Assembly: GCA_034440615.1 (NCBI GenBank)
Contig: JAOTOM010003851.1
Span: forward strand, 62,001 to 126,000
Length of the DNA stretch: 64,000 nt
Direction of reading: 5' to 3'
From: Ashinkailepas kermadecensis
Taxonomy: Eukaryota > Arthropoda > Thecostraca > Neolepadidae
Shown here: piece after piece, positions 1-64,000 of the stretch
Layout: every line of letters starts with the position of its first letter
How positions within the stretch are numbered: the stretch's first letter is position 1
Notes under the pieces: model-generated
What the model saw: only the letters and a program-made list of their open reading frames with translations
What the model was told of the DNA's origin: nothing
The model's database searches: none
Translations under genes and position numbers: made by a program

Positions 1-225
1 CAGTGCAAGGCGACACGTTTCCCTACTGCATTTGTGTGCAGGACCGGACATCTAAGACATTTAATGATAATTCCCAGGAATACGAGCCTGGATGCCACGT
101 AAAATAAGACAAACATTACCTATGATTATTAAGGTTCAAAGCTTACGGAGCACACATTGATCATGAGAACCGTTTAAGGGATATCAAGGATGAAGAGCTT
201 GTTGTAGCGGAGTGGACAGATGGCG
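1..225. other. Single-copy sequence, no feature seen
   Basis: Moderately AT-rich leader without tandem structure, splice-flanked open frame or recognisable element. It abuts the first minisatellite. Confidence 0.5.
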
Positions 226-510
226 GACGGGACGGCGACGGGAAGCCAACACGAGTCTCTACAGCAGACAGCGCCAGGGCGCCAACACCAGACGCCCGGA
301 CGGCGACGGGAAGCCAACACGAGTCTCTACAGCAGACAGCGCCAGGGCGCCAACACCAGACGCCCGGACGGCGACGGGAAGCCAACACGAGTCTCTACAG
401 CAGACAGCGCCAGGGCGCCAACACCAGACGGGACGGCGACGGGAAGCCAACACGAGTCTCTACAGCAGACAGCGCCAGGGCGCCAACACCAGACGCCCGG
501 ACGCCGTTCG
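226..510. repeat. Minisatellite, ~68 bp unit, 4 copies
   Basis: The marker GGAAGCCAACACGAGTC recurs at 241, 309, 377 and 442, giving spacings of 68, 68 and 65 bp. The last unit has lost 3 bases near a GACGCCCG/GACG junction. All frames are open because the unit lacks stops, so the open frames here are not evidence of a gene. Confidence 0.93.
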
Positions 511-640
511 ATAACGTGCGCTCCACGGTCCTGGAGCAAGGCCCGACGACAGCCGAGCAACTTCTCGGCGTCGGCGGCTCCGCAGAGGCGCCCGGGCCGA
601 GTCAGAGTGGTCACGTGACACACGACACGGGCGAGGTCAC

Positions 641-835
641 GTGCGGGCCCCTTCCGGCGGGCGGGCAGGAGCCGGCGATGTGCCGGTGATAGACGACACG
701 CGTGTGCCGCGCGCCGACGGTATCGCCGCGCCGCAGCGCCGCTTTTGGGACGCGGCGCTGCATTATTCAGCCGCAGCAGCGGCGGCCGGGCTGCCGGCTG
801 ATCCGCTGGCCGAGCTGGCTGACCAGCGTCTGTAG
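641..835 (+). CDS. Candidate C-terminal coding segment, unknown product
   Basis: From about 660 an open frame reads as ordinary protein (VIDDTRVPRADGI, then RRFWDAALHY, an alanine run, and PLAELADQRL) and ends with TAG at 833-835. Third-position GC is about 74%. A different frame from about 500 to 660 (TPFDNVRSTVLEQGPTTAEQ and onward) also looks protein-like. It runs into this one, which would fit a frameshifted relic or an unseen splice; an AG acceptor could sit at about 669 (GGGCAG). No clear start codon is seen. I do not recognise the product, and it could be chance in GC-rich DNA. Confidence 0.3.
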   Translation: MRAPSGGRAGAGDVPVIDDTRVPRADGIAAPQRRFWDAALHYSAAAAAAGLPADPLAELADQRL

Positions 836-1389
836 CCGGTCCCCACGGGACACCACCGCCTGATCAACCACACCGAGCTGAGCCGTCTGCAGGCGGTGCT
901 CACAGCACGTCACGTCCCGCCACACAGCACATCCGGGCGGACGTGCAGCCGAGTCGGTGGCGCCGTGTTCGACACACAGCCGACACGGGCCACCGACCGA
1001 CCTCTCCGATCACCGGCTGACATCTCAGATCACCAGCTGACCTCTCGGGTCACCGGCTGACCCGGCAGGTTCGTCGGCTGACCTCGGCGTCGCCTCTGAC
1101 CCGTCACGTCTCACAGCCTCACAGACTGAACAGGCACGGCCCGAAGCGCTTGTGACGTCAGCTGTACGAGTCGCGCCGACGTCGGCTCCACGAAGTGTCG
1201 CGTGACGTCACCAGTCATGGCCGTGGACCAGCCCTCGCGATGTGACGACGGGACACGGGTCACATTGGCAGCTGCTGAGGCGGCCATCACCTGGGCGTTC
1301 GGCTCAGACGAGGTGCCGTCGGGTTGATAGGAGGAACCTCTCGACGAAGCCTCGTCACACAGCCTCGTCAAGGAACGGACCCCGACAGG
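836..1389. other. Mostly single-copy sequence with a short degenerate repeat
   Basis: No gene is supported. Between about 1003 and 1075 there are three degenerate copies of a ~24 bp unit built on CACCGGCTGACCTCTC. Confidence 0.5.
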
Positions 1390-1588
1390 GGGCAGGACCT
1401 CACCACCAGACCCCCCAAGAGAGGCAGTAAGTCACCACCAGACCTCGGCAGGGGGGCAGTACCTCACCACCAGACCCCGCCAGAGGGGCAGTACCTCACC
1501 ACCAGACCCCGACAGAGGGGCAGTACCTCACCACCAGACCCCGACAGAAGGGCAGTACCTCACCACCAGACCCCGACAGAGGGGTGAG
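1390..1588. repeat. Minisatellite, ~33 bp unit, 6 copies
   Basis: Units contain CTCACCACCAGACCCC followed by a GACAGAGGGGCAGTAC-like half. The first units are degenerate and the last four are nearly identical. Confidence 0.92.
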
Positions 1589-1985
1589 CACAATACCTCG
1601 CCACCGCACAACAGCTCCGACAGATGGGCCGGCCGGTGTCAGCGGCTGCATCTCAGACACCGTCGGTGTGCGGCTGGCTGCCAGCACGGCGGCGGCGCTG
1701 ATTGCTCCGGCCACTCCGGCCGACCGGTCCGCCACAGGCTCCGCGCCGCGGACCCACCACCGGGCCTGCACCAGCTCATAACTCCGTGCTCAGCTCGGCC
1801 GGCCGAGCGCCCAGTGCTGGCCATGACAGATAAGGCGATTGGTGGGGTTTTACGACAGCACCACTACTGCGCGGTTCACACTTACACGTGGCTGCAATAC
1901 ACCTGAGGCTTAGCAACAAGGTCAGCCAGTCTGTACAACCCAGTAGCCATGTCACACGACACTGCAGCTGTCGTGTGAGATGGTG

Positions 1986-2145
1986 TACACCTGCGAGGTG
2001 TGCTCCTACACCTGCGAGGTGTGCTCCTACAACTCGCAACCCCCGGCCGTGCTGCAGACACTACATAACTATCGTGTAGGGGGTGGTGTACGGACTCCTA
2101 CACCCGCAGCCCCCGACTGTGCTGCAGACACCTACATAGCGCATC
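1986..2145. repeat. Short duplications (21 bp x2; ~60 bp x2)
   Basis: ACCTGCGAGGTGTGCTCCTA is tandemly duplicated, then a ~60 bp segment ending GTGCTGCAGACAC recurs about 75 bp later with differences. One frame reads CEVCSYTCEVCSY, a CxxC look-alike, but no zinc-binding histidines follow. Confidence 0.8.
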
Positions 2146-2261
2146 GATCGGTGAAGTACCACCCGACTTGCTATGCAGGCCAGCTCGCCGAGCCGATACG
2201 GCCCCGCCAACCCCTCGGCAGCGGGTGGCCAAGGTCAGAGCGGACTGCACGGGATCCGTGC

Positions 2262-2545
2262 GGTGGCCGTCTATCACTCCTACCCCGGCTCACTGCGACT
2301 CCGTCAGCCGAGACGGCCCGCCCGCCCCAGACTCATCGCCAGTCTGCACAACACCCTGGCCGTCTATCACCCCCACCCCGGCTCACTGCGACTCCGTCAG
2401 CCGAGACGGCCCGCCCGCCCCAGACTCATCGCCAGTCTGCACAACACCCTGGCCGTCTATCACTCCTACCCCGGCTCACTGCGACTCCGTCAGCCGAGAC
2501 GGCCCGCCCGCCCCAGACTCATCGCCAGTCTGCACAACACCCTGC
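2262..2545. repeat. Minisatellite, 93 bp unit, 3 copies
   Basis: GGCCGTCTATCAC recurs at about 2264, 2358 and 2451. Copies are almost identical (a TCC/CCC difference in copy 2). The unit is 31 codons long, so several frames stay open across it; coding is not supported otherwise. Confidence 0.93.
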
Positions 2546-3046
2546 ACGGCTGCCTCGCTCACGCTGCTCGCAACGGCACCATTACGCCCAAACAGTACAC
2601 CATGTGTTACTTAGCATCCGAGCCGCCCGTTTTGGCATTCGTTGTAATACGGTGCGTTAGGCAGAGGCCACGGAGGACCATACTGCGAGATTGGGTCTGG
2701 TTTGTCCAAAGGTCATACTCTCAAATTTTCTCACAAAGAGAATCACATTCTGTGCATCACATTAGTGCTCAATGGCGGTCACAGCTCCACCTACCAGGAT
2801 TTATAACGGAACATCTCGGAAACGTGATGGCACACATCTGACCCGGCGGGTTTGGTATCTCTACTACCGCACACTGGAAGTCCATGCAATGATAGTTTTG
2901 ACAATTACTGCACTATATTTTTGCTTCCAGATGTTTTCCCCATCGATTTGTTGTGTGCACATTACGAACGTCACCCACATGCCCACCAAGACACGACCTA
3001 CACCCGGCGATGACGTCACCACCGTCGTCGTGCCGGCGCCACTCAC
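2546..3046. other. Single-copy sequence, probable intron of the 3047-3232 exon
   Basis: Composition falls to moderate GC and no repeat is visible. It lies directly downstream, in minus-strand sense, of a consensus GTGAGT donor, so it is best read as intronic. Confidence 0.4.
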
Positions 3047-3232
3047 GTCGTCGTCGTCGTCGGGCTCGACGACCAGCGGCTCGGCGTCGGCGGGCGGCAG
3101 CGCGTCGCTGTCGCGCCGGCCGGGCGCCGTGTGGGTGACGGTCACCTCGCCTGGCTCGGCACCCACCGAGATAATGTTCACGTGCTTGCTGTTGCGGCCG
3201 GCCGGCGCGCCCGGCAGCGCGTCGCCCGGCAC
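3047..3232 (-). CDS. Candidate internal coding exon, unknown product
   Basis: Read on the minus strand, a 186-base (62-codon, phase 0 to phase 0) exon is bounded by an acceptor CTCCACAG (AG at 3234-3233) and a consensus donor GTGAGT (3046-3041). It begins VPGDALPGAPAGRNSKHVNI, continues with SVGAEPGEVTVTHTAPGRR and ends in an acidic tract EPDDDDD. Third-position GC is about 95% (only ATT, GGT and CCA deviate), well above the surrounding DNA, and this is the best coding signature in the window. The peptide looks disordered and I cannot assign it to a family. Upstream exons would lie above 3.5 kb and downstream ones below 3.0 kb; I could not link them. The other strand is also open and serine-rich, but lacks splice boundaries. 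Confidence 0.6.
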
Positions 3233-3460
3233 CTGTGGAGCGGCGCACGGCGGTCAGAGCTGAGGGCGGGGTGGGGGAGGGCTGGGGGAGGGCTGGGGCA
3301 GAGCTGCCGGCACCTGTGGAGCGGCGCACGGCGGTGAGAGCTGAGGGCGGGGTGGGGGAGGGCTGGGGCAGAGCTGCCGGCACCTGTGGAGCGGCGCACG
3401 GCCGTCAGAGCTGAGGGCGGGGTGGGGGAGAGCTGGGGCAGAGCTGCCGGCACCTGTACG
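3230..3460 (-). repeat. G-rich minisatellite carrying the 3' splice site of the adjacent exon
   Basis: Copies of CACCTGT start at 3230, 3311, 3381 and 3451 (spacing 81, 70, 70; the 81 bp unit has an extra 11-base CTGGGGGAGGG). On the minus strand each unit is a C-rich tract followed by ACAG and the first 7 exon bases GTGCCGG, so the array spans an intron/exon junction. The plus strand is G-tract rich (GGGCGGGGTGGGGGAGGG) and could form G-quadruplexes. Confidence 0.9.
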
Positions 3461-3565
3461 AGGAGAGAGCTGGCGTGTGTGACAACACGGCGAGAGGCGT
3501 GCGAGGGCGGACGGTAACAGCCGCACAGCCGCCCGGATACTGTAGAACTAGGAGACGGAGAACGG

Positions 3566-3672
3566 CGTCAGTCCCGGCAGGGAACTGCGTCAGTCCTGAC
3601 GGGGAATTGCGTCAGTCCTGGCAGGGAACGGCGTCAGCCCTGACGGGGAACTGCGTCAGTCCCGATAGGGAA
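3566..3672. repeat. Minisatellite, 21 bp unit, 5 copies
   Basis: Units read GGGAACTGCGTCAGTCCTGAC with alternating CCTGGCA/CCTGACG variants. Confidence 0.9.
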
Positions 3673-4276
3673 CTGCGCCAATAACACACTGTTCGTGAAG
3701 CCAAACGGGCTAGTCTGAGTTCGAAGGGCACACGCACATATCAATACGCCGCCGCAGTCACACTTAGCACAAGAGTATATAGATGGTCTACTCTAACAAT
3801 GCAATTCATCATTTACAGTGTCCCAGCATGTCATGTCCACACAAACAATATCACAGTGCAATTGCCAGCAAACACCACGAGTACAACATCTCCAGTACGT
3901 ACATTCGCGGCGTGTCCTCTGGCAGCCGGACCACATTACGCTCCCGACAGATCCGCCCGGCACAGCTCTACTCCACGGCCTCCACTTCACAATTGGTCTT
4001 CCACACCGTGACCGCCTTCGAACCCTCGGCACCTTGTAATCATTCGGCGGCGATAATCTCAGTCGCGATCGGCCGATAACCAGCTGGGTCTGGAGCTGGT
4101 CTGCCGGCCGCGTTACGCCGCCGGTGGCACCGCCCAGCCGGGCGGGCGGTGGCGTAACGTCGTGACGCCATTGGCCGGCTGATTGGCTCCGTGGCGCGGC
4201 ATCGGGCGACACGAGCAGCGCCGCCGCGGACATTACTCCGACACGCTCCCGAGCGTAAGTGTCGGCGTCGCCAGCT
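3673..4276. other. Single-copy sequence
   Basis: No splice-bounded open frame or repeat is evident. The stretch 4080-4260 is GC-rich and contains several GCGTAACG-like strings only. Confidence 0.4.
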
Positions 4277-4430
4277 GGCGGCGTAAAACGCACCGTAAAA
4301 CGCACCGTAAACTGCGCCGTGCGACCGCTCCAGTCGCGCTGACCAGCTGAAGGCGAGAGCGGCTCTACAGTGTCAGCAGATGGCGAGAGTGGCTCTGGAG
4401 GGTCAGCTGATCGTGAGAACTGACACTGCC
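4277..4430. repeat. Short degenerate repeats (14 bp and ~36 bp)
   Basis: GTAAAACGCACC occurs three times around 4283-4312. From about 4340, a unit with GGCGAGAGNGGCTCT and AGCAGATG/AGCTGATC recurs 2-3 times. Confidence 0.75.
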
Positions 4431-4525
4431 GTATCTACGTCTCTAACACGTGCCGACCGACATGACATCAGTCTGCGCCGTGTCCAGTGCCGAGTCTGAA
4501 GCCGGACAGAGGCGAGCACAGTCGG

Positions 4526-5000
4526 CCGTCTGTAGCCACAGGTACTGTACCAGCCGGCTCTCCTGCCACACCTCCGCCAGTGCCGCCACACGTGCCCCCT
4601 GTACCAGCCGACACCATCTGTAGCCACAGGTACTGTACCAGCCGGCTCTCCTGCCACACCTCCGACAGTGCCGCTGCACGTGCCCCCTGTACCAGCCGAC
4701 ACCATCTGTAGCCACAGGTACTGTACCAGCCGGCTCTCCTGCCACATGCCCGACAGTGCCGCTGCACGTGCCCCTCTGTACCAGCCGACCCCGCTCCACT
4801 GGAGCCGTCTGTAGCCACAGGTACTGTACCAGCCGGCTCTCCTGCCACATGCCCGACAGTGCCGCTGCACGTGCCCCCTGTACCAGCCGACCCCGCTCCA
4901 CTGGAGCCGTCTGTAGCCACAGGTACTGTACCAGCCGGCTCTCCTGCCACATGCCCGACAGTGCCGCTGCACGTGCCCCCTGTACCAGCCGACACCCGCT
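4526..5000. repeat. Minisatellite with two unit lengths, 88 and ~102 bp, 5 copies
   Basis: GTAGCCACAGGTACTGTACC recurs at 4532, 4620, 4708, 4811 and 4913. The last units are longer because of an extra ~15 bp block CCGCTCCACTGGAGC. Each unit contains CACAG/GTACTG, a splice-junction-like string. Confidence 0.92.
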
Positions 5001-5983
5001 CCACTCCTGACAGAGGGCCTCCCACTCCACGTCTGCAGCCAGTAGCCAGCAGTCGGCTGACTCCTGCTCCACACCTCCAACAAACAACTTCCTGCTGTTC
5101 TATGTATACCCTTTCTCTTCGGGCGTCGACCCCACGGCTCAGACTTGCCGACACTTCAAACACCGCGGAGCGCGCGCGGAGTGTCGGACATGGCTGGGCC
5201 GCGGTGCTGAGTGACACGCGGCGCGTCACGTCACGTCACGTCACGCACAGTACACCCCTGCGGCGCACTCCACACGGAGCCGTCACTCAGCTACACGGCT
5301 ACAGAGTGCAGCCGCGCTGACGCCGCCGGGCCCACGCCGACGCGGCGTGGTGTACTACAGCACACGGCCAGCCCGGGCGAGAAACACTACACCGCCGGCG
5401 GCTATGAGCACCGCGACTCGCCACGGGTGCGGACACAGAGCAGACACAGAGAGCCGCCCGCGTCGGCAGTGTCGGCGGGACGGCAGATGGCGCGCAGACG
5501 AGCCGGCCGCTGCCTTGACCGGCACACAGCCGAGCGGAGATAACAATCAGCTGGGGTGGTGTTCTCCACGCCGGTCGGCGGCGGGCGGGACCGCGCGCGT
5601 GCACGCCGTCCGTGTTGGACCGCTCTCCCACCGTCCGACAACACGGCATCGGTGTCGGTGCCGAGCCAGCCGCCGACCAATCCCGGCCACAGTGCCGATC
5701 ACCTCGGACCCGGCCCGTGTGTGACCCCGCACCGGCCCCGCCGGATAGCCGGAGGACAGACTCGACTGCACAGCCACACCTCCCACCTCACATAATGATG
5801 CAACGGAATTCCTGCACGAACAGCATCATGCAACGTCGGCGGCCGCGCTATTCATCTTGATCGGAAACCACAATTTCAGCAATCTGAGCTTGAAACACGG
5901 CCAATGACCCCCAGGAGACGGAACAGCCAACACAGTCCAAATTCTGCATCGAGATCAGCAGTCCAGACGGCGCCCCAGCTAAC
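5001..5983. other. GC-rich single-copy sequence with a CGTCA pentamer tract
   Basis: No convincing exon is seen. A pentanucleotide run (CGTCA) of about 4-5 copies lies at 5223-5247. Frames stay open for up to 125 codons on both strands, as expected at this GC content. Confidence 0.4.
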
Positions 5984-6093
5984 CCTCTGATCGCCAGCAG
6001 CAGCACGTCCGGCCGCCAGCTGACAGGCCGTACAGTGCTCCACAAGACCGATGGCTGGCAGCCGGCGGTGGGGGCGGTGTAGCTGGCCGCCGC
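5984..6093 (-). CDS. Candidate internal exon, unknown product
   Basis: On the minus strand an acceptor ACTGCAG (6100-6094) is followed by 36 codons plus 2 bases, including TAPTAGCQPSVLWSTVRPVS and WRPDVLLLAIR, up to a weak donor GG/GTTAGC (5983). Third-position GC is about 86% inside and drops sharply downstream, which fits an exon end. The donor is non-optimal and the family is unknown. Confidence 0.35.
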
Positions 6094-6307
6094 CTGCAGT
6101 GTTGCGTAACGAGGTACACCGCTGGGGCTCCGCTGCCGCCGCCCCGACACCACGTACCTACCAAACCTAACGCCACAGCAAACGACACTGTCGGACCTGG
6201 TGGACGCGCACCATGCGGTGTACACTTCCGAAACTCACACCACTGCCGTGAATAACATACTGTCATCTCATGCGGCTCGAGGGAAGTGGTAGCCGGCCTC
6301 GACACTG

Positions 6308-6462
6308 TGGTTTGGCAGCCCGTGGTCTGTGGTTTGGCAACCCATGATATGTGGTTTGAGAGCCTGTGGTCTGTGGTTTGGTAGCCCATGATTTGTGGTT
6401 TGATAGCCTGTGGTCTGTGGTTCGGCAGCCCGCGGTCTGTGGTTTGGCAGCCCGCGGTCGGC
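6308..6462. repeat. Minisatellite, 22 bp unit, ~7 copies
   Basis: Units are variants of GGTTTGGCAGCCCGTGGTCT with TGGTTTGATAGCCTGTGGTC and ATGATATG forms. The copies are visibly diverged, so the array is older than most others here. Confidence 0.92.
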
Positions 6463-6565
6463 CATCGCAATACGGCGGCAATCGCTGACGTAACTCGCTG
6501 TAGTGATCAACATGCCGGTATCTGTTCCACTGTCAGGACAACGCCCGACAACACCACCGCCCACC

Positions 6566-6719
6566 ACGCCCGGCACTGCCCACCACATCCAAGGCACTGT
6601 GCACCACATCCAGGACTCTGTGCACCACATTCAGGGCACTGTGCACCACATTCAGAGCACTGTGCACCACATCCAGGGCACTATGCACCACACCCAGGGC
6701 ACTATGTACCACATTCAGT
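6566..6719. repeat. Minisatellite, 21 bp unit, ~7 copies
   Basis: Units are CACCACATCCAGGGCACTGT variants; the last copies change CTGTGC to CTATG. Confidence 0.93.
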
Positions 6720-7103
6720 GTGTGGCGATACAGCCACCACACCGTCTCCCAGTGCACAGGCCTGCTTTACGGTCCGCCGTTCGAGACACTGCCTACGCCA
6801 GCTGTTTTCCTGTTTCCCAGCCATTGGCACGCGATACGATCGAGCCGCTCCGGCCACGGGGAGCTCAGAGGGGAGCGTCACATCGAGCCCACCGAGCGAG
6901 CTGCCTCGCTGCCAACCGGTGCACATGTGCTACCCTTCAGCCCCTTCCCAGGCAGCTGACACATGGCCGGCAGGTGGTAAACAGACAACTTGATATCTGG
7001 CGCCAAGTCCAGCACGCGCTGACCGTGCCGCGTGAGGAGGGCCGACGCTCAGCCCTCTCGTTAGATCCGGGGCGACGGGCCCCAAGCCACCGCCGCCTCC
7101 GTC
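6720..7103. other. Single-copy sequence
   Basis: Nothing supportable was found on either strand. Confidence 0.4.
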
Positions 7104-8204
7104 ACCTGGAGAGGGCCGAGTACTCGACCAGCCGGGCTGGAGTGTGACGTAGAGTAGTGACAGCACCTCACCCCGTCCACCCTCAGAACGTGTCACCTGG
7201 AGAAGGCCGAGTACTCTACCAGCCAGGCTGGAGTGTGACGTAGAGTAGTGACAGCACCTCACCCCGTCCACCCTCAGAACGTGTCACCTGGAGAAGGCCC
7301 GAGTACTCGACCAGCCGGGCTGGAGTGTGACGTAGAGTAGTGACAGCACCCCACCCCGTCGACCCTCAGGACGTGTCACCTGGAGAAGGCCCGAGTACTC
7401 GACCAGCCGGGCTGGAGTGTGACGTAGAGTAGTGACAGCACCTCACCCCGTCCACCCTCAGAACGTGTCACCTGGAGAAGGCCGAGTACTCGACCAGCCG
7501 GGCTGGAGTGTGACGTAGAGTAGTGACAGCACCTCATCCCGTCCAGCCTCAGAACGTGTCACCTGGAGAAGGCCCGAGTACTCGACCAGCCGGGCTGGAG
7601 TGTAACGTAGAGTAGTGACAGCACCCCACCCCGTCCACCCTCAGAACGTGTCACCTGGAGAAGGCCCGAGTACTGGACCAGCCGGGCTGGAGTGTGACGT
7701 AGAGTAGTGACAGCACCCCACCCCGTCCACATCAGGACGTGTCACCTGGGGAAGGCCCGAGTACTCGACCAGCCCAGCTGGAGTGTGACGTAGAGTAGTG
7801 ACAGCACCCCACCCCGTCCAGCCTCAGGACGTGTCACCTGGAGAAGGCCCGAGTACTCGACCAGCCGGGCTGGAGTGTGACGTAGAGTAGTGACAGCACC
7901 TCACCCCGTCCACCCTCAGGACGTGTCACCTGGAGAAGGCCCGAGTACTCGACCAGCCGGGCTGGAGTGTGACGTAGAGTAGTGACAGCACCCCACCCCG
8001 TCGACCCTCAGGACGTGTCACCTGGAGAAGGCCGAGTACTCGACCAGCCCAGCTGAGTGTGACGTAGAGTAGTGACAGCACCTCACCCCGTCCAGCCTCA
8101 GAACGTGTCACCTGGAGAAGGCCCGAGTACTCGAACAGCCGGGCTGGAGTGTGACGTAGAGTAGTGACAGCACCCCACCCCGTCGACCCTCAGGACGTGT
8201 TCGC
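7104..8204. repeat. Minisatellite, ~92 bp unit, ~12 copies
   Basis: CACCTGGAGAAGGCC recurs about every 91-93 bp from 7106 to 8109, followed by GAGTACTCGACCAGCC and GTGACGTAGAGTAGTGACAG. The last copy breaks off after TCAGGACGTGT. On the minus strand each unit reads CTTCTCCAG/GTGACAC. Confidence 0.95.
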
Positions 8205-8733
8205 AGCTGAAGCATCTCATCGCGAGTCTCCACGGACCGTGGCAGGCAGCGGGCTGAGCTGGCTGGAGCTATATCGAAGCACCGAGAACCATACGCGCAG
8301 CAGAGCCACGACCACCATCTCCCGCCAAACTCCAATCAGCGCAGCACCGACAGTCGCGCCAGCCGACCTGAAGCGGCCGGCCGGGGGCGTTGCTCCAGTT
8401 ACTCTGCCACCACTGCACACGGCGGCAGCACGTCACCGGTACCGGTTCTGTCGCGACGTATCCGTCTGCCCCCACACTCCGAGCCGCACGCGAGCAGCGC
8501 GGCCCGGTATCATAGCCGTCGGCTGCCGAGCCACGAACCGACAGTGTGGCAACGTAGGAGCCGGCCAGGAGCCGGGGAGCTGCACAGGAGACGGGGAGTC
8601 GACCAGGAGCCCGCACAGGGGCCAGCAGCGTGGGAGCGGCACAGAAGCCTGGGAGCCGTACAGGGGCCGGGGAGCCGCACAGGAGCCGGCGGCGCGGGAG
8701 AGGAAGCCGCTGATCGCTCGGCTCGATTTGGTC
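8205..8733. other. Single-copy sequence with degenerate GGAGCCG motifs
   Basis: From about 8560 to 8700 a loose ~20 bp periodicity of CAGGAGCCGGGGAGCCGCA-like strings is seen. No gene is supported. Confidence 0.4.
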
Positions 8734-8795
8734 CGATTGATTGATTATTGAGGGTTTTAGGGTGCGTCAACCCCAGTGGGTTATATTGCACCCAT
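8734..8795 (-). mobile_element. Tiny hairpin retroposon copy (~60 bp)
   Basis: Read on the minus strand it begins TGGGTGCAATATAACCCA, contains GACGCACCCTAAAACC and ends AATAATCAATCAAT. This matches the family consensus described at 30426-30482 with GGGTGC/GCACCC as the stem. No clean target-site duplication is seen. Confidence 0.65.
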
Positions 8796-9039
8796 AACAA
8801 GCTTGCTTAATCACACATCAGATCGTCACATATGAATATAAAAGATCGGTAGTTATTTGGGCATTAGAGCGCTTATTAGAACATATCTGGGGAAGCAAAT
8901 TATCAGCTAGGAAGGTGTGCATAGTTGACCGGCAGGGGACGGCGCGTTCGGTCCGGCCAGCTGCGGCGGGTGATGGATAACATGCGGAACATTCTAATCG
9001 GGCAGATCGACTGACGATGCCCGGCGAGCGACACCGCCC

Positions 9040-9158
<119 letters not shown>

Positions 9159-9268
9159 GCCACGGGCTGATTCCCGGTGTTGTCCGATGACAGTCGTGTG
9201 GTCCGACCGCTGACCAGACCGTCGACCTTGCACCGAGGCCGCGCCAAACTCCGCCGAACGGAGAAGCC

Positions 9269-9271
<3 letters not shown>

Positions 9272-9358
<87 letters not shown>
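9272..9358 (+). repeat. (CGG)29 trinucleotide run
   Basis: There are 29 uninterrupted CGG triplets only 117 bases after the CAG run. One plus-strand frame gives poly-Gly from a GTG at 9177 to a stop at 9408-9410. Confidence 0.97.
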
Positions 9359-9359
<1 letters not shown>

Positions 9360-9732
9360 AGCGCCACTGCACACTGCCGATTGTGTGCGGACTCGGCCTG
9401 TGGGCACTGACTGAACCGCCGCGGAAGCTGTTCAGCCGCGCATCACCGGGTCGTGTTTGTCCTCGGCCCACAGTCCGGATCCGACAGACGGCGGACACGG
9501 CAGGCACACGACACCGCGCCCCACTGCGGCTGACAGCGCCCATCGGGTGGGCTGCCGCCGCCGACGTCAGCGCAGGGTGGAGTCGAACGTACGTCGCCTG
9601 TGTTGGGCTTCTGGCGACGCCACACACCGCAGCTAGTCAACACGGCAGCACACAGCGTCACAGGTGTCGGACCCTCCCGCCTCCATGAGACGCCGCTCTC
9701 GTGCCGGCGACTGCCGCCCGTATCGTGAAGCC
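9359..9732. other. GC-rich single-copy sequence
   Basis: Frames are open on both strands without splice boundaries, and no feature is supported. Confidence 0.4.
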
Positions 9733-9879
9733 TCAACTCCTCGGGAGGTACGGATTATCCCACGGCTGCACCAGCCGGTGCTCGCGCAGCTCGCAGCTGC
9801 TGCTGCAGCCGTCGGACCGCGTCAAGTCGTGCATTTCGAAACGCCCCACGGGAGACGAGAACTCCTCTGTTATGCACAT
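9733..9879 (-). CDS. Candidate terminal coding exon, unknown product
   Basis: On the minus strand a frame from ATG at 9879, or from an acceptor ATAACAG just before 9866, reads EEFSSPVGRFEMHDLTRSDG, then CSSSCELREHRLVQPWDNPY and LPRS, ending TGA at 9735-9733. Third-position GC is about 83% and cysteine and charged residues look natural. It may be a 3'-terminal exon whose partners lie above 10 kb. The plus strand is also open, so strand choice rests on codon composition alone. No family is recognised. Confidence 0.42.
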   Translation of the reverse strand: MCITEEFSSPVGRFEMHDLTRSDGCSSSCELREHRLVQPWDNPYLPRS

Positions 9880-10204
9880 GCCGGTCCCCCGGCTACTTTT
9901 TGCGCTGCCTCCCGAAACACGGCTCGACCCAAATAGCACGCATCACTGCAGTGGCTTTGCCGGCAAAAATGAACAGGATTGTCGGCGTATTAATTAACAT
10001 ACACATTCTGTCTGCAGTGTCGTGACTATTTTTGCCCGTTTTTGTTCCACGGCGCGCACAATACCAGCCGAACCTGCCGCGTCAACTGCTACCAACTGCT
10101 ACAAACAGCGGTGGATCCGCTCCGGGGTCGTGGGCCCATCCAACAACACATGCCACGACCGAGGCTGGAGATCCCTCACCACACCAGGGATCCGGACTGC
10201 TGCA
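9880..10204. other. Single-copy sequence
   Basis: Nothing beyond ordinary sequence is visible up to the start of the 71 bp array. Confidence 0.4.
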
Positions 10205-11592
10205 ACCTGACCTCAGCCGTGGTGCCACGACACACTGCTGGTCTTGTGACGCCTGACGGGCGTGTGACCTGAGGGACCTGACCGCAGCCGTGGTGCCACG
10301 ACACACTGCTGGTCTCGTGACGCCTGACGGGCGTGTGACCTGAGGGACCTGACCCCAGCCGTGGTGCCACGACACACTGCTGGTCTCGTGACGCCTGACG
10401 GGCGTGTGACCTAAGGGACCTGACCTCAGCCGTGGTGCCACGACACACTGCTGGTCTCGTGACGCCTGACGGCCGTGTCACCTGAGGGACCTAACCTCAG
10501 CCGTGGTGCCACGACACACTGCTGGTCTCGTGACGCCTGACGGCCGTGTGACCTAAGGGACCTGACCTCAGCCGTGGTGCCACGACACACTGCTGGTCTC
10601 GTGACGCCTGACGGGTGTCTGACCTGAGGGACCTGACCTCAGCCGTGGTGCCACGACACACTGCTGGTCTCGTGACGCCTGACGGGCGTGTGACCTGAGG
10701 GACCTGACCCCAGCCGTGGTGCCACGACACACTGCTGGTCTCGTGACGCCTGACGGCCGTGTGACCTGATGGACCTGACCTCAGCCGTGGTGCCACGACA
10801 CACTGCTGGTCTCGTGACGCCTGACGGGCGTGTGACCTGATGGACCTGACCTCAGCCGTGGTGCCACGACACACTGCTGGTCTCGTGACGCCTGACGGGC
10901 GTGTCACCTGAGGGACCTAACCTCAGCCGTGGTGCCACGACACTGCTGGTCTCGTGACGCCTGACGGGCGTGTCACCTGAGGGACCTAACCTCAGCCGTG
11001 GTGCCACGACACACTGCTGGTCTCGTGACGCCTGACGGGCGTGTGACCTGATGGACCTGACCTCAGCCGTGGTGCCACGACACACTGCTGGTCTCGTGAC
11101 GCCTGACGGGCGTGTGACCTGATGGACCTGACCTCAGCCGTGGTGCCACGACACACTGCTGGTCTCGTGACGCCTGACGGGCGTGTGACCTGATGGACCT
11201 GACCTCAGCCGTGGTGCCACGACACACTGCTGGTCTCGTGACGCCTGACGGGTGTCTGACCTGAGGGACCTGACCTCAGCCGTGGTGCCACGACACACTG
11301 CTGGTCTCGTGACGCCTGACGGCCGTGTGACCTGAGGGACCTGACCCCAGCCGTGGTGCCACGACACACTGCTGGTCTCGTGACGCCTGACGGGCGTGTG
11401 ACCTGAGGGACCTGACCTCAGCCGTGGTGCCACGACACACTGCTGGTCTCGTGACGCCTGACGGCCGTGTGACCTAAGGGACCTGACCCCAGCCGTGGTG
11501 CCACGACACACTGCTGGTCTCGTGACGCCTGACGGCCGTGTGACCTAAGGGACCTGACCCCAGCCGTGGTGCCACGACACACTGCTGGTCTC
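10205..11592. repeat. Minisatellite, ~71 bp unit, ~19.5 copies
   Basis: GTGCCACGACACACTGCTGG recurs every 71-72 bp. Variable positions (GGGCGTGTGACC / GGCCGTGTGACC / GGGTGTCTGACC, and AGGGACC / TGGACC) combine in different orders. This suggests unequal exchange among units. One unit at about 10935 lacks ACAC. Confidence 0.96.
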
Positions 11593-11807
11593 TGTATATA
11601 CCAGGAGGGCACAGACGGGCCAGGCCCAGGGCAGGGGAACAGGAGCGTCGCCGGCTGACACCGACACCGCCTGACACGGCGCCTGGGAGCGGCCCAAACC
11701 CGTCGGCCGGGCCCACTGCGCGGCTTTAGATGGCATTACGATGGCAGTCGGCCGACGCACGTCGGGTCTGTCGGCGGCCGTCAGCCGTCTGTGGCCAATC
11801 AGAGATG

Positions 11808-12445
11808 CGGTGGGCCCCACCACACCGACACTGACGTCCCACGTCCCGTCCCACCCCCGTCAGGTGCACCTGTCGGCCGTCTGTGGTCCGTCAGGGGTAC
11901 GGCGGGCCCCTCCACACCGACACTGACGTCCCACCCCCGTCAGGTGCACCTGTCGGCCGTCTGTGGTCCGTCAGAGGTACGGCGGGCCCCTCCACACCGA
12001 CACTGACGTCCCACCCCCGTCAGGTGCACCTGTCGGCCGTCTGTGGTCCGTCAGGGGTACGGCGGGCCCCTCCACACCGACACTGACGTCCCACCCCCGT
12101 CAGGCGCACCTGTCGGCCGTCTGTGGTCAGTCAGAGGTACGGCGGGCCCCTCCACACCGACACTGACGTCCCACCGCCGTCAGGCGCACCTGTCGGCCGT
12201 CTGTGGTCCGTCAGGGGTACGGCGGGCCCCTCCACACCGACACTGACGTCTCACCGCCGTCAGGCGCACCTGTCGGCCGTCTGTGGTCCGTCAGGGGTAC
12301 GGTGGGCCCCTCCACACCGACACTGACGTCCCACCGCCGTCAGGTGCACCTGTCGGCCGTCTGTGGTCCGTCAGGGGTACGGCGGGCCCCTCCACACCGA
12401 CACTGACGTCCCACCCCCGTCAGGCGCACCTGTCGGCAGCCGCCA
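11808..12445. repeat. Minisatellite, 80 bp unit, 8 copies
   Basis: CACCTGTCGGCCGTCTGTGG recurs at exactly 80 bp spacing with sparse substitutions (CCCCCGT/CCGCCGT, AGGTGCA/AGGCGCA). Each unit has TGACGTCC and CAG/GTGCACC. Confidence 0.96.
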
Positions 12446-12689
12446 CCCCGACCGTCTGTCGTCAGTGAGATGTCAGCTGGCTGGATCTCAGCCCCGCAGC
12501 GGTGTGACAAGTGCTGGGCGGATGTGCAGCTGACACGACATACCAGCTGCGCGGACTCGGCAGCGACTCGTGACTGTCCGGTGTCAAGCGCCGGAGCAGA
12601 CGTCGCCTCATGCATACGTCATCGACGGGTCCGGCACACCTGTACATCTCCACAGGCGAGCCGCGCTGGCCATCAGCTCGGACACGCTT

Positions 12690-12893
12690 ACGACGTGAGT
12701 TGGCGAGACGTGAGACTCGATTACGACGTGAGTTGGCGAGACGTGAGACTGGACTACGACATGAGTTGGCGTGACGTGAGACCCGATTACGACGTGAGTT
12801 GGCGTGACGTGAGACCCGATTACGACGTGAGTTGGCGTGACGTGAGACCCGATTACGACGTGAGTTGGCGTGACGTGAGACCCGATTACGACG
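12690..12893. repeat. Minisatellite, 33 bp unit, ~6 copies
   Basis: Units read GATTACGACGTGAGTTGGCG then TGACGTGAGACCC. The first two have GAGACGTGAGACTCG variants, and copies become uniform toward the right edge. Each unit holds ACGTGAGT, a donor-like string. Confidence 0.95.
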
Positions 12894-13034
12894 CCCGCCG
12901 CCTGATGCAGCACCATAACCCGCTGAACGGTGGTGGCCTTGGTGCTGTAGAGGGTGCCGGCTACCCGGGTAATGCATGGCCCACAACAGTACACTTTCCA
13001 TCTCAAGACTGAGACATCAAACGGCCGGCAGCAC

Positions 13035-13440
13035 GCGTCGCCACCGCCCCGGCCGTGCCGCCACACGTGTGGCCGACTCGTCACGTGTCCGCTGACGTCC
13101 AGTTCGACACCGACCCGGCCCTGCCGCCACACCGGCCGTCCACGTGTGGCCGACTCGTCACGTGTCCGCTGACGTCCAGTTCGACACCGACCCCGCCGTG
13201 CCGCCACACGGGCCGTCCACGTGTGGCCGACTCGTCACGTGTCCGCTGACGTCCAGTTCGACACCGACCCGGCCCTGCCGCCACACGGGCCGTCCACGTG
13301 TGGCCGACTCGTCACGTGTCCGCTGACGTCCAGTTCGACACCGACCCGGCCCTGCCGCCACACGGGCCGTCCACGTGTGGCCGACTCGTCACGTGTCCGC
13401 TGACGTCCAGTTCGACACCGACCCGACCCGGCCCTGCCCA
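13035..13440. repeat. Minisatellite, 77 bp unit, ~5 copies
   Basis: GTGTGGCCGACTCGTCACGT recurs at 77 bp spacing. Each unit carries two CACGTG E-boxes and one TGACGTCC. Confidence 0.95.
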
Positions 13441-14167
13441 CCGCCGCCATACAGGGCAGCTGACGTGCGCAGGGCCCGTCACGTGCCATAGCTGTCGTCC
13501 AGGCCGGCGCCGCCTCAGCCGGCGCCCCGCACTAATGCGCCATTGTTCGCCGGCACCGACAAACAGGTGTGCAAAAACGGCGCGCCAGTGGCGAACGTGG
13601 CGACCGCACGCTCGCGGTCGGAGAGCAACAGGTGACCGTCGGCCGGCGGGGACCCTGGCGCAGCACGGCCGGCCCTACCCGCCCCGCCGTGCGCGCCGTC
13701 CAGTGCCGCTCGTGTTCTGACCCGCACCCGCCACTGGGATGCGTGGCACCGGAGATTGAGTCACGAGACGAACAGCAAGGCTGCCAGTTACGCACAAATG
13801 AGCTCGAAGACTTCCCTAAGAAGACTTCCTCGCCGAAGCGACGTAAACTCTCAAGCATGTTGCCACGGGATGCTGTCGTTGGCCACTGGCGCAGGAGAGC
13901 TTTCAGATCAAAACTATGAACAACAATTCTGCGCAATACCACTTGACCGGTCACACTGCCACCGGCCGGGATGGGTCGGGTCACTTGATCACTCAGCCAC
14001 ACACGTACAACACTAACATCAGCGGGACGACAAACATTCTAGCAATAAGTGCAATCAATGTACGAGGTACTCAGCGGATTCAAGCCCGAGATAGGCATGC
14101 TATTTGCTGGGGAGCCTGATTTCGGCAGCGGTGCAACCACATCCGGCCGAAGAGCACTGACAACGAA
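13441..14167. other. Single-copy sequence
   Basis: No repeat or supported exon was found. Open frames on both strands (up to about 150 codons) lack splice boundaries and third-position bias. Confidence 0.4.
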
Positions 14168-14491
14168 CACGCTCCTGCCGACATTGGCTGTGCTGCCATC
14201 GAACACGCTCCTGCCGACATTGGCTGTGCTGCCATCGAACACGCTCCTGCCGACATTGGCTGTGCTGCCATCGAACACGCTCCTGCCGACATTGGCTGTG
14301 CTGCCATCGAACACGCTCCTGCCGACATTGGCTGTGCTGCCATCGAACACGCTCCTGCCGACATTGGCTGTGCTGCCATCGAACACGCTCCTGCCGACAT
14401 TGGCTGTGCTGCCATCGAACACGCTCCTGCCGACATTGGCTGTGCTGCCATCGAACACGCTCCTGCCGACATTGGCTGTGCTGCCATCGAA
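14168..14491. repeat. Homogeneous minisatellite, 36 bp unit, 9 copies
   Basis: Nine consecutive units (AACACGCTCCTGCCGACATT then GGCTGTGCTGCCATCG) appear identical base for base, which implies recent amplification. The unit is 12 codons long, so frames are open in all phases. Confidence 0.97.
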
Positions 14492-14753
14492 CTGGAATTA
14501 CATCCAATACAAAACGCACCGCACGTCTCTCAGTGTATGCAACAATGCCCATCATGATTCTACTGGCTACCAGTCCCGACCCGTCCCAACCGGTCGCTGG
14601 GCGACAGGTGGCTTCTTCGCCAGATCCCTCTACCGGGTCCGACACGATCTACCAGCCGCGATACACAGCTCCAGGGTCGGGTCAGGGTCGGGTCAGGGAC
14701 GCGGTGACGGCGCGGCTGGCGGGTACCTCTGCCCAGCAGAGCCAGGGGCCGCC

Positions 14754-15822
14754 CGCCCCCACATAACGTGACACCAGCAGGATCTGACACGTACCCCCAG
14801 CAGAGCCAGGGGCCGCCCGCCCCCACATCACGTGACACCAGCAGGATCTGACACGTACCCCCAGCAGAGCCGGCGGCCGCCCGCCCCCACATCACGTGAC
14901 ACCAGCAGGATCTGTCGCGTACCCCCAGCAGAGCCGGCGGCCGCTCGCCCCCACAGCACGTGACACCAGCAGGATCTGACACGTACCCCCAGCAGAGCCA
15001 GGGGCCGCCCGCCCCCACATCACGTGACACCAGCAGGATCTGTCGCGTACCCCCAGCAGAGCCGGCGGCCGCCCGCCCCCACATCACGTGACACCAGCAG
15101 GATCTGTCGCGTACCCCCAGCAGAGCCGGCGGCCGCCCGCCCCCACATCACGTGACACCAGCAGGATCTGACACGTACCCCCAGCAGAGCCAGGGGCCGC
15201 CCGCCCCCACATCACGTGACACCAGCAGGATCTGTCGCGTACCCCCAGCAGAGCCGGCGGCCGCCCGCCCCCACATCACGTGACACCAGCAGGATCTGTC
15301 GCGTACCCCCAGCACAGCCAGGGGCCGCCCGCCCCCACATCACGTGACACCAGCAGGATCTGTCGCGTACCCCCAGCACAGCCAGGGGCCGCCTGCCCCC
15401 ACATCACGTGACACCAGCAGGATCTGACACGTACCCCCAGCACAGCCGGCGGCCGCCCGCCCCCACATCACGTGACACCAGCAGGATCTGTCGCGTACCC
15501 CCAGCACAGCCGGCGGCTGCCCGCCCCCACATCACGTGACACCAGCAGGATCTGTCGCGTACCCCCAGCAGAGCCAGGGGCCGCCCGCCCCCACATCACG
15601 TGACACCAGCAGGATCTGTCGCGTACCCCCAGCACAGCCGGCGGCTGCCCGCCCCCACATCACGTGACACCAGCAGGATCTGTCGCGTACCCCCAGCAGA
15701 GCCAGGGGCCGCCCGCCCCCACATCACGTGACACCAGCAGGATCTGTCGCGTACCCCCAGCACAGCCAGGGGCCGCCCGCCCCCACATCACGTGACACCA
15801 GCAGGATCTGTCGCGCGCCCCC
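14754..15822. repeat. Minisatellite, 64 bp unit, ~17 copies, one TCACGTGA per unit
   Basis: ATCACGTGACACCAGCAGGA recurs at 64 bp. Two switch positions (TCTGACAC/TCTGTCGC and AGCCAGGGG/AGCCGGCGG) shuffle among units. Nearly every unit contains the palindromic E-box TCACGTGA; one has GCACGTGA. Confidence 0.96.
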
Positions 15823-16074
15823 AGCTCTGGCGCCGGCTGCCGCCTACTCCGAGCCGAAAACCAATGCTGCACGACATAGCTCAATGGACATCGTATCGCG
15901 GCAATCGCCGACGCCCACCCGGGGTGACACTTTCGTGCAGAATCGCAATGGAGAAGCTTCTTATCTCGCACGCCACGGCCAAAACAGGCTTCACTTCTTC
16001 ATATGTACATCCACGTTTGGGCCCAGAACTCTTCACACGGTAATGGCAGTCGAATGCCGGGCCATTCGCTGTTC
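15823..16074. other. Single-copy sequence
   Basis: Short unique spacer with no feature seen. Confidence 0.4.
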
Positions 16075-16581
16075 AATGTGATTTAACCGGGGGTTAAATC
16101 AAGTTAAAACTCGAACGGCGAGGCGAAGGACAGCACAGCTGGGTGGTCGTAAACACGAGGGGTGAGGGTGCCTTATCTTGGGGGGGGGCGCTCACGGGAA
16201 GGACGGACGCCGGACCGCGCAGTCTGGTGATACGCGCGGAGGACGGCGGACAGTGTACGTCACCAGAGAGCGACGTTTCCTCACCAGAGAGCGACGTCTT
16301 TACTGTCATCCGAGAGCGACGTCTTCCCACCAACTCTACAGGAGTTGACGTTTCTTCCTACGCAGACCCTGACTTCCTCGTCGCTCTCTGGTGACGTACA
16401 CTGTCCGCCGTCCTCCGCGCGTATCACCAGACTGCGCGGTCCGGCGTCCGTCCTTCCCGTGAGCGCCCCCCCCCCCAAGATAAGGCACCCTCACCCCTCG
16501 TGTTTACGACCACCCAGCTGTGCTGTCCTTCGCCTCGCCGTTCGAGTTTTAACTTGATTTAACCCCCGGTTAAATCACATT
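16075..16581. mobile_element. MITE-like foldback element with ~200 bp terminal inverted repeats
   Basis: The left arm 16075-16275 is the reverse complement of 16378-16581, nearly perfectly. The main visible difference is a G-run (9 G against 11 C). Ends read AATGTGATTTAACC and GGTTAAATCACATT. The first 30 bases are themselves palindromic (GATTTAACC ... GGTTAAATC). A 102 bp loop contains three copies of a GAGAGCGACGT motif and no coding capacity. It is therefore a non-autonomous DNA element or other foldback element. Target duplication cannot be fixed: flanks are TTC and TAA. Confidence 0.85.
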
Positions 16582-16784
16582 TAAAACCTCACTTCGTTGT
16601 TGCTGTCGGACCGCTTCGGTCACGTTGTCCTACTACATTTACTACATACTACCGTTTGGCTATTATTTGGCCGATCCCTTGTCGCGGCGCGGATAGCCCT
16701 TATCGCGTGAAAGCGGTGTCTAAGCCGTCTGTGCAGTTAGACGTTAGATCCTCCGCCAAGAAACGCCAAGTGACACCCGGCCGC

Positions 16785-17035
16785 CGCCGCTCCGGGCCGC
16801 CTGGCCACTGATGTGCTGACCTGACCCACAGGTACCGACACCCGGCCGCCGCCGGCGCCTGGCCACTGATGTGCTGACCTGACCCACAGGTACCGACACC
16901 CGGCCGCCGCCGGCGCCTGGCCACTGATGTGCTGACCTGACCCACAGGTACCGACACCCGGCCGCCGCCGGCGCCTGGCCACTGATGTGCTGACCTGACC
17001 CACAGGTACCGACACCCGGCCGCCGCCGCTCCGGA
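16785..17035. repeat. Minisatellite, 59 bp unit, ~4 copies
   Basis: GACACCCGGCCGCCGCC with TGTGCTGACCTGACCCACAG recurs every 59 bp. Each unit resembles a branch point plus 3' splice site (CTGACCTGACCCACAG/GTACC). Confidence 0.93.
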
Positions 17036-17065
17036 CCGCGTGAAGCTGACAACAGGCCAGTGTCG

Positions 17066-17245
17066 CCGAGGCGGCCGGGTGGCGAGGCAGCCGGGAGGCG
17101 AGGCGGCCGGGTGGCGAGGCGGCCGGGAGGCGAGGCGGCCGGGTGGCGAGGCGGCCGGGAGGCGAGGCGGCCGGGTGGCGAGGCGGCCGGGTGGCGAGGC
17201 AGCCGGGTGGCGAGGCGGCCGGGTGGCGAGGCGCGCCGGGTAGCG
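17066..17245. repeat. Minisatellite, 16 bp unit, ~11 copies
   Basis: Units are GCGAGGCGGCCGGGTG with GGGAG and GGCAGCC variants. Confidence 0.94.
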
Positions 17246-17608
17246 AGGCGCGCCGTCGCTGCCGTCAACGACACCGTGCGACGTGGTCGCTAATTGGAAA
17301 GAAAGCGGCACGACACACTCCCGCCAACAGAACGGCCGACACAGACGGCCGTCTGCAGCAGAACGGCCGACACAGACGACCGTGGGGTGGAACTTGATGA
17401 CAACTTGTCATACCAGATGCGCGAATTTTCCGGCAACACTGACTGACTCCACGTAACTTCATTTTGGGCATGGCGGGGGGGGGGGCGGGAGGTCGACATT
17501 CTGCCCGGTATTACCGGCGTGCATTTACAACGTGGAGCGGAGAAGACCTCGTCCCGTCGACGAGAAGACCTTGGCTGGGTTGCCGGTGACCTGGCGCCGC
17601 TGCTGCCG
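17246..17608. other. Single-copy sequence
   Basis: Contains a duplicated AACGGCCGACACAGACG (about 17331 and 17363) and a G10 run at 17475. No gene is supported. Confidence 0.4.
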
Positions 17609-17968
17609 ATCGCTGCCGCTGCCGCTGCCGCTGCCGCTGCCGCTGCCGCTGCTGCTGCCGCTGCTGCTGCTGCTGCCGCCGCTGCCGCCGCTACCGCTGC
17701 CGTTGCCGCTGCCGCTGCCGCTGCCGCTGCCGCTGCCGCTGCCGCTGCCGCTACCGCTGCCGTTGCCGCTGCCGCTGCTGCTGCCGCTGCTGCTGCCGCT
17801 GCCGCTGCCGCTGCCGCTGCCGCTGCTGCTGCCGCTGCCGCTACCGCTGCCGTTGCCGCTGCTGCTGCCGCTGCTGCTGCCGCTGCTGCTGCCGCTGCTG
17901 CTGCCGCTGCTGCTGCCGCTGCCGCTGCTGCTGCCGCTGCTGCTGCCGCTGCTGCTGCCGCTGCTGCT
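17609..17968. repeat. CTGCCG/CTGCTGCCG array with higher-order structure
   Basis: About 360 bp are built from CTG and CCG triplets. A marker CCGCTACCGCTGCCGTTGCC recurs near 17688, 17748 and 17838 (spacing 60 and 90), so larger blocks have been duplicated. Depending on frame it would give poly-Ala, Leu-Pro or, on the other strand, Ser-Gly or Gln-Arg. No frame is favoured. Confidence 0.93.
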
Positions 17969-18075
17969 CGCCACCGGCTCCGGCGCGACCTTCAGCTGGC
18001 CGGCCGGCCGACCGCGCCGTCCCATCCCGCCCACAGAATGGCGGCCGGCGGCGGGTTGGCGATAACGGGCGCTGC

Positions 18076-18185
18076 CCGCCCCGGTAAAACATCCACACCA
18101 ACGCAACCGCCACCTGGACGAATTGGTAAAACATCCCGCCCCGGTATAACATCCACACCAAAGCAACCGCCACCTGGACGAATTG
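18076..18185. repeat. 60 bp tandem duplication
   Basis: CGCCCCGGTAAAACATCCAC through CCACCTGGACGAATT is repeated at 60 bp with three differences. Confidence 0.9.
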
Positions 18186-19384
18186 CGCCGCATATTCCTC
18201 GCCTTAACGATAAATCATGACATTACCCGGAGGAAGATATCATATTACATTGTATCATATTATATAATTAGTATATTTACTGACAGGTACATCCATGCAA
18301 CAGGTGGTTAATTGTGTACAGGACGGAAGTGAATAAATCAGCCGACCGAACGGCAAGGGACATAGGAACTTGGAAGACTGGGGACTAGGACATTTCTGAG
18401 TGTGCGTCGAACACATGGTGGTACGACGGTGGACGGCACGGGGCCGGCCACGTGCGACCCACTTCAAGTACCTGAGCTGCATGAGCTGATAAACTTCCGA
18501 ATGCGATGCGATCGGGGAAAACTGACTAAAATATTGCTCTCGTAAAAGCGCTTCTGACCTACCTGAACATCCGAAAAATTAGACAACATTCTCATAAATA
18601 AAAGGGCGGACGAGGCAAAGGAAGCCACGTGGAGGAGCGTCATCCCTGGAGGCGAACACCGACCGACAGATGGCGAGGACTCACAGACTACAGAATGCCT
18701 TCGTCGTGAAATTGTGGACCACATAATGTTTTCGCGGTGAAATACTGGACGGGGAGTGTCGAGGTCAGCTAACTGGGCCCGGCGGCCACACGGCGTCCAC
18801 ACGGCCGCCCTGGAGCCGGTGTCAGCGCGTTCAGGATCGTGCGATGGGGGCGTGCTCGTCGGCAGCCGACCTGTACAATCGAGACAGTGATGGATGGAGA
18901 CCGCGCGGTACGGGAGATGTGTGGCGGGGCCTGTGCGGGAGCGTCAAAACGACGTCGTGGGGCGGAGGAAAACGGAAGTGTAGACAAGTTGGAGGGTGTT
19001 CTACACGGCGAAGGACGGCTGACACGAGGTCAGCGAACTGAGATTCATGGTGAGATTGGTGCCCATGTCCGCCGGAGTTTATGTTGACCATCGGCTACCC
19101 ATCAGACCTCGTCGACGACTTTGCCATCTGGTGCAGCACAGCTAGGCTCTAGGCCACGTCGATACTGCCGACTGGATGTGAACCGACTGGAAAGACGACC
19201 GGGGAGTGGGAAGGCCAATGGGATGCCGTTTGGTCGGTAGACGGATGGATGTTGTGATTCGGAAGGTGTTATTCGTGGGTGTTGTGTGGGGTAGCGCACA
19301 TTGGCCTGTAATTTCGGGTGGGTGAGTGAAGGGCTGGTAATTGGCGTGTTGTGTGGCACACAGGCGGACGACACTGACAGTGGT
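18186..19384. other. Moderate-GC single-copy sequence
   Basis: No tandem structure is visible. A 55-codon plus-strand frame (about 18573-18742) and a minus-strand CAG/GTAGGT donor-like site (about 18563) overlap, so neither is convincing. Confidence 0.35.
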
Positions 19385-19790
19385 AAATGGAGGGTGCGGG
19401 GTCGGACGGTGTATGGAGGGTGCGGGGTCGGACGGTGTATGGAGGGTGCGGGGTCGGACGGTGTATGGAGGGTGCGGGGTCGGACGGTGTATGGAGGGTG
19501 CGGGGTCGGACGGTGTATGGAGGGTGCGGGGTCGGACGGTGTATGGAGGGTGCGGGGTCGGACGGTGTATGGAGGGTGCGGGGTCGGACAGGTGTATGGA
19601 GGGTGCGGGGTCGGTGCGGGTCGGACGGGTGTATGGAGGGTGCGGGGTCGGACGGTGTATGGAGGGTGCGGGGTCGGTGGTGGTGGTGGATTTGTGCTTT
19701 AGGGCGCGTCGACTGCATTGGTCATTTTGCGCCCATATGGAGGGTGCGGGGTCGGACGGTGTATGGAGGGTGCGGGGTCGGACGGGTGTA
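19385..19790. repeat. 26 bp G-rich minisatellite, ~13 copies, interrupted by a retroposon
   Basis: TGGAGGGTGCGGGGTCGGAC repeats about 11 times from 19386 to 19678, stops at a tiny retroposon, and resumes with two units at 19738-19790. Each unit has GGAGGGTGCGGGGTCGG, a two-quartet G-quadruplex motif. Confidence 0.95.
19680..19737 (-). mobile_element. Tiny hairpin retroposon inserted in the 26 bp array
   Basis: On the minus strand it reads TGGGCGCAAAATGACCAA, GTCGACGCGCCCTAAAGC and a degenerate CAAATCCACCACCA tail. Array units on both sides show it landed inside an existing array. Confidence 0.8.
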
Positions 19791-20269
19791 CCGGCGGAGG
19801 GATGTCGCGTGACCGGAGCGTGGTCGGCTGGTCGGCTCCCCGGGCCGGAACGGATCAACAATGGCCGCCTCCACAGCCCCGACGTCAGACAGTGCCGCAG
19901 ACCGACACTGAAGAGAACCAACTCACAAAGAGCAGAGGCACGTGACGGTGCATGCGCCCCGGCGCCGAGCGTCTGTGCCGCACAATGCACCGTTGTTGTC
20001 CAATCCCGTGTGACTGCCCAATGCACAATCCACCCAAAGTCCGTCGACTTCATCGGCACGCAGAACATCCCGTCCGTCAAAGCCGCGCCCGCCAGTATTT
20101 CGCGCCCTCGGCACGGAACTCCGGCGGCGGCTGAGCCCAGTTCCAGGCCGTGGCGGACGTGGACGTCGAACAAACAAACCCGCGGCCGACGTGTGCAGTC
20201 CTCTTCACAACAGCCGCACGGCGTGATTGGCGACCGGCCGACCGTCGACTTCCCACTCCATTACCTGAC

Positions 20270-20490
20270 ACCACCACTTGACACCCGACCATTACTGTCC
20301 CGGAGGCCCGATGGTGATCCTCTACACGCCCGATCCTCGACTCCCCATCAGCTGTCTTCTGTGCCCGGCCATTACCTGTCTCGCAGGCCTGACGGTGATC
20401 ATCGGCACGCCCGACCCTCGACTCCTGATCAGCTGTCCTCTGTGCCCGGCCATTACCTGTCTCGCAGGCCCGACGGTGATCCTCTGCATG
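20270..20490. repeat. ~84 bp repeat, 2.5 copies
   Basis: GGCCATTACCTGTCTCGCAG with GGTGATCCTC and CCCGACCCTCGACTC recurs. The first copy is more diverged (TTACTGTCCCGGAGG). Confidence 0.88.
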
Positions 20491-21266
20491 AGCGTGTTGA
20501 GCCGAGGGGAGGCCTGCACCTCCTGCGGTGGAGGGTCCCATCGACTCTGCCGTCGGGGGGCGTCCCGGACGACGGCCACACGCCGGCCGGTCGTACCGTG
20601 CGCCGAGTCCAGCCGTCGCTGTTCCTCACCCGGCCGCCGACCGAGCGTGCCGGCGGCGGGCGGCCACGGCTGGGCCGGCCGCCGGTGTCGACGGCCGCTG
20701 GCCAGCCGCGACGGCGTGATCTTGGCGCGGCTGGCGTCGCGGCGGTACGGGCTCGAGTTGTGCCGCTGGCTGCCGGCCAGGCTGCTGTAGCCGCTGTCGG
20801 GCCGCAGGGGCTCGTCACAGGCGGCCGGCCGGCGCCGCTCGGGACGACACTGGCCGGCCGACGCGTCCACACCGTCGTACAGGCTGACCAGGTGCGCCAC
20901 GTGCCGGCCAGGCGCTCGTGCAGCCGCTGGCGGCTGCTGGGCAGCACGCCGCTGCTGCAGCCGCGCCCGCGCCGAGGCGCAGTCCTTGCCACGACTCTTG
21001 CGAGTCATCAGCGTGTTGACAAACTGGTGGTGATAGTCGAGCGCCTTGCCCTGCAGCCGCCTCACCATAGCCTGCAGCCGGCCTCCCGTGGAGGCAGGCG
21101 CCGCCGACCGGCTGGCCGGCGACCGCACATAGCGCGACTCGTTGAACGCTATCTGAAGCACAGCGCCGCGCTCTTCCTCCTCGTCCTCGGAGCTGTCCGA
21201 CGAGCTGGCGCCGCCAGGGGGCCAGTCGCGCCGACCCTGGTACGTGCCCTGCACGGCGTACAGCAT
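20322..21266 (-). CDS. Candidate coding exon, copy 1 of a duplicated unknown gene
   Basis: From ATG at 21266 (context GTGGCC) the minus frame gives 314 residues. Residues 1-235 are shared with the copy at 40768-41649. Features: an acidic serine block SSSDSSEDEEEE (21-32), a charged stretch KALDYHHQFVNTLMTRK (74-90), an Arg/Gln/Ala-rich region, and PDSGYSSL (156-163), which fits the DSGxxS beta-TrCP degron pattern. Third-position GC is high throughout. After residue ~235 the frame enters the unrelated 84 bp repeat, so that part is probably read-through beyond an exon end I could not place. The protein looks disordered, and I recognise no family. The opposite strand is also open but has a poorer composition. 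Confidence 0.55.
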   Translation of the reverse strand: MLYAVQGTYQGRRDWPPGGASSSDSSEDEEEERGAVLQIAFNESRYVRSPASRSAAPASTGGRLQAMVRRLQGKALDYHHQFVNTLMTRKSRGKDCASARARLQQRRAAQQPPAAARAPGRHVAHLVSLYDGVDASAGQCRPERRRPAACDEPLRPDSGYSSLAGSQRHNSSPYRRDASRAKITPSRLASGRRHRRPAQPWPPAAGTLGRRPGEEQRRLDSAHGTTGRRVAVVRDAPRRQSRWDPPPQEVQASPRLNTLMQRITVGPARQVMAGHRGQLIRSRGSGVPMITVRPARQVMAGHRRQLMGSRGSGV

Positions 21267-21367
21267 GGCCACCGTCACCGCACCATGCAGCCGGCACCGA
21301 CACCTCTCACCGACACGCAGACGCGCTCCTGGCCTCCAGAGGGGCCGCGCGTCAACTGAGCTGCCTC
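20563..21367. repeat. Segmental duplication, copy 1 (direct pair with 40920-41754)
   Basis: About 800 bp match the second copy at over 99% in the core. I see three coding differences (S44P, K90R, V133E) and one upstream C/T. A 27-base segment is present only in copy 2. The last ~50 bp at the 20.57 kb edge are clearly more diverged than the core. Confidence 0.93.
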
Positions 21368-21552
21368 AGCCACATCCAGCAGGCGGCCGGCGGCGACCGA
21401 GGCGCCGCCGAGTGGCCGTCGACCGAACCAACCACTGGCTGTGGCGACGCGACAGGAGCCCGGCATGGACCAGAACAAGACGAGAGGCGGTGCGGCGGAG
21501 ACAGAAGAGACACTGAGCTCACAAGTGGACATGGACCAGCGGGCACTACCAT

Positions 21553-23640
21553 CCGACCAGACCCTCCGCTCACCACTCAGCCAAACCCTCCGCTCACCAC
21601 CCGACCAGACCCTCCACTCACCACCCGGCCAGACCCTCCACTCACCACCCGACCAGACCCTCCACTCACCACCCGGCCAGACCCTCCACTCACCACCCGG
21701 CCAGACCCTCCACTCACCACCCGACCAGACCCTCCACTCACCACCCGACCAGACCCTCCACTCACCACCCGACCAGACCCTCCACTCACCACCCGACCAG
21801 ACCCTCCACTCACCACCTGGCCCGACACTCCACTCACCACCCGACCAGACCCTCCACTCACCACCCGGCCAGACCCTCCACTCACCACCTGGCCCGACAC
21901 TCCACTCACCACCCGACCAGACCCTCCACTCACCACAAGGCCAGACCCTCCACTCACCACCTGGCCCGACACTCCACTCACCACCCGGCCAGACCCTCCA
22001 CTCACCACCCGACCAGACCCTCCACTCACCACCCGGCCAGACCCTCCACTCACCACCTGGCCCGACACTCCACTCACCACCCGACCAGACCCTCCACTCA
22101 CCATCCGATCAGACCCTCCACTCACCTCCTGGCCCTCCACTCCACTCACCACCAGACCAGACCCTCCACTCACCACCCGACCAGACCCTGCACTCACCAC
22201 CAGGCCAGACCCTCCACTCACCACCTGGCCCGACACTCCACTCACCACCCGACCAGACCCTCCACTCACCACTTGGCCCGACACTCCACTCACCACCCGA
22301 CCAGACCCTCCACTCACCACCCGGCCAGACCCTCCACTCACCACTCAGCCAGACTCTCCGCTCACCACCCGACCAGACCCTCCACTCACCACCCGACCAG
22401 ACCCTCCACTCACCTCCTGGCCAGACCCTCCACTCACCACCCGGCCCGACACTCCACTCACCACCCGACCAGACCCTCCACTCACCACCCGGCCAGACCC
22501 TCCACTCACCACCTGGCCCGACACTCCACTCACCACCCGACCAGACCCTCCACTCACCACCCGACCAGACCCTCCACTCACCACCCGACCAGACCCTCCA
22601 CTCACCACCTGGCCCGACACTCCACTCACCACCCGGCCAGACCCTCCACTCACCACCTGGCCAGACCCTCCACTAACCACCCGGCCAGACCCTCCACTCA
22701 CCACCTGGCCCGACACTCCACTCACCACCCGACCAGACCCTCCACTCACCATCCGATCAGACCCTCCACTCACCTCCTGGCCCTCCACTCCACTCACCAC
22801 CAGACCAGACCCTCCACTCACCACCCGACCAGACCCTGCACTCACCACCAGGCCAGACCCTCCACTCACCACCTGGCCCGACACTCCACTCGCCACCCGG
22901 CCAGACCCTCCACTCACCACCTGGCCCGACACTCCACTCACCACCCGACCAGACCCTCCACTCACCTCCTGGCCCTCCACTCCACTCACCACCCGACCAG
23001 ACCCTCCACTCACCACCCGACCAGACCCTCCACTCACCACAAGGCCAGACCCTCCACTCACCACCTTGCCCGACACTCCAATCACCACCCGGCCAGACCC
23101 TCCACTCACCACCTGGCCCGACACTCCACTCACCACCCGACCAGACCCTGCACTCACCACCAGGCCAGACCCTCAACTCACCACAAGGCCAGACCCTCCA
23201 CTCACCACCTGGCCCGACACTCCACTCACCACCCGGCCAGACCCTCCACTCACCACCTGGCGCTCCACTCCACTCACCACCCGACCAGACCCTCCACTCA
23301 CCACCCGACCAGACCCTCCACTCACTACAAGGCCAGACCCTCCACTCCACTCACCACCCGGCCAGAACCTCCACTCACCACTCAGCCAGACTCTCCGCTC
23401 ACCACCTGGCCCTCCACTCCACTCACCACCCGACCAGACCCTCCACTCACCACAAGGCCAGACCCTCCACTCACCACCTGGCCCGACACTCCACTCACCA
23501 CCAGACCAGACCCTGCACTCACCACCTGGCCAGACCCTCCACTCACCACCCGGCCAGACCCTCCACTCACCACCTGGCCCGACACTCCACTCACCACCCG
23601 ACCAGACCCTCCACTCACCACCCGGCCAGACCCACCATTC
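21553..23640. repeat. Minisatellite, 24 bp unit, ~87 copies, with higher-order duplication
   Basis: Units are CCACTCACCACCCGACCAGA+CCCT and variants (CCCGGCCAGACCCT, CCTGGCCCGACACT, CTCCTGGCC, CACAAGGCC). A distinctive block beginning CCATCCGATCAGACCCT occurs at 22101 and again at 22749, exactly 648 bp (27 units) apart. One plus frame reads as a 400-residue TLHSPPDQ octapeptide repeat, another as THHPTRPS. Since 24 is a multiple of 3 and the unit has no stop, this is not evidence of coding. Confidence 0.97.
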
Positions 23641-23745
23641 ACCCAAACAGGCCGGAAACAAATCGGTTTGGCAGCGCATCTGATATCACCCGTAACGCGC
23701 CCCAGCCTGGCGGGACAGCACTGACCCAGCCCGACGTCTCAGAAG

Positions 23746-23830
23746 ATGGTCTGGTACCGGTACCCGGTACCGGTACCCGTACCCGGTACCGGTACCAGTA
23801 CCCGGACATGGCACCTGATCTGGTACCGGC
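23746..23830. repeat. Palindromic GGTACC/GTACCC tract
   Basis: A 6-bp-scale array of GGTACCGGTACCCGGTACCG strings gives about seven GGTACC palindromes in 85 bp, so both strands can fold. Confidence 0.9.
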
Positions 23831-24025
23831 ACAGACCCACACAGGGATTCCCCGTGTCGGGTCACCACGGAACGTCATACACATCCCCTCGTCCTCCGTC
23901 CTACTCCCGCTCTCTTCCGGCGGCGCCGTGAGCTCCCAGCCAGGACAGCTGCCACTGGTCTGTACCGGAGCACACGACACCGGGCAGCCACCGCACTCCC
24001 GAACACAGTCACACAGCCGGTCATT

Positions 24026-24027
<2 letters not shown>

Positions 24028-24070
<43 letters not shown>

Positions 24071-24096
24071 ACCACCACCACCACCACCCCCACACA
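24028..24096. repeat. (CA)n followed by (CCA)n microsatellite
   Basis: About 20 CA dinucleotides pass directly into about seven CCA triplets and a short C-run. Confidence 0.95.
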
Positions 24097-24121
24097 AGTG
24101 GCATGCGACTTTCCGCCGGTG

Positions 24122-24340
24122 ACATGGATCAGCCAATCAGCTCACGTGGCACCTCCCGCAGAGGACATATATCAGCCAATCCGCTGGCGTGGTACGTCTC
24201 GCCGAAGATATAGATCAGCCAATTAGCTCACTTGGTACCTCCCACAGAGGACATGGATCAGCCAATCAGCTGCCGTGGACATGTCGCCGAGGATATGGAT
24301 CGGCCAATCAGCCGCCACGGCACGTGCCGCCGAGGGCTCA
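24122..24340. repeat. 43 bp repeat, 5 copies, each with a CCAAT box
   Basis: GATCAGCCAATCAGCT-like cores place CCAAT at 24133, 24176, 24219, 24262 and 24304 (spacing 43, 43, 43, 42). Units also hold GACATGGAT and CGTGGNAC/CACGTGGC. Flanking bases differ much more than the CCAAT core, which is intact in all five. Confidence 0.9.
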
Positions 24341-24538
24341 GCACCGCCACTGATGGAGCCGGCGCCTCTCCCCGTGTCGACACAGCGGCAGTCCTGAGAA
24401 CGCGCAGCCGGGCACCGAGCGGGAACAGTGCAGCGCAGGCGGGACGGTCGTGCACACAGTGCACACGTGTGCAGCGACGGCGGTGCAGCTGCACGGCCGG
24501 CCGTCAGACAGCACAGCCGCCGCGGATGCCGCGCCAGC
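24341..24538. other. GC-rich single-copy sequence
   Basis: Directly downstream of the CCAAT cluster. No start codon with a supported frame or TATA element could be assigned. Confidence 0.35.
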
Positions 24539-24720
24539 AACCACCCACGCACCGTGTGGAGACTGACCACCCACGCACCGTGTGGAGACTGACCACCCAC
24601 GCACCGTGTGGAGACTGACCACCCACGCACCGTGTGGAGACTGACCACCCACGCACCGTGTGGAGACTGACCACCCACGCACCGTGTGGAGACTGACCAC
24701 CCACGCACCGTGTGGAGACC
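24539..24720. repeat. Minisatellite, 26 bp unit, 7 copies
   Basis: CACCCACGCACCGTGTGGAG+ACTGAC repeats without visible change. It ends in a diverged half-unit ACCACGTGCGGCGTGTGG. Confidence 0.95.
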
Positions 24721-25365
24721 ACGTGCGGCGTGTGGCGGCACGCGGATGTGGGAGGAGACAAAATGTTGCCAGCAGCTGGCTGTAACAGCGAAAAAGAATG
24801 TTGTAAGCATTTAAAATATGGCTTTCTTTTGAACAGAAAGTGGTCGGATTTCGAAAATGCCATGATTCCCTATATGTATAGTACGCTATAAATAGTATGC
24901 ATAGGATGCATAGTACCATGACATATGGTATGCATAGTATGGTCTTGAACGAAAAATATATCTATAGAACTCCATCGTCTCCAGACCCCAAATCTGTGGC
25001 GTCAAAATTCTCAGCCAACCGTTCCTCGCGAACACTAAATGTGTCGTCTGAGTGACAACACATTGTCGCCAACGCCGGCTACCGACACGAAAGGATGTCT
25101 GTTCGGACATAACAACTGTGGCACACTCACCGGAGTGGGAATGTGCCAAAGGGTGGAGAGCCGCTTTGCTATGTCGTTTCTTTCTGTCAGCATCCATACA
25201 GGTAATGCTGCTACTGGATGCATTGGAGGAGGGGTATGAGACATGCCTCATGCCACGTCTTGTCCATGCGTGCACTACACAGGATTCCGTGTTAGCTACC
25301 AGCCCAGATACAACCTCAATCCGATAACATTTCAGTCAGGGTAGCCCATGCTGTGCGCGCCCGGC
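24721..25365. other. AT-richer single-copy sequence
   Basis: Around 24880-24950 there are nested ATGCATAGTAT/ATACTATGCAT-type strings able to form weak hairpins. No gene is supported. Confidence 0.4.
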
Positions 25366-25476
25366 GCGTTCTCTGGCCACGTCCCTGCCGACCCCGGGAG
25401 TGACGACATACTGAACACATGCCGTGCTCTCTGGCCACGTCCCTGCCGACACCGGGAGTGACGACATACCGAACAC
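25366..25476. repeat. 58 bp tandem duplication
   Basis: CTCTGGCCACGTCCCTGCCG with CGGGAGTGACGACATAC recurs at 58 bp. Confidence 0.9.
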
Positions 25477-25578
25477 AGTGCCACTCCCTCGATGATGGCA
25501 TATAAAAAGTCAATCCAATGATTGCTTTTATTATCAGGTGGTCCAGGTTTCATTATCAGCAAAGTTCCACACCAAGTG

Positions 25579-25736
25579 GTGGTTATTGGTTTTACGACAC
25601 GTCCACAGTGGAGTCATGTCGCGTCGCCAATCTCTCACACCGATTGATCGCGGGCAAAGAGTAGCGACAGGTTAGACTCGAACCCATAATCTTTCGATTA
25701 TGAGACGGGCAACTTATCCCTAGACTACTCTCCCCC
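25579..25736 (-). mobile_element. tRNA-derived SINE, subfamily alpha
   Basis: On the minus strand: a tRNA-like head with A box TGGTCTAGGGATAAG and B box GGTTCGAGTCTAAC, a core GCGATCAATCGGTGTGAGAG with ATTGGCGACGC, and a tail GTCGTAAAACCAATAACC. It is flanked by TTCCACACCAAGTG (25565-25578) and TTCCACACCAGGTG (25737-25750), a 14 bp target-site duplication with one mismatch. Confidence 0.93.
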
Positions 25737-26014
25737 TTCCACACCAGGTGAACTTTGCGCACATACCGGTACCGGCATCGATATCCATACCGACATGTCA
25801 CCTTGGATATTTACCAATTAAATTGCGACGTGCTGCTGAACACACAGGCGAAACGGGAAGCATGCCCTGATTTGGTGGATCACGCCGGGGATGGCCCCCG
25901 TCTGGTCTGACCGATCATCTGACAGCAGGTGGCTCCTGTGGGCGTCACTGAGGGCGGGGTCGGCGGCCACTTCGTCAGACCCCTGGCGGCGGGCGGGCGG
26001 CGGTGACAGATGGT

Positions 26015-26588
26015 GACGGACGGTGGGCCCCGGAACCCCGGACCGTCGGCGGCCACCCCCCGTACTGGACCGAGACTACATCGTCGGACGGTGGGCTCCG
26101 GAACCCCGGACCGTCGGCGGCCAACACCCCCCCCGTACTGGACCGAGACTACATCGTCGGACGGTGGGCCCCGGAACCCCGGACCGTCGGCGGCCAACAC
26201 CCCCCGTACTGGACCGAGACTACATCGTCGGACGGTGGGCCCCGGAACCCCGGACCGTCGGCGGCCAACACCCCCCCCGTACTGGACCGAGACATCATCG
26301 TCGGACGGTGGGCCCCGGAACCCCGGACCGTCGGCGGCCAACCCCCCCCCCGTACTGGACCGAGACTACATCGTCGGACGGTGGGCCCCGGAACCCCGGA
26401 CCGTCGGCGGCCAACACCCCCCGTACTGGACCGAGACTACATCGTCGGACGGTGGGCCCCGGAACCCCGGACCGTCGGCGGCCAACACCGTACTGGACCG
26501 AGACTACATCGTCGGACGGTGGGCCCCGGAACCCCGGACCGTCGGCGGCCCCCCCCCCCCGTACTGGACCGAGACTACATCGTCGCAT
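26015..26588. repeat. Minisatellite, ~71 bp unit, 8 copies
   Basis: CCGGAACCCCGGACCGTCGG with GTACTGGACCGAGACTACAT recurs. Length varies mainly through a C-run of 5-9 bases between GGCCAACA and GTACTGG, which shifts the reading frame between units. Confidence 0.95.
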
Positions 26589-27191
26589 CGCTTGAGGGCG
26601 GAACGGACTTTGTTAACAGGACCATGCGCCAATGTGGCTGGTCAGTTCATGTAGTTTCGGCTCCGCATCACAAACTATGTGTTTCGATGCGGACGGTACG
26701 TCCGCATCAAAACACCCCGAGATCAGGCTGCATAGAGCAGGCCCATGGCGAAAACATGGATGACTGAGGACGTATATGCCAAAATCGGTGCATGATGAAC
26801 GTTGGGACGGAGGCCCAAGCTATCAAACTCACCTTCTCCGGCCCTCTCCCTTTCCAGGGAGAAGCCCGGAGAAAGTGGGTATTGACAAGGTCAGATGGTC
26901 CTCCCTCCGGGCATCTCCCTTTCCAGCCCTATCGACGGATCTCCAGCCGCCTTCCTCGCCCTACACTCCCATCGACGGATCTCCAGCACAATTTCACCAC
27001 TCACAGGAACACCGGGCGAAAAGTGACCCTCACAGCAAGACGCCTGTCGTAATTCAGCATCCAGAACGTACACTCTGGCCATAACGAGGAACTGGACGGC
27101 CATTGCCGCGGCAGTCCAGTTAATCAGCTCGCCTAAACGGTGGGAACACATGTTCTCCTGGCGCCGCCCGGTGTGGCTTCACTTTCTCTGA
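26589..27191. other. Single-copy sequence
   Basis: A ~40 bp string around CCTATCGACGGATCTCCAGC is duplicated near 26925 and 26970. A minus-strand frame (27151-26891) with an internal GTGAGT site is open but lacks third-position bias, so no exon is called. Confidence 0.35.
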
Positions 27192-27237
27192 TGATGATTG
27201 GTGTTTAGGGGCGCGTCGACTGCAAGGATTTGGCCCA
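27192..27237 (-). mobile_element. Tiny hairpin retroposon with perfect 17 bp target-site duplication
   Basis: A 46 bp insert (minus strand: TGGGCCAAATCC ... GTCGACGCGCCCCTAAACAC) sits between two identical copies of GGCTTCACTTTCTCTGA at 27175-27191 and 27238-27254. The long duplication indicates target-primed reverse transcription. Confidence 0.9.
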
Positions 27238-27490
27238 GGCTTCACTTTCTCTGACAACAGCCAGCCCCGCCACGTGCCCAACTGAGTAGTTCAGCGCGTG
27301 GGGTGCTCGTTATCTTCGGTTAGTCGGCATTTCAGCGGCAACGCCTGTTCTCGAACGCATTGCAATAGCAAGATTGATGACCCGACATGAGATCTAGGCC
27401 GCTTCTAATGTCATACAGCGTGGAGCGTACATTCTGGGTCATGAGCGGGTTGGCACACAACACCAACTCAGGGGCATAATAGTACTGCCT

Positions 27491-27648
27491 ACGATCGCGG
27501 TAGATCAGCCGGTGGGGAGCTGCACTCTTGATGGTGGGTTCGAATCTCGCAAACGGCGGATTACCGAGCCCACCCGCGACCCCAATCGGCGTGAGAGGTT
27601 GGCGACGCTATGTGGCCTAGCAGTCAGATGCGTCGCAAGAGAACCCAA
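27491..27648 (+). mobile_element. tRNA-derived SINE, subfamily beta
   Basis: Head with CGGTAGATCAGC, CACTCTTGATG and B box GGTTCGAATCTC; core CCAATCGGCGTGAGAGGTTG+GCGACGCTA; tail GCGTCGCAAGAGAACCCAA. Flanked by AGTACTGCCT at 27481-27490 and 27649-27658. The anticodon arm is partly deleted compared with the 47.2 kb copy. Confidence 0.92.
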
Positions 27649-27658
27649 AGTACTGCCT

Positions 27659-29322
27659 TGAATACACTAACACCTTTAGGACATTTTGTCAAGGAACACA
27701 ATGGCACGCGTCTGCGAAGTTGCCAATAGCTCGGCGAGGAATTCATGTAACAAAAGGGGTTCTCGGTGCTGGGGAACGGTGGGCTCAACTGCCCGAAACC
27801 AATCTCCAAGACAATCATGATGAAGGCTAGCTGTCAAGTAATTACTCTCTAATTCCTATCACTAATTACTACTCAGAACCGTATTCTAATTATTATTAGG
27901 GCCTTTGAGCTCATCGACCTGAATAAGATCATCCAGCACTGATGATAGAGCAAAGGACTACCTGCTCAGCCTTCTACCATACCCACGGGAAGGATCGGCC
28001 TCCTTTCAATATAGCCGGTCTCCGTGCGACATAAATGTCCGGTACTGGCCTTAGCCGTACTGCTATCAGCCTAATGAAGCCTGGTGCAGCGACTGGCCAC
28101 ACCCAGCTTTAGAAACTGCACGTCACCGTGGAACGTTTAGCCTACACACAAACCCAGACCACCAACATCGCCATCCCACCGCATACACCACGTGCCGCGT
28201 CGGCTTCGGCAACCCGCAGCGGGCTCCACTGGCCCGGTCCGGCTGACATTCAGCACCGCCTCCCTCGCACACGCGATCACCAAGCAACGGAATACGGAGG
28301 ATCTCGACATGCGGCCCATGGCGGTCTTCCTGCTCGTATATCGAACTTTCAATGGATGCCGAATATCACATCGCTGAAGGCCATCCGTCTGCTCGATGGC
28401 GATTACATCAGGAGTCGGACCGGCGACCCAACCGGTACGGTGACGTCGATATCCGCCGTCCGTGGCGGCGGCAGTGTGTGATCGCAGTCTGATCAGCGCG
28501 AGGCGATCGGGATCCGGCCGTCTCGCGCTGTGAGACCGCAGTTGGCGCGCCGGCGTGACCTTGGAGCGGTGCGGCCGGCAGCGCGGTGTGTCGTGCGCAC
28601 ACAACTGCACCTTCCGCGCGCACACACATGCGGACGGTGTGGAGCCGGGCACGGACCGTGCCGCTGTGGGACGTCACGTCCGGGACCCGGACGCCACGTC
28701 CGGCGACCGACCGACAGCGGCAACCAGCCACCGGCCACACCCAGCCCGTCCAACGTCCACCGACGTCCGGTCCGTGCTCCGTCGGCCGACCGGCACTGGC
28801 CGCTGCCGCAGCCACAGCCGCTGCTGCCGCCAGTGCCGGCAGTGCCGACCAGCCACTGACAAGTGGACACTGCAAAACTGCACGCCGGCTCAGCAACCAG
28901 CACAGCCAGGAGACAGAAACAGCGTCCAGTTCAGACAGGGAGCGCGGCTCGGAGGCTCGCCGATCCAAATGACGTGATCAGCCTGACAACATTGGCCAAA
29001 CATAGCCCAACATTGGCCAAACGGCGCCAATGTTCCGGCGCGCCGACATGGCGACTGCAAACACAACGCTCGTGCCCTGGGGGGGGGGGACTCAGCCGCA
29101 GACAATTGTGGTCGTGCTACTGCCACGGAGGTTACGGCCTCTGGTCTGGTGGTGGTCAGTCGGTACCACCGAGAGCACGATCGGCGGCGCATTCCTCAGG
29201 TATGCCGCAGACCTGGAGACACAGTAAGCCCACCTCCGTCCGGGTGCCCGTGCGACGCAATCTGACAACAAAAAATCCGTCCACGATATCTCCTGTACAG
29301 CTGTCTAAAGCGTCATAGGTAC
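27659..29322. other. Long single-copy stretch
   Basis: The first kilobase is of moderate GC, the rest GC-rich. Several frames of 100-190 codons overlap on both strands from 28.1 to 29.0 kb with no splice-bounded candidate. No tandem repeat is seen. Confidence 0.45.
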
Positions 29323-29336
29323 GGCTGATTATTGGT

Positions 29337-29499
29337 CGGTTGGTTGGTTATTGGTTTTACGACACGTCGACCGTTGAGTCATATAGCGTCGCCAATCTCT
29401 CGCGCCGATTGGTCGCGGGCGAAGATTAGCGACGGGTGAGACTCGAACCCACAATCTTTCGATTGTGAGTCGAGATCTTACCCTAGACCACTCGTCCCT
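29337..29499 (-). mobile_element. tRNA-derived SINE, subfamily alpha, perfect 14 bp target-site duplication
   Basis: Minus strand: GACGAGTGGTCTAGGGTAAG, B box GGTTCGAGTCTCACC, core CGACCAATCGGCGCGAGAGA, and a tail GTCGTAAAACCAATAACC ending in (AACC) repeats. GGCTGATTATTGGT occurs at 29323-29336 and 29500-29513. Confidence 0.95.
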
Positions 29500-29513
29500 G
29501 GCTGATTATTGGT

Positions 29514-29817
29514 AGCGCACAAGAACCTGACTACCCGACACAACTGCGACGTTGAAGTCCGCCCGTATCAACGATCAGCACACCAGTAGCGTGAAGCCAC
29601 CATCACCGAGTCTCACCACCAGAGGCACGGGAACATCCCAAAGCTCCGGGTGGGGGACAAGAGCTGCTTTGAAGTTTTTTTTTCACGCAACACTAATAGG
29701 GTCAATATTAAACTCGTCCAAACTATAGGGGGAGGGGGGCTGTCCCCTCTGCCCCTTCCCTGTTGCGGCGTCGTTGCTGACCACACCAGGAAGGTTCTGC
29801 TGGGTATGTCGCCACCG
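29514..29817. other. Single-copy sequence
   Basis: Contains a T9 run near 29677 and a G-rich patch near 29730. No feature is supported. Confidence 0.4.
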
Positions 29818-29925
29818 GTGAATCCAGGTCACACAGCTGATGCTGCGTGGCCGCCGGTGTACACCAGTGACACAGGTAGTGCTGTGTATCCCAGTGACAC
29901 AGGCAGTGCTGCGTGACCTCCGGTG
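29818..29925. repeat. 39 bp minisatellite, ~3 degenerate copies
   Basis: GTGTACACCAGTGACACAGG with AGTGCTGTGTA and GCGTGGCCGCCG belongs to the same family as the 28-unit array at 34321-35405, on the opposite side of the left inverted arm. Confidence 0.88.
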
Positions 29926-30094
29926 TACCGCTTGCTGCTCAAGCGCCAGAGCAGCAGCCAAGCAGTGGTCTGCTCGGCCGCCAGCCGGGGACGAGCTGCA
30001 AACACAGCAGCGGCCGCCAACACGGCGGTGGCCGCCAACACGGCGACCGTCGGCGGCTCAGTGGGACCACGGGAGGGCCGACTGCGCTCCTGTA

Positions 30095-30300
30095 ATGGCA
30101 TAACCGTGGCACATCTCGACTGGAGATGATACCCCGCGTGAGATCCAGCTGAGCCGGAGTCGACTGTGTGACAGTTCCCATCACTCGTGGCTGAGATAGT
30201 CATCACGGTCCGGCCGCATAAACAAATCGCTTGGGAGGGCCTGCCTTTTGTCGTGCGGCACATCTCCAACTGCAGACTGCGGGGCTCCAACATCGTCTAC
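30095..30300 (+). pseudogene. Broken exon, left-arm partner of 39686-39889
   Basis: It starts with ATG as in the right copy. The third codon, GAA on the right, is TAA here, and GTGGCAG has become GTGTGACAG (+2 bases), shifting the frame. Downstream the protein ITVRPHKQIAWEGLPFVVRH remains readable, and the GTGAGG donor after GTCTAC (30300/30301) is kept. It is therefore a disabled copy, unless translation uses an acceptor after the indel (GTGTGACAG/TTCCC), which would bypass both lesions. Confidence 0.65.
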
Positions 30301-30425
30301 GTGAGGCTGACGGGAGGGTGGGGTCCGCAATCTCCGACTGCTGGCGGACAGTTGGAGAGTGAGGTGTCCGCCATCTCCGACCCGGGGCGGACAGTCCACC
30401 CGTGTAGCCGCTGCCAACGAGATGA

Positions 30426-30482
30426 TTGGTTGGTTGGTTATTTGAGTTTTAGGGCGCATCGACCAGGTTTGGTCATTTATGG
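30426..30482 (-). mobile_element. Tiny hairpin retroposon (57 bp), reference copy with empty site
   Basis: Minus strand: CCATAAATGACCAAACC, GGTCGATGCGCCCTAAAAC, TCAAATAACCAACCAA. GCCAACGAGATGA flanks it at 30413-30425 and 30483-30495. The right arm of the inverted duplication (about 39566-39582) has a single GCCAACGAGATG and no insert, which proves insertion after the duplication or loss on the right. The tail resembles the 3' end of SINE subfamily alpha. Confidence 0.93.
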
Positions 30483-30750
30483 GCCAACGAGATGAGACGT
30501 TTGCTTCAGTGTGCTGGAGTGGCAGCGGTGGGCATGTAATGGTTATGGGTTGGGTGTCCTGTCAGCCCTGAGGCGGTCTGCCGTCCGAGTGGCTCGCCGC
30601 CCGCCGTCCTTCACTGTGATTGGTGGACGCGGAAGGTGTTCACGTCGGTACACCGCCGTAACCTGCCCCTGTAATCACTGAGGTGTCCGCAGCTGCGATA
30701 CAGCTTCATCTCGCGCCAATGTAGCGGGTGCGTTCGCAGTCCGCGGCTGA

Positions 30751-31317
30751 ATGGTGAAAGTGGTCGGTGTTCAATTAACGACTCTGCGCGCCCTCGATGG
30801 TGACCGGTTACGGCCGTGTGCGTGTCACACGCACTGCAGCCGGTGGAGCCCTGCGGTGCGCAGTGTGCGCTCCACAGCACCGATGGATGACGTGTATTGC
30901 CGGCCCGGGTTTATCGGGCCCAGCGTGTCGTGTGTCTCGTGGGAGCTGAATCTGTGCAGAGGCGAGCCCGCACCGGCCGCGTTCTGGCAGCGGCCAGCAG
31001 TCGGCAGTCTGGTCCAGCCTGTCTGCGGATCTGTGTGGTCCCCGGTCGCTGATTTAATTAGCGGTCTGGTCCGGCGTCTGTGGATCTGTCCGGTGACCCC
31101 TGACCCACAGCTACGACGCAGGGAGTGCTGGTGTGTTGTGTGCAAACTGCGGAATGCCGCAGCCAAGGTGCGGGACGAAGCGGTGGCGGCGGCCGGGAGT
31201 GGTTTAATCGCCCTCCGACGCGGGAACTGCGTGTCAGTCTGCTGCGTTGCAAGGCTACAGCAGTTTGCATGTGTTGTGGCAGCGGTCGATGGTCAGCTGC
31301 CTTTCGACGTTGAGTAG
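30751..31317 (+). other. Open frame of 188 codons in the left arm, unlikely gene
   Basis: ATG at 30751 opens a frame ending TAG at 31315. It contains VYCRPGFIGPSVSCVSWELN and CWCVVCKLRNAAAKVRDEA. In the right arm the same frame is cut by a TAG (CTGGTAG for CTGGCAG), and the opposite strand is equally open. I see no clear exon boundaries, so I regard coding as unproven. Confidence 0.2.
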
Positions 31318-31319
31318 CG

Positions 31320-32546
31320 CATTTACTGCATACTGCAACCATTACTGGTCTGATGGTCCGGCTCGGCGTTGAGGAGCGGCGTCGGCCTGCTGACGTGATG
31401 TCCACCATTACTGGTCTGGTGTGGCGACATGGACGTGTGTGATGTCCCATACTGGTCTGGTGTGGCGACATGGACTGTGTCGCGGTGTGATGTACCATAC
31501 TGGTGGGTGGCGACATGGACTGTGTCGCGGCCTGCTGACGTGATGTCCACCATTACTGGTCTGGTGTGGCGACATGGACTGTGTCGCGGCCTGCTGAAGT
31601 GATGTCCACCATTACTGGTCTGATGGTCCGGCTCGGCGTTGAGGAGCGGCGTCGGCCTGCTGACGTGATGTCCACCATTACTGGTCTGGTGTGGCGACAT
31701 GGACTGTGTCGCGGCCTGCTGAAGTGATGTCCACCATTACTGGTCTGATGGTCCGGCTCGGTGTTGAGGAGCGGCGTCGGCCTGCTGACGTGATGTCCAC
31801 CATTACTGGTCTGGTGTGGCGACATGGACTGTGTCGCGGCCTGCTGAAGTGATGTCCACCATTACTGGTCTGATGGTCCGGCTCGGTGTTGAGGAGCGGC
31901 GTCGGCCTGCTGACGTGATGTCCACCATTACTGGTCTGGTGTGGCGACATGGACTGTGTCGCGGCCTGCTGAAGTGATGTCCACCATTACTGGTCTGATG
32001 GTCCGGCTCGGTGTTGAGGAGCGGCGTCGGCCTGCTGACGTGATGTCCACCATTACTGGTTGGTGTGGCGAATGGACCGTGTGCGGCCTGCTGAGTGATG
32101 TCCACCATACTGGTTGGTGTGGCGACTGGTGTGTGCGGCCTGCTGAGTGATGTCACCATACTGGTCTGGTGTGGCGACATGGACTGTGTCGCGGCCTGCT
32201 GCGTGATGTCCACCATTACTGGTCTGGTGTGGCGAGGACTGTCGGCCTGCTGAAGTGATGTCCACCATTACTGGTCTGATGGTCCGGCTCGGTGTTGAGG
32301 AGCGGCGTCGGCCTGCTGACGTGATGCCCACCATTACTGGTCTGGTGTGGCGACATGGACCGTGTCGGGCCTGCTGAAGTGATGTCCACCGTTACTGGTC
32401 TGGTGTGGAGACATGGACTGTGTCGCGGCCTGCTGACGTGATGTCCACCATTACTGGTCTGGTGTGGCGACATGGACTGTGTCGCGGCCTGCTGAAGTGA
32501 TGTCCACCATTACTGGTCTGGTGTGGCGACATGGACTGTGTCGCGG
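31320..32546. repeat. Composite minisatellite: 59 bp and 66 bp units in a 125 bp higher-order repeat
   Basis: A unit (TCTGGTGTGGCGACATGGAC ... GCGGCCTGCTGAAGTGATG) alternates with B unit (TCTGATGGTCCGGCTCGGTG ... GGCGTCGGCCTGCTGACGTG); both share TCCACCATTACTGG. A+B blocks repeat at 125 bp from about 31550 to 32050, then units become degenerate and mostly A-type. A single B-like half-unit exists in the right arm near 38712-38752. Confidence 0.95.
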
Positions 32547-32667
32547 CCTCGGGCAGTTCACCTGTTGTGATGACGACATGGCATGGCCAGGTAAAGCGGG
32601 AGCTGTCTCGTTTGTCCGCCAACTTGGCCCAATTTGGCCGTCACTGTGTGATGTTCAGGTGGTGTCT

Positions 32668-33862
32668 GAGTGTCGCGATCATCTCGTGTCCATCTCGCTG
32701 GGAGGGGCAGGAGTCGCGATCATCTCGTGTCCATATCGCTGGGAGGGGCAGGAGTCGCGATCATCTCATGTCCGTCTCGCTGGGAGGGGCAGGAGTCGCG
32801 ATCATCTCGTGGCCATATCGCTGGGAGGGGCAGGAGTCGCGATCATCTCGTGGCCATATCGCTGGGAGGGGCAGGAGTCACGATCATCTCATGTCCGTCT
32901 CGCTGGGAGGGGCAGGAGTCACGATCATCTCGTGTCCGTCTCGCTGGGAGGGGCAGGAGTCGCGATCATCTCGTGTCCGTCTCGCTGGGAGGGGCAGGAG
33001 TCGCGATCATCTCGTGTCCGTCTCGCTGGGAGGGGCAGGAGTCGCGATCATCTCGTGTCCGTCTCGCTGGGAGGGGCAGGAGTCGCGATCATCTCGTGTC
33101 CGTCTCGCTGGGAGGGGCAGGAGTCGCGATCATCTCGTGTCCGTCTCGCTGGGAGGGGCAGGAGTCACGATCATTCGTGTCCGTCTCGCTGGGAGGGGCG
33201 CGATCATCTCGTGTCCGTCTCGCTGGAAGGGGCAGGAGTCGCGATCATCTCGTGTCCGTCTCGCTGGGAGGGGCAGGAGTCGCGATCATTGTCCGTCTCG
33301 CTGGCCATATCGCTGGGAGGGGCAGGAGTCGCGATCATCTCATGTCCGTCTCGCTGGGAGGGGCAGGAGTCGCGATCATCTCGTGGTTGGCCATATCGCT
33401 GGGAGGGGCAGGAGTCGCGATCATCTCATGTCCGTCTCGCTGAGGGCGGTGGTTTTGCGTTCGCTGGGAGGGGCAGGGTCGCGATCATCTCGTGTCCATA
33501 TCGCTGGGAGGGGCAGGAGTCGCGATCATCTCGTGTCCGTCTCGCTGGGAGGGGCAGGAGTCGCGATCATCTCGTGTCCGTCTCGCTGGGAGGGGCAGGA
33601 GTCGCGATCATCTCGTGTCCGTCTCGCTGGGAGGGGCAGGAGTCGCGATCATCTCATGTCCGTCTCGCTGGGAGGGGCAGGAGTCGCGATCATCTCGTGG
33701 CCATATCGCTGGGAGGGGCAGGAGTCGCGATCATCTCGTGGCCATATCGCTGGGAGGGGCAGGAGTCGCGATCATCTCGTGTCCGTCTCGCTGGGAGGGG
33801 CAGGAGTCGCGATCATCTCGTGTCCGTCTCGCTGGGAGGGGCAGGAGTCGCGATCATCTCGT
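32668..33862. repeat. Minisatellite, 41 bp unit, ~29 copies
   Basis: GTCGCGATCATCTCGTGTCC + GTCTCGCTGGGAGGGGCAGGA repeats at 41 bp, with CCATATCGCTGG variants and a few truncated units (33170-33200, 33285-33310, 33440-33475). The unit has no stop in any forward frame. Two 480-510-codon frames therefore cycle through all three phases with a 41-residue period, which is an artefact rather than a gene. Confidence 0.96.
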
Positions 33863-33946
33863 GCCCACGTGCGTGTTCGGGAATGTCTCCCACGTTGGTC
33901 GTCTCGTAATTTGGACCTTGATAAGGACCCCGGAATCATGTCCTGG

Positions 33947-34107
33947 CTGGTGACGAGTGGTCTAGGGGTAAGTTGCCAGTCTCACAATCGAAAGATTGTG
34001 GGTTCGAGTCTCGCCTGCCGCTACTCTTCGCCCGCGACCAATCGGCGTAAGAGATTGGCGACGCTACATGACTGAACGGTCGACGTGTCGTGAAACCAAT
34101 AACCGCC
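33947..34107 (+). mobile_element. tRNA-derived SINE, subfamily alpha, present only in the left arm
   Basis: GACGAGTGGTCTAGGGGTAA, B box GGTTCGAGTCTCGCC, core CGACCAATCGGCGTAAGAGA+TTGGCGACGCTA, tail GTCGTGAAACCAATAACC. The right arm runs from GACCCTGGAATCCC straight to CGTGAGGAAGTTCAG without it. A clean target-site duplication was not found, perhaps because of small rearrangements (CCCTGAC repeats) at the 3' side. Confidence 0.9.
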
Positions 34108-34320
34108 ACCTACCCTGACTCCGACCCTGACCCTGCGGAAGTTCAGCTTCCATTGAACATGTAAGTTGTGACCGATCTGTTTATGGCCCGGAATCCCCCT
34201 CCCCTCCTGCCTCTCCTTCCTCATGCCTCCATGAACGAATCGTTCGTCCTGTCAGAGATGCGTCGTATTCGTGATTGGCATTCTCCGATAGTTGACGGGA
34301 AAACTTCAATTTCAGCACTG

Positions 34321-35405
34321 CCGGTGTACCCCGGTGACACAGGTAATGTTGTGTGGCCGCCGGTGTACCCCAGTGACACAGGCAGTGCTGCGTGGCCGCC
34401 GGTGTACCCCAGTGACACAGGCAGTGCTGCGTGGCCGCCGGTGTACCCCAGTGACACAGGCAGTGCTGTGTGGCCGCCGGTGTACCCCAGTGACAGTGCT
34501 GCGTGGCCGCCGGTGTACCCCAGTGACACAGGCAGTGCTGCGTGGCCGCCGGTGTACCCCAGTGACACAGGCAGTGCTGCGCCCGTGGACAGAAAAACAG
34601 GTAATGTTGTGTGGCCGCCGGTGAAACCAGGTAATGTTGTGTGGCCGCCGGTGTACCCCAGTGACACAGGCAGTGCTGCGTGGCCGCCGGTGTACCCCAG
34701 TGACACAGGCAGTGCTGCGTGGCCGCCGGTGTACCCCAGTGACACAGGTGCTGCGTGGCCGCCGGTTAGTGGCCGCCGGTGTACCCCAGTGACACAGGCA
34801 GTGCTGCGTGGCCGCCGGTGTACCCCAGTGACACAGGCAGTGCTGCGTGGCCGCCGGTGTACCCCAGTGACACAGGCAGTGCTGCGTGGCCGCCGGTGTA
34901 CCCCAGTGAACAGTGTTGGCGCCGGGTGACACAGGCAGTGCTGTGTGGCCGCCGGTGTACCCCAGTGACACAGGTAGTGCTGCGTGGCCGCCGGTGTCCC
35001 CAGTGACACAGGCAGTGCTGTGTGGCCGCCGGTGTACCCCAGTGACACAGGCAGTGCTGTGTGGCCGCCGGTGTACCCCAGTGACACAGGCAGTGCTGCG
35101 TGGCCGCCGGTGTACCCCAGTGACACAGGTAGTGCTGCGTGGCCGCCGGTGTACCCCAGTGACACAGGCAGTGCTGCGTGGCCGCCGGTGTACCCCAGTG
35201 ACAGTGCTGCGTGGCCGCCGGTGTACCCCAGTGACACAGGCAGTGCTGTGTGGCCGCCGGTGTACCCCAGTGACACAGGCAGTGCTGTGTGGCCGCCGGT
35301 GTACCCCAGTGACACAGGCAGTGCTGCGTGGCCGCCGGTGTACCCCAGTGACACAGGCAGTGCTGCGTGGCCGCCGGTGTACCCCAGTGACACAGGTAGT
35401 GCTGC
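34321..35405. repeat. Minisatellite, 39 bp unit, ~28 copies
   Basis: GCCGCCGGTGTACCCCAGTG + ACACAGGCAGTGCTGCGTG, with 9-base deletions (GTGACAGTGCTG) at several units, and an odd insert at 34580-34640 (GTGGACAGAAAAACAGGTAA ... GTGAAACCAGGTAATG). The unit is 13 codons, so frames stay open on both strands. Confidence 0.96.
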
Positions 35406-35714
35406 GTGGCGACAGCCTCCAGCCGGGAGGTCATCTCAACATCTGACCGGACCTCCGGAGGTCACTCCATCGCCACCACCATAAGCGGCGCTCAGATGCG
35501 CTACCCAGCCAATAATTGCCCGCTCGTTAAGGTTTATCGGCAAGGATCGTTAACTCGAATGGATCGATAAATTATGGCAGAAGCGAGCGAGAGTGGCAGC
35601 TCAAAGGCCACAGAAACTAGACCACATGGGACGGACAGCCACCGTGTTAAAGGCGCCGTTCGTAAATATGGGTACACCCGATTATGTCTGAATAATAGGG
35701 CGCATCGTTCAACT

Positions 35715-36020
35715 TGACTCCCAATAGAGCAGTGGTAGCGCCCTGGACAAGTTTGTGCCAACGCTGAGTTGTCAATAGAGCAGTGGTGGTGCCCTGGCCA
35801 CGTTAGTGCCAACGCTGAGTTGTCAATAGAGCAGTGGTAGTGCCCTGGCCACGTTAGTGCCAACGCTGAGTTGTCAATAGAACAGTGGTAGCGTCCTGGA
35901 CACGTTTGTGCCAATGCTGAGTTGTCAATAGAGCAGTGGTAGCGCCCTGGCCACGTTAGTACCGACGCTGAGTTGTCAATAGAGCAGTGGTAGCGCCCTG
36001 GCCACGTTAGTGCCACCGTC
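35715..36020. repeat. Minisatellite, 51 bp unit, 6 copies
   Basis: CAATAGAGCAGTGGTAGCGC with CTGGCCACGTTAGTGCC and AACGCTGAGTTGT recurs at 51 bp, with moderate divergence (GGACA/GGCCA, GTTTG/GTTAG). Confidence 0.95.
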
Positions 36021-36559
36021 GAGGTGTCAGCTAGTGCCCCAGGATACCATTACCCAGATTGGACGCCACTTGTCACGCGCGAAAATAGGAACAACATTCA
36101 CCGAGGTGTTCACAGAAATCGCTGTGGATCGTAACTTCGAGTGACGTTTTAAACTGGAGAGTGCGGAGCCATCCTTCGACTCGTCTCCCACTGATGAACA
36201 CCCATGCTCTTAATGCCTATACGTTACGACATTGCCAACTTGACCTGGCGAACAATGGTTTTTACCGAAGAATGGCGGCAAAGCCTTCTGCATATTCACG
36301 AATGCTGCCACACCAAGCCGTGTCTATTTTGGGATCCATACTTCGGTAATTACGTGCCAAAGCCGGCCGGTAAAACACTCGGCCTAAACACACGTCAAAA
36401 ACCCATCGACCATTGACGTAAGTGCATTGACGAGTCTCAAATATGCCAATCAGCATCAGCGGTTGGGCAAGGTTGAACAACACACGTCAAATTAGCATCA
36501 AAGCGCACGCCGACAAAGAATCTACGAAGATACAAACGGCACCAATCAGGCAGGCATCT
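36021..36559. other. Single-copy sequence, moderate GC
   Basis: No supported gene; this is the left shoulder of the AT-rich island. Confidence 0.4.
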
Positions 36560-37860
36560 GGTGAGGTCGAGCTGATCCGAAACGAACTGGCAACGGGTGG
36601 AACAAAACAAAAACCGCACTCAGACAATCTCACTGTTTCCAGGACTACTCCACGGTAGAGTAAATTGAGTCCGTTCTTAAATTATACTAATGGTAATGCT
36701 TGCTTCCATTAATCCTCACTTCACATGTTCTCATATAACTGAAATAACATGAAATGGAGAAGAACAAAACAAACACATAAACATTACACAGGTACCGTGA
36801 GACAGACCAAGGTAAACACATGCAAACTATTAATTATCAAATGCGTGGTGTGATGTGCAAGCAAACAGGTGTGATAGATCGTACACTTGTAAATAGATGA
36901 CCGAACATTGTTTAGCAAACTTAAGACTCCTACATACAGCGAGTTCGTAGCGAGAGATTGCAATGGAAGGTTCATATGCCAAGACTATCGCATATATGTC
37001 GTACAAGGTTCTTGAAGCAAACAGGAAGATACAAACGAATTAGCCTGTATGATAGAAATGTGCCATATACCTTAATATATAAATAATCAATAGCTCATCT
37101 TTAGGCTCTGGAATCACTAAATTCACAAAACCTTTGGAACTATATTGTCACGCGTTCGGCTGTTGTTCACTGTGCAAGCCAACCGCCACGCTTTTCGAAT
37201 GTTCATAATCACAACCGATGGGGGCGAATAATTAGCTAAAATACAAATAATGCATTGGAATTCAAGGAAAAGGTATCAAATATAATGTCCAATATAAATA
37301 GCACAGCAATATTATATAGGATCTTGCACAACATAAAAAAATAACGGACCATGATTCCACATTTAAAATTCAAACGCAAGAAAATATATATATGCCCACG
37401 TGGCGAAACACGCTAAATGAACCAGACTTTAAACTTCAGTAGTACTTCGCTTTTCTGCAGTAGTTTAAAACAAAAAAATCGTGGTGGAACAGGTCTCGCG
37501 GTGAACCAGGTTCAGAATGGGCCAATACAGCACATTAACCCAACACCAAAAGCATCATGCATGTCAAGACGAGGAAATGAAGCAAGACCTTGTTAAGCCG
37601 TTTTACTTTGTTGGCTGGATTATATCTGGTTGCAGGTGTTTCAAGTGTCTGTAGGTGGAATCCAAGATAAACAATATTTATGATGTTCTCTTTCGATTGT
37701 TTTTGCAATTGAAAAACGAGAAGTTTGCGTTCATGTCACATGCTATCGACTTGGTATTTGAAACCTATGCAGCCAGCGATTGATGTTTACAATGCCATAT
37801 GCAAATTGGTCCGACATATTTACTCCACATTGAAGCAGTTAGGAATTTAGCTAGCTTCCG
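36560..37860. other. AT-rich single-copy island in the loop of the inverted duplication
   Basis: Composition switches to clearly AT-rich (for example ATATATATATG near 37390 and many AAATA/TATTT strings), with few CpGs and no tandem repeat. It contrasts with the CpG-rich DNA on both sides. No open frame longer than about 60 codons occurs. Confidence 0.8.
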
Positions 37861-37964
37861 CTGGTCTGGGGATTGCAGGGGCCAGCCTGCCACTGGTTTA
37901 AACCAGTGTTTTCCCCAACCAGTTGGCCAAGACTAGCTATGGCCGCCTGCTCGCCGACGTTGGC

Positions 37965-38190
37965 GACGCACCCCGCCGCACACGTGAACGGCAGGCCACA
38001 ACTGTCGCCACCAGCCTCGCACAGCGGCCATGTCGGTGTTGAGCGCCAGCACAGCCGCAGCATACGGTGCCGTCCCCGCCGCACACGTGCACGACAGGCC
38101 ACAGTGTCGCCACCAGCCTCGCACAGCGGCCACGTCGGTGTTGAGCACCAGCACAGCCGCAGCAGACGGTGTCGACCGTGCCCGCCTACT
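37965..38190. repeat. ~103 bp tandem duplication
   Basis: CCCCGCCGCACACGTG through ATGTCGGTGTTGAGC and CAGCACAGCCGCAGCA recurs about 103 bp later with scattered differences. Confidence 0.9.
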
Positions 38191-38394
38191 GCGCGCGCCA
38201 GATCCCGCCGGCGGGTCAGGTCCGGGTTCAGCGCCACCCGACGATAATTGTCCGGTCAACAAGGTCACCTCGCTGCACTCAAGCTCACTACACGGAGCTT
38301 GTTTGCCAGAAACGAGCTGCTAAATCACAATCCACGGTGTCATTTAGTGGGCAGTTTTCGGGAACAAACATTCACGTATGCGCACTCAAAGCAT

Positions 38395-40045
38395 CTCAGT
38401 TTCTTTCCGCTTCAACTATCGGAGAATACCAATCACGAATCCGACGCGTGTCTAACAGGACGAACGATTCGTTCATGGAAGCGTGAGGAAGGAGAGGCAG
38501 GAGGGGAGGGGGCCTCCGGACCATGAACAGACTGGTCACAACTGACCTGTTCAATGCCAGCTGAACTTCCTCACGGTCAGACAGGGCCGGGATTCCAGGG
38601 TCCTATCAGGGTCCAAATTACGAGACGACCAACGTGGGAGGCATGCCCGAACACGCACGTGGCCACGAGATGATCGCGACTCCTGTCCATCCCAGCGAGA
38701 TGAGCACGAGATGACGTCACCAGGCCGCCACCGCTCCTCATCGCCCAGCCGGCCGAACCGCAGCTGACCATCGACCGCTGCCGCAACACATGCAAACTGC
38801 TGTAACCTTGCAACGCAGCAGACTGACACGCAGTTCCCGCGTCGGAGGGCGATTAAACCACTGCCGGCCGCCGCCGCCGCTTCGTCCCGCACCTTGGCTG
38901 CGGCATTCCGCAGTTTGCACACAACACACCAGCACTCCCTGCGTCGTGGCTGTGGGTCAGGGATCACCGGACAGATCCACAGACGCCTGACCAGACCGCT
39001 AATTAAATCAGCGACCGGGGACCACACAGATCCGCAGACAGGCTGGACCAGACTGCCGACCGCTGACCGCTACCAGAACGCGGCCGGTGCGGGCTCGTCT
39101 CCGCACAGATTCAGCTCCCACGAGACACACGACACGCTGGGCCCGATAAACCCGGGCCGGCAATACACGTCATCCATCGGTGCTGTGGAGCGCACACTGC
39201 GCACCGCAGGGCTCCACCGGCTGCAGTGCGTGTGACACGCACACGGCCGTAACCGGTCACCATCGAGGGCGCGCAGAGTCGTTAATTGAACACCGACCAC
39301 TTTCACCATTCAGCCGCAGACTGCGAACGCACCCGCTACATTGGCGCGAGATGAAGCTGTATCGCAGCTACGGACGCCTCAGTGATTACAGGGGCAGGTA
39401 CGGCGGTGTACCGACGTGAACACCTTCCGCGTCCACCAATCACAGTGAAGGACGGCGGGCGGCGAGCCAATCGGACGGCAGACCGCCTCAGGGCTGACAG
39501 GACACCCAACCCATAACCATTACATGCCCACCGCTGCCACTCCAGCACGCTGAAGCGTGCTGAAGCGGCCCATCTCGTTGGCAGCGGCCATATAGCTGGA
39601 CCGTCCGTCCCTAGTCGGAGATGGCGGACCACTCACTCTCCAACCGTCCGCCTGCAGTTGGAGATGGCGGATCCGTCCACCTCACGTAGACGATGTTGGA
39701 GCCCCACAGCCTGCAGTTGGAGATGTGCCGCACGACAAAAGGCAGGCCCTCCCAAGCGATTTGTTTATGCGGCCGGACCGCGATCACTATCTCAGTCACG
39801 AGTGATGGGAACTGCCACAGTCGACTCCGGCTCAGCTGGATCTCACGCGGGGTATCATCTCCAGTCAAGATGTGCCACGGTTCTGCCATTACAGGAGCGC
39901 AGTCTGCCCTCCCGTCGTCCCACTGAGCCGCCGACGGTCGCCGTGTTGGCGGCCACCGCCGTGTTGGCGGCCGCTGTCGTGTTTGCAGCTCGTCCCCGGC
40001 TGGCGGCCGAGCAGACCACTGCTTGGCTGCTGCTCTGGCACAGCG
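38395..40045 (-). repeat. Inverted segmental duplication, right arm (compact)
   Basis: Reverse complement of the single-copy parts of 29926-34312, about 95% identical. It holds one 41-bp-type unit (about 38668-38710) and one adjacent B-like half-unit (about 38712-38752) where the left arm has two arrays over 1 kb each. It lacks both retroposons. Confidence 0.93.
39686..39889 (-). CDS. Candidate intact coding exon in the right arm, unknown product
   Basis: ATG at 39889 opens 68 codons to a donor GTGAGG (39685-39680). Residues include MAEPWHILTGDDTPREIQLS, RSRLWQFPSLVTEIVIAVRP and HKQIAWEGLPFVVRHISNCR, ending LWGSNIVY. An alternative start is an acceptor CTGTAATGGCAG just before 39882, making this an internal exon. 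Third-position GC is about 74% and the peptide has the hydrophobic pattern of a folded protein, unlike most open frames here. The left-arm copy is disrupted, so this is the functional copy if there is one. No family is recognised. Confidence 0.5.
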
Positions 40046-40107
40046 TCACAAGCGCGCCAGACCAATCGCGGCGCCGGTGGACCACGAGATGGAGCACACG
40101 GCGTGCC

Positions 40108-40232
40108 CGTCGCCGACTACTGACGGCGGACCGCCAGCCGCCTCGAGGCAAGGTCAGAGGTGGACCGTGCCCGTCGCCGACTACTGACGGCGGACCGCCA
40201 GCCGCCTCGAGGCAAGGTCAGAGGTCGACCGC
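40108..40232. repeat. 63 bp tandem duplication
   Basis: GTCGCCGACTACTGACGGCG through GAGGCAAGGTCAGAGG occurs twice at 63 bp, almost identical. Confidence 0.93.
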
Positions 40233-40627
40233 ACGGAGCGACGGCACGCTGTTCAATAGAGCAGTCCGATCCCACGGCAATGAACAGTTTCACCAATAAT
40301 ACATGTGTGACTCTGGATGTCTTCGTCTACGTATGTGCCAAATTGCATAGCCGCATAACGAAATACAAGCACGTTAATCCGCATGTCATGTCCCCCAATT
40401 AGTTCGTTGTCACCCGTTATCCCCCACCTTTCTCCATCTCCATCACACATTACACGATAGACAGCAGCCCCAGCCGATAGCAAGTGGGTAGCATGCCACT
40501 GGCTTCATGTCATGCTCGCACGAGAACAAAATCAGCGCCTTGGGACGTGAACAAAACGTGCCGGGGGAGAGCCTTGATGACGGTCCGACTAGAACGTCCA
40601 GCAAAGCTCCAAGAGACATGCTTACTT
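40233..40627. other. Single-copy sequence
   Basis: Moderate GC; no supported feature. Confidence 0.4.
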
Positions 40628-40825
40628 TACACACACTTCACCGCCCCAGAGGGGCCGTTCACCGGGTGTACATGTACACACCACCTAACCGCCCCCGAGG
40701 GGCCGCTGCCATGGCGTACCGACACACATCACCTCACCGCCCCCCCACGGCAGTTGACCGAGCGTACCTACATACACCATCTCACCGCCCCCGAGGGGCC
40801 GATGACTGGGCGTACCTGCACCCGG
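40628..40825. repeat. Degenerate ~54 bp repeat, 4 copies
   Basis: CTCACCGCCCCCGAGGGGCC recurs at about 54 bp; the intervening parts (GTACNTNCANACACCA) are diverged. The CCCCCGAGGGG core is palindromic. Confidence 0.85.
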
Positions 40826-41649
40826 AGCCGGTCCGGAGTCCTCCGCATGAGCGAGAGAAGGCGGAGGGACGGCGTGATATCGGCCACCGGCTCCCACAGG
40901 AGGCCGGCCGGCAGCGGGGCCCTGACGAGGGCCACACGCCGGCCGGTCGTGCTGTGCGTCCAGTCCAGCCGCCGCTGCTCCTCACCCGGCCGCCGACCGA
41001 GCGTGCCGCCGACCGCCACGGTGGTGCCGACGCCGGCGGCGGGCGGCCACGGCTGGGCCGGCCGCCGGTGTCGACGGCCGCTGGCCAGCCGCGACGGCGT
41101 GATCTTGGCGCGGCTGGCGTCGCGGCGGTACGGGCTCGAGTTGTGCCGCTGGCTGCCGGCCAGGCTGCTGTAGCCGCTGTCGGGCCGCAGGGGCTCGTCA
41201 CAGGCGGCCGGCCGGCGCCGCTCGGGACGACACTGGCCGGCCGACGCGTCCTCACCGTCGTACAGGCTGACCAGGTGCGCCACGTGCCGGCCAGGCGCTC
41301 GTGCAGCCGCTGGCGGCTGCTGGGCAGCACGCCGCTGCTGCAGCCGCGCCCGCGCCGAGGCGCAGTCCTTGCCACGACTCCTGCGAGTCATCAGCGTGTT
41401 GACAAACTGGTGGTGATAGTCGAGCGCCTTGCCCTGCAGCCGCCTCACCATAGCCTGCAGCCGGCCTCCCGTGGAGGCAGGCGCCGCCGACCGGCTGGCC
41501 GGCGACCGCACATAGCGCGGCTCGTTGAACGCTATCTGAAGCACAGCGCCGCGCTCTTCCTCCTCGTCCTCGGAGCTGTCCGACGAGCTGGCGCCGCCAG
41601 GGGGCCAGTCGCGCCGACCCTGGTACGTGCCCTGCACGGCGTACAGCAT
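40768..41649 (-). CDS. Candidate coding exon, copy 2 of the duplicated unknown gene
   Basis: ATG at 41649 in the same context as copy 1; 293 residues to a stop at 40768. The shared block carries the acidic SSSDSSEDEEEE, the DSGYSS degron-like motif and the Arg-rich C-terminal part. It has a 9-residue insertion (GVGTTVAVG) after WPPAA that keeps the frame. Unlike copy 1, the frame continues open upstream of the ATG to about 41907, so an earlier start or exon is possible. Past the shared block, sequence and protein are unrelated to copy 1. Confidence 0.55.
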   Translation of the reverse strand: MLYAVQGTYQGRRDWPPGGASSSDSSEDEEEERGAVLQIAFNEPRYVRSPASRSAAPASTGGRLQAMVRRLQGKALDYHHQFVNTLMTRRSRGKDCASARARLQQRRAAQQPPAAARAPGRHVAHLVSLYDGEDASAGQCRPERRRPAACDEPLRPDSGYSSLAGSQRHNSSPYRRDASRAKITPSRLASGRRHRRPAQPWPPAAGVGTTVAVGGTLGRRPGEEQRRLDWTHSTTGRRVALVRAPLPAGLLWEPVADITPSLRLLSLMRRTPDRLRVQVRPVIGPSGAVRWCM

Positions 41650-41754
41650 GGCCACCGTCACCGCACCATGCAGCCGGCACCGACACCTCTCACCGACATG
41701 CAGACGCGCTCCTGGCCTCCAGAGGGGCAGCGCGTCAACTGAGCTGCCTCGCCT
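40920..41754. repeat. Segmental duplication, copy 2 (direct pair with 20563-21367)
   Basis: Same orientation as copy 1, about 20.4 kb away. Homology ends at GAGCTGCCTC on the right (21367/41754) and near GGCCACACGCCGGCC on the left. It contains 27 bases (CCGACCGCCACGGTGGTGCC and flanking) absent from copy 1. Confidence 0.93.
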
Positions 41755-41979
41755 CCCACAAGCAGCGCCGGCCGTCGGCGACGGTGGCGCCGTGCGGCGG
41801 CGAGTCCACACACTCGCCGTACGCTGCGCGGACGGCGACGGAGCGTAGTAGGCGCACCCACTTTCACTCACCGCCTCTGAATGGGCTGCAACTGGAAGGA
41901 CCGGCACTTACGCGCCAGCAGCCTAACCGGCGTCGGCCGCCACCCGACCCGGAGCAGCCGTCAGTGGTCACGAGAACTC
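41755..41979. other. Single-copy sequence
   Basis: No supported feature. Confidence 0.35.
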
Positions 41980-42116
41980 GCCGACGGGGCAGACCCTGGT
42001 CAGACATCACGGTCGGTAGTGACGTTAACCGGCCGACAGGGCAGACCCTGGTCAGACATCACGGTCGGTAGTGACGTTAACCGGCCGACAGGGCAGACCC
42101 TGGTCAGCCATCAGTC
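41980..42116. repeat. 52 bp repeat, ~2.6 copies
   Basis: GGGCAGACCCTGGTCAGACA + TCACGGTCGGTAGTGACGTT + AACCGGCCGACA. Confidence 0.94.
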
Positions 42117-42660
42117 GTCAATCCATCAGTCTGGACACGGCTGGCAGAAGGGGTCTGCGATTCGCCATATCCACATTGTCCCAAGGCGCGGCCCGTGATG
42201 TCACCAGTACAAGGGTGGAATTTCCTATACGTGGGGCCTGGGCCCCACCATCTTTGCCCTGGCCCCAACTTGTTATCTTGACATGGCGTGTGCCTACGGA
42301 GTGGGCGCTACCAACTCAATTGGCATCACTCATTGCTTCAGCGCATTGGGCTCCACCAATAGTTTTATAATTATTCCACCCACGCACCAGTCTGTCTTAT
42401 GACAGGCTTGTCGATCCGTCTTAGCGGATGACGCCCTCGTCTCTCCAACTTCTCACTGGCGCATGCTTGCAAGCGTTTAGTTCCCCTGACGCATCCGCAA
42501 AGTGTATCGCCTCGACCCATCTCGGTTTGGGCGGCCATCACACCAGCACCCTTCCCCCTTCCCACGCGATCGCTTTTCTAGGTAACATCAACCCACAGAC
42601 GGAGCCGGCGTGAGCCGAGACCTTGCTGGTCAGCTGAACAGCGGCTCACTCGAGGCACCC
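42117..42660. other. Single-copy sequence
   Basis: Moderate GC; no gene or element supported. Confidence 0.4.
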
Positions 42661-43210
42661 CTGCCGACCAGACACCAGCTCGGCTCAGAGATCACACCAG
42701 CTCGGCTCAGAGCTGACACCAGCTCGGCTCAGAGCTGACACCAGCTCGGCTCAGAGATGACACCAGCTCGGCTCAGAGCTGACACCAGCTCGGCTCAGAG
42801 CTGACACCAGCTCGGCTCAGAGCTGACACCAGCTCGGCTCAGAGATGACACCAGCTCGGCTCAGAGCTGACACCAGCTCGGCTCAGAGCTGACACCAGCT
42901 CGGCTCAGAGATGACACCAGCTCGGCTCAGAGCTGACACCAGCTCGGCTCAGAGATGACACCAGCTCGGCTCAGAGCTGACACCAGCTCGGCTCAGAGCT
43001 GACACCAGCTCGGCTCAGAGATGACACCAGCTCGGCTCAGAGCTGACACCAGCTCGGCCTCAGAGCTGACACCAGCTCGGCTCAGAGATGACACCAGCTC
43101 GGCTCAGAGCTGACACCAGCTCGGCTCAGAGATCACACCAGCTCGGCTCAGAGCTGACACACCAGCTCGGCTCAGAGATGACACCATCTCGGCTCAGAGA
43201 TGACACCAGC
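42661..43210. repeat. Minisatellite, ~22 bp unit, ~25 copies
   Basis: GACACCAGCTCGGCTCAGAG plus CT or AT alternates in runs (AGCTGACACC / AGATGACACC). The AT/CT pattern repeats in blocks of about three units. Confidence 0.95.
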
Positions 43211-43887
43211 GCCAGCCGCTCGACTCACAAACACGTCGACCAAAACATAGCCGAGTTTGGACCGACAGCAGCACCGGGATCACCCCCCCCCGCACATCCC
43301 ACCAGGCGGGCGCCGTACACCACCAACAGTTCTCGTAACAGCAGAACACCCGCGCCACCACCGACTGAGAGGTACAACCGGAGTCCTCCATCACCGGCAG
43401 AGTGGCCGCGCTCCTGCGCTCCCCACTGGACAGCCGACAATCCAAAGAGGTCCGCACACGCGCCGCCAGCGCTCCCTACTTGTTCACCGCCGTGACACGA
43501 AACACTGTCGCGCATTAATCCGACGCGCTGTGAAACTGGGCCGCGCCCCACCCCCTCCACATCGCCCGCTTTCATTGCGCCGTTGCGACACGAATGCAGA
43601 CCAGAAACGTACCACTGCGGCCGGCGGCCGGTTCGTTTCCGCTGTCGTATTGCAGTCTCTTGTTCTGGACTGGCCGCCGGCCGCGGGGCGCAGTTCCGGC
43701 AGGCGGCGGTTCAGACGCCTGCCTCGTTAGAGCAGTGGCGTCGCCGAGTAGGCGGCGCGTGACGGAGCGGGCTGCCGCGCGGCAAGGCCGCACACCGACC
43801 CGACTCCATCCGTCAACGCTGCGTGATCGGGTGACAGGCGCGGCCACAGACCCACCGCTCGCCGGCCACCGTCCGACACCTACCCAG
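43211..43887. other. GC-rich single-copy sequence
   Basis: Open frames exist on both strands, none with exon boundaries. Confidence 0.4.
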
Positions 43888-43939
43888 CCACAGCAGGAGC
43901 GGTACACACCGTCGACGGTGTGTACCGCTCCTACTGTGG
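43888..43939. repeat. 52 bp near-perfect palindrome at the array start
   Basis: Centred on GTCGAC at 43911-43916, the arms match for 26 bp with one mismatched pair. The left arm is an inverted copy of the first half of the 45 bp unit that follows. Confidence 0.93.
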
Positions 43940-46395
43940 ACGGACCGTCAGGTGTGCCGATGGTGTGTGCCGCTCCTACTGTGGACGGACCGTCAGGTGT
44001 GCCGATGGTGTGTGCCGCTCCTACTGTGGACGGACCGTCAGGTGTGCCGATGGTGTGTGCCGCTCCTACTGTGGACGGACCGTCAGGTGTGCCGATGGTG
44101 TGTTGCCGCTCCTACTGTGGACGGACCGTCAGGTGTGCCGACGGTGTGTGCCGCTCCTACTGTGGACGGACCGTCAGGTGTGCCGATGGTGTGTGCCGCT
44201 CCTACTGTGGACGGACCGTCAGGTGTGCCGCTCCTACTGTGGACGGACCGTCAGGTGTGCCGACGGTGTGTGCCGCTCCTACTGTGGACGGACCGTCAGG
44301 TGTGCCGCTCCTACTGTGGACGGACCGTCAGGTGTGCCGATGGTGTGTGCCGCTCCTACTGTGGACGGACCGTCAGGTGTGCCGATGGTGTGTGCCGCTC
44401 CTACTGTGGACGGACCGTCAGGTGTGCCGATGGTGTGTCGCTCCTACTGTGGACGGACCGTCAGGTGTGCCGACGGTGTGTGCCGCTCCTACTGTGGACG
44501 GACCGTCAGGTGTGCCGACGGTGTGTGCCGCTCCTACTGTGGACGGACCGTCAGGTGTGCCGATGGTGTGTGCCGCTCCTACTGTGGACGGACCGTCAGG
44601 TGTGCCGCTCCTACTGTGGACGGACCGTCAGGTGTGCCGATGTGTGTGCCTGCTCCTACTGTGGACGGACCGTCAGGTGTGCCGCTCCTATTGGACGGAC
44701 CGTCAGGTGTCGTGGTGTGCCGTCCTACTGTGGACGGACCGTCAGGTGTGCCGCTCCTACTGTGGACGGACCGTCAGGTGTGCCGATGGTGTGTGCCGCT
44801 CCTACTGTGGACGGACCGTCAGGTGTGCCGATGGTGTGTGCCGCTCCTACTGTGGACGGACCGTCATGTGGTGTGCCGATGGTGTGTGCCGCTCCTACTG
44901 TGGACGGACCGTCAGGTGTGCCGATGGTGTGTGCCGCTCCTACTGTGGACGGACCGTCAGGTGTGCCGATGGTGTGTGCCGCTCCTACTGTGAACCGTGG
45001 TGCCGCTCCTACTGTGGACGGACCGTCAGGTGTGCCGATGGTGTGCCGCTCCTACTGTGGACGGACCGTCAGGTGTGCCGATGGTGTGTGCCGCTCCTAC
45101 TGTGGACGGACCGTCAGGTGTGCCGCTCCTATTGTTGGACGGACCGTCAGGTGTGCCGTATTGGACGCGTGGTGTGCCGCTCCTACTGTGGACGGACCGT
45201 CAGGTGTGCCGATGGTGTGTGCCGCTCCTACTGTGGACGGACCGTCAGGTGTGCCGATGGTGTGTGCCGCTCCTACTGTGGACGGACCGTCAGGTGTGCC
45301 GATGGTGTGTGCCGCTCCTACTGTGGACGGACCGTCAGGTGTGCCGATGGTGTGTGCCGCTCCTACTGTGGACGGACCGTCAGGTGTGCCGACGGTGTGT
45401 GCCGCTCCTACTGTGGACGGACCGTCAGGTGTGCCGACGGTGTGTGCCGCTCCTACTGTGGACGGACCGTCAGGTGTGCCGATGGTGTGTGCCGCTCCTA
45501 CTGTGGACGGACCGTCAGGTGTGCCGATGGTGTGTGCCGCTCCTACTGTGGACGGACCGTCAGGTGTGCCGACGGTGTGTGCCGCTCCTACTGTGGACGG
45601 ACCGTCATGGTGTGTGCCGCTCTTCTGTGGCGGACCGTCAGTTCGGTGTGTGCCGCTCCTACTGTGGACGGACCGTCAGGTGTGCCGACGGTGTGTCGCC
45701 GCTCCTACTGTGGACGGACCGTCAGGTGTGCCGACGGTGTGTGCCGCTCCTACTGTGGACGGACCGTCAGGTGTGCCGACGGTGTGTGCCGCTCCTACTG
45801 TGGACGGACCGTCAGGTGTGCCGATGGTGTGTGCCGCTCCTACTGTGGACGGACCGTCAGGTGTGCCGATGGTGTGTGCCGCTCCTACTGTGGACGGACC
45901 GTCAGGTGTGCCGATGGTGTGTGCCGCTCCTACTGTGGACGGACCGTCAGGTGTGCCGCCGACTGTGGACGGACCGTCAGGTGTGCCGATCTGCCGCTCC
46001 TACTGTGGACGGACCGTCAGGTGTGCCGACGGTGTGTGCCGCTCCTTGCTCCTACTGTGGACGGACCGTCAGGTGTGCCGATGGTGTGTGCCGCTCCTAC
46101 TGTGGACGGACCGTCAGGTGTGCCGGGTGTGTGTCCTGTGGACGGACCGTCAGGTGTGCCGATGGTGTGTGCCGCTCCTACTGTGGACGGACCGTCAGGT
46201 GTGCCGATGTGTGTGCCGCTCCTACTGTGGACGGACCGTCAGGTGTGCCGACGGTGTGTGCCGCTCCTACTGTGGACGGACCGTCAGGTGTGCCGACGGT
46301 GTGTGCCGCTCCTACTGTGGACGGACCGTCAGGTGTGCCGATGGTGTGTACCGCTCCTACTGTGGACGGACCGTCAGGTGTGCCGATGGTGTCCA
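43915..46395. repeat. Minisatellite, 45 bp unit, ~55 copies
   Basis: CCGCTCCTACTGTGGACGGA + CCGTCAGGTGTGCCGATGGTGTGTG, with GATGG/GACGG alternatives, shortened units lacking GATGGTGTG, and several 1-2 base indels that shift frame. The unit has no stop, giving frames of 830-956 codons which I do not treat as genes. Confidence 0.97.
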
Positions 46396-46484
46396 GCCAC
46401 ACGACGGCTGTGTAACATTACTCCGCCGACACCACTACTGACGGCACCATCAATCTCACTCTGACCGGGCTCTGCCTTCTCCAA

Positions 46485-46795
46485 CCGGCACCTCCGACCA
46501 CAGCTGACGACCCACCAGCAGACCAGACACCGCCCACCAGCATCTCCGACCACAGCTGACGACCCACCAGCAGACCAGACACCGCCCACCAGCATCTCCG
46601 ACCACAGCTGACGACCCACCAGCATCTCCGACCACAGCTGACGACCCACCAGCAGACCAGACACCGCCCACCAGCATCTCCGACCACAGCTGACGACCCA
46701 CCAGCAGACCAGACACTACCCACCAGCATCTCCGACCACAGCTGACGACCCACCAGCAGACCAGACACCGCCCACCAGCATCTCCGACCACGGGT
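46485..46795. repeat. Minisatellite, 52 bp unit, 6 copies
   Basis: GCATCTCCGACCACAGCTGA + CGACCCACCAGCAGACCAGA + CACCGCCCACCA; one unit is truncated to 29 bp near 46616. Confidence 0.95.
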
Positions 46796-46839
46796 GACAG
46801 CAGACGGAGATGCTCACGTGACGAAGTGACTCAGTCTGT

Positions 46840-47065
46840 GGTTACGTACATTGTGCATGGTACATACGTAACGTTGTATACATTGTAACATTGTACGTTG
46901 TACATACGTAACGTTGGCCATCAGTGGCGCCAATGATTCACCGCTCGCCGTGACTGGCCTCAACAGCACAACTCACAGGACGCATCACCACCGGTGTGGC
47001 TGTTGGCGCCAATGATTCCGCCTCAACTGCACAACTCACAACGATCACCACCAATGTGCTGTTGC
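46840..47065. repeat. Two short duplications (TACGTAACGTTG; ~75 bp)
   Basis: GTACATACGTAACGTTG occurs twice 45 bp apart in a hairpin-prone AT-rich patch. Next, TGGCGCCAATGATTC through CACAACTCACA and CATCACCACC is present twice (about 46925 and 47005). Confidence 0.85.
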
Positions 47066-47211
47066 CGAAAATTTGGACCTTCACAACAGCTGTCGTTTTG
47101 CTGCACGCCGCAGCCAGCATAGGGTGAGCGACAGTGGTGGCCACCACCTGCCTGCGGAAAACGGCCGAGGCCCCACACTGGTGCTCTCATTGTTGGTAAG
47201 CCGGTGTGTGA

Positions 47212-47398
47212 GGGGGCCGCGGTAGCTCAGTTGGTAGAGCGTCGGACTCTTGATCGCAAGATTGTGGGTTCGAATCTCACAGCGGACGGCATTTACCGAG
47301 TCCACCTGCGACCAATCGGCGTGAGAGGTTGGCGACGCTACAGCGGTTGAATGACCCAGCGGCTGAATGCGTCGTAAAAGAACCCAAGGTCCTCCTCC
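47212..47398 (+). mobile_element. tRNA-Lys-like SINE, subfamily beta, perfect 14 bp target-site duplication
   Basis: The tRNA-like head has TAGCTCAGTTGGTAGAGC (A box), an anticodon loop CTCTTGA (anticodon CTT) and T arm GTGGGTTCGAATCTCAC (B box). The anticodon stem and acceptor are imperfect, so it is not a functional tRNA gene. Core CGACCAATCGGCGTGAGAGG+TTGGCGACGCTA; tail TGCGTCGTAAAAGAACCCAA. AAGCCGGTGTGTGA flanks it at 47198-47211 and 47399-47412. Confidence 0.95.
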
Positions 47399-47412
47399 AA
47401 GCCGGTGTGTGA

Positions 47413-48584
47413 CAGACCAAACGTCCAGCTGTGTGGCAGTCAGCCAGCACCAGCGGGCGTCCATGCGTGCCCGTTCGGCTGCTCAGACCCGTGTGGGACG
47501 TGTCCAGCATCAATTATAGTTCGGCACCACGGCAGGATATCACACTCACGCCATCATCTCATCTTTTATTTGGCGGCCTGGTTAAGGTGCTTCATTCGAC
47601 ATTTCAGTTTTGGATCGGAGGACATGCTTAGCATTATTGCGGCAGACACACATTATTGCGGCAGACACACGCTATTAACAATTGATTCCGTAATGTAGTT
47701 ATTACGTTATACTGTTGCAACGTTACGCTTTCCCACACATGTATAACAAATGTGCGTCAGAGCGTGTCAAATACCACCGAGGGTCGAGCGCCGCCTTGCA
47801 AAACGAGTGCCGCTTTACGGCACGTATTTTATCGATACGTCTACGCCCTTCGCCACCCCGAGACATCGGTCCATCGCCGATTGATCTGAGGGCGGGGAAC
47901 CGTAAAGCTGAGAACAGCAGATGGCCGAGAAGAGCAGATTTATATCTCAACACCTGCGCTGCAGACAAGGAGCGCGAGCGCCTCAGGCATCGTATGGACA
48001 GTTCATCGTCCCATCGACCAGCGACCAGGGCCGTCCCACTCGACCACCACCCGCCCGCCAACACAAGGCGTGCCACCTGTACCCGTCCCCTGCCGGCCCG
48101 TTGGCACGGCCACAGCTGGACAGAGAGGGGGGGGGCGTGCCGACCACCACTCCCATTACACTGCCGACATGTCGGAACGGCCACAGTTGGACACGTGCAC
48201 AAAAAGCATCGGCAGTGCGTGACCGACGAATACTGATGACGACCGCCCCGGCGGCGGCGGCGAATACCAAGCGACGGCGTCCATCAGCAGCAGCGATGAC
48301 CGGCGATACTGCCGCACGTGAACTGGGGCGGGTAATGTCGCCGCCCCGTGATGCAGCAACACCCGCCGCCGTCAGCAGCGGCGATGACCGGCGATACTGG
48401 CGCACGTGAACTGGGGCGGGTAGTGTCGTCGTCGCCGCCGTCGTGGCGGTTCGACGGCGGCCGGCGGCTGGCACCATCTGGACGGCGGACGGTTGCACAA
48501 GAGCGCGGGGCGCGCGACGCGTGCGTGGAAACTGTGACACCGTCAAACAGCGGTGCTCGCGCCGGCCCGGTTACGGCGGCCAGC
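47413..48584. other. Mostly single-copy sequence with a ~88 bp duplication
   Basis: GCGATGACCGGCGATACTG ... ACGTGAACTGGGGCGGGTA recurs at about 48293 and 48381. TATTGCGGCAGACACAC is doubled near 47640. No exon is supported. Confidence 0.45.
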
Positions 48585-48616
48585 GTCACGTCACGTCACG
48601 TCACGTCACGTCACGT
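48585..48616. repeat. (CGTCA) pentamer tract
   Basis: About six CGTCA copies ending CGTGG. Related tracts occur at 5223-5247 and, inverted, at 49787-49822. Confidence 0.93.
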
Positions 48617-49786
48617 GGCAGCCGTCGGCCGTCGCCGGCGGCCACCGCACGCGGTGGACACATCCAGCACCTTCCCACGCGGCCGCGGAGGCAGCCGTTC
48701 ACCGGCGCCGCTTTCGGCCACCGGAATCACTGGACGGCGCTCCCGACGGCGGTGACGGGCGCCGGCGACGGGCCGCCGCCGGCCACGTGCACACGCCGGC
48801 GCGTGGGAACCGTGGGAACGGCGGCACATCAAAGCCGACTGGCGGCGTGACGAGTGCGCCGTGTTTCCGGCCGGTCACTTTCGATGGGAGCGGGTGGCGG
48901 CCGGTCACGTCGCCCGGCCGGCTGTGTGTACACAACGGCGCCACCCAGTCGGGATCGGGGCCGGCGGTCGGAAATGCCGTCGGCTGCGTTTGTTTCATAC
49001 GTCGATTACGACGACAGTCCGTTGAAAGTACGGTACAGCTATTGGCATGGGCCGTGTGTGAGCTGTGAAATGTTACGGGCCACAGGTGGTGGGTGATTGG
49101 TGGTGTGTTACAGGCCATAGGTGTTGGGTGATTGCTGGTATGCTACAGATCATGGGTGTTGGGTTACCGCCACCATTCCCCAACAACTTATCCTATTATC
49201 ACTGTTCTTCGTGAAACAGCGAGCCACGTCGATATTTGGTGACTTGTAAAAGCCCGTACTTTTCTTCGATATCTGAACGTACAACAGCTTGTATTATGCC
49301 TGCTTCTCTATCTCTCCCCGCATAGCGGATCCAATACACAATTTGTGATTATATTTCGCAATGTTGAAATAGTGATGTTAGCGGGAGTCTGATCGACTTC
49401 GGATATTAAGCATGAAGGCTAATTGATCAAATTCGAATTTGGCATCGAGTTGAGCGACATATCGCCGAAAGGAGGCCCTCACCACGTTCACAGATGATTT
49501 CATCTGTAACAATGCGCGACGACGCATCTCAACCAAATATGTGAGTGGCTGTGCCAGTTATAGATGGCCTGACTCGGAGCAGGCATCGACAGCCGGTGCC
49601 CGTAATAATCCACATCACCGGCTACCTCTCCGACGTCTGCAGGTGTGGCGACGCACGCAGTGCCGAGGGCTCGGACCCTGCTCGGACCCTGTCCGCACGA
49701 CAGAGCGCCGGGTTGTGTTGGCGGCCTTGACACCAGCGTGTCAAGGCCGCCGACACAGACCGGCCGCGCCGCCACCTGCTGCAGCG
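48617..49786. other. Single-copy sequence
   Basis: GC-rich to about 49.05 kb, then moderate GC. A short frame (about 48976-49094: AFVSYVDYDDSPLKVRYSYW) reads well but lacks third-position bias and boundaries. Confidence 0.35.
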
Positions 49787-49822
49787 TGACGTGACGTGAC
49801 GTGACGTGACACGACGTGACGC
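49787..49822. repeat. (GTGAC) pentamer tract
   Basis: Reverse complement of the CGTCA tracts; about six copies with one ACACGAC interruption. Confidence 0.92.
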
Positions 49823-50310
49823 CAGCGGCGAAGGCTCGGCGCCACCGTCACGCCCCGGTCCGGTCCGGTCGGCGCCGTAGGCGTCTCGCCAGACGCCGCC
49901 CACCCACCAGGTCTGGCCCTGGCTTTTTGTCCGCTGACCTACGTGACCGGCCACCACAGCTCCCAACATCGTCCAGCAGTCACTCCCCCTTCTCCTGCCT
50001 GACCTAGACCCATATCAGGTGACGCTGACTGCGCCATATTTTGACACGGAGCGCGTTAGCGGCCGTTCAGGTCAGTAGGCAGGGGATGCCGGCACGCGCG
50101 GCACGGCGTGCCGGCATTTCAGACCCGGGACCAGAATGGAGCTGAATAATTAATATTTCACATTAGTCAAAATTCTGAGGAGCCTTGAACCCAGCACGTC
50201 ACCTATGCGGCCAATCAAACAATCGGGTCAGGTCAACATTCTGGCCATCGATACAATACATCAAACGCAATGGAAATCCATCCAGGGCGGCCGGCACACA
50301 GTACGCGTGA
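49823..50310. other. Single-copy sequence
   Basis: Contains an imperfect palindrome GGATGCCGGCACGCGCGGCA / CGGCGTGCCGGCAT near 50083-50117. No gene is supported. Confidence 0.4.
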
Positions 50311-50565
50311 AGCCGACCAGACGCCGGCCGCGTCTGGCCTGGGGAGCAGTGAAGCCGACCAGACGCCGGTCGTGTCCGGCCTGGGGAGCAGTGAAGCCGA
50401 GCAGGGACGCCGGTCGCGTCTGGCCTGGGGAGCAGTGAAGCCGAGCAGACGACCGGCCGCGTCTGGCCTGGGGAGCAGTGAAGCCGACCAGACGACGGCC
50501 GCGTCTGGCCTGGGGAGCAGTGAAGCCGAGCAGGGACCGGTCGTGTCCGGCCTGAACCGCTGACG
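50311..50565. repeat. Minisatellite, ~42 bp unit, 6 copies
   Basis: GTCTGGCCTGGGGAGCAGTG + AAGCCGACCAGACG + CCGGCCGC variants. Confidence 0.94.
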
Positions 50566-50745
50566 TTCGGCACGACAGCCGCACGGACTGGTGCGCCGCA
50601 CGCCGCCTCCCCACCACCTGGCGAGTCCTGCAGCCGTGTCGGCCGGCCTGAACCGCTGACATTCGGCACGACAGCCGCACGGACTGGTGCGCCGCACGCC
50701 GCCTCCCCACCGCCTGGCGAGTCCTGCAGCCGTGTCGGCCGGCCT
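50549..50745. repeat. 96 bp tandem duplication
   Basis: GGCCTGAACCGCTGACGTTC through GAGTCCTGCAGCCGTGTCGG occurs at 50549 and 50645 with two differences. Confidence 0.94.
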
Positions 50746-50851
50746 TCACGGCCGCAGCATCCGGCGGCCGCTCCCACCACACTCGAGGACCGCCTGACCT
50801 CCACAGCCGGCACGGCAGCGGCAACACACGCGCTGTTGATACTGGTCGGCG

Positions 50852-51165
50852 GCCGTCCGCCGACCACGACACGGCCGTCCGCCGACCACGACACGGCCGT
50901 CCGCCGACCACGACACGGCCGTCCGCCGACCACGACACGGCCGTCCGCAGACCACGACACGGCCGTCCGCCGACCACGACACGGCCGTCCGCCGACCACG
51001 ACACGGCCGTCCGCCGACCACGACACGGCCGTCCGCCGACCACGACACGGCCGTCCGCCGACCACGACACGGCCGTCCGCCGGCCAGTGCACGGCCGTCC
51101 GCCGACCACGACACGGCCGTCCGCCGACCACGACACGGCCGTCCGCAGACCACGACACGGCCGGA
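50852..51165. repeat. Minisatellite, 22 bp unit, ~14 copies
   Basis: CACGACACGGCCGTCCGCCG+AC; two units have CCGCAGAC and one has GGCCAGTGCA. The plus strand is stop-free. Confidence 0.96.
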
Positions 51166-51335
51166 GCCCCGACGGTGAGCGTCCGTCCATCAGAGGTGCG
51201 GCACACCGACCACGATACCACCGGAGACCATGCGGCGAGCGTCCGTCCACCAGAGGTGCGGCACACCGACCACGATACGGCCGGAGCCCGGGCGGCGAGC
51301 GTCCGTCCATCAGAGGTGCGGCACACCGACACACC
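51166..51335. repeat. 60 bp repeat, 3 copies
   Basis: GGCGAGCGTCCGTCCATCAG + AGGTGCGGCACACCGAC + CACGATACGGCCGGAGCCC; shares its edge with the preceding 22 bp array. Confidence 0.92.
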
Positions 51336-52084
51336 AACCAGTTCACAGCTCCATCGCCTGTCACCACGGTCCCGTGCTATCGAGACGTATGGGCGCATCA
51401 GGTTCGGTAACGAGCCGATCCCATGCTCGATCAAGCGGGCTACTGCTCTGCTGAAACCAGCCCCGACCAGCCGAGGGAAACGGCACTGAGCGCATCGAGC
51501 CACAATGTGCACCAGAAACAAGTTGGCACACACAATCACGAACAATAGCCGCATAGTGTAAACACAAGTACCGACTTGTTAGTTATTTGAGCTTAACGGA
51601 ACGCCTACTTGAGGGCATGCTTACCAGGAATGCTATTAGGAGATGACCTATACGAACATTATATAATGATCAGAGCACGTAATGTTCACAGCATCGAATC
51701 GGCGTCCAGCACCTGATGACGCCGATAACTGGTGCCGAGTACCGAGCTGGCATAATTGAACGGCCGGGGAACTGAGTGACGGGCTCGGCGTCAAATGGGT
51801 CGCTATCACCGCCAGCAGGCACCTGACATGTGCTCACTGACCACTGAGCGGTGATTTGTTCAGCGTCAATGGGCGGACAGCGGACCTCACGTCATCACAC
51901 GCCGGCGTCGAACGCCAGACGACTCTCAGAGGAGTGTGGCGAGCGCGGCCCGACTCCACGCGCATGTGACGCGTGACGCGTGACGGGTGACTGGACGAGC
52001 GGCGAGTCACTGCTGTCTGGCTGACGGGTGTGACCCGGCGCTACGCCGTGACGGCGAGCGAGCTGTCGACACCGCTGTCTGACA
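51336..52084. other. Single-copy sequence
   Basis: A decayed tiny-retroposon-like string (TTAGTTATTTGAGCTTAACG) occurs near 51578-51620 but is too diverged to call. TGACGCG is tripled near 51966. No gene is supported. Confidence 0.4.
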
Positions 52085-52310
52085 GAACGTTCCGCCGACA
52101 GTGGTCCGCCGACAGACTGTTCCCCGACAGTGGTCCGCCGACAGACTGCTCCGCCGACAGACTGTTCCGCCGACAGACTGTTCCGCCGACAGACTGTTCC
52201 GCCGACAGACTGTTCCGCCGACAGACTGTTCCGCCGACGGACTGCTCCGCCGACAGACTGTTCCGCCGACAGACTGCTCCGCCGACACTGTTCCGCCGAC
52301 AGACGCCAAC
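52085..52310. repeat. Minisatellite, 16 bp unit, ~13 copies
   Basis: CCGCCGACAGACTGTT with CTGCTCC and GACGGAC variants and two longer GTGGTCCG units at the left edge. Confidence 0.95.
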
Positions 52311-52554
52311 TGCACACGGCCAGACGCGCTGCGTGCGACGCCGCCTGACGCGGCGACAGCGCCACAAATCGTCGGGCCGGTGCGCCGGTTCCGGTCGCAC
52401 TGCCAAACCTGGGCCGGTGCGCCGGTTCGGGTTGCACCGCGGACTGCGTGACGCCGGGCGTGACGCCACACCACACCACACCACACGACACGACACGCCA
52501 TCCCCATCCCCACATCCACTCCGGCAGCGCACGCCGCGCCAGTCCCGGCCTCCC

Positions 52555-52860
52555 CTGCCGCTGGGTGTTGAGACTCTCGACTCCCTGGCCACATCTCACG
52601 TGTGACCAGGACCCCTCGCCAGCTCACGGCCTCCTCTGCCGCTGGGTGTTGAGACTCTCGACTCCCTGGCCACATCCCACGTGTGACCAGGACCCCTCGC
52701 CAGCTCACGGCCTCCTCTGCCGCTGGGTGTTGAGACTCTCGACTCCCTGGCCACATCCCACGTGTGACCAGGACCCCTCGCCAGCTCACGGCCTCCTCTG
52801 CCGTTGGGTGCTGAGACTCTCGACCACCTGGCCACATCTCAGGTGTAACGAGGACCCCCT
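52555..52860. repeat. Minisatellite, 81 bp unit, ~3.7 copies
   Basis: CCGCTGGGTGTTGAGACTCT at 52558, 52639, 52720 and about 52801; the last unit is diverged (CCGTTGGGTGCTG). Confidence 0.94.
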
Positions 52861-52894
52861 CGCCCGGTCGCCAGATCAGACCCCGAGCAGTTGC

Positions 52895-52965
52895 CACACA
52901 CGGGCCGACAGTCGGTGCCAGCACGTGCCGACAGTCGGTGCCAGCACGTGCCAACACGCAGCGCA
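52895..52965. repeat. 23 bp repeat, ~3 copies
   Basis: GCCGACAGTCGGTGCCAGCA+CGT. Confidence 0.9.
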
Positions 52966-53929
52966 ACGGCTCTGTCGGCGCAGCCGCACGGCTTTACAAG
53001 CCAAGTACGCCAGTACGTGCCGACACGCTGCGAATACACCTTGTGCAAAACCACGGCCGGTCGGCAGCCCACCCTGCCCAGGTCATCGACTGACAGACGC
53101 GTTTGCCATTCGCAATTGCAATCGACAACCCGGCGACATCGGCCCGTCGATAGCAGACCGGCGGAGCGCAGGCAGCCAGAGCAGGCGGCCATCGCGCACG
53201 TCCCGGCCATATTGACTGTTCCGTCGGTGCGGCTTCCAGCGCGTGCTCGAGTGTGTGCAGTGTACTGGCAGTGTACACCGGCGGCCTCCACACACGCCGC
53301 CGGCGGAGACCTCTCGTGGCGCCGGCGCACATTTGTCAGAGGCCGACAGAGGCGCCGGCGGGGAGCGCGGACCGTGAAGGCAGCCGGCGGTTCAAAGCGG
53401 CCGTTTATCGTCGGATACGCATCTGCGAGACCGGCCGAAAGTGAAACCAGGGTTCAGCCAATCTGCATAAGCACCCGGGCCATCCCGCTAAGAGATTTTC
53501 CCGTGTAAATGCCGTGAAGAAACGCCATAAATCGCAGCCTTCAAACCCAAGGGCACGCCAAGGGTTGCTTAACATAACAGCAGAGTGATAACAGGGAAGG
53601 ACAGACCCATCACGCGAGTCCCACGAGGCAGAAACCATCTTACGAGCCCATAAAACATTGATGCGTAGACGAAAGCGTCAGAATGGTTTTATGCTACAAA
53701 ATCCAGCCACAGCTGAAGCCGTAAATACTGTAAAATACGCGCACAATCACCGTCCAGCAGTTAGGAAACCTCACCCGGTCTTCTACAAAGCCGAGAAACT
53801 GGGCGGAGACGTGTGCACAGCGGTGTACGCATCGGGAGGTCCCGGTAGCCACGCCCATCCTGCGGCCGCTCCCGCCGCGCCGCATCGACAGGAGAGAGGA
53901 GACACGAGAAGAGAGCAGTCGACGGTCGG
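52966..53929. other. Single-copy sequence
   Basis: GC-rich to about 53.4 kb and moderate afterwards. Overlapping open frames on both strands; none passes boundary plus third-position tests. Confidence 0.4.
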
Positions 53930-54122
53930 AGAGGAGAGAGGTAACAGCAGAGGCGTGGATAGAGCAGTTGATAGTCGGAGAGGAGAGAGAGAGCAGCAGT
54001 GAGTGAAGAGAGCAGTCGGCGGTTGGAGAGGTAACAGCAGAGGCGTGGATAGAGCAGTTGATAGTCGGAGAGGAGAGAGAGAGCAGCAGTGAGTGAAGAG
54101 AGCAGTCGGCGGTTGGAGAGGA
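53930..54122. repeat. 90 bp tandem duplication, GA-rich
   Basis: GTAACAGCAGAGGCGTGGAT through GTCGGCGGTTGGAGAG, present twice; nested GAGAGAGA tracts. Confidence 0.94.
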
Positions 54123-54370
54123 GCAGAGGCGAGGAGAGAGAGAGAGAGTGATGAGCAGGCCTCGTCAGCAGGTGCGGCCAGCACCGGAGTCCCACCACCA
54201 GGCCGTGCGCCAGAGTGCAGTGTTGGCGTAAGCGGCGCGCCAGTCTCACACTCCACAAACACAAACGGCAGGCAACGCTGCTGGATTCAGGGGCAGCTGG
54301 GCCCCGCCGGAGCCACGCTTTATCAGGTGCGACGCCAGAGGTCAGGTAGGCGCGTGATCGAAAGTCGCCC

Positions 54371-54403
54371 TGCCGCCGCCGCCGCCGCCGCCGCCGCCGC
54401 TCA
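54371..54403. repeat. (CCG) trinucleotide run, ~11 copies
   Basis: Uninterrupted CCG/GCC triplets directly upstream of the 68 bp array. Confidence 0.95.
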
Positions 54404-54439
54404 GTAGGCCGTAATGAGGTAGCTGGCCGCCACTGGTTG

Positions 54440-56335
54440 GTCACTGGCGTGACGTCAGGCAGGTCAGTGACAACAGCCGCCATCCCTCCGCCATAGCACG
54501 CGCGGACATCGATGGCGTGACGTCAGGCAGGTCAGTGACAACAGCCGCCATCCTCCGCCATAGCAGCGCGGACATCGATGGCGTGACGTCAGGCAGGTCA
54601 GTGACAACAGCCGCCATCCTCCGCCATAGACACGCGGACATCGATGGCGTGACGTCAGGCAGGTCAGTGACAACAGCCGCCATCCCTCCGCCATAGCACG
54701 CGCGGACATCGATGGCGTGACGTCAGGCAGGTCAGTGACAACAGCCGCCATCCCTCCGCCATAGCACGCGCGGACATCGATGGCGTGACGTAGGCAGGTC
54801 AGTGACAACAGCCGCCATCCCTCCGCCATACCACGCGCGGACATCGATGGCGTGACGTCAGGCAGGTCAGTGACAACAGCCGCCATCCCTCCGCCATAGC
54901 ACGCGCGGACATCGATGGCGTGCGTCGGCGGTCATGACACGCCGCCATCCTCGCATAGCCCGCGCGGACATCGATGGCGTGCGTCAGGCGGTCAGTGACA
55001 ACAGCCGCCATCCCTCCGCCATAGCACGCGCGGACATCGATGGCGTGACGTAGGCAGGTCAGTGACAAAGCCGCCATCCTCCGCTAGCACGCGCGGACAT
55101 CGATGGCGTGCGGTCAGGCAGGTCGTGACAACAGCCGCCATCCTCCGCCATAGCACGCGCGGACATCGATGGCGTGCGGTCAGGCAGGTCAGTGACAACA
55201 GCCGCCATCCCTCCGCCATAGCACGCGCGGACATCGATGGCGTGACGTCAGGCAGGTCAGTGACAACAGCCGCCATCCCTCCGCCATAGCACGCGCGGAC
55301 ATCGATGGCGTGACGTCAGGCAGGTCAGTGACAACAGCCGCCATCCCTCCGCCATAGCACGCGCGGACATCGATGGCGTGACGTCAGGCAGGTCAGTGAC
55401 AACAGCCGCCATCCCTCCGCCATAGCACGCGCGGACATCGATGGCGTGACGTCAGGCAGGTCAGTGACAACAGCCGCCATCCCTCCGCCATAGCACGCGC
55501 GGACATCGATGGCGTGACGTCAGGCAGGTCAGTGACAACAGCCGCCATCCCTCCGCCATAGCACGCGCGGACATCGATGGCGTGACGTCAGGCAGGTCAG
55601 TGACAACAGCCGCCATCCCTCCGCCATAGCACGCGCGGACATCGATGGCGTGCGGTCAGGCAGGTCAGTGACAACAGCCGCCATCCCTCCGCCATAGCAC
55701 GCGCGGACATCGATGGCGTGCGGTCAGGCAGGTCAGTGACAACAGCCGCCATCCCTCCGCCATAGCACGCGCGGACATCGATGGCGTGCGGTCAGGCAGG
55801 TCAGTGACAACAGCCGCCATCCCTCCGCCATAGCACACGCGGACATCGATGGCGTGACGTCAGGCAGGTCAGTGACAACAGCCGCCATCCCTCCGCCATA
55901 GCACGCGCGCGGACATCGATGGCGTGCGGTCAGGCAGGTCAGTGACAACAGCCGCCATCCCTCCGCCATAGCACACGCGGACATCGATGGCGTGACGTCA
56001 GGCAGGTCAGTGACAACAGCCGCCATCCCTCCGCCATAGCACGCGCGCGGACATTGATGGCGTGACGTCAGGCAGGTCAGTGACAACAGCCGCCATCCCT
56101 CCGCCATAGCACGCGCGCGGACATCGATGGCGTGCGGTCAGGCAGGTCAGTGACAACAGCCGCCATCCCTCCGCCATAGCACACGCGGACATCGATGGCG
56201 TGACGTCAGGCAGGTCAGTGACAACAGCCGCCATCCCTCCGCCATAGCACGCGCGGACATCGATGGCGTGCGGTCAGGCAGGTCAGTGACAACAGCCGCC
56301 ATCACTCCGCCATAGCACGCGCGCGGACATCGATG
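54440..56335. repeat. Minisatellite, ~68 bp unit, ~28 copies, with CRE and YY1-like motifs
   Basis: GGACATCGATGGCGTGACGT + CAGGCAGGTCAGTGACAACA + GCCGCCATCCCTCCGCCATAG + CACGCGC. I count about 16 units with an intact TGACGTCA; the rest have GCGGTCA, GACGTAGG or degenerate forms. Every normal unit also has two CCGCCAT strings (ATGGCGG on the other strand). Units between 54.9 and 55.15 kb are the most degraded. Confidence 0.97.
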
Positions 56336-56866
56336 GCGCCACCGGCCGATCGCACGGATCTCCTCAGCACTGGACTCAATGGTGTTTCGAGTGCGCCATC
56401 CGCATACTTCCAACACACCGGCACACCGCACCTCTGGCATCCAGTGCACGGAGGGGGGGGGGGACGACATCTTGAACCACGCGTCGTGTCAACAGCAAAT
56501 AACAAAATTGGCGAGGCATGACTTTTAGGTCTATCCTTTCCATACAACGACGCCCACATAGGCCTAATGCAAGACATCAAAACCACCCTGGCACGCCCGA
56601 GTGCCACGTGTTGCACGGCGGTGTGGCGCATGTACCGTCCGTGAGGCGCGCGGGCTCGATCACCCGGTCACGAATTGGTCCATCAGCTGCCGACAGCATA
56701 CCAGCACACCCCATTGTCCAAGGCCACACAAAAAGACGGCCGGTAGCACAACACAAACCGAAACCGCCACCGAAAAACGTCATCAGCCGGCGCGGCCAAT
56801 CACCGCCTCAATTCAGGCGCGGAGAAGCTAAGCTGACGAGGAGGCCACTCGGAGCCTGAGCCGGTA
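56336..56866. other. Single-copy sequence
   Basis: Contains a G10 run at about 56453. No supported gene. Confidence 0.4.
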
Positions 56867-57037
56867 ATGGATGGGCCGCCGACTGGCATTAACTACCTCG
56901 GCCGGGCTTACTGCTGGCCAGACTGGCTCCCGTCGGCCCACACCGGCCACAGTCAGTACCTAATGGATGGGCGGCCGACTGGCATCAACTATCTCGGCCG
57001 GGGCTTACTGCTGGCGAGACCAGCTCCTGTCGGTATG
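56867..57037. repeat. ~95 bp tandem duplication
   Basis: GACTGGCATTAACTACCTCG ... GGGCTTACTGCTGGC recurs with about 10% difference. Confidence 0.92.
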
Positions 57038-57520
57038 CATCAGTCAGTCGTCAGTCGGTGCCCGATCATCTACTCCCATGCCGCCGCTCCGTGCCGCGTC
57101 GGGCTATTATCCTGCTGCTATCTCGTGCCGCACCCCCCCCCCGTCCCGCTGCCGGCGCGTGACAATGACTCGGCCAGGGTGTGGCCGGTCCGGCGGCCAG
57201 TCCGGCGGCCAGTCCGGCGGCCGGGCCGCGGGAGCGACTGCATCACGAGGTGAACACCTTCCTGCCGCCGCCAGCCGCCGGCAGCTAGGGCTGGGCACGG
57301 TCGGCACCACAGCGCCGCTGGTCTGCACACAGCGGCACGGCACAGCGGCACAGCAGTGGCACAGCACAGTGGCACGGATGGTCAGGAGAGGCGTGACTGG
57401 GCTGGGCTGCTGGCCGAGCGGGGTGGCACAGCATCTGAGGCGTGTCTCGGGATGTGCGCAGTATGTGGAAGTCACCTCACGTCACTGGTGTCGGGAATGT
57501 CGCCTCAAATTACGGCCACT
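57038..57520. other. Single-copy sequence with small repeats
   Basis: CGGCGGCCAGTC is tripled near 57193-57225 and CAGCGGCACGGCA variants lie at 57325-57375. No gene is supported. Confidence 0.4.
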
Positions 57521-57532
57521 GCATTCAAAGGA

Positions 57533-57591
57533 TTGGTTGGTTGTTATTTGGGCTTTAGGGCGCTCCGACCAGAATTGATCATTCGCGCCCA
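57533..57591 (-). mobile_element. Tiny hairpin retroposon (59 bp) with 12 bp target-site duplication
   Basis: Minus strand: TGGGCGCGAATGATCAATTC, GGTCGGAGCGCCCTAAAGCC, CAAATAACAACCAACCAA. Flanks GCATTCAAAGGA (57521-57532) and GCATCCAAAGGA (57592-57603) differ at one base. Confidence 0.92.
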
Positions 57592-57603
57592 GCATCCAAA
57601 GGA

Positions 57604-57726
57604 ATGTCTCGGTATCCATAACAAAGGGCATCTTGCAAGCGTGACCAGTCACGACGTGTTGTTCCAACAATTCCTGCATTTTCTGGAGGTAGATTTCACT
57701 AACACGATGTATTCTGTGAATAGCCA
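57604..57726. other. Single-copy spacer
   Basis: No feature seen. Confidence 0.35.
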
Positions 57727-58355
57727 CAGCGAGCCAAAGCCAGCCATAGTCAGACCCTAGCCACAGTCAGTCACAGCCAGCCACAGTCAGTCACAGTCAG
57801 TCACAGTCAGCCACAGCCAGCCACAGTCAGCCACAGCCGGCCACAGTCAGCCACAGCCGGCCACAGTCAGCCACAGCCAGCCACAGTCAGCCACAGCCAG
57901 TCACAGACAGCCACAGTCAGCCACAGCCAGCCACAGTCAGCCACAGTCAGCCACAGCCAGCCACAGTCAGCCACAGCCGGCCACAGCCGGCCACAGCCGG
58001 CCACAGTCAGTCACAGCCAGTCACAGCCAGCCACAGTCAGCCACAGTCAGCCACAGCCGGCCACAGCCGGCCACAGTCAGCTACAGTCAGCCACAGTCAG
58101 CCACAGTCAGCCACAGTCAGCCACAGCCGGCCATAGTCAGACCCCTGCCACAGCCAGCCATAGTCAGCCATAGTCAGACCCCTGCCACAGCCAGCCACAG
58201 TCAGCCACAGTCAGCCGCAGCCATAGCCAGTCACAGCCAGTCACAGCCAGCCACAGCCAGTCACAGCCAGTCACAGCCAGCCACAGCCAGTCACAGCCGG
58301 TCACAGCCAGCCACAGCCAGTCACAGCCAGCCACAGCCGGCCACAGCCGGCCAGA
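57727..58355. repeat. 10 bp repeat array, ~62 copies
   Basis: CCACAGTCAG, CCACAGCCAG, CCACAGCCGG and TCACAGCCAG units follow one another at 10 bp, interrupted near 58130-58180 by AGACCCCTGCCAC. The order of variants forms partly repeating blocks. Confidence 0.96.
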
Positions 58356-58529
58356 CCGCGACCGATGCGCTCCAGTATCAGACACGGCAGAGGGCCGTCA
58401 TGCGGAACGCAACAACAGCCGGCGTCAGCAATACAATGGGACAGGCCACGCCCCGGCCACCGACCGGCCGCCAGCTGGGGGCACTGCACTGGTGCAGCGG
58501 ACGGAGCTCGGCTGGGGCTGGGCCACTGG

Positions 58530-58793
58530 ATGGTGATGATGGTGATGGTGGTGATGATGATGGTGGTGGTGATGATGGCAATGGTGGTGGTGATGGTGGT
58601 GGTGGTGGTAATGGTGGTGATGGTAATGATGATTATGGTGGTGGTAATGGTGATGGTGGTGATGGCGGTGGTGGTAATGGTGATGGTGGTGATGATGGTG
58701 GTGGTAATGGTGGTGATGATGGTGGTGGTGGTGGTGGTGATGATGGTGCTGGTAATGGTGGTGATGGTGATGGTGGTGGTGGTGGTGGTGGCG
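58530..58793. repeat. GGT/GAT (GGTGATGGT) simple-sequence array
   Basis: About 265 bp of GGT, GAT and AAT triplets on the plus strand; one minus frame reads as poly-His. Slippage-type sequence. Confidence 0.96.
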
Positions 58794-58869
58794 CCGCAGA
58801 CCATGTGCTCGTTCTGGGTCCAGATTTGGGCGCTCCGGTCGGCGTGCGGACTGCGGCAGGGTGGAGGCG

Positions 58870-59085
58870 ACTGTGGCCACCCTGGGTATAGGGTGTGGGC
58901 GACTCTGGCCAGCCTGGGTGTAGGGTGTGGGCGACTGTGGCCACCCTGGGTGTCGGGTGTGGGCGACTGTGGCCACCCTGGGTGTAGGGTGTGGGCGACT
59001 GTGACCACCCTGGGTGTAGGGTGTGGGAGACTGTGTCCACCCTGGGTGTAGGGCGTGGACGACTGCGGTCATCCTGGCACTGGGC
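58870..59085. repeat. Minisatellite, 32 bp unit, ~6-7 copies
   Basis: CCACCCTGGGTGTAGGGTGT + GGGCGACTGTGG with ATAGGG, GTCGGG and GGAGACTGTG variants. Confidence 0.95.
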
Positions 59086-59572
59086 CACCGCCGAGATGAC
59101 GCACACCGGGAGACGGCCGGCCCGTGGACCAGCCAGGTGGACACGCAGGAACACGTGCAGCCGCAGTCGGAGCGCGGTGACCGCAGGCCAGGACATCCGC
59201 CGGGCATGTCGTACCGCTTCAACACCATCCGCACACTTCCGATCAGAAGGGCTCCATCTCAGCCTGGCCATACCTTGCCACGCCGATTTGGAACGGTCCG
59301 TTGTGTTTGAATATAATCGGAGCATTAAATTCTTTGTTATTTATCGCGTTCAGCATAAGTCGTGGATACCGGTACAGCATTTAGTGGACATGAGTGTCAG
59401 ACTTGTGGTGTGCTGGCCGGTCAGCCCTGTGACGACGATCATCCTGGAGCACAGGTCGCACTCAGTACGATAGCTAAATTTAAAGTACCCACAGCGACAC
59501 CACAATTTAAAGTTTGTTAAAACAATACCGCCTCTGCGGTGATCGACACCGACAACAAACGAGACAATCGTG
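59086..59572. other. Single-copy sequence
   Basis: Moderate GC; no supported gene. Confidence 0.4.
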
Positions 59573-60062
59573 GACGCACGGCTGCCGCACCACGCCAGGG
59601 GGCCACCCGTCACGGGACACAGTTCAGCCGGCTGACATCTAACGTCACGGCTGCCGCACCACGCCAGGGGGCCACCCGTCACGGGACACAGTTCAGCCGG
59701 CTGACATCTAACGTCACGGCTGCCGCACCACGCCAGGGGGCCACCCGTCACGGGACACAGGTCAGCCGGCTGACATCTAACGTCACGGCTGCAGCACCAT
59801 GCCAGGGAGCCCACCCGTCACGTGGCACAGGTCAGCCGGCTGACATCTAACGTCACGGCTGCCGCACCACGCCAGGGGGCCACCCGTCACGGGACACAGG
59901 TCAGCCGGCTGACATCTAACGTCACGGCTGCCGCACCATGCCAGGGGGCCACCCGTCACGGGACACAGTTCAGCCGGCTGACATCTAACGTCACGGCTGC
60001 CGCACCACGCCAGGGGGCCACCCGTCACGGGACACAGGTCAGCCGGCTGACATCGAGCGTCA
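59573..60062. repeat. Minisatellite, 69 bp unit, 7 copies
   Basis: ACGGCTGCCGCACCACGCCA + GGGGGCCACCCGTCACGGGA + CACAGGTCAGCCGGCTGACATC, with CAGTTCAGCC/CAGGTCAGCC alternatives; AGCCGGCT is palindromic. Confidence 0.96.
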
Positions 60063-60320
60063 CGTGGTCACACCGCCAAAACGGGCCGTGCCGCCGATGA
60101 CCGACAGCTGATATTGAGAGCGGACCACGCCTGGCTGATCCGTGAGGCGGCGGCGGCGGCGGCGCACGAGGCGCACCGAGTCAGCAGTGTCGTGACGTCA
60201 TTAGCGGTGGCCGGAGCCAATTAATTGTGCCGAGACGGCCGCGGCGAGCGAGGGGCGCTTGGTTTCTTCTGTAACAGCAGACAACAGACAGGCCGGCAGC
60301 GGCCGATGTGGGGAAATATC
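60063..60320. other. Single-copy spacer
   Basis: Includes a short GGC run at about 60149-60163. No gene is supported. Confidence 0.4.
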
Positions 60321-63112
60321 GCCGGAGCCACACACACTCAGACCGACTACACCGCCGGAGCCACACACACTCAGACCGACTACACCGCCGGAGCCACACA
60401 CACACAGACCGACTACACCGCCGGAGTCACACACACTCAGACCGACTACACCGCCGGAGTCCACACACACAGACCGACTACACCGCCGGAGTCACACACA
60501 CTCAGACCGACTACACCGCCGGAGCCACACACACTCAGACCGACTACACCGCCGGAGCCACACACACTCAGACCGACTACACCGCCGGAGCCACACACAC
60601 TCAGACCGACTACACCGCCGGAGCCACACACACTCAGACCGACTACACCGCCGGAGCCACACACACTCAGACCGACTACACCGCCGGAGCCACACACACA
60701 CAGACCGACTACACCGCCGGAGCCACACACACACAGACCGACTACACCGCCGGAGCCACACACACTCAGACCGACTACACCGCCGGAGCCACACACACTC
60801 AGACCGACTACACCGCCGGAGCCACACACACTCAGACCGACTACACCGCCGGAGCCACACACACAGACCGACTACACCGCCGGAGCCACACACACAGACC
60901 GACTACACCGCCGGAGCCACACACACACAGACCGACTACACCGCCGGAGCCACACACACACAGACCGACTACACCGCCGGAGCCACACACACTCATACCG
61001 ACTACACCGCCGGAGCCACACACACTCATACCGACTACACCGCCGGAGTCACACACACTCAGACCGACTACACCGCCGGAGCCACACACACAGACCGACT
61101 ACACCGCCGGAGCCACACACACACAGACCGACTACACCGCCGGAGCCACACACACACAGACCGACTACACCGCCGGAGCCACACACACTCAGACCGACTA
61201 CACCGCCGGAGCCACACACACTCAGACCGACTACACCGCCGGAGCCACACACACTCAGACCGACTACACCGCCGGAGTCACACACACTCAGACCGACTAC
61301 ACCGCCGGAGTCACACACACACAGACCGACTACACCGCCGGAGCCACACACACACAGACCGACTACACCGCCGGAGCCACACACACACAGACCGACTACA
61401 CCGCCGGAGCCACACACACACAGACCGACTACACCGCCGGAGTCACACACACTCAGACCGACTACACCGCCGGAGTCACACACACTCAGACCGACTACAC
61501 CGCCGGAGTCACACACACTCAGACCGACTACACCGCCGGAGTCACACACACACAGACCGACTACACCGCCGGAGCCACACACACTCAGACCGACTACACC
61601 GCCGGAGCCACACACACACAGACCGACTACACCGCCGGAGCCCACACACACAGACCGACTACACCGCCGGAGCCACACACACTCAGACCGACTACACCGC
61701 CGGAGCCACACACACTCAGACCGACTACACCGCCGGAGCCACACACACAGACCGACTACACCGCCGGAGCCACACACACTCAGACCGACTACACCGCCGG
61801 AGTCACACACACACAGACCGACTACACCGCCGGAGCCACACACACACAGACCGACTACACCGCCGGAGCCACACACACACAGACCGACTACACCGCCGGA
61901 GCCACACACACACAGACCGACTACACCGCCGGAGCCACACACACAGACCGACTACACCGCCGGAGCCACACACACTCAGACCGACCACACCGCCGGAGCC
62001 ACACACACTCAGACCGACTACACCGCCGGAACCACACACACTCAGACCCACTACACCGCCGGAGCCACACACACTCAGACCGACTACACAGCCGGAGCCA
62101 CACACGACACAGACACCGCCGGAGCCACACACACTCAGACCGACTACACCGCCGGAGCCACACACACAGACCGACTACACCGCCGGAGCCACACACAGAC
62201 CGACTACACGCAACACAGACCGACTACACCGCCGGAGCCACACACACAGACCGACTACACCGCCGGAGCCACACACACTCAGACCGACTACACCGCCGGA
62301 GCCACACACACTCAGACCGACTACACCGCCGGAGCCACACACACTCAGACCGACTACACCGCCGGAGCCACACACACTCAGACCGACTACACAGCCGGAG
62401 CCACACACACAGACCGACTACACCGCCGGAGTCACACACACTCAGACCGACTACACCGCCGGAGTCACACACACTCAGACCGACTACACCGCCGGAGCCA
62501 CACACACTCAGACCGACTACACCGCCGGAGCCACACACACAGACCGACTACACCGCCGGAGCCACACACACTCAGACCGACTACACCGCCGGAGCCACAC
62601 ACACACAGACCGACTACACCGCCTGGGCCACCAGACCCACTGCACCGCCGACACACACTCAGACCGACTACACCGCCGGAGCCACACATCAGACCGACTA
62701 CACCGCCTGAGCCACACACACTCAGACCGACTACACCGCCGGAGCCACACACACTCAGACCGACTACACCGCCGGAACCACACACACTCAGACCCACTAC
62801 ACCGCCGGAGCCACACACACTCAGACCGACTACACCGCCGGAGCCACACACACTCAGACCGACTACACCGCCGGAGCCACACACACAGACCGACTACACC
62901 GCCGGAGCCACACACACACAGACCGACTACACCGCCGGAGTCACACACACTCAGACCGACTACACCGCCGGAGCCACACACACTCAGACCGACTACACCG
63001 CCGGAGCCACACACACTCAGACCGACTACACCGCCGGAGCCACACACACAGACCGACTACACCGCCGGAGCCACACACACACAGACCGACTACACCGCCG
63101 GAGCCACACATA
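60321..63112. repeat. Largest array: 33 bp unit, ~84 copies
   Basis: GCCGGAGCCACACACACTCA + GACCGACTACACC, with CACACACACAGACC and 31 bp CACACACAGACC length variants and GAGTCAC alternatives. Most copies are identical. Length changes of 2 bp in the CA stretch move the frame, yet all three plus frames stay open for 800-983 codons because no unit contains a stop. Confidence 0.97.
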
Positions 63113-63239
63113 CCCGACCCGACACTACATTGGTCCGCGTCCGAACACGAGCAAAACAACACGCTCCGAGCATTAGTAGAAGTTTCAAATGTCTTTAAAA
63201 AAGCAGCTCAGTGTATGCTTTTGCATGCTAATGGTCATG
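63113..63239. other. Single-copy spacer
   Basis: No feature seen. Confidence 0.35.
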
Positions 63240-63310
63240 AAGGTGGTTAATTAGCTGGTCATTTGGGTTTAAGACCACCCTGACCAAACATCGTGTTCAT
63301 TTAGAGCCCA
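63240..63310 (-). mobile_element. Diverged tiny retroposon-like copy
   Basis: Minus strand: TATGGGCTCTAAATGAACAC, GGTCAGGGTGGTCTTAAACC, CAAATGACC. It follows the family layout with substitutions; no target-site duplication is seen. Confidence 0.5.
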
Positions 63311-63829
63311 TAACGTTGAAGTTAGTACGTCAGAGACTATTTAAAGTGACAGCGGAGAATATATGGCTTGCAATCCGATCATTCAGTTTGGAGTTGTTGC
63401 TTTCCCACTCATCGCCATCAGACTAACGAAACATTTTCTAAATCGAGGCGGCTCTCAAACACACTTGGGTAGCGCCGACACCATATGATGGCTCTAACAC
63501 GCCTCAGTGTTTGAGATGTCTCAACAAAGGGATTCCATCTGGACAATGTTATCATCCAACGACTAGCCGCAAATGAGATCGTCTGATAATCTTTGTAGTA
63601 TTCCTTCAACACATCAAAAATCTCCCAGGCTCCCGTCCCACCATCGCAGCAGCCCTCCGGCTGTACGACCGCCCCCTACCACCGTGACGTGCAGCAGTAG
63701 TGTCACGAGCCAAAGACCGACGTCTGACGTGCGTGCCGGGCCGTGCGCGCGTTACGCACCGGTGCAGGGCATCACGCAGTATTGTGTCGGGCGTCACGAC
63801 GTCTCTCTGTCCACCGGAACCGGCGCGTG
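63311..63829. other. Single-copy sequence
   Basis: Moderate GC, then GC-rich; no supported gene. Confidence 0.4.
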
Positions 63830-64000
63830 ACGCCCTGGCGTAACGACGGCCGCCCTGACCGCTACCGCTGACGTAACGACAAGCTGACGGCCGCCCTGAC
63901 CACTACCGCTGACGTAACAGAAAGCTGACGGCCGCACTGACCGCTACCGCTGACGTAGCGACAAGCTGACGGCCACGCTGACCGCTACCGCTGACGTAAC
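63830..64000. repeat. Minisatellite, ~41 bp unit, ~4 copies, cut by the window end
   Basis: CTGACGGCCGCCCTGACCGC + TACCGCTGACGTAACGACAAG recurs and runs off the right edge. Each unit holds TGACGTAA. Confidence 0.93.

Follow-up and report, generated by a model that had tools for sequence, protein, structure and literature searches.

An unusually short retroposon-type insertion with relatives in a 64-kb window, and the case for a candidate hairpin-and-tail family

A 57-bp segment that occupies one arm of an inverted duplication and is missing from the other is a real retroposon-type insertion, unusually short and accompanied by relatives in the same window (the whole stretch of DNA analysed here, 64 kb with a G+C content of 62%). 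That these units form a separate family is a promising but unproven claim. The reading that we put forward, tentatively and at somewhat short of an even chance, is a self-standing family of 46–60-bp retroposons that would consist of a LINE recognition hairpin and tail only, with a fixed 5′ end and no promoter. Such a 46–60-bp hairpin-and-tail family, if real, would be the smallest retroposon family known to us.

The 57-bp insert, designated copy A, was delimited by its target-site duplication and by alignment of the two arms.

29945-31306 (about), no strand: left arm of the inverted duplication (filled), from the arm alignment
38754-40039 (about), no strand: right arm of the inverted duplication (empty), from the arm alignment
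30426-30482, minus strand: copy A, the 57-bp insert, placed by its duplication and the arm alignment, its start ambiguous by about 4 nt
30483-30495, minus strand: 5′ copy of the target-site duplication of copy A, TCATCTCGTTGGC on the minus strand
30413-30425, minus strand: 3′ copy of the target-site duplication of copy A
39571-39582, plus strand: empty site in the other arm, a single target without insert

The alignment of the arms spans 1298 base pairs; outside 30320-30510 their identity is 97.0% (1138/1173). In the left arm, GCCAACGAGATGA stands at 30413-30425 and is repeated at 30483-30495 with exactly 57 bp (30426-30482) in between, a perfect 13-bp duplication that bears out the sequence-only reading, according to which the same sequence flanks a 57-bp insert. 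The companion claim, that the right arm has the target once and lacks the insert, also holds: the target is present there once as CATCTCGTTGGC (39571-39582), the reverse complement of GCCAACGAGATGA minus one base. A small indel lies immediately beside this site in the right arm, leaving the empty site with one clean edge and one that is slightly disturbed; the arm alignment splits the insert into two adjacent gaps of 27 and 34, the remaining gaps measuring 1–9 bases. The simplest history for copy A is insertion into one arm, later than the duplication.

A direct duplication is also present in the window (20564-21407 and 40920-41792; 94% identical in an 874-column alignment). It carries long minus-strand reading frames (20322-21365 and 40768-41907) and is possibly a duplicated exon. 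The frame at 40768-41907 has one relative, P0001, 42% identical, among 8000 scored candidates; it had no match in Pfam or PDB, and P0001 had none in Pfam.

Five clear copies of the unit (A, B, C, D and F), 46–60 bp long and all on the minus strand, occur in the window.

57533-57591, minus strand: copy B, 59 bp, starts TGGGCGC; duplication TCCTTTGRATGC, 12 bp with 1 mismatch, at 57592-57603 and 57521-57532
19678-19735, minus strand: copy C, 58 bp, starts TGGGCGC, tail (CCA)n; duplication CCGACCCCGCACCCTCCATA, 20/20, at 19736-19755 and 19658-19677
8735-8794, minus strand: copy D, about 60 bp, starts TGGGTGC and has the GCACCC to match; without target duplication
27192-27237, minus strand: copy F, 46 bp, starts TGGGCC, no hairpin; perfect 17-bp duplication TCAGAGAAAGTGAAGCC at 27238-27254 and 27175-27191

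The uniform orientation, which had been pointed out for all copies, has a two-sided chance of 0.06 for these five. Pairwise likeness is 67–95% over the first 46 nt, gaps ignored. GCGCCCTAAA is exact in copies A, B and C, its place being taken by GCACCCTAAA in D and GCGCCCCTAAA in F; AATAACCAACCAA is exact in copy A alone among the five and is also found in a SINE at 29340-29352. Copy B is flanked by TCCTTTGGATGC and TCCTTTGAATGC. At the 3′ end, the simple repeat adjoining the duplication varies between copies, being (AACC)n, (CCA)n, (AATC)n or (ATC)n. An earlier count of six copies sharing both ends goes too far: there are five clear copies, their tails differ and TGGGCGC is exact in B and C only (TGGGTGC in D, TGGGCC in F), but the 5′ end is indeed fixed at TGGG in B, C and F.

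Target-site duplications accompany four of the five copies and measure 12 bp with 1 mismatch (B), 13 bp (A), 17 bp (F) and 20 bp (C); one was sought at the boundaries of copy D and none was found. As a control we used 1744 random window sites outside the tandem-repeat mask, of which 0.8% had a boundary duplication score of at least 10; this score is reached by A (13), B (10) and F (17) and not by D. The boundaries of B, C, D and F were set by the TGGG start, whereas that of copy A was read off its duplication, which makes copy A a non-independent test. Copy C (score 20) lies in a masked tandem array, so the random-site control is of no help there; scores of at least 20 were found at 18% of all 4000 random sites, masked ones included. 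Tandem Repeats Finder masks 44% of the window, in which a 24-bp tandem array lies near 21430-23650 and long tandem arrays near 43900-46400, 54445-56340 and 60320-63120.

The array that copy C interrupts is a minisatellite with a 26-bp unit. Among the 13 unit matches listed, 11 are intact (CATACACC), one is broken by copy C and the last one diverges. The intact units serve as empty sites, making copy C a second filled/empty case.

In copies B, C and F the upstream duplication stops directly before TGGG, which fixes the 5′ end in these three. In copy A the upstream duplication extends to TGGC, and the unit begins with CCATAAATG directly after it; because this part of the target adjoins CCATAAATG, the true start of copy A lies about four bases later or is masked by the match to the target. 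Three exact 5′ coincidences among five copies are unlikely under random truncation, but the copies are few.

Folded at their exact bounds, copies B, C and D are predicted to adopt the same two-tier hairpin (z -3.23, -2.45 and -2.97, respectively). In its outer stem, B and C have GGGCGC/GCGCCC, D has GGGUGC/GCACCC and the SINEs of the window have CGACGC/GUGUCG; the inner stem is UGACC/GGUCG or near, and UAACC/GGUUG in copy D. At its exact bounds copy A forms the inner hairpin only (-6.4 kcal/mol, z -2.51), since the outer stem has its 5′ half either missing or within the target; with target-duplication bases included, the two-tier fold appears (z -3.87). Copy F folds into neither tier (z +0.67). 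The GGGCGC/GCGCCC stem that had been ascribed to the unit is accordingly complete in B and C; in D its two sides have changed together, and in A and F it is incomplete, copy A lacking the 5′ half unless target bases are counted.

Supplied with copies A, B, C and D and three SINE tails but no structure, RNAalifold returned one two-tier hairpin, with changes on both sides at 4/11 pairs (as many as five bases of the target are part of row A in the alignments and models). Sliding the pairing partners by 1–3 columns lowered pairing from 87% to 29–46%. Shuffles among the seven rows reached the observed score and percentage paired in 51/500 cases, the number of both-side-change pairs in 135/500 and the number of such cells in 26/500. 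A slide of -2 gave both-side changes at 4 pairs and 7 cells, above the 3 pairs and 5 cells of the structure itself, in a MAFFT alignment for pair counts that holds copy C one base out of register and so lowers the counts. With seven-row covariation close to that of the shuffles and the -2 slide scoring higher, covariation alone is not strong.

The window also contains tRNA-derived SINEs with a related 3′ end.

29337-29499, minus strand: SINE S29 (SINE alpha), tRNA-derived, with a related 3′ hairpin and an (AACC)n tail; 14-bp duplication ACCAATAATCAGCC at 29500-29513 and 29323-29336
33952-34110, plus strand: SINE S33, second copy of the S29 SINE; duplication not found
25574-25736, minus strand: SINE S25, third copy of the S29 SINE; 14-bp duplication with 1 mismatch
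47215-47390, plus strand: SINE with a tRNA-Lys-like head (ARAGORN), a central domain as in the S29 SINE and a related 3′ hairpin

The only tRNAs reported by ARAGORN and Rfam are those at 29427-29499 and 47215-47288, which ARAGORN types as Val-like and Lys-like, respectively. S29, S33 and S25 end in the related hairpin, TAAAACC or TGAAACC and then an (AACC)n or CCA-rich tail; alone, the SINE tails fold modestly (z -1.10, -0.57 and -2.75), S25 in another shape. A covariance model built from B, D and A, a type of model whose E-values are rough, recovered the held-out copy C at 8.4e-10, the three SINE tails at 1.4e-5, 9e-4 and 2.9e-3, and copy F at 0.28. Conversely, a model from the three SINE tails recovered D at 3.7e-5, C at 3.5e-4, the tRNA-Lys-type SINE at 4.8e-4 and A at 0.06, with copies B and F absent up to E 10. 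A relationship between the tails of the short copies and those of the SINEs is thereby supported, though not for every copy. The resemblance of the 3′ tail to that of SINE alpha had been remarked on before, and by the covariance models it appears to embrace hairpin and tail, with a differing outer stem.

SINEs with differing heads have in common a central domain around CCAATCGGCGYGAGAGRTTGGCGACGC, together with a related 3′ hairpin (47215-47390 (+), 27573-27650 (+), 29337-29499 (-), 33952-34110 (+) and 25574-25736 (-)); in this they look like a conserved-domain SINE superfamily. The reading frame of the tRNA-Lys-type SINE had no relative at E 0.01. In bacterial genomes, 13 stretches matched the SINE central domain, 9/13 of them titled Rhizobium, Neorhizobium or Pseudorhizobium, and viral contigs gave no match to it. 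Two pattern scans of viral contigs for the unit returned one match in the first (L001), with flanks unlike the unit, and none in the second. In the 14 loci L001-L014, hairpin model R1 had no hit at E <=1 under default filters. We took the viral and bacterial matches to the unit or to the SINE domain as chance, the L001 match included.

Four weak matches in the window, each maybe a decayed copy, were excluded from the copy count.

8849-8875, minus strand: weak match G, E 0.09, without duplication
63255-63310, minus strand: weak match J, E 0.1, without duplication
51579-51607, minus strand: weak match H, E 0.29, without duplication
27889-27940, minus strand: weak match K, E 6e-4, without duplication

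The E-value of K is on a par with that of one SINE tail, and K is absent from the matches listed for model R1 up to E 10; it may be a real old copy. The five clear copies and four weak matches are 9/9 on the minus strand, and SINEs occur on both strands. A further candidate at 35681-35744 (E 6.7) was rejected as chance.

An internal Pol III promoter of the kind that characterizes SINEs (tRNA, 5S or 7SL) was not found: none of the five copies has a recognisable B box, the best fit leaving 3–4 mismatches out of 11 in A, B, C, D and F versus 0 in the two SINEs scanned. For the A box, copies and SINEs score too much alike to be told apart, with 2–3 mismatches in the copies and 2 in the SINEs. No LINE was found either, with no Pfam match at cut-off in the 18 reading frames scanned of 178 listed for the window.

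Duplications of 12–20 bp together with simple-repeat tails point to target-primed reverse transcription, and the marks of a target-primed retroposon are all present: duplications of variable length, a simple-repeat tail and a filled/empty site (copies A and C). The proposal of a very short mobile unit, originally made from filled/empty evidence, is upheld by the duplications, the tails and the filled/empty pair of copy A. We consider it an evenly balanced matter whether the units are tail-only non-autonomous retroposons that enter by target-primed reverse transcription, using the LINE on which the neighbouring SINEs depend. In this mechanism the RNA would amount to hardly more than a 3′ hairpin (about 34 nt, counted from its own outer stem) joined to a simple-repeat tail by a short linker (TAAA..C.CAAAT), and the template would presumably be a discrete short RNA starting at TGGG. 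A putative stringent-type LINE, also serving the neighbouring tRNA-derived SINEs, would bind this RNA by its hairpin and nick the target; copying would then be primed on the tail and run as far as the 5′ end of the RNA, with duplications of 12–20 bp as the result. With no recognisable B box, this RNA would need an outside promoter or would have to be cut from a longer transcript.

For the L2 LINEs of zebrafish, the portion of the literature drawn on here reports that deleting or swapping the stem-loop abolishes retrotransposition, and that the loop is read specifically while the stem may be exchanged but not broken (PMC4176376). A kept inner part combined with a different outer stem would fit recognition of the loop as described there for ZfL2. 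Counting against the tail-only reading are copies A and F, which have perfect duplications outside tandem repeats and do not have the whole hairpin. Either part of the hairpin was lost during copying in these two or the outer stem is unneeded; under the proposed mechanism, copy A would have ended a few bases early and copy F would have lost part of its hairpin during copying.

Among other origins, a longer LINE or SINE parent with a GGGCGC-type tail, on which reverse transcription often ends just upstream of the hairpin, is possible but on the doubtful side. A fixed stop on such a parent could also give the common 5′ end, the 3′ part of the unit is related to SINE tails, and copy A is perhaps truncated by about 4 nt. 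Short 5′-truncated LINE copies are common, which we counted for this explanation. By eye, the matching point in the SINEs follows a pairable segment, CCAATC/GATTGG; RNAfold places a helix in this region in 1/5 SINE bodies only, and in another register. No longer copy with a GGGCGC stem was seen by eye among the 34 matches to GCGCCCTAAA in the window (<=2 mismatches; 15 plus, 19 minus). A tally of five short copies against no long one in the window is weak evidence against a recurrent stop. Moreover, a hairpin would be expected to stall the enzyme before being opened, not after being copied.

We judge it unlikely that the units are retrocopies of a small host RNA gene ending in a LINE-like hairpin, with one or a few masters under external promoters, an origin that overlaps the tail-only retroposon explanation. 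It would suit the common 5′ end and the lack of a recognisable B box, and a snoRNA-derived retroposon without an internal Pol III promoter is described for platypus in the part of PMC3747384 consulted. Rfam, however, gave no match at gathering score in the window except the two tRNAs, relaxed scans, confined to the surroundings of copies A and B, yielded chance-level matches (E 2 to 7.3), and the 67–95% likeness of the copies would call for several source genes or long activity.

For copy A only, the insert could be ancestral and the right arm could have lost it by recombination between the 13-bp repeats, a scenario that can coexist with the other explanations but strikes us as improbable. The same single target copy would remain after such a recombination, and the right arm does carry another small indel adjoining the site; against this stand duplications at unrelated sites in three more copies and the independent filled/empty case of copy C. 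Even if the loss were true, the original insertion would remain a retroposition. Hardly credible is a very short DNA transposon (MITE-like) or other cut-and-paste unit: the copies are short, hairpin-forming and flanked by duplications, but these duplications range between 12 and 20 bp where a MITE would have a fixed length, a simple repeat that differs between copies forms the 3′ end, the inverted pair, which in a MITE would be terminal, lies internally on its 3′ side and is missing from A and F, and the SINEs with a related 3′ end are retroposons.

The tail-only retroposon that we propose shares with the stringent type of LINE-tailed SINEs (ZfL2, eel UnaL2), as far as these are described in the portion of PMC4176376 cited, a 3′ stem-loop, a short repeat tail, target duplications and a variable stem with the inner part kept. 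It differs from them in having no tRNA, 5S or 7SL head, no recognised B box and a length of 46–60 bp. SINEs are usually 100 bp or more. A copy of a LINE truncated at its 5′ end would likewise show the 3′ end only and target duplications; here the 5′ end falls at the same nucleotide in 3/5 copies, and no longer relative with the same stem was seen in the window. Platypus snoRTE (PlatSINE1), a snoRNA-headed short retroposon according to the parts of the reports used (PMC3747384, PMC7245038, PMC4233971), is comparable in being a retroposon without an internal Pol III promoter, and its own tail is that of a LINE (RTE) (PMC3747384). The platypus element, as described there, has its snoRNA head, whereas here there is nothing upstream of the tail hairpin. 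Platy-1 of New World monkeys, again from part of the source, is a very short SINE family of about 100 bp (PMC10378772), but is nearly twice as long as the present unit, has an A-rich tail and is moved by L1. None of the matches listed from the open-licence literature described a tail-only retroposon of about 60 bp, which is weak evidence of absence.

The minimum RNA needed for copying and insertion by a LINE is usually probed with engineered constructs. If the hairpin-and-tail reading is true, an RNA of about 60 nt would be a complete template for LINE-driven insertion, with evidence coming from nature, and a natural family of this kind would help to set that minimum, the SINE head and body being dispensable for copying. 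Such a family would also pose the problem of how an RNA lacking a promoter comes to have a sharp 5′ end. Units so short may easily be missed by repeat annotation.
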